This document shows positions 1 through 56,859 of a DNA stretch of 56,859 nucleotides, one piece after another (within the stretch, counting starts at the first letter, position 1; every line of letters begins with the position of its first letter). The notes under the pieces are model-generated. The model searched no databases. It saw nothing but the letters and a program-made list of their open reading frames with translations, and was not told the origin of the DNA. The translations under genes were made by a program, and so were the position numbers. The DNA comes from Allokutzneria sp. NRRL B-24872 (GTDB taxonomy: Bacteria > Actinomycetota > Actinomycetes > Mycobacteriales > Pseudonocardiaceae): positions 1 through 56,859 of the forward strand of contig NZ_MUMH01000003.1 of the NCBI RefSeq assembly GCF_002155965.1. Reading direction: 5' to 3'.

Positions 1-2
1 GC

Positions 3-335
3 TCAGATCACCTCGGGCTCGGCGCCGGAGTCGGCGACGAGGGGCTTGCCCACCGCCTGCCAGCGCTGCATGCCACCGGCCACGTTGATCGCGTCCCACC
101 CGTTCTGGTTGAGGAAGGCCACCGCCCGCGCGGAGCGGCCGCCCATCCGGCAGACCACGTGCAGCTCGCCGTCCTCCGGCAGGTCGGCGAGGCGTTCGGC
201 CAGCTCACCCAGTGGGATGTGCAGCGCGCCGGGGGCGTGGCCCGCGTTCCACTCGTCGTGCTCGCGGACGTCGAGCAGCTTCACGTCCGCACCGAGCTCG
301 GTCACGTCGGCCGTGGGCACCTGCATGGGGTTCAC
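3..335 (-). CDS. Rhodanese-like domain protein
   Basis: A 110-residue single-domain rhodanese. The N-terminal part carries the usual LLDVREHDEW strand-loop and HAPGALHIPL segment. The active-site loop is CRMGGRSA, with the sulfur-carrying cysteine at about residue 62, so a catalytic thiosulfate or persulfide sulfurtransferase is likely rather than an inactive homologue. It has no signal peptide and should be cytoplasmic. The first codon is GTG with little Shine-Dalgarno support; an ATG three codons later is the alternative. It lies 42 bases downstream of the sigma/anti-sigma pair on the same strand, but nothing else ties it to that pair. The physiological sulfur donor and acceptor cannot be told from sequence. 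Confidence 0.9.
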   Translation of the reverse strand: MNPMQVPTADVTELGADVKLLDVREHDEWNAGHAPGALHIPLGELAERLADLPEDGELHVVCRMGGRSARAVAFLNQNGWDAINVAGGMQRWQAVGKPLVADSGAEPEVI

Positions 336-377
336 ACCGCAGATGCTGCCATGCCACCGCGTATCGCCGCAGTGAAC

Positions 378-1244
378 CTAGCCCAGTGCCGCGAGGTTGC
401 TGAGCAGGTCGACGATCACGTTCTCCGGCAGCGGGGTGAGATCCGGCTTGCGCCCCTCGTTCGGCGTCGCGGTGCGGAAAGCGAGCGACATCTCGTAGCC
501 GTTGATCTGGTACCAGCGACCGGACGGCGTGAACGCGCGCAGCCCCTCGCTGGAGGCCTGCACGACGGCACCACCGGGCAGGTTCAGCCAGTGCATCTTC
601 TGCGCGCAGCCGCCGGTGACGGCCGAGGCGTAGTACTCGGCGGCCTGCGCCAGCGGCCCGCCGTAACGGCCGGCCGACAGCGAGAACGTGCGCTGGAGCT
701 TCCTGTCCTTGCTGTGGACCGCGACTTCGGCGAGGCCGCGGTTGACGTTGACCCACGTTTTGCTGATCACTTGGACCGAGTCGCCCTGGTAGTGCTTGGA
801 GAGCCCGTTGAGCAGCACCGGGAGGTACATCTCCTCCGGCAGCACCTCGCGCCCGCTGGCCGCTGGCAGGGTGATCTGCTGGCACGGGGCGACGCGCGCG
901 TCCGGGTACTTCGAGGTGGGCGCGGGCGAGACGTAGGTCGGCTCGTGCACGGTCCAGCCGGGGCGCGGCGACTCCGGCATCGGCACCGGCGGGGTGGAGA
1001 CGGCGGGGCCCGCTGGCGGCAGCCGCTCCCCGTCCGCGCCGAGACCGAGGTTGCCGAGCGCCGACGCGCCGACGCCGATCCCGACCACGGCGACGATCGC
1101 GCTGGCGACGGTGCCGATCCTGGTGATCAGCACGCGTCTGCGGCCCCTGCGGATCACCTCCTCCACCCTGGTTGCCGGTGGTGGCGCCGCGCCGTCGACG
1201 ACGCGCTGCAGCGCCGCACGCAGGTCCTGTTCGTCATCCCACAT
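378..1244 (-). CDS. Single-pass membrane protein paired with the SigE-family sigma factor
   Basis: A 288-residue protein with a short cytoplasmic N-terminus (about 1-38), one membrane segment (about 39-62) and a large outer domain that I do not recognise by family. The ATG start is chosen because a strong ribosome site (TGAGGAGGTG, 1251-1260) sits in front of it and contains the stop codon of the sigma gene, so the two are translationally coupled. Position and topology suggest that it controls or is controlled by the sigma factor. It lacks a recognisable zinc anti-sigma motif (HxxxCxxC), so calling it an anti-sigma factor is inference. Longer reading upstream would run through the sigma gene in another frame and is rejected. 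Confidence 0.8.
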   Translation of the reverse strand: MWDDEQDLRAALQRVVDGAAPPPATRVEEVIRRGRRRVLITRIGTVASAIVAVVGIGVGASALGNLGLGADGERLPPAGPAVSTPPVPMPESPRPGWTVHEPTYVSPAPTSKYPDARVAPCQQITLPAASGREVLPEEMYLPVLLNGLSKHYQGDSVQVISKTWVNVNRGLAEVAVHSKDRKLQRTFSLSAGRYGGPLAQAAEYYASAVTGGCAQKMHWLNLPGGAVVQASSEGLRAFTPSGRWYQINGYEMSLAFRTATPNEGRKPDLTPLPENVIVDLLSNLAALG

Positions 1245-1257
1245 GTCGATCACCTCC

Positions 1258-1785
1258 TCAGCAGCCCGCCCGCGTCGCCGGGTGCAACGCAGGTGTGTTT
1301 CCGTCGCCGGGACCGTACGCCTGGCGAAGGGCTTGCAGCCCTCGTGATGTCTGGCTCTTGACGGTGCCCGTCGTACAGCCGAGCACGTCCGCAACCTGCT
1401 CAACGGACAGATCCTGGATGAATCGGAGCACGATGACCGCACGTTGGCGTGGCGGCACCTTCTGCAACGCGGCGAGCAGCGCGGGCCGGTCCTCGATCGC
1501 GCCGGTGTCCTGGACCACCGGACGCTCCGGTGGTGACTCGGTGGGCTCTTCCCGTGCCCGGCCCCTCCGCTTGGTGTCGAGGAAGGTCCTGGTCAGCACG
1601 GTTCGCAGGTAGGCGTCGGCTGTCTCGGACCGAACCCGGCGCCAGTGCGCGTAAACCTTGACGAAGGCGTTCTGGGCCAGCTCCTCGGCCTCGTTCCAGT
1701 TGCCGCACAGCGCGTACGCGATGCGTCTGGCGAAGTCGAACCTCGCCGAGAAGAACTCGGCGAACTCGTCGTCGCGCCGCGTCAA
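1258..1785 (-). CDS. SigE-family ECF RNA polymerase sigma factor
   Basis: A small sigma-70 family factor of 175 residues. The sigma-2 region starts at FDFARRIAYALCGN and continues through the EAEELAQNAF helix. The sigma-4 region is LPPRQRAVIVLRF followed by a helix-turn-helix (VEQVADVLGCTTGTVKS) in the C-terminal third. I place the start at a TTG because GGAGGAGG stands six bases before it. A GTG nine codons upstream (1812) has no ribosome site but could be used on a leaderless transcript. The gene is coupled to the downstream membrane protein. This family is abundant in actinomycetes and usually answers envelope or morphological signals; the signal here is unknown. Confidence 0.9.
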   Translation of the reverse strand: MTRRDDEFAEFFSARFDFARRIAYALCGNWNEAEELAQNAFVKVYAHWRRVRSETADAYLRTVLTRTFLDTKRRGRAREEPTESPPERPVVQDTGAIEDRPALLAALQKVPPRQRAVIVLRFIQDLSVEQVADVLGCTTGTVKSQTSRGLQALRQAYGPGDGNTPALHPATRAGC

Positions 1786-1817
1786 CCCGTTCCTCCTCCG
1801 CCGTGTCGTCACCCGGT

Positions 1818-1845
1818 AATACGCGACGGCCGCCCGTGGGGTTGC
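1818..1845 (-). promoter_or_regulatory. Possible ECF-type promoter of the sigma gene
   Basis: On the minus strand GCAACC is followed after 16 bases by CGTATT. That spacing and the AAC-type -35 element are what many ECF factors recognise, so autoregulation is possible. The match is short and untested. Confidence 0.3.
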
Positions 1846-1854
1846 AAACGTGAG

Positions 1855-1886
1855 GCGGCCCCGTCAGCGAGTGCTGACGGGGCCGC
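1855..1886 (-). terminator. Hairpin terminator after the acetate symporter
   Basis: A perfect 13-bp stem (GCGGCCCCGTCAG with its complement) and a six-base loop lie just after the stop of the symporter gene and before the divergent-side sigma promoter. There is no clear U-run, as is common for actinomycete terminators. Confidence 0.75.
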
Positions 1887-1901
1887 ATCGGCACGGCGAA
1901 C

Positions 1902-3533
1902 TCAGTGGTCGACGGCCTTCTCGGCGCCCGCGCCGGTGAGCGCGCGCACCTCCATCTCCGCGTACTTGGCCGCGTTCGCCTTCTCCTTGCTCAGCACCGT
2001 GCCGAGGTAGCCGAGCAGGAAGGACAGCGGGATCGAGACCAGGCCCGGGTTGTCCAGCGGGAACCAGTGGAAGTCGACGCCCTGGATCATCGAGGCGCTC
2101 TTGCCGGTCACCGGGTCGACGGGCTTGCCGGAGACCACCGGCGAGAACACGATCAGCACCACCGTGACGGTCAGACCGCCGTAGATGCTCCACAGCGCGC
2201 CCGCGGTGTTGAACCGCTTCCAGAACAGTGAGTACAGGATGGTCGGCAGGTTCGCCGACGCCGCGACCGCGAAGGCCAGCGCGACCAGGAACGCGATGTT
2301 CTGCCCGTTGGCCAGGATGCCGCCGAGGATGGACAGCACGCCGATGACCACCGCGGTCCTGCGGGCGACCCTGACCTCGGCGTTCTTGTCCTCGACCACG
2401 CCCCTCTTGATCACGTTGGCGTAGATGTCGTGCGCGAAGGAGGCCGCCGCCGTGATCGTCAGGCCCGCGACGACCGCGAGGATCGTGGCGAAGGCGACCG
2501 CGGCGATCAGGCCGAGCAGCAGCGTTCCGCCCAGCTCGTAGGCCAGCAGCGGGGCGGCCGAGTTCGCCGCTCCGGGAGCCGCCTTGATCTTGTCGGGGCC
2601 GACGATCGCTGCCGCGCCGTAGCCGAGGACCAGCGTGAACAGGTAGAAGATGCCGATCAGCCAGATCGCCCAGACCACCGAGCGGCGGGCCTCCTTGGCC
2701 GTGGGCACGGTGTAGAAGCGCATCAGGATGTGCGGCAGGCCCGCGGTGCCGAGCACCAGCGCGAGGCCGAGCGAGAGGAAGTCCAGCTGGGTGAGCCCGG
2801 TCTTGCCGTACTGCAGACCCGGGTTGAGCAGCTTCTCGCCCACCTTCGGGCTGTTCTCCACGGCCGCGCCGAGCAGCGAGGACAGGTTCACCCCGTACTG
2901 GGCGAGCACCCACAGCGTCATCACGGCGGCGCCGGTGATCAGCAGGACCGCCTTGATGATCTGCACCCACGTGGTGCCCTTCATCCCGCCGATCAGCACG
3001 TAGATGATCATCAGGACGCCGACGACCGCGATCACGCCCGCCTGCGCCCAGCTGTCGGTGACGCCGAGCAGCAGTGCGATCAGGCCGCCGGCCCCCGCCA
3101 TCTGCGCGAGCAGGTAGAAGAAGGACACCGCGAGGGTGGAGATCGCCGCGGCGGTGCGCACCGGGCGCTGGCGCATCCGGAAGCTGAGCACGTCGGCCAT
3201 CGTGTACTTGCCGGTGTTCCGCAGCAGCTCCGCGACCAGCAGCAACGCCACCAGCCACGCCACCAGGAAGCCGATGGAGTACATGAAGCCGTCGTAGCCG
3301 TTGAGCGCGATGGCGCCCGCGATGCCGAGGAAGGACGCCGCCGAGAGGTAGTCACCGGCGATGGCGATGCCGTTCTGCGGCCCGGTGAACGCCCGCCCGG
3401 CCGCGTAGTAGTCGGCGGCGGACTTGGTGTTCTTGCTCGCCCGGAACACCACCACGAGCGTGATCACCACGAAGGCGGCGAAGATGCTGATGTTCAGCCA
3501 CGGTGATCCCGCGACGGTCTGCGCGAGGTTCAC
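1902..3533 (-). CDS. actP: Sodium:solute symporter, acetate/monocarboxylate type (ActP/MctC-like)
   Basis: A 543-residue polytopic membrane protein of the SSS family. The conserved ADYYAAGRAF and GDYLSAASFLGIAGA segments near residues 40-75 are the hallmark of acetate permeases, and about 13 membrane helices follow. Homologues (ActP of E. coli, MctC of Corynebacterium) import acetate, propionate and pyruvate with sodium or protons. The start codon overlaps the stop of the DUF485 gene (ATGA), so both are made from one message. The nearby LytS/LytTR system and the lut operon fit a role in short carboxylic acid uptake. The substrate range is inferred from family. Confidence 0.9.
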   Translation of the reverse strand: MNLAQTVAGSPWLNISIFAAFVVITLVVVFRASKNTKSAADYYAAGRAFTGPQNGIAIAGDYLSAASFLGIAGAIALNGYDGFMYSIGFLVAWLVALLLVAELLRNTGKYTMADVLSFRMRQRPVRTAAAISTLAVSFFYLLAQMAGAGGLIALLLGVTDSWAQAGVIAVVGVLMIIYVLIGGMKGTTWVQIIKAVLLITGAAVMTLWVLAQYGVNLSSLLGAAVENSPKVGEKLLNPGLQYGKTGLTQLDFLSLGLALVLGTAGLPHILMRFYTVPTAKEARRSVVWAIWLIGIFYLFTLVLGYGAAAIVGPDKIKAAPGAANSAAPLLAYELGGTLLLGLIAAVAFATILAVVAGLTITAAASFAHDIYANVIKRGVVEDKNAEVRVARRTAVVIGVLSILGGILANGQNIAFLVALAFAVAASANLPTILYSLFWKRFNTAGALWSIYGGLTVTVVLIVFSPVVSGKPVDPVTGKSASMIQGVDFHWFPLDNPGLVSIPLSFLLGYLGTVLSKEKANAAKYAEMEVRALTGAGAEKAVDH

Positions 3534-3868
3534 GCGTCCTCCTTCTCGACCCTGCGCCGCAGGTCCTCGGCCAGCGGGTCGAGGTTCTTGTTCGCGTGCC
3601 GCACGTACAGCGTGGTGATGAGGAAGGTGGAGACGAACTGCAGCAGGCCGAGCACCAGGCCGATGTTGATGTTGCCGATCACCTTGATGCTCATGAAGCC
3701 GTGCGCGTAGTCCGCCAGGATCACGTAGAGCAGGTACCAGCCGAGGAACAGCGCGGTCATCGGGAAGACGAACCGCCGCAGCCGGCGACGCAGGTCGCCG
3801 AACTCCGGGCTGGCCTGCATGGCGGCCCAGACCTCCTGGTCGGGCTCAGACCGCTCAGTGGAACTCAC
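3530..3868 (-). CDS. DUF485 small membrane protein, partner of the symporter
   Basis: A two-helix membrane protein with the DUF485 signature: a charged N-terminus, a first helix near VFPMTALFLGWYLLYV, the loop GFMSIKVIGNINIG, then a second helix and the LYVRHANKNLDPLAE tail. GTG at 3868 is preferred because GGGGAGG lies four bases before it; an ATG ten codons further upstream has no such site. DUF485 genes almost always precede ActP-type symporters and are thought to be accessory subunits. Here the stop overlaps the symporter start. Confidence 0.88.
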   Translation of the reverse strand: MSSTERSEPDQEVWAAMQASPEFGDLRRRLRRFVFPMTALFLGWYLLYVILADYAHGFMSIKVIGNINIGLVLGLLQFVSTFLITTLYVRHANKNLDPLAEDLRRRVEKEDA

Positions 3869-3948
3869 GGAACCTCCCCGTTCTGGTGGGATGTTCATGT
3901 TTTCCGGGGACCGTATCCGAGAGCTGCGTCACTCATAAACGGGACGTG

Positions 3949-3978
3949 CCCAATCGTTGGGATGGTCGGGCCGATTGG
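3949..3978. promoter_or_regulatory. Dyad repeat upstream of the DUF485-symporter operon
   Basis: CCCAATCGTTGGG (3949-3961) is a perfect dyad. Its CCAATCG half is also repeated in inverted form as CGATTGG at 3972-3978, 22 bases away. A further dyad, GGTCCGAACGGACC, is at 4001-4014. They lie 80 to 150 bases before the operon start and look like a regulator site. The same CCAATCGTTGG word recurs at 53379-53389. Confidence 0.4.
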
Positions 3979-4045
3979 TCGACGACCGGATGAAACGACT
4001 GGTCCGAACGGACCCGAGAAGGGACCTGATCAGCTGGAAAGCGCT

Positions 4046-5866
4046 CTACTTGCGCTGCCGCCGACTTGCCCAGCCGGTGATCGTCGTCGAGGTCCGCTTG
4101 GACACGTCGACGGGTGGCTGGGCCTGGTTCCCGAAGTGCTGGACGTCGCGGTCCTTCGTGAATCCCAGTCGATCGGGGGCGTGCATCCGCAGCATCACCT
4201 GGGAGACGTCCTTGGGCACGCTGCGGTAGGACAGCTTGCTGAAGAACCACATCGACAGGAACGACAGCGGGACGCTGATCATCCCGGGCTGCGCGACGAG
4301 CGAGTTCACCCAGCCGCTGGTCGAGGTGGTGAGCAGGACGTAGGCGGTGGAGGCGAGCACGACCCCGCCGCCGGTGAGGATGCCCATGGTGGCGCCGAAC
4401 GGGGTGAGCCCCCGGTACCAGATGCCCAGGATCAGCAGCGGGCAGAACGTGGAGGCCGCGAAGCACAGCGCGAGGCCGACCGACTGCGCGGCGCCGAGGT
4501 TGGGGAACAGCAGCGCGCACACGATCGGCACCAGCGAGCCGAACACCGTCGCCAGCCGGAAGTCCCGCACGCGTCCCGGCAGCACGTCCGTCGAGAGCAC
4601 GCCCGCCACGCTGACCAGCAGGCCGGAGGAGGTCGACAGGAAGGCCGCGAACGCCCCCGCCGCGGTCAGCGCCGCCAGCAGCTGGCCGAACCAGTTGTTC
4701 AGCATCGCGCTCGGCAGCAGCAGCACGGCCGCGTTGTCCTGGCCGGTGACCAGCAACTCCGGCACGTACAACCGCGAGAGCCCCGCGAAGATCAGCGAGA
4801 ACAGGTAGAAGCCGCCGACCAGGACGAGCACGTAGAGCGTGGTCGTGCGCGCCGACGAGCCGTCCGGGTTGGTGTAGAAGCGGACCAGGACGTGCGGCAG
4901 CCCCATCGTGCCGAAGAACGTCGCGAACATCAGCGACCAGATCTCCAGCACCTGCGGCCACCCGCTGGACATCGGCCGCAGCCAGCTGGCGTTGTCGGCG
5001 GCGGCGGTGGTGACCGACGGGACCGGGGCACCGGCCGGGAAGATCAGCTGGGTGCCCTTGTCGACCGACTTGACGGTGCCCGCCGCCCAGATCGCTCCGC
5101 CGTCGACCGGGGCCCCGTCGATGGAGCCGCGCGCCTTGAGCGAGACCGCCTGCGAGACCTGGAGCCGCACCGCGGTCTTCACGTCGATCGTGGTCTCCCT
5201 GGCGAACGCGGGAGGCAGCGGTTCGGACAGCGAGCGGTAGTCGGCCCTGTCGTCGCCGAGGAAGACGAAGAACAGCACGAACGCCGGGAACGCCAGCGCG
5301 AACAGCTTCAGGTAGTACTGGAACGCCTGGACCAGGGTGATCGCCCGCATACCGCCGCCGACCACGTTGATCGTGACGGTGATGGCGACCGCGAGCCCGC
5401 CCAGCCACGCGGGCACGCCGGTGAAGGTGGACAGCGTCAGCCCGGCGCTCTGGAACTGCGGCACCAGGTACCACCAGCCGAGCAGCACGACGACCGCCGT
5501 GCACAGCTTGCGCAGCGCGGTCGAGCTCAACCGCGCTTCAGCGAAGTCCGGCACCGTGTACGCGCCCGAGCGGCGCAGCGGCGCGGCCACGAACAGCAGC
5601 AGCGCGAGGTAGCCGCCCGCGTAGCCGAAGGGGTACCAGAGACCCGTGGCGCCCTTGGTGAACACCAGCCCGGCGACGCCGAGGAAGGAGGCGGCCGAGA
5701 GGTACTCGCCCGCGATGGCCGCGGCGTTGGCGTGCGGCTTGATCGTCCGGCCCGCGACGAGGAAGTCCGGCGTGGTCTTGGACCTGCGACCGCCGTAGAC
5801 ACCGACGCCGATGGTGAGCGCCATCGCGAGGATGACCCCGCCCAGCGCCCAGTTGTTCTGCACCAT
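4046..5866 (-). CDS. Second sodium:solute symporter, acetate-permease branch
   Basis: A 606-residue SSS-family transporter with VAGRTIKPHANAAA and GEYLSAASFLGVAGL near the N-terminus, the same landmarks as the first symporter. It is longer, mainly because of an extra-membrane insert around residues 210-290 (DYRSLSEPLPPAF to the SVTTAAADN region), and it has a basic C-terminal tail. AGGCGGACGCG before the ATG is a usable ribosome site. It follows the 163-residue membrane gene by 16 bases, which in turn overlaps the LytTR regulator. The two symporters are divergent in sequence, so they are probably paralogues with different substrates rather than a recent duplication. The substrate is not known; pyruvate, lactate or acetate are reasonable guesses. 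Confidence 0.88.
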   Translation of the reverse strand: MVQNNWALGGVILAMALTIGVGVYGGRRSKTTPDFLVAGRTIKPHANAAAIAGEYLSAASFLGVAGLVFTKGATGLWYPFGYAGGYLALLLFVAAPLRRSGAYTVPDFAEARLSSTALRKLCTAVVVLLGWWYLVPQFQSAGLTLSTFTGVPAWLGGLAVAITVTINVVGGGMRAITLVQAFQYYLKLFALAFPAFVLFFVFLGDDRADYRSLSEPLPPAFARETTIDVKTAVRLQVSQAVSLKARGSIDGAPVDGGAIWAAGTVKSVDKGTQLIFPAGAPVPSVTTAAADNASWLRPMSSGWPQVLEIWSLMFATFFGTMGLPHVLVRFYTNPDGSSARTTTLYVLVLVGGFYLFSLIFAGLSRLYVPELLVTGQDNAAVLLLPSAMLNNWFGQLLAALTAAGAFAAFLSTSSGLLVSVAGVLSTDVLPGRVRDFRLATVFGSLVPIVCALLFPNLGAAQSVGLALCFAASTFCPLLILGIWYRGLTPFGATMGILTGGGVVLASTAYVLLTTSTSGWVNSLVAQPGMISVPLSFLSMWFFSKLSYRSVPKDVSQVMLRMHAPDRLGFTKDRDVQHFGNQAQPPVDVSKRTSTTITGWASRRQRK

Positions 5867-5882
5867 CGCGTCCGCCTGGCCT

Positions 5883-6374
5883 TCAGTCTTCGACCATGCC
5901 GGTGTACTGGTTGGCGAACTTCGCCTCGTTGCGCTCGACGGCGCGGTTGAAGAACATCCCGACGACGACCATGAAGGGGTAGGCGAGCCCGCCGACGAGC
6001 AGCCACGGCAGCCGGATGCCGAAGATCACGGCCTCGCCGATCTCCGGGACCATCACGAACAGCACCGGCAGCCCCGCGTAGAGCGCCAGCACCAAGCCGG
6101 CCAGCGAGATCGCGATCTTGAGCTGCCTGCGGACCAGCTCCTTGACCACGCTCTCCGCGATCGGGGTGTCCTGGCCCTCCAGCTGCGCCATCGGTCGCAG
6201 GATGCGCCGCGCGCCGCGCCGTTCGGCGAGCACGACCTTCACCCGCCGCTTGCCGCGCAGCGGGTAGGTCGGGTCCTCGACGGCGTCCTCGTGCTCGGCC
6301 TGCCCGTTGCGCGTGTGCTCCTGCCCGCCAGGGCCCAGCCCGTCAAGGGGGTCCTGGCCGTGCGGGAAGCTCAC
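5883..6374 (-). CDS. Small membrane protein cotranscribed with the second symporter
   Basis: 163 residues: a hydrophilic, charged N-terminal 80 residues, then two membrane helices (around 85-110 and 118-143) and a short cytoplasmic tail. It sits where a DUF485 protein normally sits, directly before a symporter, and has the same two-helix plan. I cannot see clear DUF485 sequence identity, so it may be an analogous subunit. The GTG start overlaps the stop of the response regulator gene (GTGA), which implies coupling. No enzymatic motif is visible. Confidence 0.8.
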   Translation of the reverse strand: MSFPHGQDPLDGLGPGGQEHTRNGQAEHEDAVEDPTYPLRGKRRVKVVLAERRGARRILRPMAQLEGQDTPIAESVVKELVRRQLKIAISLAGLVLALYAGLPVLFVMVPEIGEAVIFGIRLPWLLVGGLAYPFMVVVGMFFNRAVERNEAKFANQYTGMVED

Positions 6375-7207
6375 CGCTGGCCCCAGTTGTTCTTGGGCGC
6401 GCGGACCAGGCGGTCCTTCAGCTCCCTGGTGTGCCTGCGGCTGACCGGCAGCTCGGGCGCTCCCGCCTCGTTGCCCAGCCGGACCGTGTAGCCGGATGAC
6501 ACCATCTTCAGCTCGGTGATCAGCGGCAGCGCGACCAGGTACGAGCGGTGGATGCGGACGAAGCCCGCGTCAGCCCACTTCTCCTCCAGCTGCGCCAGCG
6601 GGATGCGCACCAGGTGGCTGCTGCCGTCGGAGGTGTGCAGCCGCGCGTAGTCGCCCTGGGCCTCCACCCACCGCACCGAGGAGCGCGGGATGAGCTTGGT
6701 CGTCCCGGCCAGCTCGACCGGGATGACCTCCTCCTCCACCGGCTCCGCGACGGCGGCGGCAGCGGTCTCCAGCTGGGCGGTCAGCTGCGTGCGCTCGACC
6801 AGCCCGAGCACGCGCTCGATGCGGTCCTCGCGCGGCGGCTTCACGATGTAGTCCAGCGCGCCCAGCTCGTAGGCGCCCAGCGCGTACTCCTCGAAGCCGG
6901 TGATGAACACCAGCGCGGGGGCGGGCTGCACGCCGACCATCAGCCTGGCCAGCTCCATCCCGGACAGGCCGGGCATCTGGATGTCGGCGAAGACGGCGTC
7001 GACCGGCGCGATGCCGTTGCGCAGCCGGTGGTGCACCTCGGCATCGGCTCCGCGCAGGATGCTCAGCGCCTCGGTGGCGTCGCCGGCCAACAGCACTCGC
7101 CGCACCCGCGGGTTGGAGTCCAGCAGGTACCCGATCTCGTCCAGGTTGTTGGGCTCATCGTCGATGGCCAAGACGATGAGCCCCGCTGGCTTTCCGTTCG
7201 TACTCAC
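6371..7207 (-). CDS. LytTR-family response regulator
   Basis: A response regulator of 278 residues from the preferred GTG start (VSTNGKPAGL); an in-frame ATG lies 14 codons upstream. The receiver domain has the acidic pair AIDDEP, the phospho-acceptor aspartate in VFADIQMPG (about residue 75) and the conserved lysine in DYIVKPP. The C-terminal third is a LytTR DNA-binding domain with the RSSVRWVEAQGDYARLHT and RIHRSYLVAL segments. Such regulators pair with LytS-type kinases. Related pairs in enterobacteria (BtsSR, YpdAB) answer external pyruvate and switch on a transporter. The gene overlap with the symporter unit downstream supports a similar loop here. Confidence 0.9.
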   Translation of the reverse strand: MSTNGKPAGLIVLAIDDEPNNLDEIGYLLDSNPRVRRVLLAGDATEALSILRGADAEVHHRLRNGIAPVDAVFADIQMPGLSGMELARLMVGVQPAPALVFITGFEEYALGAYELGALDYIVKPPREDRIERVLGLVERTQLTAQLETAAAAVAEPVEEEVIPVELAGTTKLIPRSSVRWVEAQGDYARLHTSDGSSHLVRIPLAQLEEKWADAGFVRIHRSYLVALPLITELKMVSSGYTVRLGNEAGAPELPVSRRHTRELKDRLVRAPKNNWGQR

Positions 7208-7347
7208 AGTGACGCCATATCCTGCCGATCGCCCAGGTCTGATGTCCACGACCAGTGTCGGGACAACAGGGTGACAGATCGCAGACGTTAGCCCAACACA
7301 CGGTCATCCCGCGCCACCGCTGCACCACACCGTTACGAGCCCTGGGG

Positions 7348-8217
7348 TTACAGGCCCAGTCGGGACCACCACGCGCGGTGCTCGACGACCTCCACGGCGC
7401 CGAGGACCTTGTCCGCCGGGGAGCCGAACAGCGCGCTCGCGCCGATGCCGAGCTTGGCGAGCAGCGGTTTCTTCGGCTCGGTCACCGTGATCTCCGCGCC
7501 CTTCCAGCGCTTGGTGACCACCTGGCGCAGCGTGCCGACGCCGTCGATCAGCCCGAGTTCGGCCGCCTTGGCGCCGAGCCAGACCTCGCCGTTGAACAGC
7601 TCCTCGTCGGTGCCGCGCAGCTTGTTCCCGCGCCGCTGCTTCACCCAGTCGGTGAACTGCTCGTGGAGCTGGTCGAGCATGCCGCGCAACCACGCGACGT
7701 CCTCGGCCTTCTCCGGGCTGAACGGGTCGAGCCTGGACTTGTTGGTGCCAGCGGTGTGCAGCCGCCGCTGCACGCCGAAGCGCTCCAGGACGTTCTCCAG
7801 CCCGAAGCCGGAGTTGATCACACCGATGGAGCCGACCATCGAGGTGCCGCACGCGTAGATCTCGTCGGCCGCGCAGGCCAGCCAGTACCCGCCGGAGGCC
7901 GCCGCGTCCTCGCAGAAGGCCAGCACCGGCACCTTCTTCTCCTCCGCCAGCTCGCGGATGCGCCCGGCGATCAGCGCGGACTGCGTCGGCGAGCCGCCGG
8001 GTGAGTTGATCAGCAGCGCCACCGCGGCGAGCCGGTCGTGGTCGAAGGCCTTGGTCAGCGCGGACTCCAGGCTCTGCAGGTTGAGCGCGCCCCGTGCCAT
8101 CGGCGACGGGTTGGGGGTGATCACCCCGTGCAGGCGGACGACGGCGACGACGGGTGCGCGATCACCCTGGTTGCCGAGGATGGGCAGTCGGGCGGCCAGC
8201 TTCTCGGTCACGCTCAT
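7348..8217 (-). CDS. S49-family signal-peptide-peptidase-like serine protease
   Basis: 289 residues, a short SppA-type protease. The catalytic serine is Ser108 in DAAASGGYWLA and the general-base lysine is Lys160 in GTNKSRLDPF, giving the Ser/Lys pair of the SppA family. The NSPGG turn near residue 71 is also typical. There is no obvious N-terminal membrane anchor, so it is probably cytoplasmic or peripheral, like the single-domain archaeal and bacillary forms. It lies between the kinase gene (21 bases) and the response regulator gene (about 140 bases) on the same strand, an unusual place. It could remove remnant signal peptides or act on the signalling proteins; only the former is supported by family. 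Confidence 0.85.
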   Translation of the reverse strand: MSVTEKLAARLPILGNQGDRAPVVAVVRLHGVITPNPSPMARGALNLQSLESALTKAFDHDRLAAVALLINSPGGSPTQSALIAGRIRELAEEKKVPVLAFCEDAAASGGYWLACAADEIYACGTSMVGSIGVINSGFGLENVLERFGVQRRLHTAGTNKSRLDPFSPEKAEDVAWLRGMLDQLHEQFTDWVKQRRGNKLRGTDEELFNGEVWLGAKAAELGLIDGVGTLRQVVTKRWKGAEITVTEPKKPLLAKLGIGASALFGSPADKVLGAVEVVEHRAWWSRLGL

Positions 8218-8238
8218 GACCTCGACCCTACGGAAGGA

Positions 8239-9450
8239 TCAGCCCACGGGCGCGGGCGGCGGCGCGTGCACGCCGACGGCGAACTTCGGCACCCGCAGCA
8301 CGACCTTGGTGCCCGCGTTGAGGTTGGTCTCCACGACCAGGCCGTAGTCGTTACCGAAGGCCCTGCGCAGCCGGTCGTCGACGTTGCCGAGACCGACGTG
8401 CGCGCCGGTCATGTGGGCGTTGTCGGTGGCCTCGCGCAGCCGCTGCGGGTCCATGCCGACGCCGTCGTCCTCGACGCTGATCATCGCTTCCGCGCCGTCG
8501 TCGATCGCGGCGACCGTGACCGTCCCGCCGCCCGGCTTGCTGGCCAGGCCGTGCCGCACCGCGTTCTCCACCAGCGGTTGCAGCGTCAGGAACGGCACGA
8601 CGACGGGCAGCACCTCCGGCGCGATCTGGAGCTTCACGTTGAGCCGGTCGTTGCCGTAGCGGGCGCGCTCCAGCGTCAGGTAGCGGTCGATGTTGCGCAG
8701 CTCGTCGGCCAGCGTCACGTACGGCCCGGCGTTGCGGAAGGAGTAGCGGGTGAACTCCGCGAACTCCTGCAACAGGTCCCGGGCCTGCGAGGGATCGGTG
8801 CGCACCAGCGAGGAGATCGTGGTCAGCGCGTTGTAGATGAAGTGCGGTGAGATCTGCGCCCGCAGCGCGCGGACCTCGGCAATGGCCAGCCGCTCGCGGG
8901 ACTCCTGGAGCTCGGAGAGTTCGAGCTGGGTGACCACGTAGCGCGCGCCCTCCTCGGCGGCGCGCAGCAGACGTTTGCCGCCGATGCCCGCCACCACGAC
9001 CATCGCGCCGACGATGGAGCCGTCGACCTCCAGCGGGTAGGCGACCGCGTGCCGCATCGGGCACTTGTTGATCTCGCAGTCCATGGTGCCGTGGTTGGCC
9101 AGCGCGGGTTTGCGGTCGTTCACCGCGATGGCGACGATGTCGCGCAGGTCCTCGAAGTGGTAGTTCGCCTCGCCCGCCCAGGACAGCGGTTCGCCGTCCG
9201 GGTCGACGAGCGCGACCGCCACGCAGGCCAGCAGTTCGCGCAGGTGCGGCGTCGCCTGATCGGCCGAGCGCACGGAAAGTCCTTCGCGCAGCGCGGGTGC
9301 CGCCTGGGTGACCCGGTGCAGCGCGGTCAGCGTCGCGTCCTCGACGGAGGTGCTGACGCGGCGGGCGCGGCAGAGCATGACGAAGAGCGCGAGCACGGCT
9401 ATGCCCGCGATACTCCCCATGATTGCTCTGTCGGTGAGCAGCTCACTCAC
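8239..9450 (-). CDS. LytS-type sensor histidine kinase
   Basis: 403 residues from a GTG preceded by GGAG nine bases away. One membrane helix at the very N-terminus is followed by a GAF-like sensory region containing CEINKCPMRHAV, whose two cysteines could bind metal or respond to redox. The phospho-acceptor histidine lies in the His_kinase motif SPHFIYNALTTISSL. The ATP-binding domain has LVENAVRHG, DDGVGM and a GLGN glycine loop. These features place it with LytS/YehU kinases, the usual partners of LytTR regulators. The missing multi-helix 5TM domain means it probably senses inside the cell. It is divergent from lutA across a 144-base gap. Confidence 0.88.
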   Translation of the reverse strand: MSELLTDRAIMGSIAGIAVLALFVMLCRARRVSTSVEDATLTALHRVTQAAPALREGLSVRSADQATPHLRELLACVAVALVDPDGEPLSWAGEANYHFEDLRDIVAIAVNDRKPALANHGTMDCEINKCPMRHAVAYPLEVDGSIVGAMVVVAGIGGKRLLRAAEEGARYVVTQLELSELQESRERLAIAEVRALRAQISPHFIYNALTTISSLVRTDPSQARDLLQEFAEFTRYSFRNAGPYVTLADELRNIDRYLTLERARYGNDRLNVKLQIAPEVLPVVVPFLTLQPLVENAVRHGLASKPGGGTVTVAAIDDGAEAMISVEDDGVGMDPQRLREATDNAHMTGAHVGLGNVDDRLRRAFGNDYGLVVETNLNAGTKVVLRVPKFAVGVHAPPPAPVG

Positions 9451-9594
9451 TCGCTCATGCTCCGCTGTGACGGCCCCGCAGGGCAACTGTCCTGGCGCAC
9501 TGAAACTGTGCCGAATGGATGAACCCGGCGCGTGCCCGATGTGGTCGGTGCTTCCTGTTGAACATTACGGTACCGCCGGGAGAGGGTGTCCGGT

Positions 9595-10347
9595 GTGCGA
9601 ACTCTCGATGGAACAGCCGTTCGAGTCGCGCTCTTCGCGACCTGCCTCGCCGACACGCTTTTCCCCGAGACGGCCAAGGCCACCGTGCGCCTGCTGGAGC
9701 GGCTGGGTTGCGTCGTGGAGTTCCCGCAGGCCCAGACCTGTTGCGGGCAGATGCACTTCAACACCGGCTACCGCGAGCAGGCGCGGCCGCTTGCGGACAA
9801 CTACACGCGCGTCTTCGCCAGCTACGACGCGGTCGTCGTACCCTCCGGTTCGTGCACGGGAATGGTTCGCGAGGTCTATCCCGATCTGACGGGCTCGCCG
9901 AACTCCCCTGCGATCGCCAGGACCTACGAACTGTCGGAGTTCCTCGTCGACGTGCTCGGCGTGACCGATGTTGGCGCGTACTTCCCGCACCGCGTGACCT
10001 ACCACCCGACGTGCCACTCGCTGCGCATGCTCGGGGTCGGTGAGAAACCGTTGCGCCTGCTGCAGAACGTGCGCGGACTGGATCTGGTGGAACTGCCGGA
10101 GGCCGATTCCTGCTGCGGTTTCGGCGGCACGTTCGCGATGAAGAACGCCGAGACCTCCACGGCGATGCTCGGCGACAAGATGAGCTGCGTGCTGACCACG
10201 CGCGCGGAGGTCGTGACCGCAGGGGACAGCTCCTGCCTGATGCACATCGGTGGTGGCCTGTCGCGGCTGCGCACCGGTGTTCGCCCCGTCCACCTCGCCG
10301 AAATCCTGGCCAGCACGGAGGAGGACCCGTGGCGCGCAACCCGGTGA
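9595..10347 (+). CDS. lutA: L-lactate oxidation complex, iron-sulfur protein LutA
   Basis: A 250-residue protein with two CCG modules, TCCGQMHFNTG in the first half and SCCGFGGTFAMKN in the second. This duplicated cysteine-rich domain (PF02754) binds a cluster or handles electrons in LutA/LldE and heterodisulfide-reductase subunits. GTG at 9595 is chosen because GGGAGAGG stands eight bases before it; a GTG at 9586 is too close to that site. It overlaps lutB, and with lutB and lutC forms the LutABC complex that oxidises L-lactate to pyruvate in Bacillus and many actinomycetes. Confidence 0.92.
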   Translation: MRTLDGTAVRVALFATCLADTLFPETAKATVRLLERLGCVVEFPQAQTCCGQMHFNTGYREQARPLADNYTRVFASYDAVVVPSGSCTGMVREVYPDLTGSPNSPAIARTYELSEFLVDVLGVTDVGAYFPHRVTYHPTCHSLRMLGVGEKPLRLLQNVRGLDLVELPEADSCCGFGGTFAMKNAETSTAMLGDKMSCVLTTRAEVVTAGDSSCLMHIGGGLSRLRTGVRPVHLAEILASTEEDPWRATR

Positions 10348-11759
10348 CCTGGCTCGGCACCCCGGCTTTCCCGGTCGCGGCGAAGAAAGCGCTCACCGAC
10401 ACACAGCTGCGCCGCAACCTCCGCAAGGCCACCACGACGATCCGGGGCAAGCGCGCGCTCGCTGTCGGCGAGCTCCCGGACTGGGAGGACCTGCGCCGCG
10501 CGGGCGAGGCGATCAAGAACGAGGTTCTGTCCAATTTGGACAGTTACCTGGAACGGCTCGAACGGTCGGTGACCGCGCGCGGCGGGATCGTGCACTGGGC
10601 GCGGGACGCCGCCGAGGCCAACGAGATCGTGCTGCGGCTGACCAGGGCAGCCGACGCCGACGAGGTCGTGAAGATCAAATCCATGGCCACTGCGGAGATC
10701 GGGCTCAACGAGGCGCTGGAAGCCGGTGGGGTCACGCCGATCGAGACCGACCTCGCCGAGCTGATCGTGCAGCTGGGCAAGGACCGCCCGTCGCACATCC
10801 TGGTCCCCGCGATCCACCGCAACCGCTCGGAGATCAGGGAGATCTTCCGCAGGGAGATGCCCGGCGCTCCCGAGGGCCTGACCGACGAGCCGCGCGAGCT
10901 CGCCGAGGCCGCACGCGCGCACCTGCGACGGAAGTTCCTCACCGCCAAGGTCGCCGTGTCCGGTGCGAACTTCGCCGTCGCCGACACGGGTTCGGTCGTC
11001 GTCGTGGAGTCCGAGGGCAACGGCCGCATGTGCCTGACCCTGCCGCAGACGCTGATCACCGTGATGGGCATCGAGAAGCTCGTGCCGTCGTGGCGCGACC
11101 TCGAAGTGTTCCTCCAGCTGCTCCCCCGGTCCTCGACGGCGGAGCGGATGAACCCGTACACCTCGGTGTGGACCGGCGTCACGCCCGGCGACGGCCCGCA
11201 GGAGTTCCACCTGGTGCTGCTGGACAACGGCAGGACCGCGACGCTGGCCGACGAGGTCGGTCGCGCGGCGCTGCGCTGCATCCGGTGCTCCGCGTGCCTC
11301 AACGTCTGCCCGGTCTACGAGCGCACGGGTGGCGGCGCCTACGGCTCGGTCTACCCCGGTCCGATCGGCGCGATCCTCACCCCGCAGCTCATGGGGAACC
11401 TGCAGGACAAGCAAACCGCGTCGCTGCCGTTCGCGTCGTCCTTGTGCGGAGCGTGTTTCGACGCGTGCCCGGTGCGCATCGACATCCCCAAGATCCTCGT
11501 GCACCTGCGCGGGAAAGTGGTGTCCAGCAAGGGAAAACGCGGTCCGGAGGCGGTCGCGATGTCCGCGCTGGCGTGGGTGATGCGCGATCCCAAGCGCTTC
11601 GCAGCCGCGCAGCGCGCCGGTTCGCTCGGCCGGTTCGTCGCGAAGGGCGGGCGCATCGGCAGGCTGCCGTGGCCGGGCTCGAAGTGGACGGACTCGCGCG
11701 ATCTTCCCGTTCCCCCAGCCGAATCCTTCCGCGCGTGGTGGAGGCGAACCCGTGGCTAG
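10329..11759 (+). CDS. lutB: Lactate utilization iron-sulfur protein LutB
   Basis: 476 residues with an N-terminal LUD domain and a C-terminal ferredoxin region carrying two 4Fe-4S motifs, CIRCSACLNVCP near residue 317 and CGACFDACPV near residue 375. These match LutB/YkgF. Translation starts at a GTG with GGAGGA three bases upstream, 19 bases inside lutA, so the genes are coupled. Its tail overlaps lutC by eight bases. The codons TCC AAT TTG GAC near 10531 form a perfect 17-base palindrome with unusually AT-rich codons (see findings). Confidence 0.93.
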   Translation: MARNPVTWLGTPAFPVAAKKALTDTQLRRNLRKATTTIRGKRALAVGELPDWEDLRRAGEAIKNEVLSNLDSYLERLERSVTARGGIVHWARDAAEANEIVLRLTRAADADEVVKIKSMATAEIGLNEALEAGGVTPIETDLAELIVQLGKDRPSHILVPAIHRNRSEIREIFRREMPGAPEGLTDEPRELAEAARAHLRRKFLTAKVAVSGANFAVADTGSVVVVESEGNGRMCLTLPQTLITVMGIEKLVPSWRDLEVFLQLLPRSSTAERMNPYTSVWTGVTPGDGPQEFHLVLLDNGRTATLADEVGRAALRCIRCSACLNVCPVYERTGGGAYGSVYPGPIGAILTPQLMGNLQDKQTASLPFASSLCGACFDACPVRIDIPKILVHLRGKVVSSKGKRGPEAVAMSALAWVMRDPKRFAAAQRAGSLGRFVAKGGRIGRLPWPGSKWTDSRDLPVPPAESFRAWWRRTRG

Positions 11760-12378
11760 CTCAGCTGCTGCACGTGCCGAAGTGTTGCGCCGCATCAAGA
11801 GCGCCCTGCGCGACAACCCCCAACCAGCGCCGATCCCCCGCGAGTACGACGTTTCCCGCGATCTCGGCGATCTGATCGAGGTCTTCGCCGAGCGCGTCGC
11901 CGACTACCGCGCGATCGTGCACCGCGTCCGCGCCGAGCGGCTGACGGTGTGGATCGACGGCCTGCTCGAAGCCCGTGGCGCACGTCGGATGATCGCCCCG
12001 ACCGATCTGCCGGAGGACTGGCTGAGCCCCGATGTGGAGTGGCAGCGCGATTCCCCGCCGCTGTCGATCGACGCGATGGACTCCAGCGACGGCGTGCTGA
12101 CCGCCTGCGCGGTGGGCATCGCCGAGACGGGCACGATCGTGCTCGACGCCGGGGTCGGCCAGGGCAGGCGCGCGCTGACGCTGCTGCCGGACTACCACTT
12201 GTGCGTCGTCCGCGCGGAGCAGGTGGTCGGCACGGTGCCGGAAGCGTTGGCGCGCCTGGACCCCGTCCGTCCGCTGACGTTCATCAGCGGTCCGTCCGCC
12301 ACCAGCGACATCGAGCTCGACCGCGTCGAGGGCGTGCACGGTCCGCGCACCCTCGAAGTGATCATCGTGCAGGACTGA
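11752..12378 (+). CDS. lutC: Lactate utilization protein LutC
   Basis: 208 residues of LUD domain (PF02589). The typical DGVLTACAVGIAETGTIVLDAG and PLTFISGPSATSDIE segments are in the second half; the latter is the conserved signature of LutC/YkgG. The GTG start lies inside the end of lutB. The gene ends one base before the converging DNA glycosylase stop. With no lutR-type GntR regulator next door, the adjacent LytS/LytTR pair is the obvious candidate controller, which is inference. Confidence 0.92.
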   Translation: MASSAAARAEVLRRIKSALRDNPQPAPIPREYDVSRDLGDLIEVFAERVADYRAIVHRVRAERLTVWIDGLLEARGARRMIAPTDLPEDWLSPDVEWQRDSPPLSIDAMDSSDGVLTACAVGIAETGTIVLDAGVGQGRRALTLLPDYHLCVVRAEQVVGTVPEALARLDPVRPLTFISGPSATSDIELDRVEGVHGPRTLEVIIVQD

Positions 12379-12379
12379 G

Positions 12380-13246
12380 CTACTTCAGCAGCCGGTCCAT
12401 CCGCCGGTCCGACAGCGGTTTGCCGCCGGTCTGGCAGGTCGGGCAGTACTGGAAAGCCTTGGTGGCGAAGGAAACCTCGCGGACGGTGTCGGAGCACACC
12501 GGGCACGGCATCCCCGCGCGCCCGTGCACGCGCAGCCCGGAGCGCTTCTCGCCCTTGAGCCGCGCCGCCGCCTGCCCGACCGAGCGCTCCACCGCGTCGG
12601 TGAGCACCTTGCGCAGCGCCGCGTACAGCTCGTCGATCGCGTCGTCCTTGAGCTTCTTGCTGGTCGCGTAGGGCGAGAGCCGCGCGGTGTGCAGGATCTC
12701 GTCGGAGTACGCGTTGCCGACGCCCGCGAGCGTGGACTGCTCGACGAGCAAGGTCTTCAGCCGCTCCGAACGGTTCTTGAGCAGGTCGGCGAACTCGTCC
12801 CTGGTGATCGCGAGCGCGTCCGGCCCGAGCCTGGCGATGCCCGGGACCTCGGTCGCCGGGTCCTCGACGATGTAGACCGCCAGCCGCTTCTGCGTCCCGG
12901 CCTCGGTCAGGTCGAACCCGGGGCCTTCACCGGGCGGGCCGAGGTGCACGCGCAGCGCCAGCGGTCCCTTGCCCGGCCGGGGCGGCGCGGCGGCGAGCGT
13001 GTCCGCCCACCTCAGCCAGCCGGCCCTGGACAGGTGCGTGACCAGGTGCAGGCCGTCGCAGTCCAGGTCGAGGAACTTGCCGTGCCGCGCGGCGCCCGTG
13101 ACGGTGCGCCCGTGCAGCGCCGTCCACGGCGGGCTGACGGTCTTGAGCACGGTCAACGACGCGACGTCGACCCTGCTCACGGTGCATCCGGTGGCGTGCT
13201 CGCGCAGGTGGTGCGCGAGTGCCTCGACCTCGGGAAGTTCAGGCAC
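12380..13246 (-). CDS. Fpg/Nei-family DNA glycosylase
   Basis: 288 residues. It keeps the catalytic N-terminus PELPEVE (Pro2 forms the Schiff base, Glu3 assists), a lysine equivalent to Lys57 in RHGKFLDL, the helix-two-turn-helix segment EQSTLAGVGNAYSDEIL, and a C-terminal zinc finger with PCPVC and YCPTCQTGGKPLSDRR. All residues needed to excise oxidised bases and nick the strand are present. The ending after the zinc finger, with PLSDRR, is characteristic of an actinobacterial Fpg/Nei subgroup, so whether it prefers 8-oxoguanine or oxidised pyrimidines is open. It converges on lutC with one base between stops. Confidence 0.93.
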   Translation of the reverse strand: MPELPEVEALAHHLREHATGCTVSRVDVASLTVLKTVSPPWTALHGRTVTGAARHGKFLDLDCDGLHLVTHLSRAGWLRWADTLAAAPPRPGKGPLALRVHLGPPGEGPGFDLTEAGTQKRLAVYIVEDPATEVPGIARLGPDALAITRDEFADLLKNRSERLKTLLVEQSTLAGVGNAYSDEILHTARLSPYATSKKLKDDAIDELYAALRKVLTDAVERSVGQAAARLKGEKRSGLRVHGRAGMPCPVCSDTVREVSFATKAFQYCPTCQTGGKPLSDRRMDRLLK

Positions 13247-13281
13247 CCGCCCAGTCTGACCCAGGCGGGGCGCCCCCGCGA

Positions 13282-13719
13282 CTAGTCGATGGGTTGGAGG
13301 GGTCCGTCGACGGCGGGGGTCGAGTAGACCTCGATGTCCCTGGCGATCTTGGTGGTCTCCTGGTGGGCGGCCATCATGCCGCGCACCGCGCCGACCCAGC
13401 GCTCGGGACCGTGCTCTTCGAGGTCACCGGGGGTCTCCGCGACCACGGTCCACTGCCTGCGCAGCGCCCAGCGGGCCGGGAAGAACAGGATGAGCATCGC
13501 CAGCGCCAGCAGCAGCCAGAACGGGATGACCACGTCGCTCGGTGTCCACGCCACCAGGACGGCGACCAAGCCCATGACGATCACGGCCATGACGATCCCG
13601 GAGGTCCGTCCGGCGTTGACGTCGTGCTCGAACTCGTCGACCCCTGCGGGGTTCGACCACTCGATATGGGTGCGCACGGTCCACATCCGACCGTCCGCTC
13701 CTCGAACCAACCGCGTCAT
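13282..13719 (-). CDS. Conserved actinobacterial membrane protein of unknown function
   Basis: 145 residues starting MTRLVRGADGRMWTVR. The ATG is supported by GAGGAGG five bases upstream. Two membrane helices lie around residues 42-59 and 64-82, followed by an FPARW turn and a cytoplasmic domain with WTVVAETPGD. The pattern is recurrent in actinobacteria but I know of no assigned role. No catalytic motif is visible. Confidence 0.8.
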   Translation of the reverse strand: MTRLVRGADGRMWTVRTHIEWSNPAGVDEFEHDVNAGRTSGIVMAVIVMGLVAVLVAWTPSDVVIPFWLLLALAMLILFFPARWALRRQWTVVAETPGDLEEHGPERWVGAVRGMMAAHQETTKIARDIEVYSTPAVDGPLQPID

Positions 13720-13937
13720 CAGCGCCTCCTCAGCCGTCGGCACCGGTCACGCTGGTGCCACGACTCACCGAGCGCTCTGTGTCTGTAACGGTACCGCGAC
13801 GCGCGTAGGCCCCGCGGGTGAAACTGGTGTGCACCGAACCTCCGGGCAAACGGCTGCGAGCGGTGAGCATCACGCGGGGATTGTCCCGCGAGCAGCCCCG
13901 GTTGGCACGTGCGGGTGAGGCAAAAACCAAAAGTCGA

Positions 13938-14621
13938 TCACTGACCAGCAACATCCACCGCGCGCAACTCGTCGCGGGCCAACGCGGCGGCCGTGCCGTC
14001 GACCAGCACCCGCAGGCCGTGCTCGAACGCCTCGTCACCGCCCGCGCTCCCGCCCTCGCCGAGCGCCGTGACCAGCGCCGACCGCATCCCGCCCGGCACC
14101 AGCTGCGCGAGCCCGCCGAGCCGGTCGTCCGCGTCCGGCGCTCCCCGGTCGGCGGCGGACTGCTCCTGGAGCGCGAAGCCGTTGATGAACTGCGAGGCCG
14201 CCGTGATCGTGCGCAGCGCCAGTACCGGAGTGAACCCGCGCCCGACCATCGCCGTCAGCTCGTCGTTGAACAGCCGGATCGTCTCCGCGCTGAGGGCGGC
14301 CGAGCCGGACACGACGCGCGCGCCGTCGCGGTGGGCCAGCAGCGAACGGCGATAGGAGCGGCACCGGCGGAGCAGCCAGTCCTGCCAGCTCTCGTCCTCG
14401 CGCGGCGGCCCCATCCCGGCGGCCAGGACGATCGCGTCCGCCATGCCGTCGAGCAGTTCCTGCTTGTTCTTGACGTGCCAGTACAGGGCGGGCGACTGGA
14501 CGCCCAGCTCCGCGGCCAGCCTCCGCACGGTCAGCCCGTCCAGCCCGACCTCGTCCAGCAGCCGCAGTGCCGTCTCGATCAGGACCTCCCGGGTCAGCCC
14601 GGGCCTTTTCGTCGCGCTCAT
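13938..14621 (-). CDS. TetR/AcrR-family transcriptional repressor
   Basis: 227 residues starting MSATKRP. The N-terminal helix-turn-helix is LTVRRLAAELGVQSPALYWH, with the tryptophan-histidine that is typical of the TetR (tetracycline-repressor) branch, and the C-terminal ligand domain matches TetR_C in length. It is divergent from an alpha/beta hydrolase gene across 52 bases that contain two perfect copies of CTTAGC-N3-GCTAAG. This strongly suggests that it represses itself and the hydrolase until a ligand, perhaps the hydrolase substrate, binds. Confidence 0.92.
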   Translation of the reverse strand: MSATKRPGLTREVLIETALRLLDEVGLDGLTVRRLAAELGVQSPALYWHVKNKQELLDGMADAIVLAAGMGPPREDESWQDWLLRRCRSYRRSLLAHRDGARVVSGSAALSAETIRLFNDELTAMVGRGFTPVLALRTITAASQFINGFALQEQSAADRGAPDADDRLGGLAQLVPGGMRSALVTALGEGGSAGGDEAFEHGLRVLVDGTAAALARDELRAVDVAGQ

Positions 14622-14631
14622 CGGTTGCCAC

Positions 14632-14665
14632 CTTAGCATCGCTAAGTTAGCTTAGCAGCGCTAAG
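14632..14665. promoter_or_regulatory. Twin TetR operator between repressor and hydrolase
   Basis: CTTAGC-ATC-GCTAAG (14632-14646) and CTTAGC-AGC-GCTAAG (14651-14665) are perfect 15-base dyads, centres 19 bases apart. The inner halves form a further dyad GCTAAG-TTAG-CTTAGC. The second copy abuts the AAGGAGGA ribosome site of the hydrolase, and the first lies 11 bases before the repressor ATG, so binding would block both directions. Confidence 0.85.
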
Positions 14666-14673
14666 GAGGAGCC

Positions 14674-15417
14674 ATGGACAAGACGATCCTGCTCATCGGC
14701 CCGGGCCTGGACGACGGCACCCGGACCGCGAAGCTCGCCGAACACCTGGCCGGGCGGTTCCGCGTGCTGACCATGCGCCGCCGCCAGTACCGGCCGGAGC
14801 TGAAGCCAGGCAACGCGCCGTGCTCGATCGCCGAGGAGGTCGAGGACGTCCTGGCGCTGGCCGAGGACGTCGAAGGGCCGCTCGTCGTCTACGGGCACTC
14901 CTCCGGCGGGATCGTCGCGCTCGAAGCACTCGTCGCGGCTCCGGCGCGGTTCACCGCGGCGGTGATCTACGAGGCGCCCATCGTGCTCGGCCCGCCTCTC
15001 GGGGGCGCGGCCCTCACCCGCGCACGCGCCGCGCTGGCCGAGGGCAAGCCGGGCCGCGCGCTGACGATCTTCATGCGCGACACCGTCCAACTGCCCGCAT
15101 GGCAGGCGTGGCTCATCGGCAAGGTCGTCGCGCTGGCTCCGCCGTACCGAGCGCTCGTCCCGCACCAGATCGACGACCTCGAAGCCATCGACCGGCTCGG
15201 CGCCCGCCTCGACGAGTACTCCCGCGTGGCCGTGCCGACCCTGCTCGTCGGCGGAGACCGCAGCCCCGCGCACCTGGCTCGGCGACTCGACGCGCTCGAA
15301 CGCGCGCTCCCCCGAGCTGACCGCGTTGTGCTGCACAAACAGGGCCACTCCGCCGACGTGAAGGTCCCCGCCCGCCTCGCCGAGGCCATCTCGACGTTCG
15401 TGGACAAGTCGCGGTAG
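14674..15417 (+). CDS. Alpha/beta hydrolase under TetR control
   Basis: 247 residues with the alpha/beta-hydrolase fold. The nucleophile elbow is YGHSSGG (Ser near residue 76), the acid is probably the aspartate in LLVGGDRSP, and the histidine is in KQGHSAD near the C-terminus, so the triad is complete. There is no signal peptide. AAGGAGGA precedes the ATG by three bases. Because its promoter carries the operators of the divergent TetR repressor, it is probably an inducible esterase or lactonase that acts on the inducing compound. The substrate cannot be read from the sequence. Confidence 0.88.
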   Translation: MDKTILLIGPGLDDGTRTAKLAEHLAGRFRVLTMRRRQYRPELKPGNAPCSIAEEVEDVLALAEDVEGPLVVYGHSSGGIVALEALVAAPARFTAAVIYEAPIVLGPPLGGAALTRARAALAEGKPGRALTIFMRDTVQLPAWQAWLIGKVVALAPPYRALVPHQIDDLEAIDRLGARLDEYSRVAVPTLLVGGDRSPAHLARRLDALERALPRADRVVLHKQGHSADVKVPARLAEAISTFVDKSR

Positions 15418-15494
15418 CCGACCCCCGCTGGAATCTCGCTTCCCGCATCCGTTAGAGTTCCTGACATCAGCCGGACACCAAGTCGGTTGGAAAT

Positions 15495-15566
15495 GCGGAT
15501 GTAGCGCAGTGGTAGCGCATCACCTTGCCAAGGTGAGGGTCGCGGGTTCGAATCCCGTCATCCGCT
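15495..15566 (+). tRNA. tRNA-Gly (anticodon GCC)
   Basis: A 72-base cloverleaf: acceptor GCGGATG pairs with CATCCGC, the D-arm contains AGTGGTAGC, the anticodon stem-loop is TCACC-TTGCCAA-GGTGA with anticodon GCC, and the T-arm has GGTTCGAATCC. The 3' CCA is not encoded. A strong hairpin follows four bases later. No integrase or att duplication is seen nearby. Confidence 0.97.
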
Positions 15567-15569
15567 CGC

Positions 15570-15614
15570 AAGCCGAGGGTCTTCGACAACTTCGTCGAAG
15601 ACCCTCGGCTTTTA
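15570..15614 (+). terminator. Rho-independent terminator of tRNA-Gly
   Basis: A perfect 18-bp stem (15570-15587 with 15594-15611), a six-base loop AACTTC and a short TTTT tail directly follow the tRNA. The next ATG is only 11 bases beyond, so the following gene is either leaderless, has its promoter in the hairpin, or lives on read-through. Confidence 0.92.
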
Positions 15615-15624
15615 TCATGTCCGG

Positions 15625-16038
15625 ATGGACCTCGAAGCGGCGTTGGGCGTTGTCCGGGAACAGCACCGGGCGGTGCTGGCCACGATGCGGCGCGACGGCA
15701 CGCCGCAGATGTCGCCGGTGCTCGCCGGGGTGGACGCGGACGGGCGCGTGGTGGTGAGCACCCGCACCGCGGCCGCGAAGACGCGCAACCTCAGGAGAGA
15801 TCCGCGCGCATGGCTGTGCGTGCTGCCGGACGGGTTCTTCGGGCGTTGGGTCCAGGTCAGCGGCGCAGTGGAGATCGTCGAACTGCCCGAGGCCATGGAC
15901 GGACTGGTCGACTACTACCGCTCCGTCAACGGCGAACACTCCGACTGGGACGACTACCGGGCCGCGATGGTCGCCGAGGAGCGCGTGCTGCTGCGGATCA
16001 CCTTGACGGAGGCAGGTCCCTCGCTCAGCGGCCGGTGA
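15625..16038 (+). CDS. PPOX-class F420-dependent oxidoreductase
   Basis: 137 residues of the pyridoxamine-phosphate-oxidase-like split barrel. RRDGTPQMSPVLAGVDADG and VVSTRTAAAKTRNLRRDPRAWL are the usual strands and cofactor-loop landmarks of the actinobacterial F420/FMN group. Such enzymes reduce enone-type or aflatoxin-like substrates with F420H2; the substrate is not predictable. There is no clear ribosome site before the ATG, which lies close behind the tRNA terminator, suggesting a leaderless message. Its end overlaps the converging crotonase gene by 14 bases. Confidence 0.85.
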   Translation: MDLEAALGVVREQHRAVLATMRRDGTPQMSPVLAGVDADGRVVVSTRTAAAKTRNLRRDPRAWLCVLPDGFFGRWVQVSGAVEIVELPEAMDGLVDYYRSVNGEHSDWDDYRAAMVAEERVLLRITLTEAGPSLSGR

Positions 16039-16810
16039 AGTTGGCCTTTCGACGCTCTACGAAGGACATGACGCCTTCCTTGGCGTCGTCGGTGCCCATG
16101 AGCTTCATGAGGCCGGGCACCAGGTTGGCGATCGCCGCGGCCTCGCCCTCGGTGGCGGCGGTGCGGGCGGAGGTGATCGTGGCCTGGACGCCGAGCGGGG
16201 CCTGCTCACAGATGCGCTCGGCCAGCTCGATCGCGCGGTTCAGCTGCTCGCCGGGCGCGACGACCTCCTGGACGAGTCCGATGCGCAGTGCCTCGGCCGC
16301 GTCGAACTCGTCGCCGGTGAGCAGCCAGCGCATGGCGTTGCCCCAGCCCGCGACCTGTGGGAAGCGGATGGTCGCGCCGCCGAACGGGTAGATGCCGCGC
16401 TTGATCTCGATCTGCGCGAAGCGCGAGTCCTCGGCCGCGATGCGGATGTCGGAGGCCAGCAGCAGCTCGATGCCCAGCGTGAGCACCCAGCCCTGCACGG
16501 CGACCACGACGGGCTTGGTCCTGGGCTGCCCCTGCGTGCCCCACGGGTCGGTCGAGCCCTCGGGCAGCGGGAACCCGGCGTCGACGATCTTGGGCGCCAC
16601 CTCGGCGAGGTCCAGGCCCGCCGTGAAGTGCTCGCCGTGCGCGAAGACGACGCCAGCCCACAGCTCGGGGTCGCGCTCCAGCTCGGTGTAGGCCGTGGCC
16701 AGCTCGGCGAGCATCGTCGAGGTGAAGGCGTTGCGCTTGTCGGCCCGGTTGAAGCCGATCAGCAGCACCCGGCCCCTGCGCTCCGTGGTGATCAGTCCCG
16801 TCCCCGACAT
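16025..16810 (-). CDS. Crotonase-fold enoyl-CoA hydratase/isomerase
   Basis: 261 residues. The ATG (MSGTGLITTERRG) is supported by GGAGG six bases upstream. RADKRNAFTSTML and HFTAGLDL form the CoA-binding and oxyanion region, and the middle carries DIRIAAEDSRFAQIEIKRGIYP. The two glutamates of a true hydratase (GGG-E and PE motifs) are not in their usual form: the second position reads EIKRGIYP. A hydratase may therefore be the wrong name; isomerase, thioesterase or dehalogenase activity are alternatives within the fold. It is divergent from the secreted SGNH hydrolase. Confidence 0.85.
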   Translation of the reverse strand: MSGTGLITTERRGRVLLIGFNRADKRNAFTSTMLAELATAYTELERDPELWAGVVFAHGEHFTAGLDLAEVAPKIVDAGFPLPEGSTDPWGTQGQPRTKPVVVAVQGWVLTLGIELLLASDIRIAAEDSRFAQIEIKRGIYPFGGATIRFPQVAGWGNAMRWLLTGDEFDAAEALRIGLVQEVVAPGEQLNRAIELAERICEQAPLGVQATITSARTAATEGEAAAIANLVPGLMKLMGTDDAKEGVMSFVERRKANFTGR

Positions 16811-16917
16811 GAACAACCTCCAGGTTACTGGCGAGTATCGGACGTTATCCCGGTCAGTCCCGTAGAGCAACTGATCGAGGATTGACCGTCCGCGACGGGC
16901 TGCGGAACAGTCTCGGC

Positions 16918-18102
16918 ATGCGCGCTCGGAGATCGTTCGTCACGGCGTTCGCGGTGATCGTCAGCCTGCTCCTGCCCGGCTCCGCCACGGCGGCACAGGC
17001 CTGGGTCGGCTCGTGGACCACGTCGATGATGACGAGCACCACCACGGACATCACCGTGCCCAGCTACACCGTGCGCTCCGCCGCGCACATCAGCGTCGGC
17101 GGCTCGCAGGTCCGGCTGCGGCTGTCCAACCGCTACGGCGAGAAGGCCGCGGCGATCGGGCACGTGACGGCCTCGCTCGGCGGTGGTCCGGCCGCGAACC
17201 AGGCCCCGAAGAGCCTCAGCTTCGGCGGCAAGCGCGCGGTCAGCATCCCGGCGGGCGGCGAGGTGCTCAGCGACCCGCTCGCCATGGCGGTCTCCCCCGG
17301 CGCGGACGTGCTGGTGAGCATCCACGTGACAGCTTCACCTAAGCAGGTCACCTACCACCGCTCCGCCAAGCAGGACTCGTTCATCGCGACGGACTCCGCC
17401 GATCACGCCGCCGACACCTCCGGCGCGGCGTTCACCAAGAAGACCGGCTCCTGGTACTTCATGACCGCGCTCGACGTGCAGTCCCCGAGCGCAAGCCGCA
17501 GCGTCGCCACTCTCGGCGACTCGATCACCGACGGCGCGGGCTCGACCTACGGCAACCACCGCTACCCCGACGTGCTGGCTCGGCGGCTGCTCTCCTTGCC
17601 CGCCAACCAACAGCGCGGAGTCCTCAACGCGGGCATCGGCGGCAACATGGTGCTCAAGGACGGTGCGAACGGGCAGGCCGCGATCACCCGCGTGCGGTGG
17701 GACGTGCTCCAGCGGACCGGGGTGCGCACGGTGATCCTGTTGGAGGGCATCAACGACATCCGCCGCGCGGGCACTCCGCCCACCGCCGCCGAGCTGACCG
17801 CCGGCTACCGCAAGATCATCGACGCCGCGCGGGCCAAGGGCGTTCGCGTGCTCGGCGGAACCCTGTTGCCGTTCAAGGGTTCCAACAAGTGGAGCGAGGC
17901 GCTGGAGAAGACCAGGACCGACGTGAACGCGTGGGTCAGGACCAGCGGGGCATTCGACGCGGTGGTGGACTTCGACGCGGTCATGCGCGACCCGGGTGAC
18001 CCGCAGAAGATGCGGGCCACCCACTCCACCACCGACTGGTTGCACCCCAACAACACCGGCTACGAAGCGATGGGCAAGGCCGTCGACCTGGCGAAGCTCT
18101 AG
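16918..18102 (+). CDS. Secreted SGNH/GDSL-family hydrolase
   Basis: 394 residues with a Sec signal peptide (MRARRSFVTAF and a hydrophobic core ending near ATAA). After a roughly 190-residue beta-rich N-terminal domain, the catalytic domain shows block I as TLGDSITDG with the nucleophile serine, block II glycine in NAGIGGN, block III in EGINDI, and the Asp-His pair in DWLHPNN. All four SGNH residues are present. Actinomycete proteins of this two-domain form are lipases or carbohydrate esterases acting outside the cell. It ends four bases before the converging chitinase stop. Confidence 0.9.
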   Translation: MRARRSFVTAFAVIVSLLLPGSATAAQAWVGSWTTSMMTSTTTDITVPSYTVRSAAHISVGGSQVRLRLSNRYGEKAAAIGHVTASLGGGPAANQAPKSLSFGGKRAVSIPAGGEVLSDPLAMAVSPGADVLVSIHVTASPKQVTYHRSAKQDSFIATDSADHAADTSGAAFTKKTGSWYFMTALDVQSPSASRSVATLGDSITDGAGSTYGNHRYPDVLARRLLSLPANQQRGVLNAGIGGNMVLKDGANGQAAITRVRWDVLQRTGVRTVILLEGINDIRRAGTPPTAAELTAGYRKIIDAARAKGVRVLGGTLLPFKGSNKWSEALEKTRTDVNAWVRTSGAFDAVVDFDAVMRDPGDPQKMRATHSTTDWLHPNNTGYEAMGKAVDLAKL

Positions 18103-18106
18103 GGCT

Positions 18107-19576
18107 TCACCGGTTGAGGTAGGCGTAGTGCTCGCGGGAGAACTCGCCGCCGTTGAACCGGTCCCAGTTGATCGACCAGCTCATCAGTCCGCGCAGGCCC
18201 GGGTAGGTCCCGCGCGGCTTGTAGGACTCGCAGTTCTGGCCCTTCATCAGGCAGTCGAGCACCTTGTGCACGGCGGCGACCGGGGTGTGCCCGTTGCCCG
18301 CGTTGACGCTCGCGGGCAGTCCGAGCGCGACCTGGTCCTGGCGCAGTCCTTGGAAGACGTTGTTGGCGTCGCCGCGCACCGGGAAGCCGCCGAGCACCAT
18401 GTCACCCATGGCCACGTGGAAGTCCACGCTCGGCATCTGCTTGTACTGGTTGTCCGGGGCCATGATCGGGCCGGAGTTGTACTGCTGCACGTGCAGCAGG
18501 GTCAGGTCACCGCGCATCGCGTGGATCACCGGGAGGTAGGAGCCCGCGCGGTTGTCGGCGCCGCCCTGGCCGCCGTAGTGCTGGTAGCCGAGCTGGACGA
18601 AGAAGGTCTCCGGAGCCATGGTGAGCGTGAAAGCGCTGCCGTACTTGGCCTTCAGCGTCTTCAGCGCGGAGATCAGGTTGACGATCACCGGCGTCTTCGG
18701 GTTCTTGAAGTCGGTGTCGCCGGAGTCCAGGTAGAGCGAGTGCCCCTCGAAGTCGATGTCCAGCCCGTTGAGGCCGTACTTGTCGATGATCGCGCTGACC
18801 GAGCGGACGAAGGCGTCGCGCGCGGCCGTCGTGGTGAGCTGGACCTGGCCGTTCTGCCCGCCGATGGAGATCAGGACCTTCTTGCCCTGGGCCTGCTTCT
18901 GCCTGATGCCCGCGATGAACTCCGCCTCGCTCTCCACGTTCGGGCACTCCGCGACCGGGCACAGCGAGAAGCGCAGCTCGCCCGAGGTGACCGAGGTGGG
19001 CTCGGCGAAGGCGAGCTGGATGATGCCCCACTCGTTGGGCACGTCCTTCATCCGCACGTAGCCGGAGCCGTTGGCGAAGCTCGCGTGCAGGTATCCGACC
19101 AGCACCTTGTCCCCGGCTGGCGGCTGGACGACGGAGGTCGTTGTCGTCGGCGGCGGGGTGGTCGTGGTGGTCGGCGTCGTGCTGCCCTCACAGGGGTTTC
19201 CGTTGATCCGGCAGTTCGCGGGCGAGCCGTTCCCGGTGGCGTTGAAGCCGAAGGTGACGCTGCCGCCGACCGGGACCGCGCCGTTGTACTCGCGGTTGGT
19301 GAACGCGTAGCGCCCGTTCTGGTTGGTCTGCAAGGCGTCCCAGTACGCGCCGACGCTGCCCTGCGGCAGGTCTAGCTCGACCTTCCAGCCGTTCACCGCG
19401 CTCCCGGAGTCGTTGCGCACGGTGACCTGGGCGGTGTAGCCGCCGTCCCAGCTGCTCTGCTTCGCGAAGGTCGCGGTGACCGATCCCGCGTACGCCGGGA
19501 CCACCGCGAGGAAGGTCGCGCCCAGCAACAGGGTTGCCAGCGCGGCAACCCGAGCGAACAGGACTCGTCGAGCCAC
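18107..19576 (-). CDS. Secreted family 18 chitinase with an N-terminal CBM2
   Basis: 489 residues from a GTG that has GGGAGG four bases before it and gives a normal signal peptide (VARRVLFARVAAL onward, ending near AYA). A CBM2 domain (SSWDGGYTAQVTVRN through VTFGFNATG) is followed by a Thr/Pro linker and a GH18 barrel. The catalytic strand is GLDIDFEG, with both aspartates and the acid glutamate of the D-x-D-x-E core. The protein should bind and cut crystalline chitin outside the cell. Two DasR-like sites lie just upstream, as in Streptomyces chitinase promoters. Confidence 0.93.
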   Translation of the reverse strand: MARRVLFARVAALATLLLGATFLAVVPAYAGSVTATFAKQSSWDGGYTAQVTVRNDSGSAVNGWKVELDLPQGSVGAYWDALQTNQNGRYAFTNREYNGAVPVGGSVTFGFNATGNGSPANCRINGNPCEGSTTPTTTTTPPPTTTTSVVQPPAGDKVLVGYLHASFANGSGYVRMKDVPNEWGIIQLAFAEPTSVTSGELRFSLCPVAECPNVESEAEFIAGIRQKQAQGKKVLISIGGQNGQVQLTTTAARDAFVRSVSAIIDKYGLNGLDIDFEGHSLYLDSGDTDFKNPKTPVIVNLISALKTLKAKYGSAFTLTMAPETFFVQLGYQHYGGQGGADNRAGSYLPVIHAMRGDLTLLHVQQYNSGPIMAPDNQYKQMPSVDFHVAMGDMVLGGFPVRGDANNVFQGLRQDQVALGLPASVNAGNGHTPVAAVHKVLDCLMKGQNCESYKPRGTYPGLRGLMSWSINWDRFNGGEFSREHYAYLNR

Positions 19577-19633
19577 TTTTCCTCCCACCGGCGCACGGCT
19601 GCGCATCCTCTGCGGCGGCGGAGTGTTCACATG

Positions 19634-19649
19634 AGTGGACTAGACCACA
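19634..19649. promoter_or_regulatory. DasR-like operator (dre) of the chitinase gene, site 1
   Basis: AGTGGACTAGACCACA matches the published dre consensus A[C/G]TGGTCTAGACCA[C/G]T at 14 of 16 positions by eye. It lies about 60 bases before the chitinase start, where a repressor would block transcription. Confidence 0.75.
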
Positions 19650-19659
19650 CTCTGCGCTG

Positions 19660-20076
19660 TCAAGGTCTAGACCACATCAGCCCCGATGCGACCAGCGCGT
19701 CCATGATCTTCCCGTCTGCGACGGAGAGCAGGTCACGCCCTGCGGGACCGATCCACCGCAGCTCCGCGATCTCGCCGTGCGGAGCCGGCTCGCCACTGAA
19801 CTGCGCTGTGTAGCAAGCGGTTCGCACGAGCACTCCGGTCGGGAAACCGTGTGCCTGCGACTCGAAGACCCCGAAGCGCTCAGCGGTTTCGGCTCGCAGG
19901 TGGACGCCCAACTCCTCCAGCACCTCGCGCCGCAGAGTGTCCACATCGGACTCCCCCGGCTCGCGCTTACCGCCGGGGAGGTAGAACACGTCGACGCCAG
20001 TGGAGCGCGCGGTGAGCACCTGTCCGGCACGGATGTTCAGCAAGGCGACCCGGTCGATGAATCCCACGCGGGCCAC
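19660..20076 (-). CDS. NUDIX hydrolase
   Basis: 138 residues from a GTG (VARVGFIDRV). The NUDIX box is complete: GGKREPGESDVDTLRREVLEELGV (spacing G-5-E-7-REVLEELG), which binds the metal and cleaves a nucleoside diphosphate bond. The preceding VFYLPGG and the sequence after it are ordinary for the MutT-like group. The substrate is unknown. The start is 18 bases from the divergent hydrolase ATG and neither has a convincing ribosome site, so both may be leaderless. Its 3' end contains DasR site 2. Confidence 0.88.
   Translation of the reverse strand: MARVGFIDRVALLNIRAGQVLTARSTGVDVFYLPGGKREPGESDVDTLRREVLEELGVHLRAETAERFGVFESQAHGFPTGVLVRTACYTAQFSGEPAPHGEIAELRWIGPAGRDLLSVADGKIMDALVASGLMWSRP
19661..19676. 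promoter_or_regulatory. DasR-like operator (dre) of the chitinase gene, site 2
   Basis: The perfect core palindrome GGTCTAGACC with flanking A/C lies 27 bases from site 1. It overlaps the last codons of the NUDIX gene, where it is read as Trp-Ser-Arg-Pro-stop using TCT, AGA and CCT, codons otherwise rare here, which fits selection for the operator. Confidence 0.72.
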
Positions 20077-20094
20077 TGTGCCAGGCTGCGCGAC

Positions 20095-20874
20095 ATGCCT
20101 TTCGCGGAGATCAACGGGCAGCGGGTGCACTACCAGGACAGCGGCGGCGACGGCCTCGCCCTGGTGTTCTCGCACGGAATCCTGATGGACCACGAGATGT
20201 TCGCCGCCCAGCAGGAGCTGGACCGCGAGTTCCGGGTGATCACGTGGGACGCGCGCGGGCACGGGCTGACCGAGTCCGACGGGCGCCCCTTCACCTACTG
20301 GGACCAGGCACGCGACTGCCTCGGCCTGCTCGACCACCTGGAGATCGAGCAGGCCGCGCTGGTCGGCGTCGCCGAAGGTGGTCTGACCTCGGTGCGCGCG
20401 GCACTGCTCGCCCCCGACCGGATCGTCGCGCTCGCGCTGATCAGCGCGCTCCCCGGCGAGGAGTCACCGCGAGCGCGGGAGTTCTACGGCCAGATGTTCG
20501 GAAGGTGGTTCACCGAGGGGCCGATCGACGAGCTGACAACGGTTTTCGCCGCGCTGACCATCAACGAGCCCGGCGAGAACGCGCGCTGGATCGCGAAGTG
20601 GCGCGACCGCGACCGCGAACTGATCGCCGAGCCCGCGACGTGCCTGTTGGAGCGCGAGGACATCAGCGAGCGGCTGCGCCACATCCGTTGTCCCGCAGTG
20701 GTCATGTACGGCACCGCAGACCCGTTGTTCGGCGCGCAGGAGGCCGAGGAGCTGAGCGAGGCGCTGCGGTACTGCTTCGGCGTGGTGCCCATCGAAGGCG
20801 GTGCGCACGCGACCCCGCTGACCGCTCCCGAGCAGGTCAACGGCGCGCTGGCGCACTTCCTCAGCGAGATCTAG
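20095..20874 (+). CDS. Alpha/beta-hydrolase-fold protein lacking the nucleophile serine
   Basis: 259 residues with a full alpha/beta-hydrolase layout: SHGILMDHEMF oxyanion strand, ITWDARGHGLTES, a candidate acid in GTADPLF and a histidine in EGGAHATPL. The nucleophile elbow, however, reads LVGVAEGGLTS instead of G-x-S-x-G: the serine position is alanine (GCC) with no alternative serine, aspartate or cysteine. It is therefore probably not an ordinary esterase; a cofactor-free or binding role is possible. The gene looks intact and is divergent from NUDIX across 18 bases. Confidence 0.85.
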   Translation: MPFAEINGQRVHYQDSGGDGLALVFSHGILMDHEMFAAQQELDREFRVITWDARGHGLTESDGRPFTYWDQARDCLGLLDHLEIEQAALVGVAEGGLTSVRAALLAPDRIVALALISALPGEESPRAREFYGQMFGRWFTEGPIDELTTVFAALTINEPGENARWIAKWRDRDRELIAEPATCLLEREDISERLRHIRCPAVVMYGTADPLFGAQEAEELSEALRYCFGVVPIEGGAHATPLTAPEQVNGALAHFLSEI

Positions 20875-20936
20875 TCGCGGCCGCCGATGGCCGGGAAAGG
20901 GACATCTCGGTCCGATCGTAGTGGGCCAGCCAGCCC

Positions 20937-20952
20937 CGAGGTCTAGACCAAA
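20937..20952. promoter_or_regulatory. DasR-like operator (dre) of the LPMO gene
   Basis: The perfect core GGTCTAGACC (20940-20949) followed by A lies 105 bases before the LPMO start. It is the same core as chitinase site 2, so both chitin-degrading genes probably answer the same GntR-type repressor. Confidence 0.72.
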
Positions 20953-21054
20953 GTGGCCCCCGAACGGCGGCGGATGTTCCCCCACCCGGCGCTGTCCGCT
21001 CTCTCCGACTGAATGCCACCATCGAAAGCGCTCCGCCGCCGGAGAGGGGCAGAA

Positions 21055-21663
21055 ATGCTCAGCAAGCACTTCAAGCGGGCAGTCGGGGTCGCCCTGTTCG
21101 GCCTTATCCCTGTTTCACTCAGCCTGGTCACCGCGGGCACTGCGAATGCGCACGGATACACCCAGAGCCCGGCGAGCCGCAGTTACAACTGCAAGCTCGG
21201 CGTGGCCCAGAACTGCGGCCCCGTCCAATGGGAACCGCAGAGCGTCGAAGGCCCGAAGGGTTTCCCGAGCGCGGGTCCCGCGAATGGGAGCCTGTGCAGC
21301 GCGGGCAACGCGAGCTTCAAGCAGCTCGACGACCCGCGCGGCGGGACCTGGCCGGCCCCGACGCTGGCCAGCGGCTCGAACTACCAGTTCACCTGGACGT
21401 TCACCGCTCCACACCGCACCACCAAGTTCCATTACTACGTCACCAAGAACGGCTGGAACCCGTCGCAGCCGCTGACTCGGGACTCACTCGAACTGAGCCC
21501 GTTCAAGACCGTCGACTACGGCGGACAACAGCCTCCGACGACGTACTCGCACTCCGCGCAACTGCCTTCCGGGAAGTCCGGTCGGCATTTGATCTACGCG
21601 GTGTGGGACGTCCACGACACGGCGAACGCGTTCTACTCCTGCGCGGACGTCAATTTCGGCTGA
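21055..21663 (+). CDS. AA10 lytic polysaccharide monooxygenase (chitin-active type)
   Basis: 202 residues. GGAGAGGGG precedes the ATG. The Sec signal peptide ends at TANA, leaving His33 as the first mature residue (HGYTQSPASR), which supplies half of the copper histidine brace. The second brace histidine is in FTAPHRTTKFHYYVT. The mature part is a single AA10 (formerly CBM33) domain without added binding modules. It oxidatively breaks chitin chains and boosts chitinases. The shared DasR-like operator links it to the GH18 gene about 1.4 kb away. Confidence 0.94.
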   Translation: MLSKHFKRAVGVALFGLIPVSLSLVTAGTANAHGYTQSPASRSYNCKLGVAQNCGPVQWEPQSVEGPKGFPSAGPANGSLCSAGNASFKQLDDPRGGTWPAPTLASGSNYQFTWTFTAPHRTTKFHYYVTKNGWNPSQPLTRDSLELSPFKTVDYGGQQPPTTYSHSAQLPSGKSGRHLIYAVWDVHDTANAFYSCADVNFG

Positions 21664-21790
21664 GTAAATTCGTTTGGCGGGATGGAGGTCGTGCCGCACA
21701 CTTCGCGGCGTGACTGAAACCCGTATGCCTCGCGCGCAGACTTCCGCTCCAGCGGTTGGTGTGCGGCGACAGCAGGCGTTCCGGGGCCTC

Positions 21791-21819
21791 GGTCACGACC
21801 ATCCGCGAAGGTCGTGACC
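21791..21819 (+). promoter_or_regulatory. Hairpin over the start codon of the LysE-family gene
   Basis: GGTCACGACC and GGTCGTGACC are perfect 10-base inverted arms with a nine-base spacer. The second arm contains the GTG start (21814) and the end of the AAGG ribosome site. It could be an operator or an RNA hairpin that limits initiation. Confidence 0.5.
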
Positions 21820-22434
21820 GAGGTCCTGGTCGCGGGCCTGCTCGCCGGGTACGGCATCGCCGTCCCGGTGGGGGCCATCGCGGCCTTGATCATGAGCCTG
21901 AGCGCGAGGACCTCGTTCCGCGTCGGCGCGGCCGCCGCGCTCGGCGTCGCCACCGCAGACGGCTTGTTCGCTCTGGTGGCGGTGTTGGGCGGAGCCGCGC
22001 TCGCCGGGGTCGTCCAGCCCGTCGCCGTCCCGCTCCGCTGGCTCGCCGCAGCCGTCCTCCTGGGACTCGCGGCGCGCACGGCGGTGATGGCGCTGTGGCA
22101 GCACCGCGCCCCGCCAGGCCAGCCCGACACCCGACCGACGACACCGCTTCGGGCGTTCCTCGGCTTCTTGGGGCTGACACTGCTCAACCCGCTGACGATC
22201 GTCTACTTCGGCGCCCTCGTGCTCGGTCGGCAAGGCACCTCATCCCTAGGACCGTTGGGGGACTTAGTGTTCGTGCTCGCCGCATTCGTCGCGTCGGCGA
22301 GCTGGCAACTGGTGCTCGCCGGTGGTGGCACCGTCCTCGGCCGCCTCACCGGGCGGCGCGGTCGCTCGGTGACCGCGCTGGTCTCCAGTGCGGTGATCGC
22401 GGGCCTCGCCGTCGCAACGCTGTTGTCCGGCTGA
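21814..22434 (+). CDS. LysE-family exporter
   Basis: 206 residues with six predicted membrane helices and the LysE/RhtB plan: GYGIAVPVGAIAALIMSLSA near the N-terminus (the family's P-G-P-type turn reads PVGAI), GVATADGLFA, then GLTLLNPLTIVYFGAL, whose LNP motif is diagnostic. Members export basic amino acids, homoserine or other small molecules. The substrate is not known. The start is a GTG that lies inside a perfect inverted repeat. Confidence 0.88.
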   Translation: MTEVLVAGLLAGYGIAVPVGAIAALIMSLSARTSFRVGAAAALGVATADGLFALVAVLGGAALAGVVQPVAVPLRWLAAAVLLGLAARTAVMALWQHRAPPGQPDTRPTTPLRAFLGFLGLTLLNPLTIVYFGALVLGRQGTSSLGPLGDLVFVLAAFVASASWQLVLAGGGTVLGRLTGRRGRSVTALVSSAVIAGLAVATLLSG

Positions 22435-22448
22435 CTGAGCATCCGCCC

Positions 22449-22494
22449 GGACCTGGGCGAGGTCGATCAGGAACGCTCGGCCTCGCCCAGGTCC
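22449..22494. terminator. Hairpin after the LysE-family gene
   Basis: GGACCTGGGCGAGG (22449-22462) pairs perfectly with CCTCGCCCAGGTCC (22481-22494) across an 18-base loop, 14 bases beyond the LysE stop. There is no U-run, but it separates the exporter from the toxin-antitoxin unit. Confidence 0.65.
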
Positions 22495-22514
22495 CGAACC
22501 CCAGTTGCGGAGTC

Positions 22515-22532
22515 TTCTGAAAAAGTTCAGAA
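22515..22532. promoter_or_regulatory. Probable operator of toxin-antitoxin module 1
   Basis: TTCTGAA-AAAG-TTCAGAA is a perfect seven-base inverted repeat with a four-base spacer, seven bases before the GTG of the antitoxin. Antitoxins of this kind usually repress their own promoter, so this is a likely binding site. Confidence 0.6.
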
Positions 22533-22539
22533 TTGAGCC

Positions 22540-22998
22540 GTGGGAACCGAGGTGCAGTGGAGCGAGTTGCAGCGCGACCCCAAGAGTGTCGCCGCACTCG
22601 CCGATGAGGGCGATGTACGGGTGCGGCGCCGGGATGGTGCTGCCCTGCTCCTGACGCGGGAAGACCGCGCGGGAAGCGCGAGCGAGGGCGCCGTCATCGC
22701 TTCCCGTGCCCTGCGCGGGTTGCTCGGACACGTCTCCCCCGATGCGCTCGCCGACGCGCTTCTGGAGGAGTTCCCGTGGATCTCGGTGCTGCCGCAGGCC
22801 GACCGTCGGGAGTTCGTCGAGGACTTCGTCCGGGCGTTCCGCGCGTGTGCCGAGATGGGCCGGTGGTCGCTGCTCACCGAGACGCTGCACGAGTGGCGCA
22901 CGACCGCGGTCATCCACACCGACCCGGCTCTGGTCAGACAGCTCAGTGAGCCCCTTGACGGAGACTTCGGCCCGGTGCCAGACCCCTCGGAGTCCTGA
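22540..22998 (+). CDS. Putative antitoxin of module 1 (Phd-like N-terminus)
   Basis: 152 residues. The first 45 residues (VQWSELQRDPKSVAALADEGDVRVRRRDGAALLLTRED, in pieces) follow the Phd/YefM pattern: a short helix, a turn, and strands ending in an ALLLTRED-type segment. The remaining helical part would hold the toxin. It has no ribosome site and may be leaderless. It is followed after two bases by a gene of the size and composition of a RelE-type toxin, which is the main argument for the role. Confidence 0.7.
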   Translation: MGTEVQWSELQRDPKSVAALADEGDVRVRRRDGAALLLTREDRAGSASEGAVIASRALRGLLGHVSPDALADALLEEFPWISVLPQADRREFVEDFVRAFRACAEMGRWSLLTETLHEWRTTAVIHTDPALVRQLSEPLDGDFGPVPDPSES

Positions 22999-23000
22999 AC

Positions 23001-23354
23001 GTGCCACCGCGCAAGGGAGATCGGGTGGCACCACCCGGACGGCCCGGAGGTTGGGAAGTCCGCTTCGCGACGTCCGAAGCCGCGAAGGGCTGGGAAGAGC
23101 TGTGTCGCACCGCCCGCTCGAACACGTGGGAGGCCTGGGTCGTCCTCACCGAGCGACCGACCACCCCAGAGAACAGGGCTCGGCAGCAGCGGCTGAAAGG
23201 TTCGTTGAAGCACCACGAGATCCGAGGACGCACCCTGGAGCAGTGGCAGTACGAGGTCACTGCGGGCGGCCGGATCTGGTACTGCCCCGACCAGGAGACC
23301 AGCACCGTGTGGTTGGTGGTCGCGGGACCGGGCCATCCGAAGATCACCGAGTGA
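23001..23354 (+). CDS. Putative RelE/ParE-superfamily toxin of module 1
   Basis: 117 residues starting with GTG two bases after the antitoxin stop. After a basic, proline-rich start, WEVRFATSEAAKGWEELC and the later RLKGSLKHHEIRG, LEQWQYEVTAGGRIWY and VWLVVAGPGHPK follow the beta-alpha-beta order of RelE-like toxins, with the R-I-W-Y strand where RelE has its RLIY-type strand. It lacks an obvious signal or membrane segment. The family is known mainly as hypothetical protein; toxicity is inference. Confidence 0.68.
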   Translation: MPPRKGDRVAPPGRPGGWEVRFATSEAAKGWEELCRTARSNTWEAWVVLTERPTTPENRARQQRLKGSLKHHEIRGRTLEQWQYEVTAGGRIWYCPDQETSTVWLVVAGPGHPKITE

Positions 23355-23360
23355 GCCCGC

Positions 23361-23882
23361 TCATTCCTTGGGACTGCTGATGAACGTCGTCCAGAGGTCC
23401 ACTGCTTGTTCGAGGTCCAGGGCGGCCACCTTCTCCGGGGGGACACCCGCCGTGTGAACCAGGCGCTGGGCCAGCCAATCCGGAACGGGTTCGCCCTGCG
23501 GCTCGGGCGCGACCACCACATCGCCCGCCAGGCGCCCCAGCTTCGCGATCACATCGGCGAGTCGCTGGAGTGCAGGGCTCGGCGCGGGCGCCTCGGCGAC
23601 CCGCGACGTCGCCTCCGCGTACACCTCGGAATCCGATCGGGCGCCGACGCACCAGATCTCGCAGATCTCGATCGACCCGTCCTCTGCGAGGCGGTACACG
23701 ATGCGCCAGTGATTGCGACCGACCACCAGCTTGCGGAAGCCGGTGAGCTTCCCGCCGAGCGGGTGCCCGGCCTCGGGGTCGTCCAGCAGGATCAAGATCT
23801 TCTTGAGGACCTCGGGCACCACGTCCGGACCGAGTCGACGCAGGTCGTCGATAGCGGCGTCAGCAAAAGCGACCTCGACCAT
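23361..23882 (-). CDS. RelE/ParE-family toxin with a long C-terminal extension (module 2)
   Basis: 173 residues. The N-terminal 90 residues are a clear RelE/ParE domain: VAFADAAIDDLRRLG, PLGGKLTGFRKLVVGRNHWRIVYRL and IEICEIWCVGARSDSEVY. The arginine-rich VVGRNHWRIVYRL strand carries the usual active-site positions. The last 75 or so residues are extra, with LADVIAKLGRLAG and LEQAVDLWTTF helices, and have no parallel in short toxins. It lies directly behind its antitoxin (start one base after the antitoxin stop). Its stop is six bases from the stop of toxin 1. Confidence 0.82.
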   Translation of the reverse strand: MVEVAFADAAIDDLRRLGPDVVPEVLKKILILLDDPEAGHPLGGKLTGFRKLVVGRNHWRIVYRLAEDGSIEICEIWCVGARSDSEVYAEATSRVAEAPAPSPALQRLADVIAKLGRLAGDVVVAPEPQGEPVPDWLAQRLVHTAGVPPEKVAALDLEQAVDLWTTFISSPKE

Positions 23883-24194
23883 CTACTGCTCGTCGTCCTC
23901 CGTCGCAGCAAGCGATTCCCGCGTGTGCCCGAAGGCGAGCAAGACGTCGTCCAGCGAGGTGCGGCGTCCGGAATCAGTCGCGGAGCGAGCGAGGACGAGC
24001 GCCAGATCCCGGAGATCCGCCGCCGCTTCCTCAAGCTCGGCCAGACGACGGACGCTGACCACGGCGGCCACGGGACGGTGGCGACGGGTCACCACCAGCG
24101 CTTCACCGTGCTCGGCATCCGCGACCAAGCCAGCCACGCCGCGCTTGGTCGCCTCGGTCACCGTGAGCTCACGAGCATCCGTCAAAGCACCCAT
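23883..24194 (-). CDS. Phd/YefM-family antitoxin (module 2)
   Basis: 103 residues. LTVTEATKRGVAGLVADAEHGEALVVTRRHRPVAAVVS (in pieces) is a textbook Phd/YefM N-terminus that dimerises and binds DNA; the C-terminal helical half should wrap the toxin. An 11-base inverted repeat lies six bases upstream of the ATG, consistent with self-repression. It is cotranscribed with the RelE/ParE toxin. Confidence 0.85.
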   Translation of the reverse strand: MGALTDARELTVTEATKRGVAGLVADAEHGEALVVTRRHRPVAAVVSVRRLAELEEAAADLRDLALVLARSATDSGRRTSLDDVLLAFGHTRESLAATEDDEQ

Positions 24195-24199
24195 GACTC

Positions 24200-24225
24200 A
24201 ATCTATACAGAAAACTGTACAGATT
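24200..24225. promoter_or_regulatory. Probable operator of toxin-antitoxin module 2
   Basis: AATCTATACAG-AAAA-CTGTACAGATT is an inverted repeat with 10 of 11 bases matched and a four-base spacer, six bases before the antitoxin ATG. The AT-rich centre also contains a likely -10 region. Confidence 0.7.
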
Positions 24226-24253
24226 GTCCAGATGTGAGGCAGTGCGGCGCCGC

Positions 24254-24841
24254 TTACTCCGCGACGCCCAGGCCGACGGGGCAGGAGACGCCGGTGCCGC
24301 CGAGGCCGCAGTAGCCGTTGGGGTTCTTGGCATCGGAGAGGTACTGCTGGTGGTAGCCCTCGGCGTAGTGGAACTCCCGCAGCGGCGCGATCTCGGTGGT
24401 GATGGGGCCGTAGCCGGCGGCGCTCAGGGACTTCTGGTACTCGTCGCGGCTGGCCTCGACGACGGCCTTCTGGGCGTCGGAGGTGTAGTAGGCGGCGGAG
24501 CGGTACTGGGTGCCGATGTCGTTGCCCTGGCGCATGCCCTGCGTGGGGTCGTGGCCCTCCCAGAAGACGCGGAGCAGCGACTCGTAGGAGATCTGGGCGG
24601 GGTCGAACACGACGAGGACGACCTCGGCGTGGCCGGTGATGCCTGCGCAGACCTGCTCGTAAGTGGGTGAGTCGGTGCGCCCACCCGCGTAGCCGACGGC
24701 GGTGGTCCAGACGCCGGGGGTCTGCCAGAACAGGCGCTCGGCGCCCCAGAAGCAGCCCAAGCCGAAAACGGCCGTCTGCATGCCCTCGGGGAAGGGCGGC
24801 TGGATGGTCCGGTTGACGAAAACGGCGTGCGTCGCGGTCAC
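24254..24841 (-). CDS. msrA: Peptide-methionine (S)-S-oxide reductase MsrA
   Basis: 195 residues. The active site is the [11 protein letters not shown] motif near residue 29, with the sulfenic-acid-forming cysteine. TGHAEVV and YRSAAYYTS are further MsrA landmarks. The C-terminal tail [16 protein letters not shown] holds the two resolving cysteines of the three-cysteine relay. It repairs S-methionine sulfoxide with thioredoxin. The start is a GTG, 51 bases from the divergent glycosyltransferase. Confidence 0.95.
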
Positions 24842-24892
24842 GGTTCCAGGGTACGCGCGCCGGGACTGCGGTTAACGTGCAGAATCCTCCGC

Positions 24893-25837
24893 GTGCCGAC
24901 CCTGTCCGTCCTCGTCCCCGCCAAGGATGAACAGGACACCATCGCCGAACTCGTCCGCCAGCTGCACGAGAGCCTCGACCCCGGTTTCGACTGGGAGGTC
25001 GTGTTCGTCGACGACGGCAGCACGGACAAGAGCTGGCGGGTGATGTCGGAGCTGGCCGAGGCGGACGAGCGGGTCCGCGCGCTGCGGCTGCGCTGCAACA
25101 TGGGCAAGGCGGCGGCGCTGGCGGTGGCGATCCGGGAGGCCAGGGGCGAGCTGCTGGTGACGATGGACGCGGACCTCCAGGACGACCCGGCGGAGGTGCC
25201 GAGGCTCGTCGCGCGCCTCGACGACGGCACGGACCTGGTCAGCGGGCACAAGAAGGACCGCAAGGACCCGTTGTCGAAGCGGCTGCCGTCGAAGTTCTTC
25301 AACACGATCACGGGCTCGGTGACCGGACTGCGGCTGCGGGACCACAACTGCGGTCTGAAGGCGGGGCGCCGCGAGGTGTTCACCACGATCCCGATCCACG
25401 GCGAGCTGCACCGCTACGTGCCCGCGCTGGCGCACGCGATGGGCTTCCGGGTCGGTGAGGAGGCGGTGCACCACCGGGCGCGCGAGCACGGGCGGTCGAA
25501 GTACGGCTTCGAGCGCTATCTGCGCGGAGCACTGGACCTGCTCACGGTGGTGGCGCTGACCAGGTACGGGCGCAGGCCTGGCCACCTCTTCGGCGGGCTG
25601 GGCGCGCTGTCGGGGCTTGTGGGGACCCTGATCCTGCTCTACCTGACCGGGGTCTGGGTCTTCACGGACCAGTCGATCGGCACGCGCCCGCTGCTCACGC
25701 TGGGCGTGCTGCTGGAGATCCTGGCCGTGCAGCTGGTGGGGCTCGGGCTGATCGCGGAACTGGTGCTGGCGCGAACTCTCCAGAGCGAGGAGGTCGAGCG
25801 CTACGTCGTCGACCGCACCTCGGACGCGGATCGCTAG
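24893..25837 (+). CDS. GT2 polyprenyl-phosphate glycosyltransferase (DPM/GtrB-like)
   Basis: 314 residues from a GTG (VPTLSVLVPAKDE). The GT-A domain has FVDDGSTDKSW, the metal-binding DADLQDDP and the conserved HKKDRKDP and NCGLKAGRREVF loops, the pattern of enzymes that move a sugar from a nucleotide to undecaprenyl or decaprenyl phosphate. Two C-terminal membrane helices (around residues 225-250 and 263-290) anchor it. No ribosome site precedes the GTG; a TAACGT box 15 bases upstream suggests a leaderless transcript. It begins the envelope-glycan locus and is three bases from the next gene. Confidence 0.88.
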   Translation: MPTLSVLVPAKDEQDTIAELVRQLHESLDPGFDWEVVFVDDGSTDKSWRVMSELAEADERVRALRLRCNMGKAAALAVAIREARGELLVTMDADLQDDPAEVPRLVARLDDGTDLVSGHKKDRKDPLSKRLPSKFFNTITGSVTGLRLRDHNCGLKAGRREVFTTIPIHGELHRYVPALAHAMGFRVGEEAVHHRAREHGRSKYGFERYLRGALDLLTVVALTRYGRRPGHLFGGLGALSGLVGTLILLYLTGVWVFTDQSIGTRPLLTLGVLLEILAVQLVGLGLIAELVLARTLQSEEVERYVVDRTSDADR

Positions 25838-25840
25838 CTG

Positions 25841-26728
25841 ATGCGCAAAGCCCTGCCGCAGATCCTGTTCGTGGTGGTCGCGGTCGTCGCCGCCGCGATC
25901 GGCTTCCACGACCGGGTTCCCGAGGTCCTGGCGGGCTTCGAGCGCATCGGCTGGGTGCGCGCGGCGGTCGCGGCGGCGCTCGCCGGGCTCGGGTTGCTGG
26001 CGACCTCGCGGATGTGGGCGGCGGGCCTGACGGCGTTCGGCCATCGACTGTCCACAGTGGACGCGTGTCGGGTGTTCTTCCCCGCGCAGATCGGCAAGTA
26101 CCTCCCGGGCCTGGTGTGGCCCTACGTCGCCCAGATCCGCTTCGCCGCGCGGCACGGGGTCCCGGCGGCGGTGACGCTCGCCGTCGGAGCGCGCTTCCTG
26201 GCCGTGCACCTGGTCAGCGGTGTGGTGGTCGGCGCGGCCCTGCTGCCGGGCCAAGCGGACCTCAGCCTGCTGATCGCGGTGCCCGCACTGGTGCTGCTGC
26301 ACCCCAGGGTCCTGACGGCGCTCGTCAAGCGCATGCCCGCCAAGCTCGGGGCGCCGGAACGACTGCCGATGACGTGGTCGTCGGCCGGGGTCGCGCTGGC
26401 GTGGATGGTCCCCGCGTGGACGGCCTACGGGCTGAGCGCGTTCGTGCTGGTAACGCCGTTGGCGCCGGCGGACGACATGCTCGGCGTGGCGGTGACCAGC
26501 ACCGGCGCCTTCGCGATCGCCTGGGTGGTCGGGCTGGTGGTGGTGATCGCCCCGGCCGGGCTCGGCGCCAGGGAGGCTGTGCTGGTCGCGGCACTGGCCC
26601 CGCTCGTCGGCGGTGCGGAAGCCGCCTCGGTGGCCCTGCTGCTGCGGCTGTGCCATACGGTCGCCGACATCGCGCTGGCCGTTGGCTTCACGAGGCGGGA
26701 TTCACGAGGGGGAACCGAGGGTGAGTGA
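25841..26728 (+). CDS. LPG-synthase-TM-family (UPF0104-like) membrane protein
   Basis: 295 residues with about eight membrane helices. The segments FFPAQIGKYLPGLVWPYVAQ and APAGLGAREAVLVAALAPL are the signature of the AglD/lysylphosphatidylglycerol-synthase transmembrane family, whose members are associated with lipid-linked sugar pathways and are suspected flippases. It follows the GT2 gene by three bases and its end overlaps the next gene by eight, so the three act together. A lipid-linked sugar flippase is the best guess, by context only. Confidence 0.82.
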   Translation: MRKALPQILFVVVAVVAAAIGFHDRVPEVLAGFERIGWVRAAVAAALAGLGLLATSRMWAAGLTAFGHRLSTVDACRVFFPAQIGKYLPGLVWPYVAQIRFAARHGVPAAVTLAVGARFLAVHLVSGVVVGAALLPGQADLSLLIAVPALVLLHPRVLTALVKRMPAKLGAPERLPMTWSSAGVALAWMVPAWTAYGLSAFVLVTPLAPADDMLGVAVTSTGAFAIAWVVGLVVVIAPAGLGAREAVLVAALAPLVGGAEAASVALLLRLCHTVADIALAVGFTRRDSRGGTEGE

Positions 26729-28280
26729 CAAGCGCGCGGCGGCACTGCTGTCCGCGGTCGCGGCACTGCCCGTGATCGTGACGGTCTTCGAGGTGCTGCG
26801 GTCGTCGCGGCTGAACTTCGCGGACTACTGGTGGTTCGTCGAAGGCGCGACGCATCCCGACGGCACTCTCGACCCGGCAGGCCTGCTCAAGCAGCACAAC
26901 GGGCACCCGACCTTCATCCCGCGCCTTGTGTTCTGGGCGGAGGCGCGGTACCTGGGCGGCAACAACCACATCCTCGGCCTGCTGACCGTGGTGTTGTCGC
27001 TGGTCGTGCTCGTTGTGCTGCACCGCATGCTGCCCAAGGACCTCAGCGTCACGAGCCGCTTCGCGCTGACCGCCGCGTTCTCGTTCCTGCTCTTCGGCTC
27101 GCGAGAACTGGAGCTGTACGGGGTCGGTGTCACCGGAGCCACCTGGCTGCTCATGGCGGTGCCCGGTGTCTTGGCGCTGCTCTACGCGCAACGCGGCCAG
27201 ACGGTGCGAGCGATGATCGCGGTCGCGGTGGCCTGTGCGTGCTTCGGAGCCGGATTCGCGCTGTGGCCGATCATCGCGCTCATCGCCTGGCTGCGCCGTG
27301 ACGCGCGGTGGCAGATCGTGGCGCCGTTGGTGGTGCTGGTCCTCGCGGGTGGCGCGTGGGCGCTGTCCTTCAAGACGGATTCGTTGCAGTCGCCGCACCC
27401 GCTCGGCCCGGAGAACTACCTGTCGGTGATCGCGGGGACGCTCGGCCAGCAGTGGTCGTACAAGGACGCCGATACGGCGGTCCTGGCGGGCTCGGTGATC
27501 GGAGTGCTGCTGTTCTGGCTGGTCGCTGCGGCGCTCAAGCGCCGGGACGCCGAGCACGCGGCGTGGGTCGGGCTCGGCCTGTGGGGCGTGCTGATCGGCG
27601 TGATGATCGCGATCACCCGCGTCGGGTCCGGGGTGGACGTGGCGCTGGCCGGGCGCTTCGCGTTGGCACCGATGCTGGCAACGGCCGCGCTCCTGGTGCT
27701 CTTCGCGGTGCACAGGCCGGGACTCCCCGTGCTGGCCTGCTCGCTCGTGGTGTGCGTGGCGACCTACGCGCTCGGCACGCACCTGGCGACGGCGGTCCGC
27801 GCGCTGTACTCCGACCAGCGCGTCCTGGAGGTGGCCATGCACGTGGGTGCCACCAAGACGATCGAAGAACTCGGCTCAACCCCGGCGGTCGTCAGCCGTC
27901 TCAAGGGCATGCGCAGCTACCCCTTCAACGACGACTTCGGCATCGGCTGCGGTGCGAAGCTCGGCGCCAAGGCCGGTCCGCTGCGCGAACTCAGCACGGG
28001 GGCGGTCGATTCCGGGCCGATCGCCGGGGATGCCAAGATCTCTGGCTGGGCCGTGGTCGACGGGAGGCCCGTCGACTGCGTTCTTGTGGTGGACGGCGCC
28101 GGAATCGTGCAGGGTGGTGGCGCCGTCGGCATGCCGCGCCCCGACCTGCTGGGCGCGCTCCAGACCAGACAGGCCCGGCTCGGCTGGCGGGCGGTGGCGA
28201 TCCCGGGGATCGCGGGTGCCTCCGTCGTCGTCGGGTCGGGTGGCGCGCTGTACCGCTTGCCCGCTGTGCGGGGCGCCTGA
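26721..28280 (+). CDS. Polytopic membrane protein, GT-C-like glycosyltransferase candidate
   Basis: 519 residues from a GTG (VSDKRAAALL) that overlaps the previous gene. About ten membrane helices occupy residues 1-375, and a C-terminal globular part (about 390-519) should lie outside. The first outer loop has FADYWWFVEGATHPDG and LLKQHNGHPTFIPR, with aspartate and histidine residues of the kind that GT-C enzymes use in this loop. It is therefore a candidate for transferring the polyprenyl-linked sugar made by the GT2. No recognised GT-C family signature was seen, so the role rests on topology and neighbours. It contains GT-rich palindromes only by codon use, none notable. Confidence 0.72.
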   Translation: MSDKRAAALLSAVAALPVIVTVFEVLRSSRLNFADYWWFVEGATHPDGTLDPAGLLKQHNGHPTFIPRLVFWAEARYLGGNNHILGLLTVVLSLVVLVVLHRMLPKDLSVTSRFALTAAFSFLLFGSRELELYGVGVTGATWLLMAVPGVLALLYAQRGQTVRAMIAVAVACACFGAGFALWPIIALIAWLRRDARWQIVAPLVVLVLAGGAWALSFKTDSLQSPHPLGPENYLSVIAGTLGQQWSYKDADTAVLAGSVIGVLLFWLVAAALKRRDAEHAAWVGLGLWGVLIGVMIAITRVGSGVDVALAGRFALAPMLATAALLVLFAVHRPGLPVLACSLVVCVATYALGTHLATAVRALYSDQRVLEVAMHVGATKTIEELGSTPAVVSRLKGMRSYPFNDDFGIGCGAKLGAKAGPLRELSTGAVDSGPIAGDAKISGWAVVDGRPVDCVLVVDGAGIVQGGGAVGMPRPDLLGALQTRQARLGWRAVAIPGIAGASVVVGSGGALYRLPAVRGA

Positions 28281-28359
28281 GCAGAGCCGGATGAGGGGCC
28301 CAGTCCCCCTTCGGCAGAATTACCCCAAGCTTCGCCGACAACACCACTAGGGGGTGCCT

Positions 28360-29706
28360 GTGAGCTGGCAGGAAGAGCTGCGCAGCCTTGACGCCGAGCT
28401 GGCGGCCGGCAACATCTCGGCCGACCAGTACCGCCAGCGCCGGGACCACCTGCTCGCCCAGGCCTCGGCAGCCGGACCGACGCCGAGGCAGCCGGAGCCG
28501 AGCAGCGGCGACAACCCCTTCCCCCCGCCGTTCCGGTGGGAGAACTCCGCGCCGGCGGAGACCGAGACGACGCAGATCATCCAGCCGATCCGCGACGACA
28601 CCCCCGCGCCGCAGCCCAAGGACGAGCCCAAGGCCGAGGACGGGACCGAGGCACCGGCCGAGGACGAGGCGCCCAAGGAGGAGCCGCCAGCGGACGCGAC
28701 CCAGGTCGTGGCCCCGAGCAGCGACGCCACCCAGGTCGTCCGGCCCGTCGGCGACGCCGACCACACGCAGGTGGTCAAGCCGGTCGGGGACAACGCCGAC
28801 CGCACCCAGGTCGTCTCCAGCCAGCACGACGCCGGTGACGCGGACCGCACGCAGGTCGTCCCCGGCGCGGGCCAGCAGGCCTACCAGCCGTACCAGGGCC
28901 AGCAGCAGGGCGGCAGCCCGTGGCCGGGCCAGCAGCAGCACCAGCCCTACCCGCAGCACCAGCAGCAGCCGCACGGCTCCACCCCGCCGTGGGCGAGCAA
29001 CGACCTGCCGCCGGACTTCGGCTCCACCTCCGCGTGGCCGCGCCAGGGCCCCGAGGTGTTCGAGAGCAACAGCGGCTCCAAGACCGGCAAGATCATCGCG
29101 ATCGTGGCCGCGGTGGTGCTGCTGGTCGGCGGAGGCCTCGCGGTCTGGTACTTCACCAGCGGCAGCGGTGGCACCGAGCCGCCGGTCGCCTCGTCCTCGG
29201 CGCCGCCGCCCGCGCCGACCACCACGACGCCCCCGCCCAAGCCGAAGCCCAAGGGCGGCCAGTTCGTCGACCTGGAGGGCGAGCTGCGCGCGAACATGAC
29301 GCACGGCATCGACTCCGCGGTCACCGCGAACGTGCCCACCCCCGACGAGGTGAAGGTCCTCAAGGAGGCGGGCGCGACCGAGGTGCTGGGCTACGGCACC
29401 GACGACAAGGGCGTGAAGGTCGGCCTCTGGGAGTTCAAGGCCGGCGCCGACTCGCTCCAGAAGGTCCTGGACGAGATCGACAAGATGTACGCGAACGCCG
29501 GTTTCCAGCCCTACACGGGCGCGGGGACGCCGGAGTCCGTGAAGGCCCGGGTCAAGACCGACACCGGCGGCGCCACCTACCGGGCGCACTACAAGACCGC
29601 GACGTCGGTCGTGCGCGTCGAGGCGTTCGGCCCGGACGCGACCGCCGCTGAGACCGCGTTCAAGGCGCTGATCGAGCGCCAGCTCAAGCAGTACCCGCCG
29701 GCGTAA
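28360..29706 (+). CDS. Single-pass membrane protein with six T-Q-V/I-V/I repeats
   Basis: 448 residues. GTG at 28360 has AGGGGG five bases before it; a GTG two codons upstream is too close to that site. The N-terminus (SWQEELRSLDAELAAGNIS) is a SHOCT-like helical hairpin. An acidic, proline-rich stretch follows with six short repeats, ETTQII, DATQVV (twice), HTQVV and RTQVV (twice), at threonines 71, 114, 124, 136, 149 and 165. A Gln/Pro-rich region, one membrane helix (244-266), a Pro/Thr linker and an outer domain of about 150 residues complete it. T-x-x-V/I is the FHA-domain ligand form once phosphorylated. Its TAA overlaps the next ATG. Confidence 0.85.
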   Translation: MSWQEELRSLDAELAAGNISADQYRQRRDHLLAQASAAGPTPRQPEPSSGDNPFPPPFRWENSAPAETETTQIIQPIRDDTPAPQPKDEPKAEDGTEAPAEDEAPKEEPPADATQVVAPSSDATQVVRPVGDADHTQVVKPVGDNADRTQVVSSQHDAGDADRTQVVPGAGQQAYQPYQGQQQGGSPWPGQQQHQPYPQHQQQPHGSTPPWASNDLPPDFGSTSAWPRQGPEVFESNSGSKTGKIIAIVAAVVLLVGGGLAVWYFTSGSGGTEPPVASSSAPPPAPTTTTPPPKPKPKGGQFVDLEGELRANMTHGIDSAVTANVPTPDEVKVLKEAGATEVLGYGTDDKGVKVGLWEFKAGADSLQKVLDEIDKMYANAGFQPYTGAGTPESVKARVKTDTGGATYRAHYKTATSVVRVEAFGPDATAAETAFKALIERQLKQYPPA

Positions 29707-32700
29707 TGGCGGAGCGCGACGACGAGGTTCGCTACGCCGACGGCGCCGAGGACTCGGTGCTGTCGGCGTTGCGCGCCGCCCAGGACGTGTCCTCCGGCTC
29801 CGACGAACTGGCCGCGCAGGCAGTCGGGTGGGAGCTGAACTACCACTTCTCCCCGCAGCGCCAGGGCCTGCTGGCCCCGCTGAAGCTCCGCGAGGGGCTG
29901 CGCGCGGCGGACCTCGGCTGCGGCAGCGGTGTGCTGGCACGGGGCATGGCCGAGGCCGGGGCGCACGTGCTCGGCGTCGAGGGCGTCCCGAGCCGGGCCG
30001 AGGCGGCGCGCGTGCGCTGCCAGGACCTGGCCAACGTGGAGATCGTCACCGGCCGCGTGGAGCAGGGCCTCGCCGGGCGCGACCCGTTCGACCTGGTGCT
30101 GCTGTGCGGCCTGCTGGAGCACACGGCGGGCGAGCCGGACGGCCCGGAGAACACCCTGCGCAGCGCGGTCGGCGCGCTCGCGGACGACGGCGTCCTGGTC
30201 CTGGCGATCGAGAACCAGCTGGGGCTGGGCTACCTCGCCGGACGCCACGAGGACCACCACAGCACCCCGTGGGTGGGGCTGGCCGACTACCCGGTCGGCA
30301 GGCGCAGCCCGCGCACGTGGGGGGCCAAGAAGCTGGCCGGGATGCTCGCCGAACACGGCTTGAGCGCTCAGCGCTGGCTGGTCCCCTACCCCGACTACAA
30401 GCTCCCCAAGGTCGTGCTGGACGGCCGGGTCTTCAACCGCCCCGACGCCGCCGAGCTGATCGACAAGCTCGTGCGCGATCCCCTCCAGGGAGCCTTCGGC
30501 GGCAACGACGCGGTGGTCTCCGGCCGTGCGCTGCAACGAGTTCTGGTCGGCGAAGGGCTCGGCCTGAGCACCGCGCCGTGCTTCCTGATCGTCGCGGCGC
30601 GGTCGGCGGAGGCGATCCGCGCGCACACGCAGGACCAGATCGGCTGGCTGGTCAACAACTCGCGACGCGAGACCTATCGCCGCGCGCGGGTGCTCTCCCC
30701 GCAGTTCCGCCTGGAAACCGTTGGTGGAGCGCGGGAATCGGCCGACAGCTGGCTCCGCCACCAGGTCACCGCCGACGAGCCGCTGGTCCCCGGTCGGCCG
30801 TTGGACGCGCACCTGCTCGACGCGTTGCACGCCGGTGACCAGCAGGAACTGGAGCGGTGGCTGCGGTTGTGGCGCGAGGTGTGCCACGCGGGCGCGCGGC
30901 CGCTGGCCGAGGACGACCTGCTGCACCCGTTCCTCCCCGGGCGGCCCGGTGTTCCCGTGCTGCCGCCCGACCACCTGGACATCCACCCCGGCAACGTCGT
31001 GGTGCTGCCGGACGGCTCGACGGCGCGCGTGGACCGCGAGTGGCTGGCGGGCTCCGGTGTCGACGCCGAGCTGGCCGAGCTGCGCGCGCTGCTGGAGTTC
31101 TGCCGCGAGGTGGTCACCAGCCGCGCCGCGCACCCGTGGCAGGACGCGATCACGCTGCGCGGGCTGTTGTTGCGGCTCTGCGAGCCGATCGGGCTGCGAG
31201 AAGCCGCGGAGAGCCGCTGGGACGAGCTGGTCAGCGCGGAGTCGGTCTTCCAGGAGCTGGTGACCGGTAAGGCCGCGACGACCACGGCCGACGCGATCCG
31301 GAGCGAAGCCGAAGCGCTGGTGCTGCCGCCGCTGTGGGACGTCCTCGGCGGGCTGACCACGTTGCGCGAGCGCCTTGCCGCACTGGAGGCCGAGCGCGTC
31401 GGGTTCGAGGAACTGCTGCACAACACCCGCGTCGAGGCTCAGCGCGCCGAGGAAGCCCTCGCGGTGCGCATGGACGAGATCGAGCAGCTGCGGCACAGCC
31501 TCGACGTGGCCAAGGCCGAGGCGGTCAAGCTCGACCGCCGCATGGGCATGGCGATGCGCGAGCTGGCGGCCTCCGCTCAGCAGGAGTCCCGCGCGCGGGC
31601 CGATGCGCAGCACGCCCGCCAGGAGGAGGCCGCGGTCCGCGCGGCGCTCGACGGCATGGCGCAGCGGCTGGAGCGCACGCGCGCGCGGCTGGACCAGCTG
31701 GAGGCGTCGAAGCTGGTCAAGCTCGGGCACCGCCGGTTCTGGCCGACCGCGAGGGCCCTGCGCGGCGCCCGCGACCTGGTGCTCGGCCGGGCCGGTGAGG
31801 AGCCGGACGCGGTGCTGCGCAAGGTCGCCAAGCACGCTCCCGGCCTGGCCTCGGTGGTCGGCGCGGTCACCCGGCACCGCTCCGGCGCGGCCCGCGAGGG
31901 AGCGCTCCGGTTCCACGTGGAACTTCCCGACAAGCCCGTGCACGTCGGCCTCGGGCAGGTCGTGGAGTTCACCGGCTGGGTGTTCCACGCCGACCTGCCG
32001 CTGCGCGCGGCGTGGATGATCTCGCAGGGCCGCGAGCACCCGGTGAGCCTCGGCTACCCGCGCCCCGACGTGGTGGCGGCCTTGTCCCCCTTGGGTTTGC
32101 GCGTCCCCGACGGCAGCGGCATGCGGGTCAGGGTGCCCGTGCGCGCGGTCGCCGCGGAGCAGCGCGTGGACCTGGCGCTGCGGGTGGAGCTGGTCGACGG
32201 CACGGTGTTGGAGCGCCAGCTGCCCGAGTTCACCGCGCTGCCCGGCACCGGCGCCAAGCCGCTGTCCGTGACGTGGCCGGGCGCGGGGCAGAAGGTCGCG
32301 ATCTGCATGGCGACCTACTCCCCCAGTCGCGAGTACCTGGAGCAGCAGCTCGACTCGATCCGCGCGCAGACGCACACGAACTGGGTGTGCGTGCTGTGCG
32401 ACGACGCTTCGCCGGAGCCCGCGCGCAAGCTCATCCGCGAGCTGGTCGGCGGCGACCGGCGCTTCGTGTTCGTGGAGAACGACGACAACGTCGGCTTCTA
32501 CCGGAACTTCGAGCGGGCGCTGAAGCTCGTGCCCGCCGACGCGGACGCGGTGGCGCTGAGCGACCAGGACGACGTGTGGGACCGCGACAAGATCGCCACC
32601 CTGCTCGCCGAACTGGCCGATCCCGAGGTGCGGCTGGCGTACTCCGACATGCGTCTGGTCGACCAGGACGGCAGGCACCTCGCGGACTCGTTCTGGCACC

Positions 32701-33326
32701 GCAGGCGAAACCAGTGCACTGACCTGCTCGCGTTGGCGCAGCTCAACACCGTGACCGGCGGCGCGTGCCTCGCGCGGGCCGACCTGGTGCGCGAGCGCGT
32801 GCTGCCGTTCCCGCCTGGAACCGTGTCGGTGTTCCACGACCACTGGCTGGCCGTGGCGGCGCTCGGCGCTGGGCGGATCGCGTTCGTGGACCGGCCGCTG
32901 TACTCCTACCGCCAGCACGGCGACGCGATCACCGGCCACCGCGAGGACGATCTCGACGAGGGCCTGCCGCCGCTGTCCAAGCTCGCGATGTCCGTGGTGG
33001 GCCTGGGAGATCCGCTCACCGACGAGCAGCGCGCGCGGTTGGACGCGGTCGCCGAGTACGAGCTGACGAGGCTCGCGCAGTTCGCCACGGTGTTGCTGCT
33101 GCGCGACTCCGGCAGGCTCGCCGGTGAGGTGCGCGAACGCCTGCTGGAGCTGGTGATGGCCGATCGCAGGGTGAAGCCGCTGTACGAGCTGACCCGGTTG
33201 CCGGAGTCGACGCGCGCGGTCACGGCTGGCGCGGAGAACCTGTTCCTGGCCGCCGCACTCCGCCACCGCGCCGAAGCTTCCCGCCGCTTGGACCTGCCTC
33301 CGCGCCCCGCACCTCCGCTGGACTGA
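29706..33326 (+). CDS. Methyltransferase / kinase-like / coiled-coil / GT2 fusion protein
   Basis: 1206 residues, intact. Residues about 40-230 are a class I SAM methyltransferase (ADLGCGSGVLARG at 68-80). Residues about 265-470 resemble an APH-type kinase with a catalytic-loop-like HLDIHPGN at 423-430 and VDRE at 442-445. A long coiled coil spans about 550-668. A beta-rich domain (735-850) precedes a GT2 domain (863 to about 1100) with ICMATYSP and LSDQDDVWD. Methyltransferase-kinase-coiled coil is the order of WbdD, the enzyme that caps and sets the length of some O-antigens; the added GT2 is new to me. The start overlaps the upstream stop by one base. Likely role: making and terminating a surface glycan. 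Confidence 0.85.
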   Translation: MAERDDEVRYADGAEDSVLSALRAAQDVSSGSDELAAQAVGWELNYHFSPQRQGLLAPLKLREGLRAADLGCGSGVLARGMAEAGAHVLGVEGVPSRAEAARVRCQDLANVEIVTGRVEQGLAGRDPFDLVLLCGLLEHTAGEPDGPENTLRSAVGALADDGVLVLAIENQLGLGYLAGRHEDHHSTPWVGLADYPVGRRSPRTWGAKKLAGMLAEHGLSAQRWLVPYPDYKLPKVVLDGRVFNRPDAAELIDKLVRDPLQGAFGGNDAVVSGRALQRVLVGEGLGLSTAPCFLIVAARSAEAIRAHTQDQIGWLVNNSRRETYRRARVLSPQFRLETVGGARESADSWLRHQVTADEPLVPGRPLDAHLLDALHAGDQQELERWLRLWREVCHAGARPLAEDDLLHPFLPGRPGVPVLPPDHLDIHPGNVVVLPDGSTARVDREWLAGSGVDAELAELRALLEFCREVVTSRAAHPWQDAITLRGLLLRLCEPIGLREAAESRWDELVSAESVFQELVTGKAATTTADAIRSEAEALVLPPLWDVLGGLTTLRERLAALEAERVGFEELLHNTRVEAQRAEEALAVRMDEIEQLRHSLDVAKAEAVKLDRRMGMAMRELAASAQQESRARADAQHARQEEAAVRAALDGMAQRLERTRARLDQLEASKLVKLGHRRFWPTARALRGARDLVLGRAGEEPDAVLRKVAKHAPGLASVVGAVTRHRSGAAREGALRFHVELPDKPVHVGLGQVVEFTGWVFHADLPLRAAWMISQGREHPVSLGYPRPDVVAALSPLGLRVPDGSGMRVRVPVRAVAAEQRVDLALRVELVDGTVLERQLPEFTALPGTGAKPLSVTWPGAGQKVAICMATYSPSREYLEQQLDSIRAQTHTNWVCVLCDDASPEPARKLIRELVGGDRRFVFVENDDNVGFYRNFERALKLVPADADAVALSDQDDVWDRDKIATLLAELADPEVRLAYSDMRLVDQDGRHLADSFWHRRRNQCTDLLALAQLNTVTGGACLARADLVRERVLPFPPGTVSVFHDHWLAVAALGAGRIAFVDRPLYSYRQHGDAITGHREDDLDEGLPPLSKLAMSVVGLGDPLTDEQRARLDAVAEYELTRLAQFATVLLLRDSGRLAGEVRERLLELVMADRRVKPLYELTRLPESTRAVTAGAENLFLAAALRHRAEASRRLDLPPRPAPPLD

Positions 33327-33450
33327 TCGCCCACCCGCCCAAATGCCGCGTTTGGTGCGTTGAGCCAGTCCCGACTGCGGGACGGCGCCAGTGCCGCCTC
33401 GGGTTGGGGCGTCTTCAAGACCCGCAAACCCCGCTATCGATCATCGCGAA

Positions 33451-33488
33451 CCACCCCAAACCCTCCGCGCCGAGAGGGTTTGGGGTGG
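33451..33488. terminator. Bidirectional terminator between the GT fusion and the beta-lactamase-like gene
   Basis: CCACCCCAAACCCTC pairs perfectly over 15 bases with 33474-33488 around an eight-base loop, in the gap between two converging genes. The rest of the gap (33327-33551) has three TTGAAGAC/GTCTTCAA words but no gene. Confidence 0.88.
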
Positions 33489-33551
33489 TTGAAGACCTCG
33501 GGGACGGGGGTTGGACGTACTTGAAGACGGGCAAACGCGCGCTGAGACCGA

Positions 33552-34580
33552 TCAGCCGCCGTTGACGGGCACGTAGGCCCGCATGCGGTAGCTGCGCGCG
33601 GAGCCGCTGTGCAGCCTGGAGACCGCGTCGAGCATGGCGCGGCCCATGCGGGCGCGGGCTTCGAGCGCCGGGTGCGTGCCGCCGAAGTTGGCGTCGTTGG
33701 CCGCCGCGTCGCCGGTGAACGCGCCGGTGGCGAAGACCGCGTAGGTCAGCATCGGCTTGGCGTTGCCGTCGAAGATCACTCCGGCCTCGTGGCGGTCGGA
33801 ATTGAGCCAGCCCGCCTTGGTGGCCACGCGCTCGCGCTCGGCGGTGGACATGGTCCTGCGGACGCCGTCGATGTAGCCGTCCTTGGACCGCAGCACGTCC
33901 AGGATGAACGCGGTCGAGTCGGCGGACAGGAGCTTGCCCGCGACCAGCTGCTCCAGCAGGGAGTGCGTCTCGCGCGCGGTGGTCTTGCCGAGGTAGAAGC
34001 GGTTCGGGTTGGCCACCGGGATGACCTGGGTGTGCACGAAGCCCTTGGCGCGCAGGATCTCGTTGAGCTCGGCCGCCGGGCAGACCAGGCCGCACAGCCG
34101 GACGGCGGTGTCGTCGGAGACCAGCAGCAGCGCGGCGAGGGCGGCGGCGACGGTGATCTGGTCGCCGTAGACCTTGTGCAGCCGGAAGATCCCGTCGCCG
34201 TCCTTGATGATGATCTCCGGTGTGAGCGCGACCTTCTGGTCGAGCTCGATCAGCCCGCGGTCGACCTTGTCCAGCACCGCGACCGCGACCGCGATCTTGT
34301 TGACGCTCTGCGCGTTGACCACCGCGTCTGCGTTGTCGTCGACGGCCGGGATCACCCTGCCGTCCGGGTCGACGATGCTGACGTGCGAGGACCAGGTGCC
34401 GCGTGCCCGACGGGTCTCCCTGCGGTAGACGAAGGAGATCCTGGCGCGGGCCCGGACGGCGTCCGGCGGGGTCACGTCCTCGGGGGTCTCCGCCGGTTCC
34501 GCGGCGGCCGGTGAGGCGGTGGTGCCGAGCATCGCGGCTGCGGCGAGGCCGAAAGCGGCCCGGCGTCGGATCGTGGCCAT
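33552..34580 (-). CDS. Exported class A beta-lactamase-like serine hydrolase
   Basis: 342 residues from an ATG (MATIRRRAAFG) giving a signal peptide that ends near SPAAA. The catalytic S-x-x-K is QSVNKIAVAVAVLD, the second motif is VSDDTAVRL in place of SDN, and the third reads TKAGW in place of KTG. The conserved fold suggests a penicillin-interactive enzyme, but the changed second and third motifs make a true beta-lactamase uncertain; a D,D-peptidase, esterase or cell-wall binding role is possible. It lies within the glycan locus and so may modify the wall. An ATG 17 codons upstream would spoil the signal peptide. Confidence 0.85.
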   Translation of the reverse strand: MATIRRRAAFGLAAAAMLGTTASPAAAEPAETPEDVTPPDAVRARARISFVYRRETRRARGTWSSHVSIVDPDGRVIPAVDDNADAVVNAQSVNKIAVAVAVLDKVDRGLIELDQKVALTPEIIIKDGDGIFRLHKVYGDQITVAAALAALLLVSDDTAVRLCGLVCPAAELNEILRAKGFVHTQVIPVANPNRFYLGKTTARETHSLLEQLVAGKLLSADSTAFILDVLRSKDGYIDGVRRTMSTAERERVATKAGWLNSDRHEAGVIFDGNAKPMLTYAVFATGAFTGDAAANDANFGGTHPALEARARMGRAMLDAVSRLHSGSARSYRMRAYVPVNGG

Positions 34581-34696
34581 CTTCGCGGTGTCACCTTCGT
34601 CAATGAGCGTGCGGACGCACACATCTACCATTTCCGAAGGTGTTTCGCACACGCCTCGATCTGGGCCGAAACCTCCCCGGCGCAATTAATCACCAG

Positions 34697-34784
34697 TTTC
34701 AGCTATACCTGAAATACCCGAACGAGAACCCTGAGACGCGCAGGGTCAGCACTTGGTTGGCTCCGATTTGAGAATTCATCAAAT
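34697..34784. promoter_or_regulatory. Divergent promoter region with several dyads
   Basis: The 286-base gap between the beta-lactamase-like and small exported genes is AT-rich for this genome. It holds TTTCAG-CTATAC-CTGAAA (34697-34714), ACCCTG-N7-CAGGGT (34728-34746) and ATTTGA-N7-TCAAAT (34766-34784), each a perfect inverted repeat. They are plausible sites for a shared regulator; none matches a known consensus I can name. Confidence 0.45.
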
Positions 34785-34866
34785 GGGCTCCCAGGCGCGT
34801 AACCAGCGAATACGACGGGTATAACTGAAAGCGAGACATTCGCCGCCGACAAGAGGGAGAATCGAC

Positions 34867-35364
34867 ATGAATCGCAACACCGTGGTCCGTGGAATCACCG
34901 CAGCCGCCATTGCTTTCGGTGGTCTCGCCGTTGCCACCTCCGGTGTCGCCTCCGCCGAGACCCCCGCCCCGTGCACCGGTGCCGAGCTGACCGTCTCCGC
35001 GAGCGACGGCCAGCAGGGCCAGGACCCGCTCCACGAGCAGCTGGTCGTGGAGTTCAAGGCCAAGGACGGCGTGCACTGCCAGCTCAAGGGCCTTCCCGGC
35101 GAGCTGACCTTCTACAACGACGGCAAGCCGGTCCCGGTCACCCCCAAGGTGAAGCCCGCGGAAGAGGCCGTCATCGACGTGACGGGCACCGACACCGCCA
35201 CGCTCATCATCGACATCCCGAAGACCGAGGGCGTCCTGACCACGCCCACCGATGAGGTGTCGTTCACGCTGCCGTCGGCCAACACCGATGTGATCCGCCT
35301 GCCGTACACCGCCGGTGTCGCCGACACCCCGACGATCTCCCCGGTCGTCGGCCCGGTCGGCTGA
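34867..35364 (+). CDS. Small exported protein, DUF4232-like
   Basis: 165 residues with a signal peptide (MNRNTVVRGITAAAIA to ASAE) and GAGGGAG as ribosome site. The mature part begins with PCTGAELTVSAS, then VEFKAKDGVHCQLKGLPGELTF, which resembles the two-cysteine DUF4232 fold of actinobacterial secreted proteins; the cysteines probably form a disulfide. It has no catalytic motif. Function unknown. It is divergent from the beta-lactamase-like gene. Confidence 0.8.
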   Translation: MNRNTVVRGITAAAIAFGGLAVATSGVASAETPAPCTGAELTVSASDGQQGQDPLHEQLVVEFKAKDGVHCQLKGLPGELTFYNDGKPVPVTPKVKPAEEAVIDVTGTDTATLIIDIPKTEGVLTTPTDEVSFTLPSANTDVIRLPYTAGVADTPTISPVVGPVG

Positions 35365-35377
35365 CCCACCCGAGCGC

Positions 35378-35415
35378 GAGGTCCCGCCCGTTCCGCCCTG
35401 TGCGGGCGGGGCCTC
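35378..35415. terminator. Terminator between the DUF4232-like gene and the GT fusion gene
   Basis: GAGGTCCCGCCCG (35378-35390) pairs with CGGGCGGGGCCTC (35403-35415), one G-T pair, loop of 12 bases. It lies between converging genes and can serve both. Confidence 0.8.
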
Positions 35416-35421
35416 CTCGGA

Positions 35422-37335
35422 TCAGGTGACGGGGCAGATCCCGCAGTCCACGAGGACCTTCGCCATGCTGCGGCGGAACCCGTCCTCGGAGAAGTGCTCG
35501 CGGCAGATCCGCAACATCTCCTGCTGCACGTCCGACCACAGCTCGTCGTCGCGGAGCATGCGGTCGCACAGCTCCACCATCTCCGCGGGCGACTCGCCGA
35601 CCAGGTGCCGCGCGTAGGCCCCCAGGTGCAAGCCCTCCGCTCCGACGGGTGTGGTGACGAACGGCAGGCCCGCCGACATCGAGTCCACGAACTTGATCTT
35701 CACTCCGGCTCCGAAGCGCATCGGCACCACGTGCAGCCGCGCCGAGCTGAGCCACGGCCGCGGATCGGGCACCCGACCCACGACCTCGTTCAAGCCCCCG
35801 TGCAGCGCCAGCACGTTGGGCGAAGGGTCGGCTCCGACCACGCGCAGCGTCAGCCCCGGGTGCCGCTCGCGCAGGCCCGGCAGCACGTCGCCGGCCAGCT
35901 CCAGCACTGCGAACTCGTTGGGCGTGCGCGGGGTGTTGTCGAAGCCGCCGAAGAACACGATCCCTTGACGGCCTTCGACTCCGGGCACGTCGTCGGGGGT
36001 GACGATCGGGTAGCAGGCCACGTGCGCGGGCGTCTCCGGAGCGACCCGGCGCGCCCACTCCGCCTCCTCCTCGCTCACGCAGACCGCGACGTCGGCCCAG
36101 CGGAAGGCGCTCTGCTCCTCCTCGCGCAGCCGCGCCGCCTCGATCGCGTGGTGGCGGCGCTCCGCCGAGTCGACCGAGTGCTCGAAGTGCTGCTCGGGAC
36201 GGCGGTGGAACAGGGCTTCGGAGTCGTACACGCGGATCGCCTGCGGCTGGCTGCGCGCGATCGGCACGCCGTAGTTCGCGTAGTTGTGCGGGCGGAACGC
36301 CACGATCACGTCGTAGAGCCCCGCGCGCGAGCGCGACCAGGCTTCGAGGTCGGTGACGCCGTGGACGATCTCCACGCCCTTGGCCTGCCAGCGCGGCGCG
36401 TACTCCTCCACGCGCTCCGCCGAGACCGCGAAGAAGGTGACGCGGGCGTTGGGGTGGCCCTCGATCCACGAATCGACCACGGCGGCGGTGCGCGGGTCTC
36501 CACGGCCGCGATCCGCCTGCGGCACGCGGTCGTCGATGAGCAGGACGCGGTAGGGCGCGTTGCGGTCGCGGAGCCAGAGCGCGCGGTGCGGCCACTCGTC
36601 CAGCGAGGTCACGGCGGGCCGCTTGGCCAGCTCGTCGGCCCATCGCCGTTGGAAAACCCCGTGGTTGAGCCGCATCAGCTCGGTGGCGCGCTCCGAAGAG
36701 CTGCTGCCGTGCCGCGCGTGGTCCACAGTGGACTGCGGGATGACCCAGGTCTGCCAGCCGCGCGTGCGGAGCGCCAGCTGGAGGTCCACGTCCTCGAAGT
36801 ACGCGATCTCGTACTCCGGCGAGAAGCCGCCGGTCTGGAGGAATGCCTTGCGGCGCACGATGAGGCAGGCCGCTGACGCGTAGTCGACCTCGCGCGGGAA
36901 CGAGGCGTCCTCCCACGCGCGGCACCAGCCGTCGCCGCCGATGAGGCTGCCGGACTCCTGGACCGAGCCGTCGCTGTTGAGCATGACCGGAGCCACCGCG
37001 CCGACCTCATCGCGACTGTCCAAAAAGGACAGAAGCGGCTCCAGCCAGCCGTCGCGCACCTCGACGTCGGCGTTGAGGAAGCACACCAACTCCGTGCGCG
37101 CGTGCTGCACGCCGAGGTTGCACCCAGCTCCGAAACCGAGGTTCTCCGGCATCCGCAGAACCGTTGCGCCGGAGAGGTTCTCCGCGAGCCACTCCCCCGT
37201 GCCATCCGGCGAAGCGCTGTCGACGACGACCACGTCGTAGGGCGCGGGCGTGTGCTCGGCGAGCTTCTTGAGGCACGTGACGACCAGTTCGCGCCCGCCG
37301 TAGGAGACGAGGACGAAGGTGAGCCGCGGAGTCAC
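35422..37335 (-). CDS. Two-domain glycosyltransferase (GT2 plus GT4)
   Basis: 637 residues from a GTG that overlaps the upstream stop (GTGA). The N-terminal 230 residues are a rhamnosyltransferase-type GT2 (FVLVSYGGRELV, VVDSASPDGTG, LNADVEV as the DxD-like site, and FEDVDLQLALR). The C-terminal 380 residues are a GT4-like domain with IVFFGGFDNTPRTPNE and GAGVKIKFVDSMSAGLPFV, the region that binds the sugar-nucleotide phosphate. It should add two sugars of a surface glycan in succession. It is coupled to the pyruvyltransferase-like gene. A GTCC-AAAAA-GGAC palindrome and a GTCCACAGTGGAC lie in its coding sequence. Confidence 0.87.
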   Translation of the reverse strand: MTPRLTFVLVSYGGRELVVTCLKKLAEHTPAPYDVVVVDSASPDGTGEWLAENLSGATVLRMPENLGFGAGCNLGVQHARTELVCFLNADVEVRDGWLEPLLSFLDSRDEVGAVAPVMLNSDGSVQESGSLIGGDGWCRAWEDASFPREVDYASAACLIVRRKAFLQTGGFSPEYEIAYFEDVDLQLALRTRGWQTWVIPQSTVDHARHGSSSSERATELMRLNHGVFQRRWADELAKRPAVTSLDEWPHRALWLRDRNAPYRVLLIDDRVPQADRGRGDPRTAAVVDSWIEGHPNARVTFFAVSAERVEEYAPRWQAKGVEIVHGVTDLEAWSRSRAGLYDVIVAFRPHNYANYGVPIARSQPQAIRVYDSEALFHRRPEQHFEHSVDSAERRHHAIEAARLREEEQSAFRWADVAVCVSEEEAEWARRVAPETPAHVACYPIVTPDDVPGVEGRQGIVFFGGFDNTPRTPNEFAVLELAGDVLPGLRERHPGLTLRVVGADPSPNVLALHGGLNEVVGRVPDPRPWLSSARLHVVPMRFGAGVKIKFVDSMSAGLPFVTTPVGAEGLHLGAYARHLVGESPAEMVELCDRMLRDDELWSDVQQEMLRICREHFSEDGFRRSMAKVLVDCGICPVT

Positions 37336-38681
37336 GAGCCCTTGATCTTTCCGTAGACCTCGCGCACTGGCTGTGACCAGCGCAAGAGCTTGGTGTTGCG
37401 CAGCGCGTCCAGCTCGCGGCTGTCCAGCGCGAGGCGGTCGATCTCGTTGCGCAGCTCGCGGAACTGCGTCTGCGCCACCGCCAGCTCGTTGCGGGCGCGC
37501 TCGGCGTCGGCCTTCGCGTCGGCGACCTCGCGCCAGGCGTCCGCGAGCGTGTCGCCGAGCTTCTGCCGCTCAACGAGCATCCGGTCGCGCAGCCGCCATT
37601 GGGCGTGCCGCAGCGCGTTGTTCTCCTCGGCCAACTCCGCGATGCGGCGCGTCAGGTCGCCCCCGCGCGCGGTGAACGCCTGCTCGATGACGGCGGCGAC
37701 GCGGTCGAAGTGCGTGGAGACCGCGCGCTTGGCGTGCTCCGACGGCGCGGAGAAGCGCAGCCCGGCGCTGATCGCGTCGGTGATCCGGTCCGCCCGCTCG
37801 ACGATCTGCTTCGGCGAGCCGAACTCCAGCGCGGGCCAGCGCTGCTCTCCGGTCGGGTCGAACAGCGCCCACGGCTTGCCCAGCGCGGCGGCGGCGGCCG
37901 CGACGTGCTCGTCGGTGGCGATCACCGCGCTCGCGGCGTTGAGCAGGGCCAGCTGGTCCTCCAGCACGAGCCCGCTCGGCATCTCCACGACGTGGTCCGC
38001 CGCGAGGAAGTCGCGCACCGCGTCCAGCGGGAGGTCCGCGCTCTGCACGACGACGACACCGCCGTCCTCGGGCAGCACGCCGAGCTGGCGCAGGTGCTGG
38101 GCACGCGTGCGCAGCGCGTCCGCGTCGACCAGCCCGTCGAGCAGCAGCGCGGGGTGCGGCACCACAGGGATGTCGCCGGAGAGCCCGGCGGCGGCGAGGC
38201 GGTCGCAGGAGCGGCGGTCGCGCACGGTCAGGTACGGCTGCCTGGCCAGCGCACTGATCAGCTCGACCGGCGGCTCGTCGGCGACCCGCACGCAGCTGCT
38301 GATCAGCGGGTGGGTCCGCTCGGCGTCCGGGTCGAGGCCCTCGGTGAAGTAGGAGTGGGCGGTGCCGTCCGGGTAGGGCCAGTCCGCGCGGGCCGCACCG
38401 AGCGGGAAGGCCGGGGCCAGCACCGAGGCGTCGGCCGAGCCCGCGATCTGCTCGATCCGCTCCGAGGAGTGCTCGCCCAGCGGCGCGGCGACGTACCCGC
38501 CGTCCTCCGGGATCGGCCGTGTCCAGCCGAGCGGGGCGTACCAGGTGGCGCGCCAGCCGGGCAGCCGCCGCAGCAGTTCTCGCTCGGTCAGTCGCGCGAT
38601 GAGCTGGTCGCCGAATCCGGGCAGGTCGGAACTCGTCCAGACGGCGAAGGCCCCGATGGTTCTCGACGTGGGTTCCCGCAC
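37332..38681 (-). CDS. Polysaccharide pyruvyltransferase-like protein with a coiled-coil tail
   Basis: 449 residues. The first 280 or so follow the pyruvyltransferase family (CsaB/PF04230-like): SYFTEGLDPD, LTVRDRRSCDRLAAAG and DIPVVPHPALLL, then a C-terminal half-domain with VIATDEHVAAAAAALGKPW. Residues 345-425 form a coiled coil that ends NTKLLRWSQPVRE. The GTG start has no good ribosome site. It should place a ketal-linked pyruvate on a wall or capsule sugar with phosphoenolpyruvate. The coiled coil is not part of ordinary pyruvyltransferases; the giant fusion at 29706-33326 ends its own coiled coil with a similar SKLVK tail, so both may dock to the same partner. Confidence 0.8.
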   Translation of the reverse strand: MREPTSRTIGAFAVWTSSDLPGFGDQLIARLTERELLRRLPGWRATWYAPLGWTRPIPEDGGYVAAPLGEHSSERIEQIAGSADASVLAPAFPLGAARADWPYPDGTAHSYFTEGLDPDAERTHPLISSCVRVADEPPVELISALARQPYLTVRDRRSCDRLAAAGLSGDIPVVPHPALLLDGLVDADALRTRAQHLRQLGVLPEDGGVVVVQSADLPLDAVRDFLAADHVVEMPSGLVLEDQLALLNAASAVIATDEHVAAAAAALGKPWALFDPTGEQRWPALEFGSPKQIVERADRITDAISAGLRFSAPSEHAKRAVSTHFDRVAAVIEQAFTARGGDLTRRIAELAEENNALRHAQWRLRDRMLVERQKLGDTLADAWREVADAKADAERARNELAVAQTQFRELRNEIDRLALDSRELDALRNTKLLRWSQPVREVYGKIKGS

Positions 38682-39087
38682 GCGCCGAGCCTAGCGCCCG
38701 GCCGTATTCACCCCGGTTGCCCAGGTGGCTTCTCCGCCGGGCACGAGGACGCCCGCGCGGTGGCCGTGAAGATCAACGATCTTGGGGATCAACCGTCGGT
38801 CGACCGTGGATATCTGGGCAACTTATCAACAGGCTGTCGCCGAACGGGCACTCAGCGGCGACGAGCGGCACCCCGAGCCGGGTCACGCTGACCCGTCGCG
38901 GCGAAGAAAACTCACTCTCCGACATAACCCCAGGTCAGCGCCCCGCAGTCCCGCACGATCCCGCACACAGAGGCAGGGGTCCCCTTCGCGCCGGGGACCC
39001 CCTAACACTCATTTTCTCACGTCGCGCCCACAGGCGAGCGAAGTTATCCACAGGCTGAGCGAGTTGTCCACAGCCCGCGGACCGGGC
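38682..39087. other. 406-base intergenic region with DnaA-box-like repeats
   Basis: No gene with good coding properties is seen here. It contains three same-direction DnaA-box-like words: TTATCAACA (38823-38831), TTATCCACA (39044-39052) and TTGTCCACA (39064-39072); the first two continue with GGCTG. Inverted GGGGTCCCC / GGGGACCCC with an eight-base loop (38976-39001) could terminate the transketolase-like gene. No dnaA, dnaN or other origin gene is near. Confidence 0.6.
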
Positions 39088-41508
39088 TCAGTCGACGAGG
39101 TCGTGGGCCGCCGCGCGGATGGCGGCGGCGTCGATCCCGTGCAGGCGGTGGGCGTCGCCGAGCGAGGACGACTGGCCGAAGTCGGTGACGCCGAGCGTGG
39201 TCGTGGGGACCCCGCGCACCGTGCCGAGGAAGGCGAGCGTGTGCGGGTGCCCGTCGAGCACGGTCACCAGCGGCACGTCCTCGGCGAACAGCGCGTCGAG
39301 GATCGACTCGTCCACGAGCGAGGCCGGACCACCGGTCGACAGGCCCGACTTGGACCGGGTCGCCCGGAACAGCAGGTCCGCGCTCGTCACCACGACGACC
39401 GCCGCCGAGACGCCCTCCGAAGCCAGATCCGAAGCCGCTGCCAACGCCTCGGGCACCATCGCGCCCATCGCGGCGATCACCACGTCGGGCGACGACGGGG
39501 ACACCAGGCGGTAGCCACCGGCGACCGCGTGCCGACGCCGCTGCTCCTTCTCCGAAGCCGACGCGGGCACCGCCGCGAGCGCCTGGTCGACCGGGCGCGT
39601 GGACAGCCGGAAGTACGCGGAGCAGCCGCCGGGCTTGCCGACGAAGCTCATCGCGTGCAGCAGCGTCCACTCCAGGTCGGCGGCGAACGCGGGCTCGTAG
39701 GCGATCACGCCGGGGTGCTCCAGGCCGACCGACGGCGTGGTGATGCTCTGGTGCGCGCCACCCTCGGGGGCCAGCGTCACGCCGGACGGGGTGCCCAGCA
39801 GGATCGACTGACCGCCCGCGTAGATGCCGAAGGTCCACGGCTCCAGCGCGCGGTTGACGAACGGGTCGTAGATCGTGCCGATCGGGATCAGCGTCTCGCC
39901 CCACCGGCTCCACGTCGCGCCGAACTCACCGAGCGCGCCGACCAGGTTCACCTCGGCGATGCCCAGCTCCACGTGTTGGCCGACCGCGGCCTCGTCCCAG
40001 TGGATGCGGGTCTCCGGGTCGTCGGAGAACCAGTTCTTCGGCGGGCGCTCGCCGTCGACGGTGAAGACGCCGACCTTGTTCAGCCACGCCGCGAGGTTGG
40101 TCGAGGACGCGACGTCCGGCGAGATCGTCACGACCCGCCCGGCCACCTCGGGGGCCTTGCGCCGCAGGTCCATCAGCACGCGGCCGAACGCGGCCTGGCT
40201 GGAGGAGGTGCCCTTGTGCGCCGGGGAGACCTCGGTCGGCACGGAGAGCGGGCTGACCGCGCGGACCTCGGGGCGCTTCAGCCGCGAAGCCACGGCGGAG
40301 AGCAGCCCGGCCTCGGCGCTGCCCACGTCGAACAGGCGCCACGGGTCCTCGACCGAGGTGCCCAGCGACGAGGCGAGCGAGGCGTACTGGTCCGGCTTGA
40401 GCAGCGCGGAGTGGTTGGCCGGGTGGCCCTCGACGGGCAGGCCGCGCCCCTTCACCGTGTACGCGAAGACGACGGTCGGCCGGGTCGGGTCGGCCCCGGC
40501 GAAGGTGTTCATCAGACCGCCGAGGTCGTGCCCGCCGAGGTCGCGCAGCGCCGCCGTCAGCCCCGCGTCGTCCACAGTGGACAACAGGCGGCCGAAGGCG
40601 GGGTCGGGGCGCTCACCGACGAGGCGCGCGCGCAGCTCGTCCCCGCTCGTGCGCAGCATCCGCTGGTACTCGGCGTTGGGCATGCTGTCGATCCGGGCGC
40701 GCAGCAGCTCGCCGCCGTCCGCCTCGAACAGCGAGGTCAGCAGCGGGCCGTACTTGCAGGTCAGGACCTCCCACCCGGCCGCTGCGAACATTCCGGACAT
40801 CCGGTCGTAGGCGATGCCGGGGATGACGCGGTCCAGCGACTGGCGGTTGAGGTCGACCACCCACAGCAGCTCGCCGAGCTGGGCGACCTGCGGGTCGTGC
40901 ACGGCCTCCCAGACCGCGCCCTCGTCCAGCTCCGCGTCGCCGACCAGGGCGATCATCCGGCCGCGCGGGCTGGTGGAGCGCCCGCCGCCGAAGTGCGCGT
41001 CGCAGTACCGGCGAGCCAGCGCCGCCCAGATGGTCGCGGTGGCACCGATGCCGACCGAGCCGGTGGAGAAGTCGACGGTGTCGGGGTCCTTGGTGCGCGA
41101 CGGGTAGGACTGCAACCCGCCCAGCTCGCGCAGGCGCGGCAGGTACGAGGCGTCCAGGTCGCCGAGCAGGTAGTTGAGCGCGTGCAGCACCGGCGAGGCG
41201 TGCGGCTTCACGCTGACGCGGTCCTCGCTGGTCAGCGAGCCGCACCAGAGCGCGGTCATCAACGAGACCATCGACGCCGACGACGCCTGGTGGCCGCCGA
41301 CCTTGAGGCCGGAGGAGTCACCGCGCACGTGGTTCGCGTGGTGCACGATCGAGGTGGCCAGCCACAACACCCTCCGCTCCACGGAACGAAGGACGTCGAG
41401 GTCAAGGCCAGTTTCGGTGGCGACGCTGCTCACAGGCGGGACGGTATCCGACGGCGACGGCCTTCGGGAGCGACGAACCTCACCGGCGGCAGATGAAGAG
41501 ACCCTCAT
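39088..41508 (-). CDS. Transketolase-like / pyruvate-dehydrogenase-E1-like thiamine enzyme
   Basis: 806 residues. The thiamine-pyrophosphate motif is GDAELDEGAVWEAV ending in LNRQ, near residue 190. The GHQAS segment and the second half, with the WDEAAVGQHVELGIAEVNLVGALGE transketolase-pyrimidine region and a C-terminal lobe, match the homodimeric E1/transketolase plan. It is shorter than AceE and longer than transketolase, so the substrate is unclear: 2-oxoacid dehydrogenase or transketolase activity are both possible. The ATG start has GAGG five bases before it; a GTG at 41433 is the alternative. It carries one GTCCACAGTGGAC. Confidence 0.82.
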   Translation of the reverse strand: MRVSSSAAGEVRRSRRPSPSDTVPPVSSVATETGLDLDVLRSVERRVLWLATSIVHHANHVRGDSSGLKVGGHQASSASMVSLMTALWCGSLTSEDRVSVKPHASPVLHALNYLLGDLDASYLPRLRELGGLQSYPSRTKDPDTVDFSTGSVGIGATATIWAALARRYCDAHFGGGRSTSPRGRMIALVGDAELDEGAVWEAVHDPQVAQLGELLWVVDLNRQSLDRVIPGIAYDRMSGMFAAAGWEVLTCKYGPLLTSLFEADGGELLRARIDSMPNAEYQRMLRTSGDELRARLVGERPDPAFGRLLSTVDDAGLTAALRDLGGHDLGGLMNTFAGADPTRPTVVFAYTVKGRGLPVEGHPANHSALLKPDQYASLASSLGTSVEDPWRLFDVGSAEAGLLSAVASRLKRPEVRAVSPLSVPTEVSPAHKGTSSSQAAFGRVLMDLRRKAPEVAGRVVTISPDVASSTNLAAWLNKVGVFTVDGERPPKNWFSDDPETRIHWDEAAVGQHVELGIAEVNLVGALGEFGATWSRWGETLIPIGTIYDPFVNRALEPWTFGIYAGGQSILLGTPSGVTLAPEGGAHQSITTPSVGLEHPGVIAYEPAFAADLEWTLLHAMSFVGKPGGCSAYFRLSTRPVDQALAAVPASASEKEQRRRHAVAGGYRLVSPSSPDVVIAAMGAMVPEALAAASDLASEGVSAAVVVVTSADLLFRATRSKSGLSTGGPASLVDESILDALFAEDVPLVTVLDGHPHTLAFLGTVRGVPTTTLGVTDFGQSSSLGDAHRLHGIDAAAIRAAAHDLVD

Positions 41509-41553
41509 CCTCGCCTCACGGTGGCTTCGAAGTCAGAGCCCAGAGTGGCTGAC

Positions 41554-41880
41554 ATGACTACTTCGACCCGTGTTGGCATCGTGTCCCTCGTCGCCGCCGG
41601 AGTGATCGGCCTCACTGCCGGGGTTTACGCCTTTGCCAGCCAGCCCGCCGCTCCGCCCGCGATCTCCGGCGAGGCCCCGCTGGCGCCCGTCCCCGGTCTG
41701 CTGAACGCCACCCCGCCGCAGCCCGGCGCGCCGGTCACCCCGGTCGCCCCGGTCGCACCCGTGCTCTGCCAGGACGACGATGATGACCACGACGACCTCG
41801 ATGATCTTGATGACGTGAACGACCCCGATGACGCCGACGACCTCGACGACCACCTGGACGACGACGATGACTGCCGATGA
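41554..41880 (+). CDS. Small exported protein with an aspartate-rich tail
   Basis: 108 residues. A signal peptide or signal anchor (MTTSTRVGIVSLVAAGVIGL) is followed by a Pro/Ala-rich spacer and a tail of about 36 residues with 23 aspartates flanked by two cysteines (VLCQDDDDD ... DDDDDC). It lacks an enzyme motif. The acidic patch should bind divalent metals or cationic molecules, and a disulfide could close it into a loop. Its stop overlaps the kinase gene (ATGA), so it is made with a two-component system and could sense for it. Confidence 0.82.
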   Translation: MTTSTRVGIVSLVAAGVIGLTAGVYAFASQPAAPPAISGEAPLAPVPGLLNATPPQPGAPVTPVAPVAPVLCQDDDDDHDDLDDLDDVNDPDDADDLDDHLDDDDDCR

Positions 41881-43292
41881 GTGAGCCTCGCCCGCGCAGG
41901 GTCCCCGCCCGTGTGCGGATCATGGGCTGGCTGCTGGGCCTGATGGTCGCGGTGCTGGGCGTCGTGGTCCTGATGGTCTGGCAGCTCTCGCTCACCGACG
42001 TGGACAACCGGGTCAACCGCGGCTTGGAGCAGGAGGTCCGCGAGTTCGCCGACTTCGTCTCGGCGGGCAGGGACCCGCGCACGGGCGAGCCGATCTCCGA
42101 TCCGACGAGGCTGCTCGCCGCGCACCTGTCCACGCAGTACCCGGAGAACAACGAGGTGCACGCCGGGGTCGTGGTGCAGCCGGAGCGGATGACCATCCGC
42201 GTCGAGGGCAACCCCGCCTACGACATGCGCTCCGACGAGGCGCTGTTCCGCCGGATCGTCGACGCGCCCGCGAGCTACGGCGACACCGAGACCGAGGGCG
42301 GCGCGATCCGCTGGGCGAAGACCCGGCTCTCCGGCGAGCAGATCGCCCCGTCCTACTTCGTCACCGCCTACTTCGTGGGCGGGATGCGCGCGGCGGCGCT
42401 GTCCACCGTCAACATCCTGTTGCTGGTCAGCGGTTTCGGCCTGGTGCTCGCGGCAGGCGTTGCGTGGGTCGTTGCCGGGCGCATCCTGGCTCCGGTGCGC
42501 ACCGTGCGGCAGGCCGCCGCGGAGATCACCGAGCACGACCTCTCCCGCCGCATCCCGGTGCACGGCAAGGACGACATCTCCGCGCTCGCCGAGCAGTTCA
42601 ACGCGATGCTCGACCGCCTCGAGCACGCCTTCGGCACGCAGCGCAGCTTCCTCGACGACGCCGGGCACGAGCTGCGGACGCCGATCACGATCATCCAGGG
42701 CCACCTCGAACTCATGGGTGACGATCCGGCGGAGCGCGCCGAGGTCGTGCGGCTGTGCACCGACGAACTGGACCGGATGAGCCGCATCGTCGGTGACCTG
42801 CTGCTGCTGGCGAAGGCGGAGCGGCCGGACTTCGTGAACCCGCACGAGGTGGTGCTGCACGAGCTGACCAGCGACATCGACGCCAAGGTCCGCGCGCTGG
42901 GCGAGCGCAGGTGGGTGCTGGAGGCGATGGGCGAGGGCACGGTGCGCCTGGACGAGCAACGCGTCACCCAGGCCGTCGTGCAGCTCGCGCAGAACGCCGT
43001 GCAGCACACCGAGCCCGGTGCGGAGATCCGGATCGGCTCAGCGTTGATCGACGGGCGGGTGTCGTTCTGGGTCACCGACACCGGGCCGGGAATCCGCGCG
43101 GAGGAGCACGAGAAGATCTTCCAGCGCTTCGGCCGCGCGACGGGACGGCGGGACCGGGTGGGCGCCGGGCTGGGGCTGGCGATCGTGCTGGCCATCGCCG
43201 AGGCGCACCACGGCACTGCGGGGGTCGTCTCCGAACCCGGGCGGGGCGCGACCTTCCGCATCGACCTGCCCGCGACGGGAGAACAGCAGTGA
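41877..43292 (+). CDS. Sensor histidine kinase (HAMP, HisKA type)
   Basis: 471 residues. Two membrane helices (about 15-37 and 167-192) enclose an outer domain of roughly 130 residues. A HAMP linker follows (VRTVRQAAAEITEHDLSRRI), then the HisKA box DDAGHELRTPITI and the ATP domain with QNAVQHT, DTGPGI and GLGLAI. It overlaps the acidic exported protein and the response regulator, forming a three-gene operon. The outer domain is not one I recognise; given the neighbour, a cation or cationic peptide is a candidate ligand. Confidence 0.92.
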   Translation: MSEPRPRRVPARVRIMGWLLGLMVAVLGVVVLMVWQLSLTDVDNRVNRGLEQEVREFADFVSAGRDPRTGEPISDPTRLLAAHLSTQYPENNEVHAGVVVQPERMTIRVEGNPAYDMRSDEALFRRIVDAPASYGDTETEGGAIRWAKTRLSGEQIAPSYFVTAYFVGGMRAAALSTVNILLLVSGFGLVLAAGVAWVVAGRILAPVRTVRQAAAEITEHDLSRRIPVHGKDDISALAEQFNAMLDRLEHAFGTQRSFLDDAGHELRTPITIIQGHLELMGDDPAERAEVVRLCTDELDRMSRIVGDLLLLAKAERPDFVNPHEVVLHELTSDIDAKVRALGERRWVLEAMGEGTVRLDEQRVTQAVVQLAQNAVQHTEPGAEIRIGSALIDGRVSFWVTDTGPGIRAEEHEKIFQRFGRATGRRDRVGAGLGLAIVLAIAEAHHGTAGVVSEPGRGATFRIDLPATGEQQ

Positions 43293-43951
43293 GCCGTGTC
43301 CTGATCGTCGAGGACGAGCAGCGCATCGCCTCGTTCGTGGAGAAGGGCCTGCGCGCCAACGGGTTCAGCACCACCGTGGTCGGCGACGGGGAGACCGCGA
43401 TCGACTACGCGGTGACCGGCGGCTTCGACCTGGTGGTGCTCGACCTCGGCCTGCCGGACCGGGACGGATTCTCCGTGCTGCGCGCGCTGCGCGAGGCCAA
43501 GGTGACCGCGCCGGTGATCATCCTGACCGCGCGGGACTCCGTGCACGACACGGTCGCGGGCCTGGAGGGCGGCGCGGACGACTACATGACCAAGCCGTTC
43601 CGCTTCGAGGAGCTGCTGGCGCGCGTGCGGCTGCGGCTGCGCGGTCCGGAGCGGGCGCCGGAGGTGACGGTGCTGCGGCACGAGGACCTGTCGCTCGATC
43701 TGCGCAGCCGCCGCGCCCAGCTGCCCGGCCAGGTGGTCGACCTGACCGCGCGGGAGTTCGCGCTGCTGGAGCTGTTCCTCCGGCACCCCGGCCAGGTGCT
43801 CGCGCGGGAGCAGATCCTGTCGCACGTGTGGGGCTACGACTTCGACCCCGGTTCGAACGTGGTGGACGTCTACGTGCGGGCGCTGCGGAAGAAGGTCGGG
43901 GCCGAACGGATCGACACGGTGCGCGGGATGGGCTACCGCCTCGGTCGCTAA
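43289..43951 (+). CDS. OmpR-family response regulator
   Basis: 220 residues from a GTG overlapping the kinase stop (GTGA). The receiver domain has VEDEQRI, the phospho-acceptor aspartate in VVLDLGLPD and the lysine in MTKPFRFEEL. The C-terminal winged helix has LTAREFALLELFLRHPGQVLAREQILSHVWGY (in pieces) and ends RGMGYRLG. It should bind DNA as a dimer on phosphorylation by the upstream kinase. Targets are not visible; the operon promoter itself and the alpha-amylase downstream (89 bases) are candidates. Confidence 0.93.
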   Translation: MSRVLIVEDEQRIASFVEKGLRANGFSTTVVGDGETAIDYAVTGGFDLVVLDLGLPDRDGFSVLRALREAKVTAPVIILTARDSVHDTVAGLEGGADDYMTKPFRFEELLARVRLRLRGPERAPEVTVLRHEDLSLDLRSRRAQLPGQVVDLTAREFALLELFLRHPGQVLAREQILSHVWGYDFDPGSNVVDVYVRALRKKVGAERIDTVRGMGYRLGR

Positions 43952-44040
43952 TTCTTGAAAATATTTGCAGGCTCTGTCCTGAACCCCGCACTGCCCTGCA
44001 TGATCGAGCGATCGCCCCCTCCCAGTGCTGCGAGGTCTCG

Positions 44041-45468
44041 ATGCGAAAGCTCGTTCTGGCCGCTTCTTCCCTGCTTGCGGCCACCCTGTTAGCGCCGGTC
44101 ACGGCGTCGGCCGCGCCACCCGGCGGCAAGGACGTGATCGTCAGGCTGTTCCAGTGGAACTGGCCGTCGGTGGCCAAGGAGTGCAAAGAATTTCTGGGCC
44201 CGCGCGGAGTCGGCGCGGTGCACGTGTCCCCGCCGCAGGAGCACGTCGTGCGGCCGGACCTCGGCAGCCCGTGGTGGCAGGACTACCAGCCGGTCAGCTA
44301 CAAGATCGACAGCCGCCGGGGTGACCGCGCCGCGTTCGCCTCGATGGTCCGCTCCTGCAAGTCGGCGGGCGTGCAGGTCTACGTCGACACCGTGATCAAC
44401 CACATGGCCGGCCAGGACGTACCGGGCAAGGGCTGGGCGGGCAGCGCCTACGACCACTACTCCTACCCCGGCATCTACGCCGACAAGGACTTCCACCACT
44501 GCGGCCGCAACGGCAACGACGACATCAAGAACTACTTCGACCGCTTCGAGGTGCAGAACTGCGAGCTGGTCAACCTCGCGGACCTGAAGACCGAGAGCGA
44601 GCCGGTGCGCAACCGCATCGCGGGCTACCTCAACGACCTGCTCTCGCTCGGGGTCGACGGGTTCCGCATCGACGCGGCCAAGCACATGGCCACGGCCGAC
44701 ATCGGCGCGATCAAGGCCAAGCTCTCCCGCCCGGCCTACATCTTCCAGGAAACGACCTTCGCCGCCGGTGAGCCGATCCTGCCGGACGAGTACCTGCCCA
44801 ACGGCGACGTGAAGGTGTTCGCCTACGGCTACGACCTCGCGCGGATCTTCAACCAGGAGAAGCTGTCCTCCCTGCGCACCTTCGGCTCCTCCTTGCCCAG
44901 CAACAAGGCCGTGGTGTTCACCGACAACCACGACACGCAGCGCGGGCACCCGGTGCTGACGCACAAGGACGGCGGTCGCTACGCGCTCGCCAACGCGTTC
45001 GTGCTGGCGTGGCCGTACGGCACCCCGCAGGTGATGAGCTCCTACGAGTTCGCCAACACCGACCAGGGTCCGCCCAGTGATGCCAACGGGCGCACCAAGA
45101 ACACCACGTGCTTCGCCGACGGTTGGCGCTGCGAGCACCGGTGGCAGGTGATCGGCAACATGATCGGCTTCCACAACGCGGTGCGCGGCACGAACGTGAA
45201 CAGCTGGTGGGACAACGGGAACGACCTGATCACCTTCGGTCGCGGCGACAAGGGCTACCTCGTGCTCAACGACGAGGGCTCAGCCGTCACCGGCCGTTCG
45301 TTCCACACCCCGCTGCCCGCTGGCAAGTACTGCGACGTGGTCCACGGGGACTTCTCCGGTGGCAAGTGCTCCGGCCCCGTGTACACAGTGGACAGTGGCG
45401 GTTGGTTCCGCGCTGACGTGGCCGCGCACGACGCGATCGCGTTGCACGCCAACGCTCGCGTGGGCTGA
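44041..45468 (+). CDS. Secreted family 13 alpha-amylase
   Basis: 475 residues with a signal peptide (MRKLVLAASSLLAAT to SASA) and GAGG before the ATG. The GH13 regions are all present: DTVINHM, GFRIDAAKH with the nucleophile aspartate, FQETTF with the acid glutamate, and FTDNHDTQ with the transition-state aspartate. It has no starch-binding CBM20 domain, which Streptomyces amylases often carry. It hydrolyses internal alpha-1,4 bonds in starch outside the cell. The converging neighbour encodes a tendamistat-like protein. The AT-rich 43951-43970 gap may hold its promoter. Confidence 0.94.
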   Translation: MRKLVLAASSLLAATLLAPVTASAAPPGGKDVIVRLFQWNWPSVAKECKEFLGPRGVGAVHVSPPQEHVVRPDLGSPWWQDYQPVSYKIDSRRGDRAAFASMVRSCKSAGVQVYVDTVINHMAGQDVPGKGWAGSAYDHYSYPGIYADKDFHHCGRNGNDDIKNYFDRFEVQNCELVNLADLKTESEPVRNRIAGYLNDLLSLGVDGFRIDAAKHMATADIGAIKAKLSRPAYIFQETTFAAGEPILPDEYLPNGDVKVFAYGYDLARIFNQEKLSSLRTFGSSLPSNKAVVFTDNHDTQRGHPVLTHKDGGRYALANAFVLAWPYGTPQVMSSYEFANTDQGPPSDANGRTKNTTCFADGWRCEHRWQVIGNMIGFHNAVRGTNVNSWWDNGNDLITFGRGDKGYLVLNDEGSAVTGRSFHTPLPAGKYCDVVHGDFSGGKCSGPVYTVDSGGWFRADVAAHDAIALHANARVG

Positions 45469-45479
45469 TCAGCGACAGC

Positions 45480-45516
45480 GGCTCGTTCACCGCACTGGGG
45501 GTGCGGTGAACGAGCC
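45480..45516. terminator. Bidirectional terminator after alpha-amylase
   Basis: GGCTCGTTCACCGCAC (45480-45495) pairs perfectly with 45501-45516 over 16 bases with a five-base loop, between the converging amylase and small secreted protein genes. Confidence 0.92.
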
Positions 45517-45524
45517 GGTGCGGA

Positions 45525-45812
45525 TCAGCAGAGTTCGAGGCGGTCCACGCGACCGCTCGGCCCGTAGAGGTCGTGCCGCTGGCCGGGCTTGTAGGTCCAG
45601 CACGCGCTGTCAGGACCGAACGCCACGACGATCTTGACCTTCCTCGTGGTCTTGCAGCGGTTGGTGACCTCGATCCGCATCTTCCACTGGTTGTTCTTCC
45701 AGGTGACGCAGGACGGTGCCGACGTGGCCGCCGACGCGGGGGCGACCGTCAGCAGCGGCGCGAGGACCGCCAGTCCGACTCCGGCCAGCGCTGCCCGACG
45801 AAAGTGCTTCAC
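45525..45812 (-). CDS. Small secreted protein with a tendamistat-like cysteine pattern
   Basis: 95 residues. GTG at 45812 has GGGAG five bases before it. The signal peptide ends near APASA, leaving a mature domain of about 68 residues. Its cysteines and spacing (APSCVTW, VTNRC, SACWTYKPGQ, final LELC), the VKIVVA strand and the PGQ turn all parallel tendamistat, a Streptomyces alpha-amylase inhibitor. The inhibitor's Trp-Arg-Tyr triad reads Trp-Lys-Met here. It converges on an alpha-amylase gene 56 bases away. An inhibitor, a relative with a new target, or simply a small secreted beta-barrel are all possible. Confidence 0.8.
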   Translation of the reverse strand: MKHFRRAALAGVGLAVLAPLLTVAPASAATSAPSCVTWKNNQWKMRIEVTNRCKTTRKVKIVVAFGPDSACWTYKPGQRHDLYGPSGRVDRLELC

Positions 45813-45908
45813 CACAACTCCCAACTGAGAAACCAGGACATCAGAGGGATGCGCGGCCAGTGCTCCTCGTTCCGAGTCGCGCGCGCCATTCGGGTGCGGC
45901 CGAACCGG

Positions 45909-47696
45909 TCAGCGACCAGCCGCGTAACCCTGGTTGCCGCGCGGATTGGCCGCGCCGCGGAGGAATCCGGTCTCCGGATCGCGCGCCACGGCCGACATCC
46001 TGCCAAGCGACCAGGCTCCGCCGTCCACGACGTGGTGCCCGCGCTCGGTCAGCGAAGCGATCGCGGCAGCGCCGAGCCGCGACTCCACGACCAGCTCCCC
46101 CGGCGTCCAGTTGCGCGGGTAGAACGAACTGGGCACGGCGTTGGAGTGCCAGGCGGGCGAGTCGATCGCGGCCTGGAGGTTGAGCCCGCCGACGGTGTGC
46201 GCCAACCAGAAGCACAGCTGCCACTGGTCCTGCTGGTCGCCGCCGGGCGTGCCGAACGCGAGCACCGGCTTGCCGTTCCTGCTGGCCATGGACGGGCTGA
46301 GCGTGATGCGCGGTCGCTTGCCGGGCGCGAGGGAGTTCGGCAGGCCTTCGTCCAGCCAGAACATCTGCGCGCGCGTGCCGAGGCAGAACCCGAGCGCGGG
46401 GATCGTCGGCGAGGACTGGAGCCAGCCGCCGGAGGGCGTCGCGGACACCATGTTCCCCCAGCGGTCCACCACGTCGACGTGCACGGTGTCGCCGCGCGTG
46501 GTGCCGGTGCGCGACACCGTCGGCTCACCGACACCCGCTGCCGAGCTGACCGGCTCAGCCGCTCGACCTGAGTCCACATAGGACGGAAGCGCCGCGCTCC
46601 GCCCCTCCGGCGAACCGGGCCGCAGCTCCAACGACGCCCGTGAGCCGATCAACGATGCGCGGGAAGCCGCATAGGACCGCGACACCAGCGCGTCGATCGG
46701 CACGCCGGGATCGTCGCCGTACCAGGCCTCCCGGTCGGCGAACGCGAGCTTCGTCGCCTCGACCGCCTGGTGCACCGTGTCCGCCGTCGCGACACCGTCC
46801 ACATAGGACAGATCGCGGCCTTCGAGCAGCCGCAGCTGCTGCGCGAGCGTCGGCCCCTGGCTCCACCGGCCGATCTTGTGCAACGCCCAGCCGTCCGCGA
46901 GGTCCACCGTCAGCGGCGCCTCGTAGGAGGCCTGCCAGCTCGCGATGTCCTGCGCCGTCAGCACTCCCGCGTGATCACCGCCGGAGTCGTCGCGCACCGG
47001 GGTTCGGCAGAACGCGTCGATCTCCTCCGCCACGAAGCCCTGCGACCACGCGCGCCGTGCGGCGTCGATCTGCGCCTCGCGACCGCTGACCGCCTCAGCC
47101 TCAGCGAGCAGGCGCTCCCACACGTCGGCCAGCACGGGGTTGGTGAAACGACTGCCCGCGGCCGGTGGTGCGCCGTCGCGCAGCCACATCGCCGCAGAGC
47201 TGCGCCAGTGCTCGGTGAACAGCTCGGCGACCGTGCCGATCGTCGTCCCCACGCGGTCGAGCAGCGGGAAGCCGTCGCGCGCGTAGCCGATCGCGTAGTC
47301 GAGGACTTGGCGCAGCGAGCGCGTTCCGTGGTCGCGCAGCAGTGTCAGCCACCCGTCCCAAGCGCCCGGAACCGTCGCCGCGAGCAGCCCGGTGCCGGGG
47401 ATGAGGTCGAGCCCCTGATCGCGGTAGTGCTCAATGCTCGCGCCCGCCGGAGCGCCGCCCTGGCCGCACAGGACCTCGACGCGGTCCGAGCCCGCCGTCG
47501 CGAACAGCGCGGGCACCTCGCCGCCGGGGCCGTTGAGGTGCGGCTCCACCACCTGGAGCACGAAGCCCGCCGCGACCGCCGCGTCGAAGGCGTTGCCGCC
47601 GTCCTCCAGCACCGCCATCCCCGCCGCCGAGGCGAGCCAGTGCGTGGAGGCCACCATGCCGTACGTCCCGACGAGCTCGGGCCTGGTCGTGAACAC
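45909..47696 (-). CDS. Gamma-glutamyltransferase-family enzyme
   Basis: 595 residues. The N-terminal half has GGNAFDAAVAAGF and NGPGGE; the autoprocessing nucleophile is Thr404 in RGDTVHVDVVDRWGNM, which would split the chain into large and small subunits. The second subunit has GGWLQSSPTIP and GTPGGDQQDQW. No signal peptide is seen, so it may act in the cytoplasm, unlike the periplasmic forms. Substrates are probably gamma-glutamyl compounds or a cephalosporin-acylase-like amide. Two GTCC-ACATA-GGAC palindromes lie in the coding sequence (46572, 46797). Confidence 0.9.
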   Translation of the reverse strand: MFTTRPELVGTYGMVASTHWLASAAGMAVLEDGGNAFDAAVAAGFVLQVVEPHLNGPGGEVPALFATAGSDRVEVLCGQGGAPAGASIEHYRDQGLDLIPGTGLLAATVPGAWDGWLTLLRDHGTRSLRQVLDYAIGYARDGFPLLDRVGTTIGTVAELFTEHWRSSAAMWLRDGAPPAAGSRFTNPVLADVWERLLAEAEAVSGREAQIDAARRAWSQGFVAEEIDAFCRTPVRDDSGGDHAGVLTAQDIASWQASYEAPLTVDLADGWALHKIGRWSQGPTLAQQLRLLEGRDLSYVDGVATADTVHQAVEATKLAFADREAWYGDDPGVPIDALVSRSYAASRASLIGSRASLELRPGSPEGRSAALPSYVDSGRAAEPVSSAAGVGEPTVSRTGTTRGDTVHVDVVDRWGNMVSATPSGGWLQSSPTIPALGFCLGTRAQMFWLDEGLPNSLAPGKRPRITLSPSMASRNGKPVLAFGTPGGDQQDQWQLCFWLAHTVGGLNLQAAIDSPAWHSNAVPSSFYPRNWTPGELVVESRLGAAAIASLTERGHHVVDGGAWSLGRMSAVARDPETGFLRGAANPRGNQGYAAGR

Positions 47697-47744
47697 GCTC
47701 CCAACCTAGGCGAAGTCGTTAGACTTGCTAAGTACCGTATCGAT

Positions 47745-48194
47745 TCAGAGCGCCGCGCCCACGCAGGCCGCCAGGAAGACCACCTGCATCACCGTGCGCG
47801 GAACCAGCGGCGTCGCGGGCCGACCACCGAAGTCCAGCCGCTTCACCGCCGCGTGGACGTTCGCCGGGAACATCGCCAGCAGCAGCACCGCGAGGCAGAT
47901 CGCCGCCGCCCGAGCCGTCACCGGCACGAGCACGCCGACCGCGCCCACGATCTCCAGCACTCCCGTGACCGTGACCAGCAACCCCGGCTTCGGCAACCAC
48001 GGCGGAACCATCGCGATCATGTCCGCGCGCAGCTTCGACCAGTGCGCGAACCCCGTCAGCAGGAACATCAGCGCCACGCCGACCCGCAGCGCCGACTGCC
48101 ACCCGTCCAGCACGTCAACCCCGAGCAGTCCAACCACCCGAGCAAGACCCCAACCAGCGAAAAGCGCGATCAACGGTGCCATGCCCGAGAGCAT
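47745..48194 (-). CDS. DoxX-family membrane protein
   Basis: 149 residues with four membrane helices: LRVGVALMFLLTGFAHWSKL contains the DoxX pattern, and the third helix follows EIVGAVGVLVPV. The family occurs in quinone- and thiol-redox pathways; the partner is not known. ATG at 48194 and ATG at 48182 are both possible starts. An inverted repeat lies across the first, so control by a MarR- or TetR-type repressor is likely, though no regulator gene is next to it. Confidence 0.87.
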   Translation of the reverse strand: MLSGMAPLIALFAGWGLARVVGLLGVDVLDGWQSALRVGVALMFLLTGFAHWSKLRADMIAMVPPWLPKPGLLVTVTGVLEIVGAVGVLVPVTARAAAICLAVLLLAMFPANVHAAVKRLDFGGRPATPLVPRTVMQVVFLAACVGAAL

Positions 48195-48218
48195 AACACT
48201 GTTTTAGAACACCGTTAT
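48193..48218. promoter_or_regulatory. Operator-like inverted repeat at the DoxX start
   Basis: ATAACACTGTT-TTAG-AACACCGTTAT has 9 of 11 positions matched across a four-base spacer. It overlaps the upstream candidate start codon and would block transcription or initiation if bound. Confidence 0.55.
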
Positions 48219-48222
48219 GGAA

Positions 48223-49521
48223 CTAGTCCACCGGCTGCATCCCCACGCCGCGCCAGCTCAGCCCGGCGCGGCGCAGCACGTCCGGGTCCAGGTGGTTGCG
48301 GGTGTCCACGACGACCCGCCCTTCCAGCAGCGAGGCCACCCGCGCCCAGTCCAGCGTTCGGAACTCCGGCCACTCGGTCAGCAGCACCAGGCCCGCCGCC
48401 CCCTTGGCCACCTCGTACGCGTCGTCGACCACGCGCACGGTGTCGGTCACACCGGGCACCGCGTGCGCCACACCGGGGTCGTAGGCGGTCAGCTCGGCGC
48501 CCTCTTCGCGCAGCAGCTCGGCGACGGCGAGCGCGGGTGAGTCGCGGAGGTCGTCGGTGCCCGCCTTGAAGGTCAGCCCGAGCAGCCCGAGCCGCACGCC
48601 GTCCAGCGAACCCCCGCAGGCCTCGCGGATCTTGGTGACGATGCGCTGCCGCTGGCGGGTGTTGGTGTCGATGGTGGCGCGCAGCAGCATGAAGTCGAAG
48701 TCGACCGCGTCGGCGGCCTGGATCAGCGCGTGCGTGTCCTTCGGCAGGCAGGAGCCGCCCCATCCCGGGCCGGGCTGGAGGAACGCCTGGCCGATCCGCC
48801 GGTCGTAGCCGATGCCCTCGGTGACGTCGGCGACGTTGGCGCCCAGCCGCTCGGACAGCTCGGCGATCGCGTTGACGTAGGACAGCTTCATCGCGAGGAA
48901 GCAGTTCGCCGCGTACTTGACCAGCTCGGCGCTGGGCGCGTCGGTGAGCACGGTCGGCGCGCCGAGCCGCGCGTAGAGCGCCGCGACCCGCTCGGCCGCG
49001 TCCTGGGCGCTGGAGCCGACCACGATCCGGTCGGGGTTGAGGAAGTCGTGCACCGCGCTGCCCTCGCGGAGGAACTCCGGATTGCTCACCACGGCGATGT
49101 CCGGGCGGTTCAGCAGCTGGTGCATGCGCTCGGCGGTGCCGACGGGCACGGTCGACTTGTTCACCACCACGCAGCCGGCGGGCAGCAGGTCGCGCACCTC
49201 GGAGATCACCGACTCCACGGCGACCAGGTCGGCAGCGCCGCCGACGCCCATCGGGGTCGGCACGCACATGAAGACGACCTCGGCGTCCAGCACGGCCTTG
49301 CTCGCACCGAGCACGAACTCCAGCCGACCCGCCGCGAGACCTTCCGCGACCAGCTCGCTCAGCCCCGGCTCCAGGATGGAGACCCGGCCCGCCGACAGCC
49401 GGTCCACCTTGTCCGGGTCGACATCCGCGCAGATCACGCGATGCCCGAGCGAGGCAAGGCACGCGCCCGTCGTCAGTCCGACATAGCCGGAGCCGACAAC
49501 GGCGATACGACGGGCGAACAC
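48223..49521 (-). CDS. UDP-glucose/GDP-mannose dehydrogenase
   Basis: 432 residues from a GTG (VFARRIAVVGSGYVG). The N-terminal Rossmann motif GSGYVGLTTG, the middle PEFLREGSA and the active-site cysteine in GWGGSCLPKDT are all intact, giving four-electron oxidation of a UDP- or GDP-sugar to its uronate. The C-terminal domain has GLTFKAGTDDLRDSPAL. UDP-glucose is the likely substrate. Uronic acids are common in surface glycans, so it could supply the locus at 24.9-38.7 kb, but it is not linked to it. Confidence 0.92.
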   Translation of the reverse strand: MFARRIAVVGSGYVGLTTGACLASLGHRVICADVDPDKVDRLSAGRVSILEPGLSELVAEGLAAGRLEFVLGASKAVLDAEVVFMCVPTPMGVGGAADLVAVESVISEVRDLLPAGCVVVNKSTVPVGTAERMHQLLNRPDIAVVSNPEFLREGSAVHDFLNPDRIVVGSSAQDAAERVAALYARLGAPTVLTDAPSAELVKYAANCFLAMKLSYVNAIAELSERLGANVADVTEGIGYDRRIGQAFLQPGPGWGGSCLPKDTHALIQAADAVDFDFMLLRATIDTNTRQRQRIVTKIREACGGSLDGVRLGLLGLTFKAGTDDLRDSPALAVAELLREEGAELTAYDPGVAHAVPGVTDTVRVVDDAYEVAKGAAGLVLLTEWPEFRTLDWARVASLLEGRVVVDTRNHLDPDVLRRAGLSWRGVGMQPVD

Positions 49522-49662
49522 CACACCACCCCCGAGGCGGCCAGGGAAGACAGGACCACAGCCCTGGCATCCTGGCATCGTGCACGGACGCATCGCCAAC
49601 CGGCCAATTCTTGAGCAACTGGGAGTGACTGAGCGGTAACCGGGCATTAGGGTCTCCGGCTT

Positions 49663-50625
49663 GTGGAGCAGCGTCGTCTGGGTAATTCGGGCCTCGTCGT
49701 GAGTGCCGTCGGCCTCGGGTGCAACAACCTGGGCCGGCCCGGCACGCCAACGGAGTCGCTGGCGGGCACCCGCGAGGTGGTCAACGCGGCGCTGGAGTCC
49801 GGCGTGACCTTCTTCGACGTCGCCGACGTCTACGGTGCGCCGCGCGGCCGCAGCGAGGACCTGCTCGGGCAGGCGCTGACCGGGGTCCGCGAGCACGCGG
49901 TGATCGCCACCAAGTTCGGCATGGACATGCAGGGCACCAACGGCCCCGACTTCGGCGCGCGGGCATCGCGGCGCTACATCACCAGGGCCGTGGAGTCCTC
50001 GCTGCGCAGGCTCAACACCGACTGGATCGACCTCTACCAGCTGCACCGGCCCGATCCCGCGACCCCGGTCGAGGAGACGCTGGCCGCGGCGGACGACCTG
50101 ATCAGCTCCGGCAAGGTCCGCTACGTCGGGCACTGCAACCTGGCGGGCTGGCAGATCGCCGACGCCGCGTGGACGGCGAAGACCACCAACCACGTCGCGC
50201 CGATCTCCGCGCAGAACCACTACTCGCTGCTGGAGCGCGAGGCCGAGCGCGACGTGATCCCCGCCTGCACCCGCTTCGGGCTCGGGCTGCTGCCGTACTT
50301 CCCGCTGGCCAACGGCCTGCTCACCGGCAAGTACCAGCGCGATGCCGAGCCACCCGCGGGCAGCCGCCTCGTCGGCAGGGAGCGGCTGCTCTCCGACGCG
50401 CCGTGGGAGCGCATCGACGCGTTGCGCGAGTTCGCCAAGGAGCGCGGGATCTCCATGATCGACCTCGCCGTCGGCTGGCTGGCCCACCAGCCCTCGGTGG
50501 CGTCGGTGATGGCGGGCGCGACCAGCGCGGATCAGATCAAGGGCAACGCCGAGGGCTCCCGCTGGCGGCCGAACGCCGAGGACCTCCAGGAGATCGACCG
50601 GATCTGCCCGCCCGGCCGCCGCTGA
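49663..50625 (+). CDS. Aldo/keto reductase
   Basis: 320 residues of the AKR barrel. The tetrad is visible: aspartate and tyrosine in FFDVADVYG, lysine in IATKFG and histidine in YQLHRPDP. The NADPH-binding end carries PYFPLANGLLTGKY and VMAGATSADQI. It is soluble and uses NADPH to reduce carbonyl compounds; the substrate is unknown. The first codon is GTG with only a weak ribosome site. It is divergent from the UDP-sugar dehydrogenase across about 140 bases. Confidence 0.92.
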   Translation: MEQRRLGNSGLVVSAVGLGCNNLGRPGTPTESLAGTREVVNAALESGVTFFDVADVYGAPRGRSEDLLGQALTGVREHAVIATKFGMDMQGTNGPDFGARASRRYITRAVESSLRRLNTDWIDLYQLHRPDPATPVEETLAAADDLISSGKVRYVGHCNLAGWQIADAAWTAKTTNHVAPISAQNHYSLLEREAERDVIPACTRFGLGLLPYFPLANGLLTGKYQRDAEPPAGSRLVGRERLLSDAPWERIDALREFAKERGISMIDLAVGWLAHQPSVASVMAGATSADQIKGNAEGSRWRPNAEDLQEIDRICPPGRR

Positions 50626-50720
50626 GTGACTCTCGGTAGCGGAGCACGTCGCCCGTTCGCTGATCACCACTGGCCACATGGCCGATGCTCACGCAGCGTG
50701 CGGACCGTCAGGATTTCTCC

Positions 50721-50822
50721 ATGGAGCTTCTCGGAATCCTCGCCCTCCTCGGTGGGCTCGCGCTGCTGGCGGCTCTGCCGCTGGTCGCCGTGATGCACAC
50801 CGTGGAAGCCCGCCGACGGTAA
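50721..50822 (+). CDS. 33-residue membrane protein
   Basis: An ATG with AGGA seven bases upstream opens a 33-codon frame ending in TAA. The product begins MELLGILALLGG, is one hydrophobic helix of about 23 residues, then a basic tail ending EARRR, consistent with a small single-pass membrane protein with its tail inside. It lies alone between the aldo/keto reductase and SDR genes. No family is recognised. Size makes the call uncertain, but the ribosome site and composition are good. Confidence 0.55.
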   Translation: MELLGILALLGGLALLAALPLVAVMHTVEARRR

Positions 50823-50914
50823 GCCAACTCACCTCCCAAGCGCTCGCTTGGACCCCGTAGCCTCACAGCGCGGGCGGCAGCTCGGGCCGCCTTCTCGACG
50901 CTGAGAGGACAGGC

Positions 50915-51673
50915 ATGCAGATCACCGACACCGCTGCGATCGTCACCGGTGGTGCTTCCGGCCTCGGGGCGGCCACGAGCCGCGCCCTCGCCGCCAAGGG
51001 AGCGCGCGTGTTCGCGCTTGACCTGGAGAACTCCATCAAGACCGCCGACCAGGTGGACGGCGTCACCTACGTCGAGGCCGACGTCACCAACGCCGAGCAG
51101 GTGCAGGCCGCCATCGAGCAGGCCAGCGCCGCCGGCCCGCTGCGCGTGGTGGTGAACTGCGCGGGCGTCGGCTGGGCCGGCCGCATCCTGAACAAGGCGG
51201 GCGAGGCCCACGACTACGACCTCTTCCGCAAGGTCGTGGAGATCAACCTGGTCGGCACGTTCAACGTGATGCGCCTGACCGCAGCCGCGATCGCCACCAC
51301 CGAGGAGCTGGCGGGCGGCCACCGCGGCGTCATCATCAACACCGCGTCGGTCGCGGCCTTCGAGGGCCAGATCGGGCAGATCGCCTACTCCGCGTCCAAG
51401 GGCGGCGTCGTCGGCATGACCGTGCCCGCCGCGCGCGACCTGTCCAACAAGGGCATCCGCGTGATGACCATCGCCCCCGGCCTGGTCAACACCCCGATGC
51501 TGGCCGGTGTCGACGAGAAGTTCCGTGAGGGCCTCGCCGCCGGTGTGCCGTTCCCGAAGCGCCTCGCCGAGCCGGAGGAGTACGCCAAGCTCGCCGCGAT
51601 GATCGTCGAGCACGACTACCTCAACGGCGAGGTCATCCGGATGGACGGCGCCCTGCGGATGGCGCCGCGCTAG
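50915..51673 (+). CDS. Short-chain dehydrogenase, 3-hydroxyacyl-CoA dehydrogenase-like
   Basis: 252 residues. [12 protein letters not shown] is the NAD-binding glycine motif, NCAGV is the stabilising motif, the catalytic serine is in [11 protein letters not shown] and the YSASKGG Tyr-Lys pair follows. The set [14 protein letters not shown] and the length resemble type II (HSD10-like) 3-hydroxyacyl-CoA dehydrogenases, so fatty-acid beta-oxidation is likely. AGAGGAC precedes the ATG. It converges on the nuclease gene. Confidence 0.92.
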
Positions 51674-51680
51674 AGACGCA

Positions 51681-53372
51681 TCAGAGGTCGCCCGCGAACG
51701 GGAGTTCGTGGGCGCCCTCGGAGCTCATCCAGCCGCGCAGCGTCCACGTGGCCATCACGTCGTCCTCGTTGTACTCCAGCAGCCGCCGCCGCTGGTCGGG
51801 CTGGGGCTCGTCGCCGTCGAGCCCGACCGCGTCGCGGTACCAGCGCATGGAGTTCTCGCCGCCCGCCTCGGGGTCCCGCCAGTGGAAGCCCGCCGCGGGC
51901 GCGATCGTCTTGAGGCCCTTGCCGTTGGCGCACAGGAACTGGTCGCGCACGATGCCGAACAGGTCGACCCACTGGCCGGAGCGGATGAACGACTTGACCT
52001 CGGCGACCGTCGGCACTCCGGGCTGCCCGGCGAAGCGCTCCGCGCTGGAGAGCATCCACCGGTTCTCCGCCAGCTCGTTGTAGCAGTAGGCGCGGAAGCT
52101 CAACCCGCGCGCGCGGGCCCGCACCCGGATGCCGGTCAGCCAGGTCCAGAACTCGCCGAACGAGCGGCCCTCGTCCTCGGTCGGCAGCGGCTCCCAGGTC
52201 GCGAAGGCGCGGTAGCCCTGCCCCTCGTCGACGTCCGCGCCGGAGAGCCAGCAGCCCCACAGGTAGGCGCCGGAGTCGCCGAAGCTCTCCATGTCCACGT
52301 CGACCTCGACGTCGGCGCGCGGCACGTCGATCCGCTCGACGCGGCGCACCAGGTTCATCCCCCGCAGCCACGCGCGGGCCAGCAGCACGGAGTCCTCGAA
52401 CGGCATGCCCACCAGGGGAACCGGCGGCTCCGCGCGCGGATCGAGCTCGGCCAGCTTGTCCACAGTGGACACTCCGACGCCGCGCAGTGCCGTCGCGTCC
52501 TCACCGCGCACCACCAGGCTGACGTCGCGGGTGTCGCGCAGCTGCGACTCGCAGGTCTGCCACCACGGGCACGTCCGGCACTCCACGATCCGCGAGGGCC
52601 TGGCGAGCGGGTCCGCCCCCGCGCGCGCCGCCCGCGCGACGGCGAGCCGGTCAGCGAAGCGCGCGTCGTACTCCGAGAGCGCAGTGCGGCCGTTGGGCCA
52701 GGTCGGCGCGTCGAGGTCGTGCCAGAGCACCACGTCGGCGTCCATCCCGATCACGCCGCCGGTCGCCCGCCCCGTCGCGGCGAAACCACTCGCCTGCAAC
52801 AGCCGCGTCGCGTGCGCCAACCTCAGCTGGTCACGGGGCTGCGGGCGGACCTTGCGCAGCGGGTCGGAGCGCGCGCCGCCCGGGTAGGGCAGGCTCAGCG
52901 GCGAGGTCCGCGCGCCGGAGCCGGGGTCGGAGACCTTGTGCCGCACCACGATCAGCGGCACGTAGCCGCCGTAGGGACTGCGCACCAGCAGTTCGACCCC
53001 GCCGCGACGGCCGCCGAGCGGGTCAGCGGGCAGCAGTCCACCCCACACGTAGGGCGCACCAGCGGAGAGCAGCGCGAGGGTGACGCGTTCACGGTCGGCG
53101 GCGGACTCCCCCGCGGGCACCTCCGCCCACTGCGCTCCGAGGCCCCGCGCGAGCCGGTCGGCGACCGTCCTGCGGTGCGCCTGGGCGTCGGCCATCCGCT
53201 GGGCACCGGCCGGGTCCGTCGGCGCCTTCGGCACGTCCGCCATGTTCGGGTCGTGTTCCAGGTGCACGCGACGTCGGCAGCGGTTCACCACCCCCGCGTC
53301 CAGCAACACCTGAGAACTCACATACCCCAGGGTAGGTGTCCTGCCGAAGACCGGTCGCAGGTACTCCGACAT
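51681..53372 (-). CDS. TM0106-family RecB-like putative nuclease
   Basis: 563 residues. The N-terminal half is a RecB/Cas4-like domain with the iron-sulfur-type cysteines CRTCPWWQTC near residue 273. The C-terminal half is an RNase H-like exonuclease domain with VDVDMES and NELAENRW, ending YNEDDVMAT, the second acidic site. These are the marks of the TM0106 family. Function in the cell is not known; DNA repair is inferred. Start is uncertain: ATG at 53372 or GTG at 53321 (VSSQVLLDAGVV, which many relatives seem to begin with). A GTCCACAGTGGAC lies at 52458. Confidence 0.87.
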   Translation of the reverse strand: MSEYLRPVFGRTPTLGYVSSQVLLDAGVVNRCRRRVHLEHDPNMADVPKAPTDPAGAQRMADAQAHRRTVADRLARGLGAQWAEVPAGESAADRERVTLALLSAGAPYVWGGLLPADPLGGRRGGVELLVRSPYGGYVPLIVVRHKVSDPGSGARTSPLSLPYPGGARSDPLRKVRPQPRDQLRLAHATRLLQASGFAATGRATGGVIGMDADVVLWHDLDAPTWPNGRTALSEYDARFADRLAVARAARAGADPLARPSRIVECRTCPWWQTCESQLRDTRDVSLVVRGEDATALRGVGVSTVDKLAELDPRAEPPVPLVGMPFEDSVLLARAWLRGMNLVRRVERIDVPRADVEVDVDMESFGDSGAYLWGCWLSGADVDEGQGYRAFATWEPLPTEDEGRSFGEFWTWLTGIRVRARARGLSFRAYCYNELAENRWMLSSAERFAGQPGVPTVAEVKSFIRSGQWVDLFGIVRDQFLCANGKGLKTIAPAAGFHWRDPEAGGENSMRWYRDAVGLDGDEPQPDQRRRLLEYNEDDVMATWTLRGWMSSEGAHELPFAGDL

Positions 53373-53378
53373 CGATCA

Positions 53379-53389
53379 CCAATCGTTGG
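53379..53389. promoter_or_regulatory. CCAATCGTTGG dyad between nuclease and DUF6474 genes
   Basis: The same 11-base perfect dyad occurs at 3950-3960 before the symporter operon. It lies seven bases before the upstream candidate start of the nuclease and 72 bases before the DUF6474 start. Confidence 0.35.
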
Positions 53390-53460
53390 CCAGCGCGTTG
53401 CGCTGCCGTGCGGGCCGCTGCGCCATAGTGTGGCCAGGAGATCGCGGAGGTGACGGCAGG

Positions 53461-53904
53461 ATGGCGCGCAAGCGGCGAGTTCCCAAGCTCACGGCCAGCA
53501 ACACGAAGAACCTGATCGGCGTCGGCAAGGTGCTGATCCCGGTGCTCGCGCCGATCGCGCTGAAGGCCGCGTCGGTGGCGCGCGAGCGCTACGACCAGAT
53601 GCGGGCGCGCAAGCTCGGCGTCCCGGTGGACAGCCTCGCCCAGTTCTCCGGCAAGGGCGGCGCGCTGCACGCGCGCCTGGTCGGCGTCGGCAACGCGATC
53701 GGGGACCTGCGCACGAGCGGTCGCTCGACGCCCGAGGCGGACGAGTTCGCCGCGGACAGCGAGCAGCGGCTGGTCCAGCTCGCCTCAGCCGTGCGGGCCG
53801 CCGAGCGCATGCCGACGGCACGTCGCAAGGCGGCCCACCAGAGCGTCGCGGCGGAGCTGGACCGGATGGAAGCGGAGCTGCTGCGCCGCTTCGGGGTCAG
53901 CTAG
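53461..53904 (+). CDS. DUF6474-family protein
   Basis: 147 residues starting MARKRRVPKL, with GGAGGTGACGGCAGG in front. A very basic start (residues 1-22), a hydrophobic stretch VGKVLIPVLAPIALKAAS and a helical, charged rest fit the DUF6474 family of actinobacteria. It may be membrane- or nucleic-acid-associated; nothing more is known to me. It shares the four bases CTAG with the stop of the converging binding protein. Confidence 0.82.
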   Translation: MARKRRVPKLTASNTKNLIGVGKVLIPVLAPIALKAASVARERYDQMRARKLGVPVDSLAQFSGKGGALHARLVGVGNAIGDLRTSGRSTPEADEFAADSEQRLVQLASAVRAAERMPTARRKAAHQSVAAELDRMEAELLRRFGVS

Positions 53905-54887
53905 CCGCGCGTCACCACGGGCCCGGTCAGCGTGACGAAGCCCTGCTCGACCAGCCAGTTCCGCGCCACGTCCGCGGGGTCCTTGCCCTCGACGTCCACC
54001 TTGGCGTTGAGCCTGATCATCACGTCGTTGGTCAGGCGGTCGGCGATCGGCTTGATCACCTCGGCGATCTCCGGGTGCTTCTCGTGCAGCTCCTGGCGGA
54101 TGTTCAGCGCGGCGTTGTAGCGCGGGAAGAACCGCTTGTCGTCCTCGACGACGGCCAGGTCGAGCGCGAGGATGCGCCCGTCGGTGGTGAACACCTCGCC
54201 GAAGTTGCAGATCTTGCTCTCGGTCATCGCCGGGTAGATCGCACCGGTGGCCAGGGTCCGCACGCTGTCCTTCTTCACGGAGAACCCGTAGGTCTCCTGC
54301 AGCCCGGGGAACCCGTCGTTGCGGTTGGCGAACTCGGTCTCGACGCAGAAGGTCGCCTCCGCCGGGTTCTCCTTGGCCAGCCTGGCGATGTCCGAGGTGG
54401 TCCTGATGCCGAGGCGCTGCGCGTTCTGCTTGGTCATGGCGAAGGCGTAGGTGTTGTCCAGCGGCGCCATGTTCACCCAGACGACCTTGTTCTTCTCCAG
54501 GTCGGCCTTGCGCACGGCCTCGAACTGCGCGGCGGCGTCCGGGATCGCGTCGGTGTTGCCGAGGTAGCTGATCCACGAGGTGCCGGTGTACTCCCACACC
54601 AGGTCGATCTGCCCGCTGGTCAACGCGTCCCGCTGCGAGTTGGAGCCGGAGATGTTGGTCAGGTCGCGGACCTTCGCGCCCGCCGCGGTCAACGCGAACT
54701 CCGCGAGGTAGCCCAGGATGATCTGCTCGCTGAAGTCCTTGGAGCCGACCGTGATCTCCACGTCCCGCAGCTGCGGGATCGGCCGGATGCTGCCGGGCTT
54801 GACCTCCAGCGGCACCGACGACCCGGCCGACAGCCCGCAGCCCGACAGCAGCGCCACACTTGCCAGTACAGCGACAAGCTTCTTCAT
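53901..54887 (-). CDS. Glycine-betaine/choline-type ABC transporter substrate-binding lipoprotein
   Basis: 328 residues. The signal peptide ends in the lipobox LLSGC, so the protein is anchored to the membrane by its first mature cysteine. The OpuAC domain has VGSKDFSEQIILGYLAEF at the start and WEYTGTSWISYLG, the ligand-box aromatics. It binds a quaternary amine such as glycine betaine, carnitine or choline. GAGGGGG precedes the ATG. The start overlaps the permease stop. It is the last gene of a four-gene operon. Confidence 0.93.
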   Translation of the reverse strand: MKKLVAVLASVALLSGCGLSAGSSVPLEVKPGSIRPIPQLRDVEITVGSKDFSEQIILGYLAEFALTAAGAKVRDLTNISGSNSQRDALTSGQIDLVWEYTGTSWISYLGNTDAIPDAAAQFEAVRKADLEKNKVVWVNMAPLDNTYAFAMTKQNAQRLGIRTTSDIARLAKENPAEATFCVETEFANRNDGFPGLQETYGFSVKKDSVRTLATGAIYPAMTESKICNFGEVFTTDGRILALDLAVVEDDKRFFPRYNAALNIRQELHEKHPEIAEVIKPIADRLTNDVMIRLNAKVDVEGKDPADVARNWLVEQGFVTLTGPVVTRG

Positions 54888-55645
54888 CGCAGCCCCCTCG
54901 GTCCGAGCAGTTGTTCCGCCAACGCGCCGAGCCAGTCCACGAGCAGGGCCAACGCGACCGCGAGCACCGCGCCGACCACCAGGACCGACGTGCGCCGCAG
55001 CTTGTAGCCGGTGTCGATCATCACGCCGAGCCCGCCGCCGTCGACGAGCATCGCCAGCGTCGCCACCCCGACCGCGAGCACGAGCGCCGTGCGCAGACCG
55101 GCCAGCACGAACGGCACGGCGAGCGGGAACTCGATGCGCCGCAGCACGGAGAAGCCGGACATGCCGATGCCCCGGCCCGCTTCGACGAGCGAGGGATCGA
55201 CCTGCTGGAGGCCGACCATCGTGTTGCGCAGCACCGGCAGCAGCGCGTAGAGCGCGGTCGGCAGGACCACCACCCAGAACCCGGTCCACCCGGTGGCCAG
55301 GAAGAACAGCACCAGCAGGCCGACGGCGGGCGCGGCCTGGCCGATGTTGGCGATGCCGAGCACCAGCGGCGCGAGCGGCTTCGCCCAGCGGCGGGTCAGC
55401 ACCACGCCGAGCGGCACCGCCACCACCAGCACGAGCGCGGTCACCACGGCGGTGATCTCCACGTGCTGCCAGGTGAGCGAGAGGATCGTGGAGGCGTTGA
55501 TGCTGCGCTTCTCGATCTCGTCGAGGTCGCTGCCGAACGCCCACGCCAGCACCACGGCGACGATGCCGAGCACGATCAGCGGCTGGGCGAAGAGCCTGAT
55601 CCGCTCGGCCCGGCGCGAACCGGGCTCGGCGGTCGGCGCGGTCAC
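54884..55645 (-). CDS. Compatible-solute ABC transporter permease
   Basis: 253 residues from a GTG with GAGGAGG upstream, five or six membrane helices and the permease loop EAGRGIGMSGFSVLRRIEFPLA that contacts the ATPase. The segment GQAAPAVGLLVLFF is typical of OpuCB/OpuCD permeases. It overlaps the genes on both sides by four bases, so all subunits are translated together. It is the second permease of the operon. Confidence 0.92.
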   Translation of the reverse strand: MTAPTAEPGSRRAERIRLFAQPLIVLGIVAVVLAWAFGSDLDEIEKRSINASTILSLTWQHVEITAVVTALVLVVAVPLGVVLTRRWAKPLAPLVLGIANIGQAAPAVGLLVLFFLATGWTGFWVVVLPTALYALLPVLRNTMVGLQQVDPSLVEAGRGIGMSGFSVLRRIEFPLAVPFVLAGLRTALVLAVGVATLAMLVDGGGLGVMIDTGYKLRRTSVLVVGAVLAVALALLVDWLGALAEQLLGPRGLR

Positions 55646-56772
55646 GCCCTGGCCTCCTCTCGGAGCTGGCGGATCGTGGTCATCACCGTGTCGATGTCCA
55701 CCACGCCGACGTACTCGCCACGGGTACCGACCACGACCGCCTGGCCGTCGTCGTCGGTGAGGATCGCTTCGAGCGCGTCCTGCAAGGTCGACGCCTCGGA
55801 CACGCTGTCCTCGACCGGACGCCCTGCCGTGCGCAGGGACTTCCCCGGCCCGAGGTCGCGCGCGGACACCCACCGCAGCGGCCTGCGGCGCGCGTCGAGC
55901 AGCAGCCCGCTGCCCTTGCCGACGCGCTCGCGCAGCTGCTCCGGCGAGTCGTCGACGGTCGCGGTCGGCACGTCGCCGTGCTCGACGTCGCGCACCCGCA
56001 ACAGCGTGAGCTGCTTCAACGAGGCGCCCGCGCCGACGAATCCGGCGACGGTGTCGTCGGCCGGGTTGGCCAGGATCGCGTCCGGGGTGTCGTACTGGAG
56101 GATCTTCGAGCGGTCGCCGAGCACGGCGATCCGGTCGCCCAGCTTCACGGCCTCGTCGAAGTCGTGGGTGACGAACACGATCGTCTTGCCCAGCTCGGAC
56201 TGCAGGCGCAGCAGCTGGTCCTGGAGGTTGCCCCTGGTGATCGGGTCGACCGCGCCGAAGGGCTCGTCCATCAGCAGCACCGGCGGATCGGCCGCGAGCG
56301 CCCTGGCCACGCCGACGCGCTGTTGCTGGCCGCCGGAGAGCTGGCGCGGGTAGCGGTCCCGGAACTCAGCTGGCTCCAGTCCCACCAGGTCCAGCATCTC
56401 CTCGACCCGGTCGGCGATCTTGTTCTTGTCCCAGCCGACCAGCCCGGGGACCACGCCGACGTTCTGCCCGACGGTCATGTGCGGGAACAGGCCAGCCTGC
56501 TGGATCGCGTAGCCGATCCGCCGCCGCAGCTGGTCCGGGTCGAGCTTGAGCGCGTCGTCCCCGCCGATGGTGATCCGCCCGCCGCTCGGCTCGATCAGCC
56601 GGTTGATCATCTTCATCGTGGTGGTCTTGCCGCAGCCGGAGGGGCCGACGAAGACCACCGTCTCCCCCGCCGGGATGGTCATGGTGACCTCGTCCACCGC
56701 GGCGCTCTTCTGCCCCGGGTAGCGCTTGCTGACGTTGTCGAGGTGGATCTCCACACCGGTCTTGCCGTTCAC
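55642..56772 (-). CDS. Compatible-solute ABC transporter ATPase with CBS domains (OpuCA-like)
   Basis: 376 residues. GTG at 56772 (VNGKTGVEIHL) is chosen because GGGGGATTCG stands in front; a longer in-frame version adds 14 residues. Walker A is GPSGCGKTTT, the signature LSGGQQQRV and Walker B LLMDEPFGAVD. The last 110 residues carry a CBS-type module, seen in OpuCA/ProV where it senses ionic strength. It powers uptake of betaine-like osmolytes. The start overlaps the stop of the permease at the right edge. Confidence 0.94.
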   Translation of the reverse strand: MNGKTGVEIHLDNVSKRYPGQKSAAVDEVTMTIPAGETVVFVGPSGCGKTTTMKMINRLIEPSGGRITIGGDDALKLDPDQLRRRIGYAIQQAGLFPHMTVGQNVGVVPGLVGWDKNKIADRVEEMLDLVGLEPAEFRDRYPRQLSGGQQQRVGVARALAADPPVLLMDEPFGAVDPITRGNLQDQLLRLQSELGKTIVFVTHDFDEAVKLGDRIAVLGDRSKILQYDTPDAILANPADDTVAGFVGAGASLKQLTLLRVRDVEHGDVPTATVDDSPEQLRERVGKGSGLLLDARRRPLRWVSARDLGPGKSLRTAGRPVEDSVSEASTLQDALEAILTDDDGQAVVVGTRGEYVGVVDIDTVMTTIRQLREEARA

Positions 56773-56859
56773 CGAATCCCCCTCGGGGTGGTCAGTCGAC
56801 CGACGAGCACCCACAGCCCGTCGATCACCAGGGCCAGCACGATCACACCGAGGGTTCCG
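56769..56859 (-). CDS. First permease of the compatible-solute ABC operon (C-terminal fragment)
   Basis: Cut by the window edge. Only the last 29 codons are seen, GTLGVIVLALVIDGLWVLVG followed by RLTTPRGIR and a stop. This is a final membrane helix and basic tail like those of OpuCB/ProW permeases. The stop overlaps the ATPase start (GTGA), confirming the operon order permease, ATPase, permease, binding protein. Confidence 0.85.
   Translation of the reverse strand, partial: GTLGVIVLALVIDGLWVLVGRLTTPRGIR

Follow-up and report, generated by a model that had tools for sequence, protein, structure and literature searches.

The locus lies in the window (the whole 56,859-nucleotide stretch of Allokutzneria DNA that was analysed), bounded on the left by an MsrA gene and on the right by a transketolase/PDH-E1-like gene (Table 1). 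All seven genes named in an initial annotation, A, B, C, D, E, G, and H, are present with actinomycete codon bias, and that gene set is thereby borne out. A and B are separated by 3 nt and C and D by 73 nt; B and C overlap by 8 nt (with C starting at GTG 26721), D and E by 1 nt, and G and H by 4 nt, the start codons of A (GTG 24893) and C being our own choice. Inside the interval lie two further genes, one beta-lactamase-like and one DUF4232; of the stretches compared, only those from Allokutzneria, L005 and L097, have them, and they are ruled out as core components on that ground.

Table 1. Genes of the locus and domains of the protein encoded by E (positions are those of the window).
Feature	Position	Strand	Description
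A	24893..25837	+	GT2, polyprenyl-phosphate sugar synthase type, two C-terminal TM segments; accessory
B	25841..26728	+	LPG_synthase_TM membrane protein, flippase-like; accessory
C	about 26721..28280	+	polytopic membrane protein, candidate GT-C, C-terminal globular domain; accessory
D	28354..29706	+	TQVV-repeat protein with SHOCT-like N-terminus, a single TM segment, and an extracytoplasmic domain; core, family-wide
E	29706..33326	+	1206 aa, terminator-polymerase fusion; core
E residues 59-219	29880..30362	+	class I SAM methyltransferase; Pfam Methyltransf_12/23
E about residues 320-545	30663..31340	+	divergent kinase domain, putative catalytic D425, N430, D443
E about residues 556-690	31371..31775	+	coiled coil, predicted
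E residues 728-858	31887..32279	+	beta-rich domain, possible carbohydrate-binding module
E residues 862-1082	32289..32951	+	GT2 domain, DQDD motif at 953; Pfam GT2 58.9 bits
class A beta-lactamase-like gene	33552..34685	-	inside interval; absent from the initial annotation
DUF4232 gene	34867..35364	+	inside interval; absent from the initial annotation
G	35422..37335	-	GT2 + GT4, two-module glycosyltransferase; core
H	37332..38681	-	pyruvyltransferase-like domain + C-terminal coiled coil; core

The predicted coiled coil of E is matched by SMC-type models at residues 552-669, contains 4% Pro+Gly, and has a 3.5-residue periodicity equalled by 24 of 500 shuffles; two control stretches gave 264 and 140 of 500. 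The beta-rich domain is conserved in 15 relatives and may possibly be a carbohydrate-binding module; a weak profile match to the C-terminus of C (probability 28%, E-value 6e-4) is suggestive of kinship between the two. The kinase domain has no significant Pfam match (0 of 12 members) and no significant match among PDB sequences, where small-molecule kinases come closest (E-values 0.15-0.18) and the top match is a designed protein.

The two halves of E nevertheless have recognisable kin in Gram-negative bacteria. Residues 1-520 are homologous to plasmid proteins encoded directly downstream of Wzm and of a Wzt that carries Wzt_C: the C. braakii pF217-3 protein is 27.5% identical (E-value 2e-30), and the P. 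asturiensis pCC1524 protein, 1457 aa running from a methyltransferase to two GT2 domains, is 38.4% identical over 10-304 (E-value 1e-35). The E-family profile scores these two at 278 and 256 bits, and a profile of the kinase region alone finds both as well (33 bits for Pseudomonas, 24 for Citrobacter). For the beta-domain and GT2 half, the nearest protein among plasmid records comes from a Shinella dTDP-rhamnose/rhamnan/ABC-exporter cluster (93% coverage of residues 715-1206, 35% identity, E-value 7e-68).

This architecture has a close published precedent, so that the initial view of a set belonging to no named pathway is weakened as far as E is concerned. As described in the available text of the O7 report, Klebsiella pneumoniae O7 ORF6 joins a methyltransferase-kinase, a coiled coil, and GT2 in one protein and caps with methyl-phosphate, yielding phosphorylated and methyl-phosphorylated product from ATP and SAM unless D441 is changed to Ala (PMC11231755). 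Both proteins begin with a methyltransferase followed by an unannotated kinase domain; a coiled coil and a beta-sandwich domain are likewise common to both, as is a C-terminal GT2 with D-x-D-D. All six SAM-site residues given there for O7 ORF6 (Y28, Y66, G91, G93, E112, Y158) occur at the published positions in the P. asturiensis protein, and it is only through this Pseudomonas relative that the SAM and catalytic Asp positions of E and O7 ORF6 were compared and agree. Aligned to it, E has five of the six (Y10, Y46, G71, G73, E92), with H139 replacing the last Tyr, which 7 of the 17 aligned rows have; D425 of E falls on D443 of P. asturiensis, the published catalytic Asp of ORF6 being 441. The two differ in that ORF6, as far as its description in that text goes, has two GT2 modules to the one of E, has its carbohydrate-binding module before the coiled coil where the beta domain of E comes after it, and belongs to a kind partnered by a Wzt_C exporter, while the host of E is actinobacterial (PMC11231755). 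Homology to exporter-linked proteins, together with a relative that has the six O7 SAM residues, argues that chain extension is most likely one task of E, the other being to close the glycan with a phosphate that is usually methylated. That the locus serves an envelope glycan and encodes a capping enzyme able to methylate and phosphorylate is thus supported by the kinship of the N-terminal half of E with a characterised kind of terminator. Weighed against this reading are the differences in layout just given, the lack of significant matches for the kinase domain, the loss of the SAM loop in three of 17 aligned relatives, an E in G057 that consists of the C-terminal half alone, and a tree that sets the Pseudonocardiaceae E proteins on their own branch, separate from those of Gram-negative bacteria, G110, and G099 (100/100).

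WbdD of E. coli O9a likewise combines methyltransferase, kinase, and coiled coil with methyl-phosphate as the expected product, according to the available text (PMC3482155), but only the methyltransferase region of E matches it, weakly (E-value 0.33), and the kinase profile of E does not match WbdD up to an E-value of 10, so that E was not assigned to WbdD proper. The O7 report itself, in its available text, calls the O7 kinase quite different from that of WbdD (PMC11231755). A rival reading takes E for a methyltransferase and glycosyltransferase in which the kinase-like domain has no catalytic activity and is purely structural; the usual kinase beta-3 lysine is not evident by eye in the alignment, and the C. 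braakii protein has Glu in place of D443 of E. We nonetheless hold a dead kinase to be very improbable: D425, P428, N430, and D443 are kept in 17 of 17 aligned relatives whereas the SAM loop is gone in three of them (L105, L009, L106), making the kinase site the better kept of the two, and the equally unrecognisable domain of O7 ORF6 is reported, in the text available, to be an active kinase (PMC11231755).

Within the family (Pseudonocardiaceae), E was found in 16 of the 72 genomes searched. H accompanies it in 16 of 16, on the same contig in 15, and occurs in three of the 56 genomes that have no E (Fisher p 2e-13, kinship not corrected for). More broadly, a class-wide search found matches in 5 of 197 genomes at an E-value of 1e-15 or below, G000 and G169 matching the whole profile and the other three its methyltransferase part. 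In 66 GT2-only loci (L012-L077), the methyltransferase-kinase profile gave methyltransferase matches only (six loci, E-values 3e-7 to 4e-4) and the kinase profile none; the E relative in G057 is the C-terminal half only. The initial annotation had treated its genes as one set, open to doubt should they be scattered in relatives. D, E, G, and H stay together in all 18 distinct E-bearing relatives examined, so scattering does not apply to them and a random mix of genes is excluded. A, B, and C, present in the stretches of 4, 5, and 11 of these 18 (counts limited by stretches that stop 8-10 kb from E), do not belong to a fixed set and are ruled out as core genes. The core of the locus is D, E, G, and H, with A, B, and C accessory.

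Of the remaining core proteins, D has a single TM segment and six TQ[VI][VI] motifs, where 2000 shuffles gave 0.03 on average and at most 2. Relatives of D occur in 57 of the 72 family genomes and in none of 48 further genomes of the order (E-value 1e-10 or below). G, matched by Pfam GT2 and GT4, was found in 18 of 18 E-bearing relatives. H only just reaches the PS_pyruv_trans model (PF04230; 26.0 bits against a cut-off of 25.3), three of 14 H relatives match it (E-value 0.01 or below), and in L099, L006, and L011 a large part of the domain's middle is absent. Pyruvate ketals on the glycan, which had been expected from this gene, are consequently weakly supported, and we have dropped pyruvylation as an established feature. 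The C-terminal coiled coil of H has a periodicity that nine of 500 shuffles equalled.

Among the accessory proteins, A has two hydrophobic segments, matches Pfam GT2 (109 bits), and comes nearest in NCBIfam to an ArnC-type undecaprenyl-phosphate transferase model, at 159 bits far under the cut-off of 529. B reaches 38.5 bits against the Pfam LPG_synthase_TM model, whose cut-off is 33.4. C, with about 10 hydrophobic segments and a DYW...HNEHP motif kept across the alignment of its relatives, is a candidate GT-C transferase; its earlier label as GT-C-like was not confirmed by any family model, C itself having no Pfam match and 10 relatives giving only single-member weak matches, none to GT-C. 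The three fit the synthase, flippase, and carbohydrate-binding-module-bearing GT-C of three-component extracytoplasmic glycosylation as set out in the available text (PMC11127046), B being flippase-like and C a candidate GT-C that ends in a globular domain. They differ from the system there described in that A is of GT2/ArnC rather than PRPP-dependent UbiA type, B is LPG_synthase_TM rather than MATE, and C fits no GT-C model (PMC11127046).

The site of the locus is fixed and its contents are exchanged. It adjoins msrA in many relatives, and other glycosyltransferase sets occupy the same spot. Two genomes of one genus, G003 and G048, share flanks of 2481 bp and 1455 bp at 83%, while the cores, about 8.8 kb in one and 12.9 kb in the other, have only three shared matches of 56-82 bp; as proteins, D and an acyltransferase family are common to both. 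Given that 15 of 57 D-bearing genomes have no msrA match (E-value 1e-60 or below), and that D and msrA lie on different contigs in three of the 42 genomes with both, msrA is not a universal anchor. Capsule and O-antigen (serotype) loci of Gram-negative bacteria have fixed flanks around an exchanged core, and the same positional polymorphism is seen here within one genus, with the difference that the host is a soil actinomycete family and the site is marked by D-type SHOCT/TQVV proteins. The locus is thus a fixed-position, variable-content surface-glycan site, capsule-locus-like in its organisation.

How such a glycan would leave the cell bears on what the locus makes. Wzt_C (PF14524) was found in none of the 12 E-bearing family genomes tested, and no ABC exporter was seen in the stretches of E-bearing relatives; therefore the exporter that normally accompanies such terminators is missing. 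By comparison, G110, of another family of the order, encodes an E-like, GT2-less methyltransferase-kinase protein of 673 aa about 13 kb from Wzm/Wzt_C, and in G099 Wzt_C is present but unlinked. The lack of Wzt_C with E would suit a locus whose products modify a wall polymer already present (arabinogalactan or a lipoglycan), with E adding sugar and methyl-phosphate and exit through the arabinogalactan exporter. In G000:C357, a Wzm-like gene (a 288-aa ORF in L145) lies beside ATPase-like, GT2-like, and large membrane ORFs, presumably the Wzm-Wzt-GlfT1-Emb arabinogalactan set, and a second Wzm-like match lies on C61 of the same genome. We think wall-polymer decoration unlikely, as the core owns the two-module G as well as the GT2 of E, and as contents vary strongly among species at one site, as in a separate antigen. 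Alternatively, the locus might yield a specialised metabolite, namely a small glycolipid that is either secreted or membrane-bound, on which E places methyl and phosphate groups. SAM methyltransferases and glycosyltransferases are commonly paired in actinomycete metabolite clusters. Kinases of the AmiN type act on antibiotics, and in the available text of the O7 report AmiN serves as a comparison for the fold of the O7 kinase (PMC11231755). However, the family-scanned genes of the window include no scaffold gene (PKS, NRPS, terpene), the homologues sit in polysaccharide export clusters, and the D marker is family-wide, all of which make a metabolite distinctly improbable.

We favour, with confidence somewhat better than even, a locus that makes a surface glycan by an O-antigen-like mechanism in which a chain is polymerised, measured, and capped. 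The chain, whose sugar identity like its membrane steps we infer, would be built on a polyprenyl lipid by cytoplasmic G and the GT2 end of E. The coiled coil of E would act as a spacer keeping the methyltransferase-kinase end off the polymerising end, with H perhaps as a second coiled-coil partner, and would thereby control chain length. A chain that reaches the catalytic end would be phosphorylated by the kinase on its non-reducing terminal sugar, and the methyltransferase would then methylate this terminal phosphate (in some species not), ending growth. The chain would leave through a transporter and be decorated outside the membrane, depending on the species, by accessory polyprenyl-phosphate-sugar systems (here A, B, and C) or by acyltransferases, at a fixed site of variable contents marked by D and often by msrA.

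In Gram-negative bacteria, coiled-coil terminators determine how long ABC-exported glycans grow and which group ends them. On a wider reading, which we hold to be less likely than not, many Pseudonocardiaceae may carry a serotype-like, fixed-position glycan locus, about one fifth of the sampled genomes with a methyl-phosphate terminator-polymerase that has lost its Wzt_C partner and is served by other export (perhaps the arabinogalactan exporter or a new one), D-type TQVV proteins being Ser/Thr-kinase-controlled adaptors. No literature on the locus was found among openly licensed papers, and the available text of the O7 paper places relatives in alpha- and gammaproteobacteria and cyanobacteria with no mention of actinobacteria (PMC11231755). 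An actinomycete terminator relative fused to a polymerase, without the usual exporter, allows the coupling of capping to export to be tested. Further, if the proposal is true, a surface-glycan locus this prone to exchange would, in soil actinomycetes that produce antibiotics, be a natural candidate for phage-receptor variation. As a minor point of gene order, a YidC-like gene separates E from G in the stretch L006.

The seven genes that the initial annotation named are real and all present by window gene and family-model analysis, and they are best read as a locus that polymerises, measures and caps a glycan. In such a system, G and the GT2 domain of E would build the chain, the kinase and methyltransferase of E would cap it, and H would assist through its coiled coil; in this lineage A, B and C would supply extracytoplasmic side groups, and D would mark the system and perhaps regulate or anchor it. 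A capping function for E is fairly probable. The host is an Allokutzneria-like member of the Pseudonocardiaceae, E being closest among named relatives to the protein of Allokutzneria sp. A3M-2-11 16 (91%) and 92% against two same-genus genomes.

Genes of the window and domains of E
Feature	Position	Strand	Description
GH18 chitinase-like protein	18107-19630	-	with CBM2
ORF	21013-21663	+	~1.4 kb from the GH18 chitinase-like gene
A	24893-25837		GT2
B	25841-26728		LPG_synthase_TM, flippase-like
C	26721-28280		candidate GT-C
D	28354-29706		TQVV-repeat membrane protein
E	29706-33326		1206-aa fusion
Class A beta-lactamase-like gene	33552-34685	-	Beta-lactamase2, 122 bits
G	35422-37335	opposite to A-E	GT2-GT4
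H	37332-38681	opposite to A-E	pyruvyltransferase-like, coiled coil
E, methyltransferase	residues 59-219		class I, Pfam
E, kinase-like catalytic loop			between methyltransferase and coiled coil; without Pfam match
E, coiled coil	about residues 556-690		
E, wing	residues 728-858		beta-rich domain
E, GT2	residues 866-1029		Pfam

The kinase-like loop of E (D425-x-x-P428-x-N430, with D443) is invariant in 17/17 aligned relatives, including three (L105, L009, L106) in which the SAM loop is missing, suggesting that their cap may be phosphate alone. Profiles of this domain did not reach known kinases significantly: the top match was a designed protein (E 0.013), ahead of weak matches to the ABC1 family (E 0.021), aminoglycoside phosphotransferase (0.15) and choline kinase (0.18), all three of which align on the D425 catalytic loop. 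In one E relative (L100:9017-12637), the GT2 motif DQDDVWD is replaced by DQDVVWD.

A six-frame search of 72,556 plasmid records with E residues 1-560 matched 11, two of them well and the other nine chiefly to the methyltransferase part. The two are a 649-aa protein of Citrobacter braakii pF217-3, directly 3' of an ABC permease and a Wzt_C ATPase with rfb (dTDP-rhamnose) genes upstream, and a 1457-aa protein of Pseudomonas asturiensis pCC1524, likewise directly 3' of a permease and a Wzt_C ATPase and containing a methyltransferase and two GT2 domains. An E-family profile aligns to the two over about 515 positions (278 and 256 bits), and the kinase-only profile matches both as well (33 and 24 bits). 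For the half of E comprising wing and GT2, the plasmid search led best to a cluster of Shinella sumterensis (93% of the query, 35%, E 7e-68), where rfb genes are accompanied by an ABC exporter and a rhamnan synthesis F-family protein. Since the N-terminal half leads to Wzt_C clusters and the other half to that of Shinella, both halves independently indicate ABC-exported glycans, whose likeliest sugar would be rhamnose.

The architecture of E (methyltransferase, kinase domain without Pfam match or annotation, coiled coil and GT2) is common to ORF6, the terminator-polymerase fusion of Klebsiella pneumoniae O7, for which the published account describes a methyltransferase, an unannotated kinase domain, a CBM, a coiled coil and two GT2 modules, as well as the addition of phosphate and then methyl to terminal rhamnose, an activity abolished by D441A (PMC11231755). 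Compared by way of the Pseudomonas protein and the published ORF6 residue numbers, the six SAM-site residues carry identical numbers in the Pseudomonas protein and ORF6 (Y28, Y66, G91, G93, E112, Y158) and the catalytic Asp is 443 in the former; the counterparts in E are Y10, Y46, G71, G73, E92, H139 and D425. Side-chain systems of three components, in which the GT-C bears a CBM, have been published (PMC11127046). The kind of system is already known; its actinobacterial, exporter-less, polymerase-fused form is new to the literature searched.

The missing exporter counts against the simple picture. PF14524 (Wzt_C, the carbohydrate-binding domain of the exporter ATPase) is absent from 12/12 E-bearing family genomes tested, and the Citrobacter permease found only two relatives in genome G000, both weak (E 1e-6 and 5e-5), one of them in what we take to be an arabinogalactan export set. 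Family models lend no support to C as a GT-C, and the pyruvyltransferase model is matched by 3/14 relatives of H. Three H relatives have lost the middle of that domain while keeping the N-terminus and coiled coil; the label therefore looks thin, and H may be a scaffold.

In 18 distinct relatives from the family, which were selected for carrying E and so demonstrate linkage rather than frequency, D lies ahead of E with G and H nearby in every case; A, B and C occur in 4, 5 and 11 of these 18 stretches, most of which stop 8-10 kb from E. Across 120 related genomes (72 in the family), E is found in 18, of which 16 are in the family, and the 19 that have H are family members without exception. H accompanies E in 16/16 family genomes. 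In 15 of these the two share a contig, with 2.9-16.2 kb between the starts of their matches; the remaining one, G062, is an assembly of 890 contigs. Three genomes (G024, G034, G061) have H without E; D and G are present in the two looked at (G034, G024). In G057, E is represented by its C-terminal half alone (603 aa).

The two E relatives from other families of the order, G110 (673 aa) and G099 (687 aa), have methyltransferase, kinase and coiled coil without GT2. In G110 the contig also carries Wzm and Wzt_C, at a distance of about 13 kb; in G099 these two are far away. Around the G110 protein (L109, G110:C35) lies a polysaccharide cluster rich in genes, among them rmlA-like and dehydratase genes, DUF2142, AT3-SGNH and GTs. 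In G169, from another family of the class, a 1607-aa protein (L127:9752-14572, - strand) carries the methyltransferase-kinase-coiled-coil unit after glycosyltransferase-like modules, as read by eye. An 18-sequence tree, from which two near-duplicates were omitted, separates the Pseudonocardiaceae proteins and G169 from the Gram-negative, G110 and G099 proteins (100/100), 9/15 inner forks being unresolved. The G169 methyltransferase is 68% identical to that of the window and groups with Allokutzneria (98/100), which suggests transfer or mis-binning.

D relatives occur in 57/72 family genomes and in 0/48 others of the order at E<=1e-10. D and a close match to msrA, the left-hand boundary gene, are both present in 42 genomes, within 11.7 kb in 39 and on different contigs in 3; in a further 15 genomes with D, no msrA match reached the threshold used. 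All 11 D loci without E that were fetched contain glycosyltransferase or acyltransferase relatives, in several different sets, with msrA within the stretch in 9. In two genomes of one genus, G003 and G048, flanks that match at 83% over 2481 and 1455 bp enclose cores with only three DNA matches of 56-82 bp; at the protein level, D-type proteins and one acyltransferase family are in both. Like capsule and O-antigen loci, the D-marked locus of the Pseudonocardiaceae has variable content at a fixed site, and as a family-wide variable locus it is new to the literature searched.

One locus often holds several D-type paralogues. The TQ[VI][VI] repeats of D and its relatives, which lie immediately inside the membrane segment, may be Ser/Thr-kinase target sites. 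A beta-lactamase-like and a DUF4232 gene lie between E and G, the former in the same place in L005 and L097 only. L005, from the close relative Allokutzneria A3M-2-11, has a second C-like membrane protein (4565-6193, 39% to C) inserted between A and B, without counterpart in the window. The ORF near the chitinase-like gene may encode a chitin-active monooxygenase.
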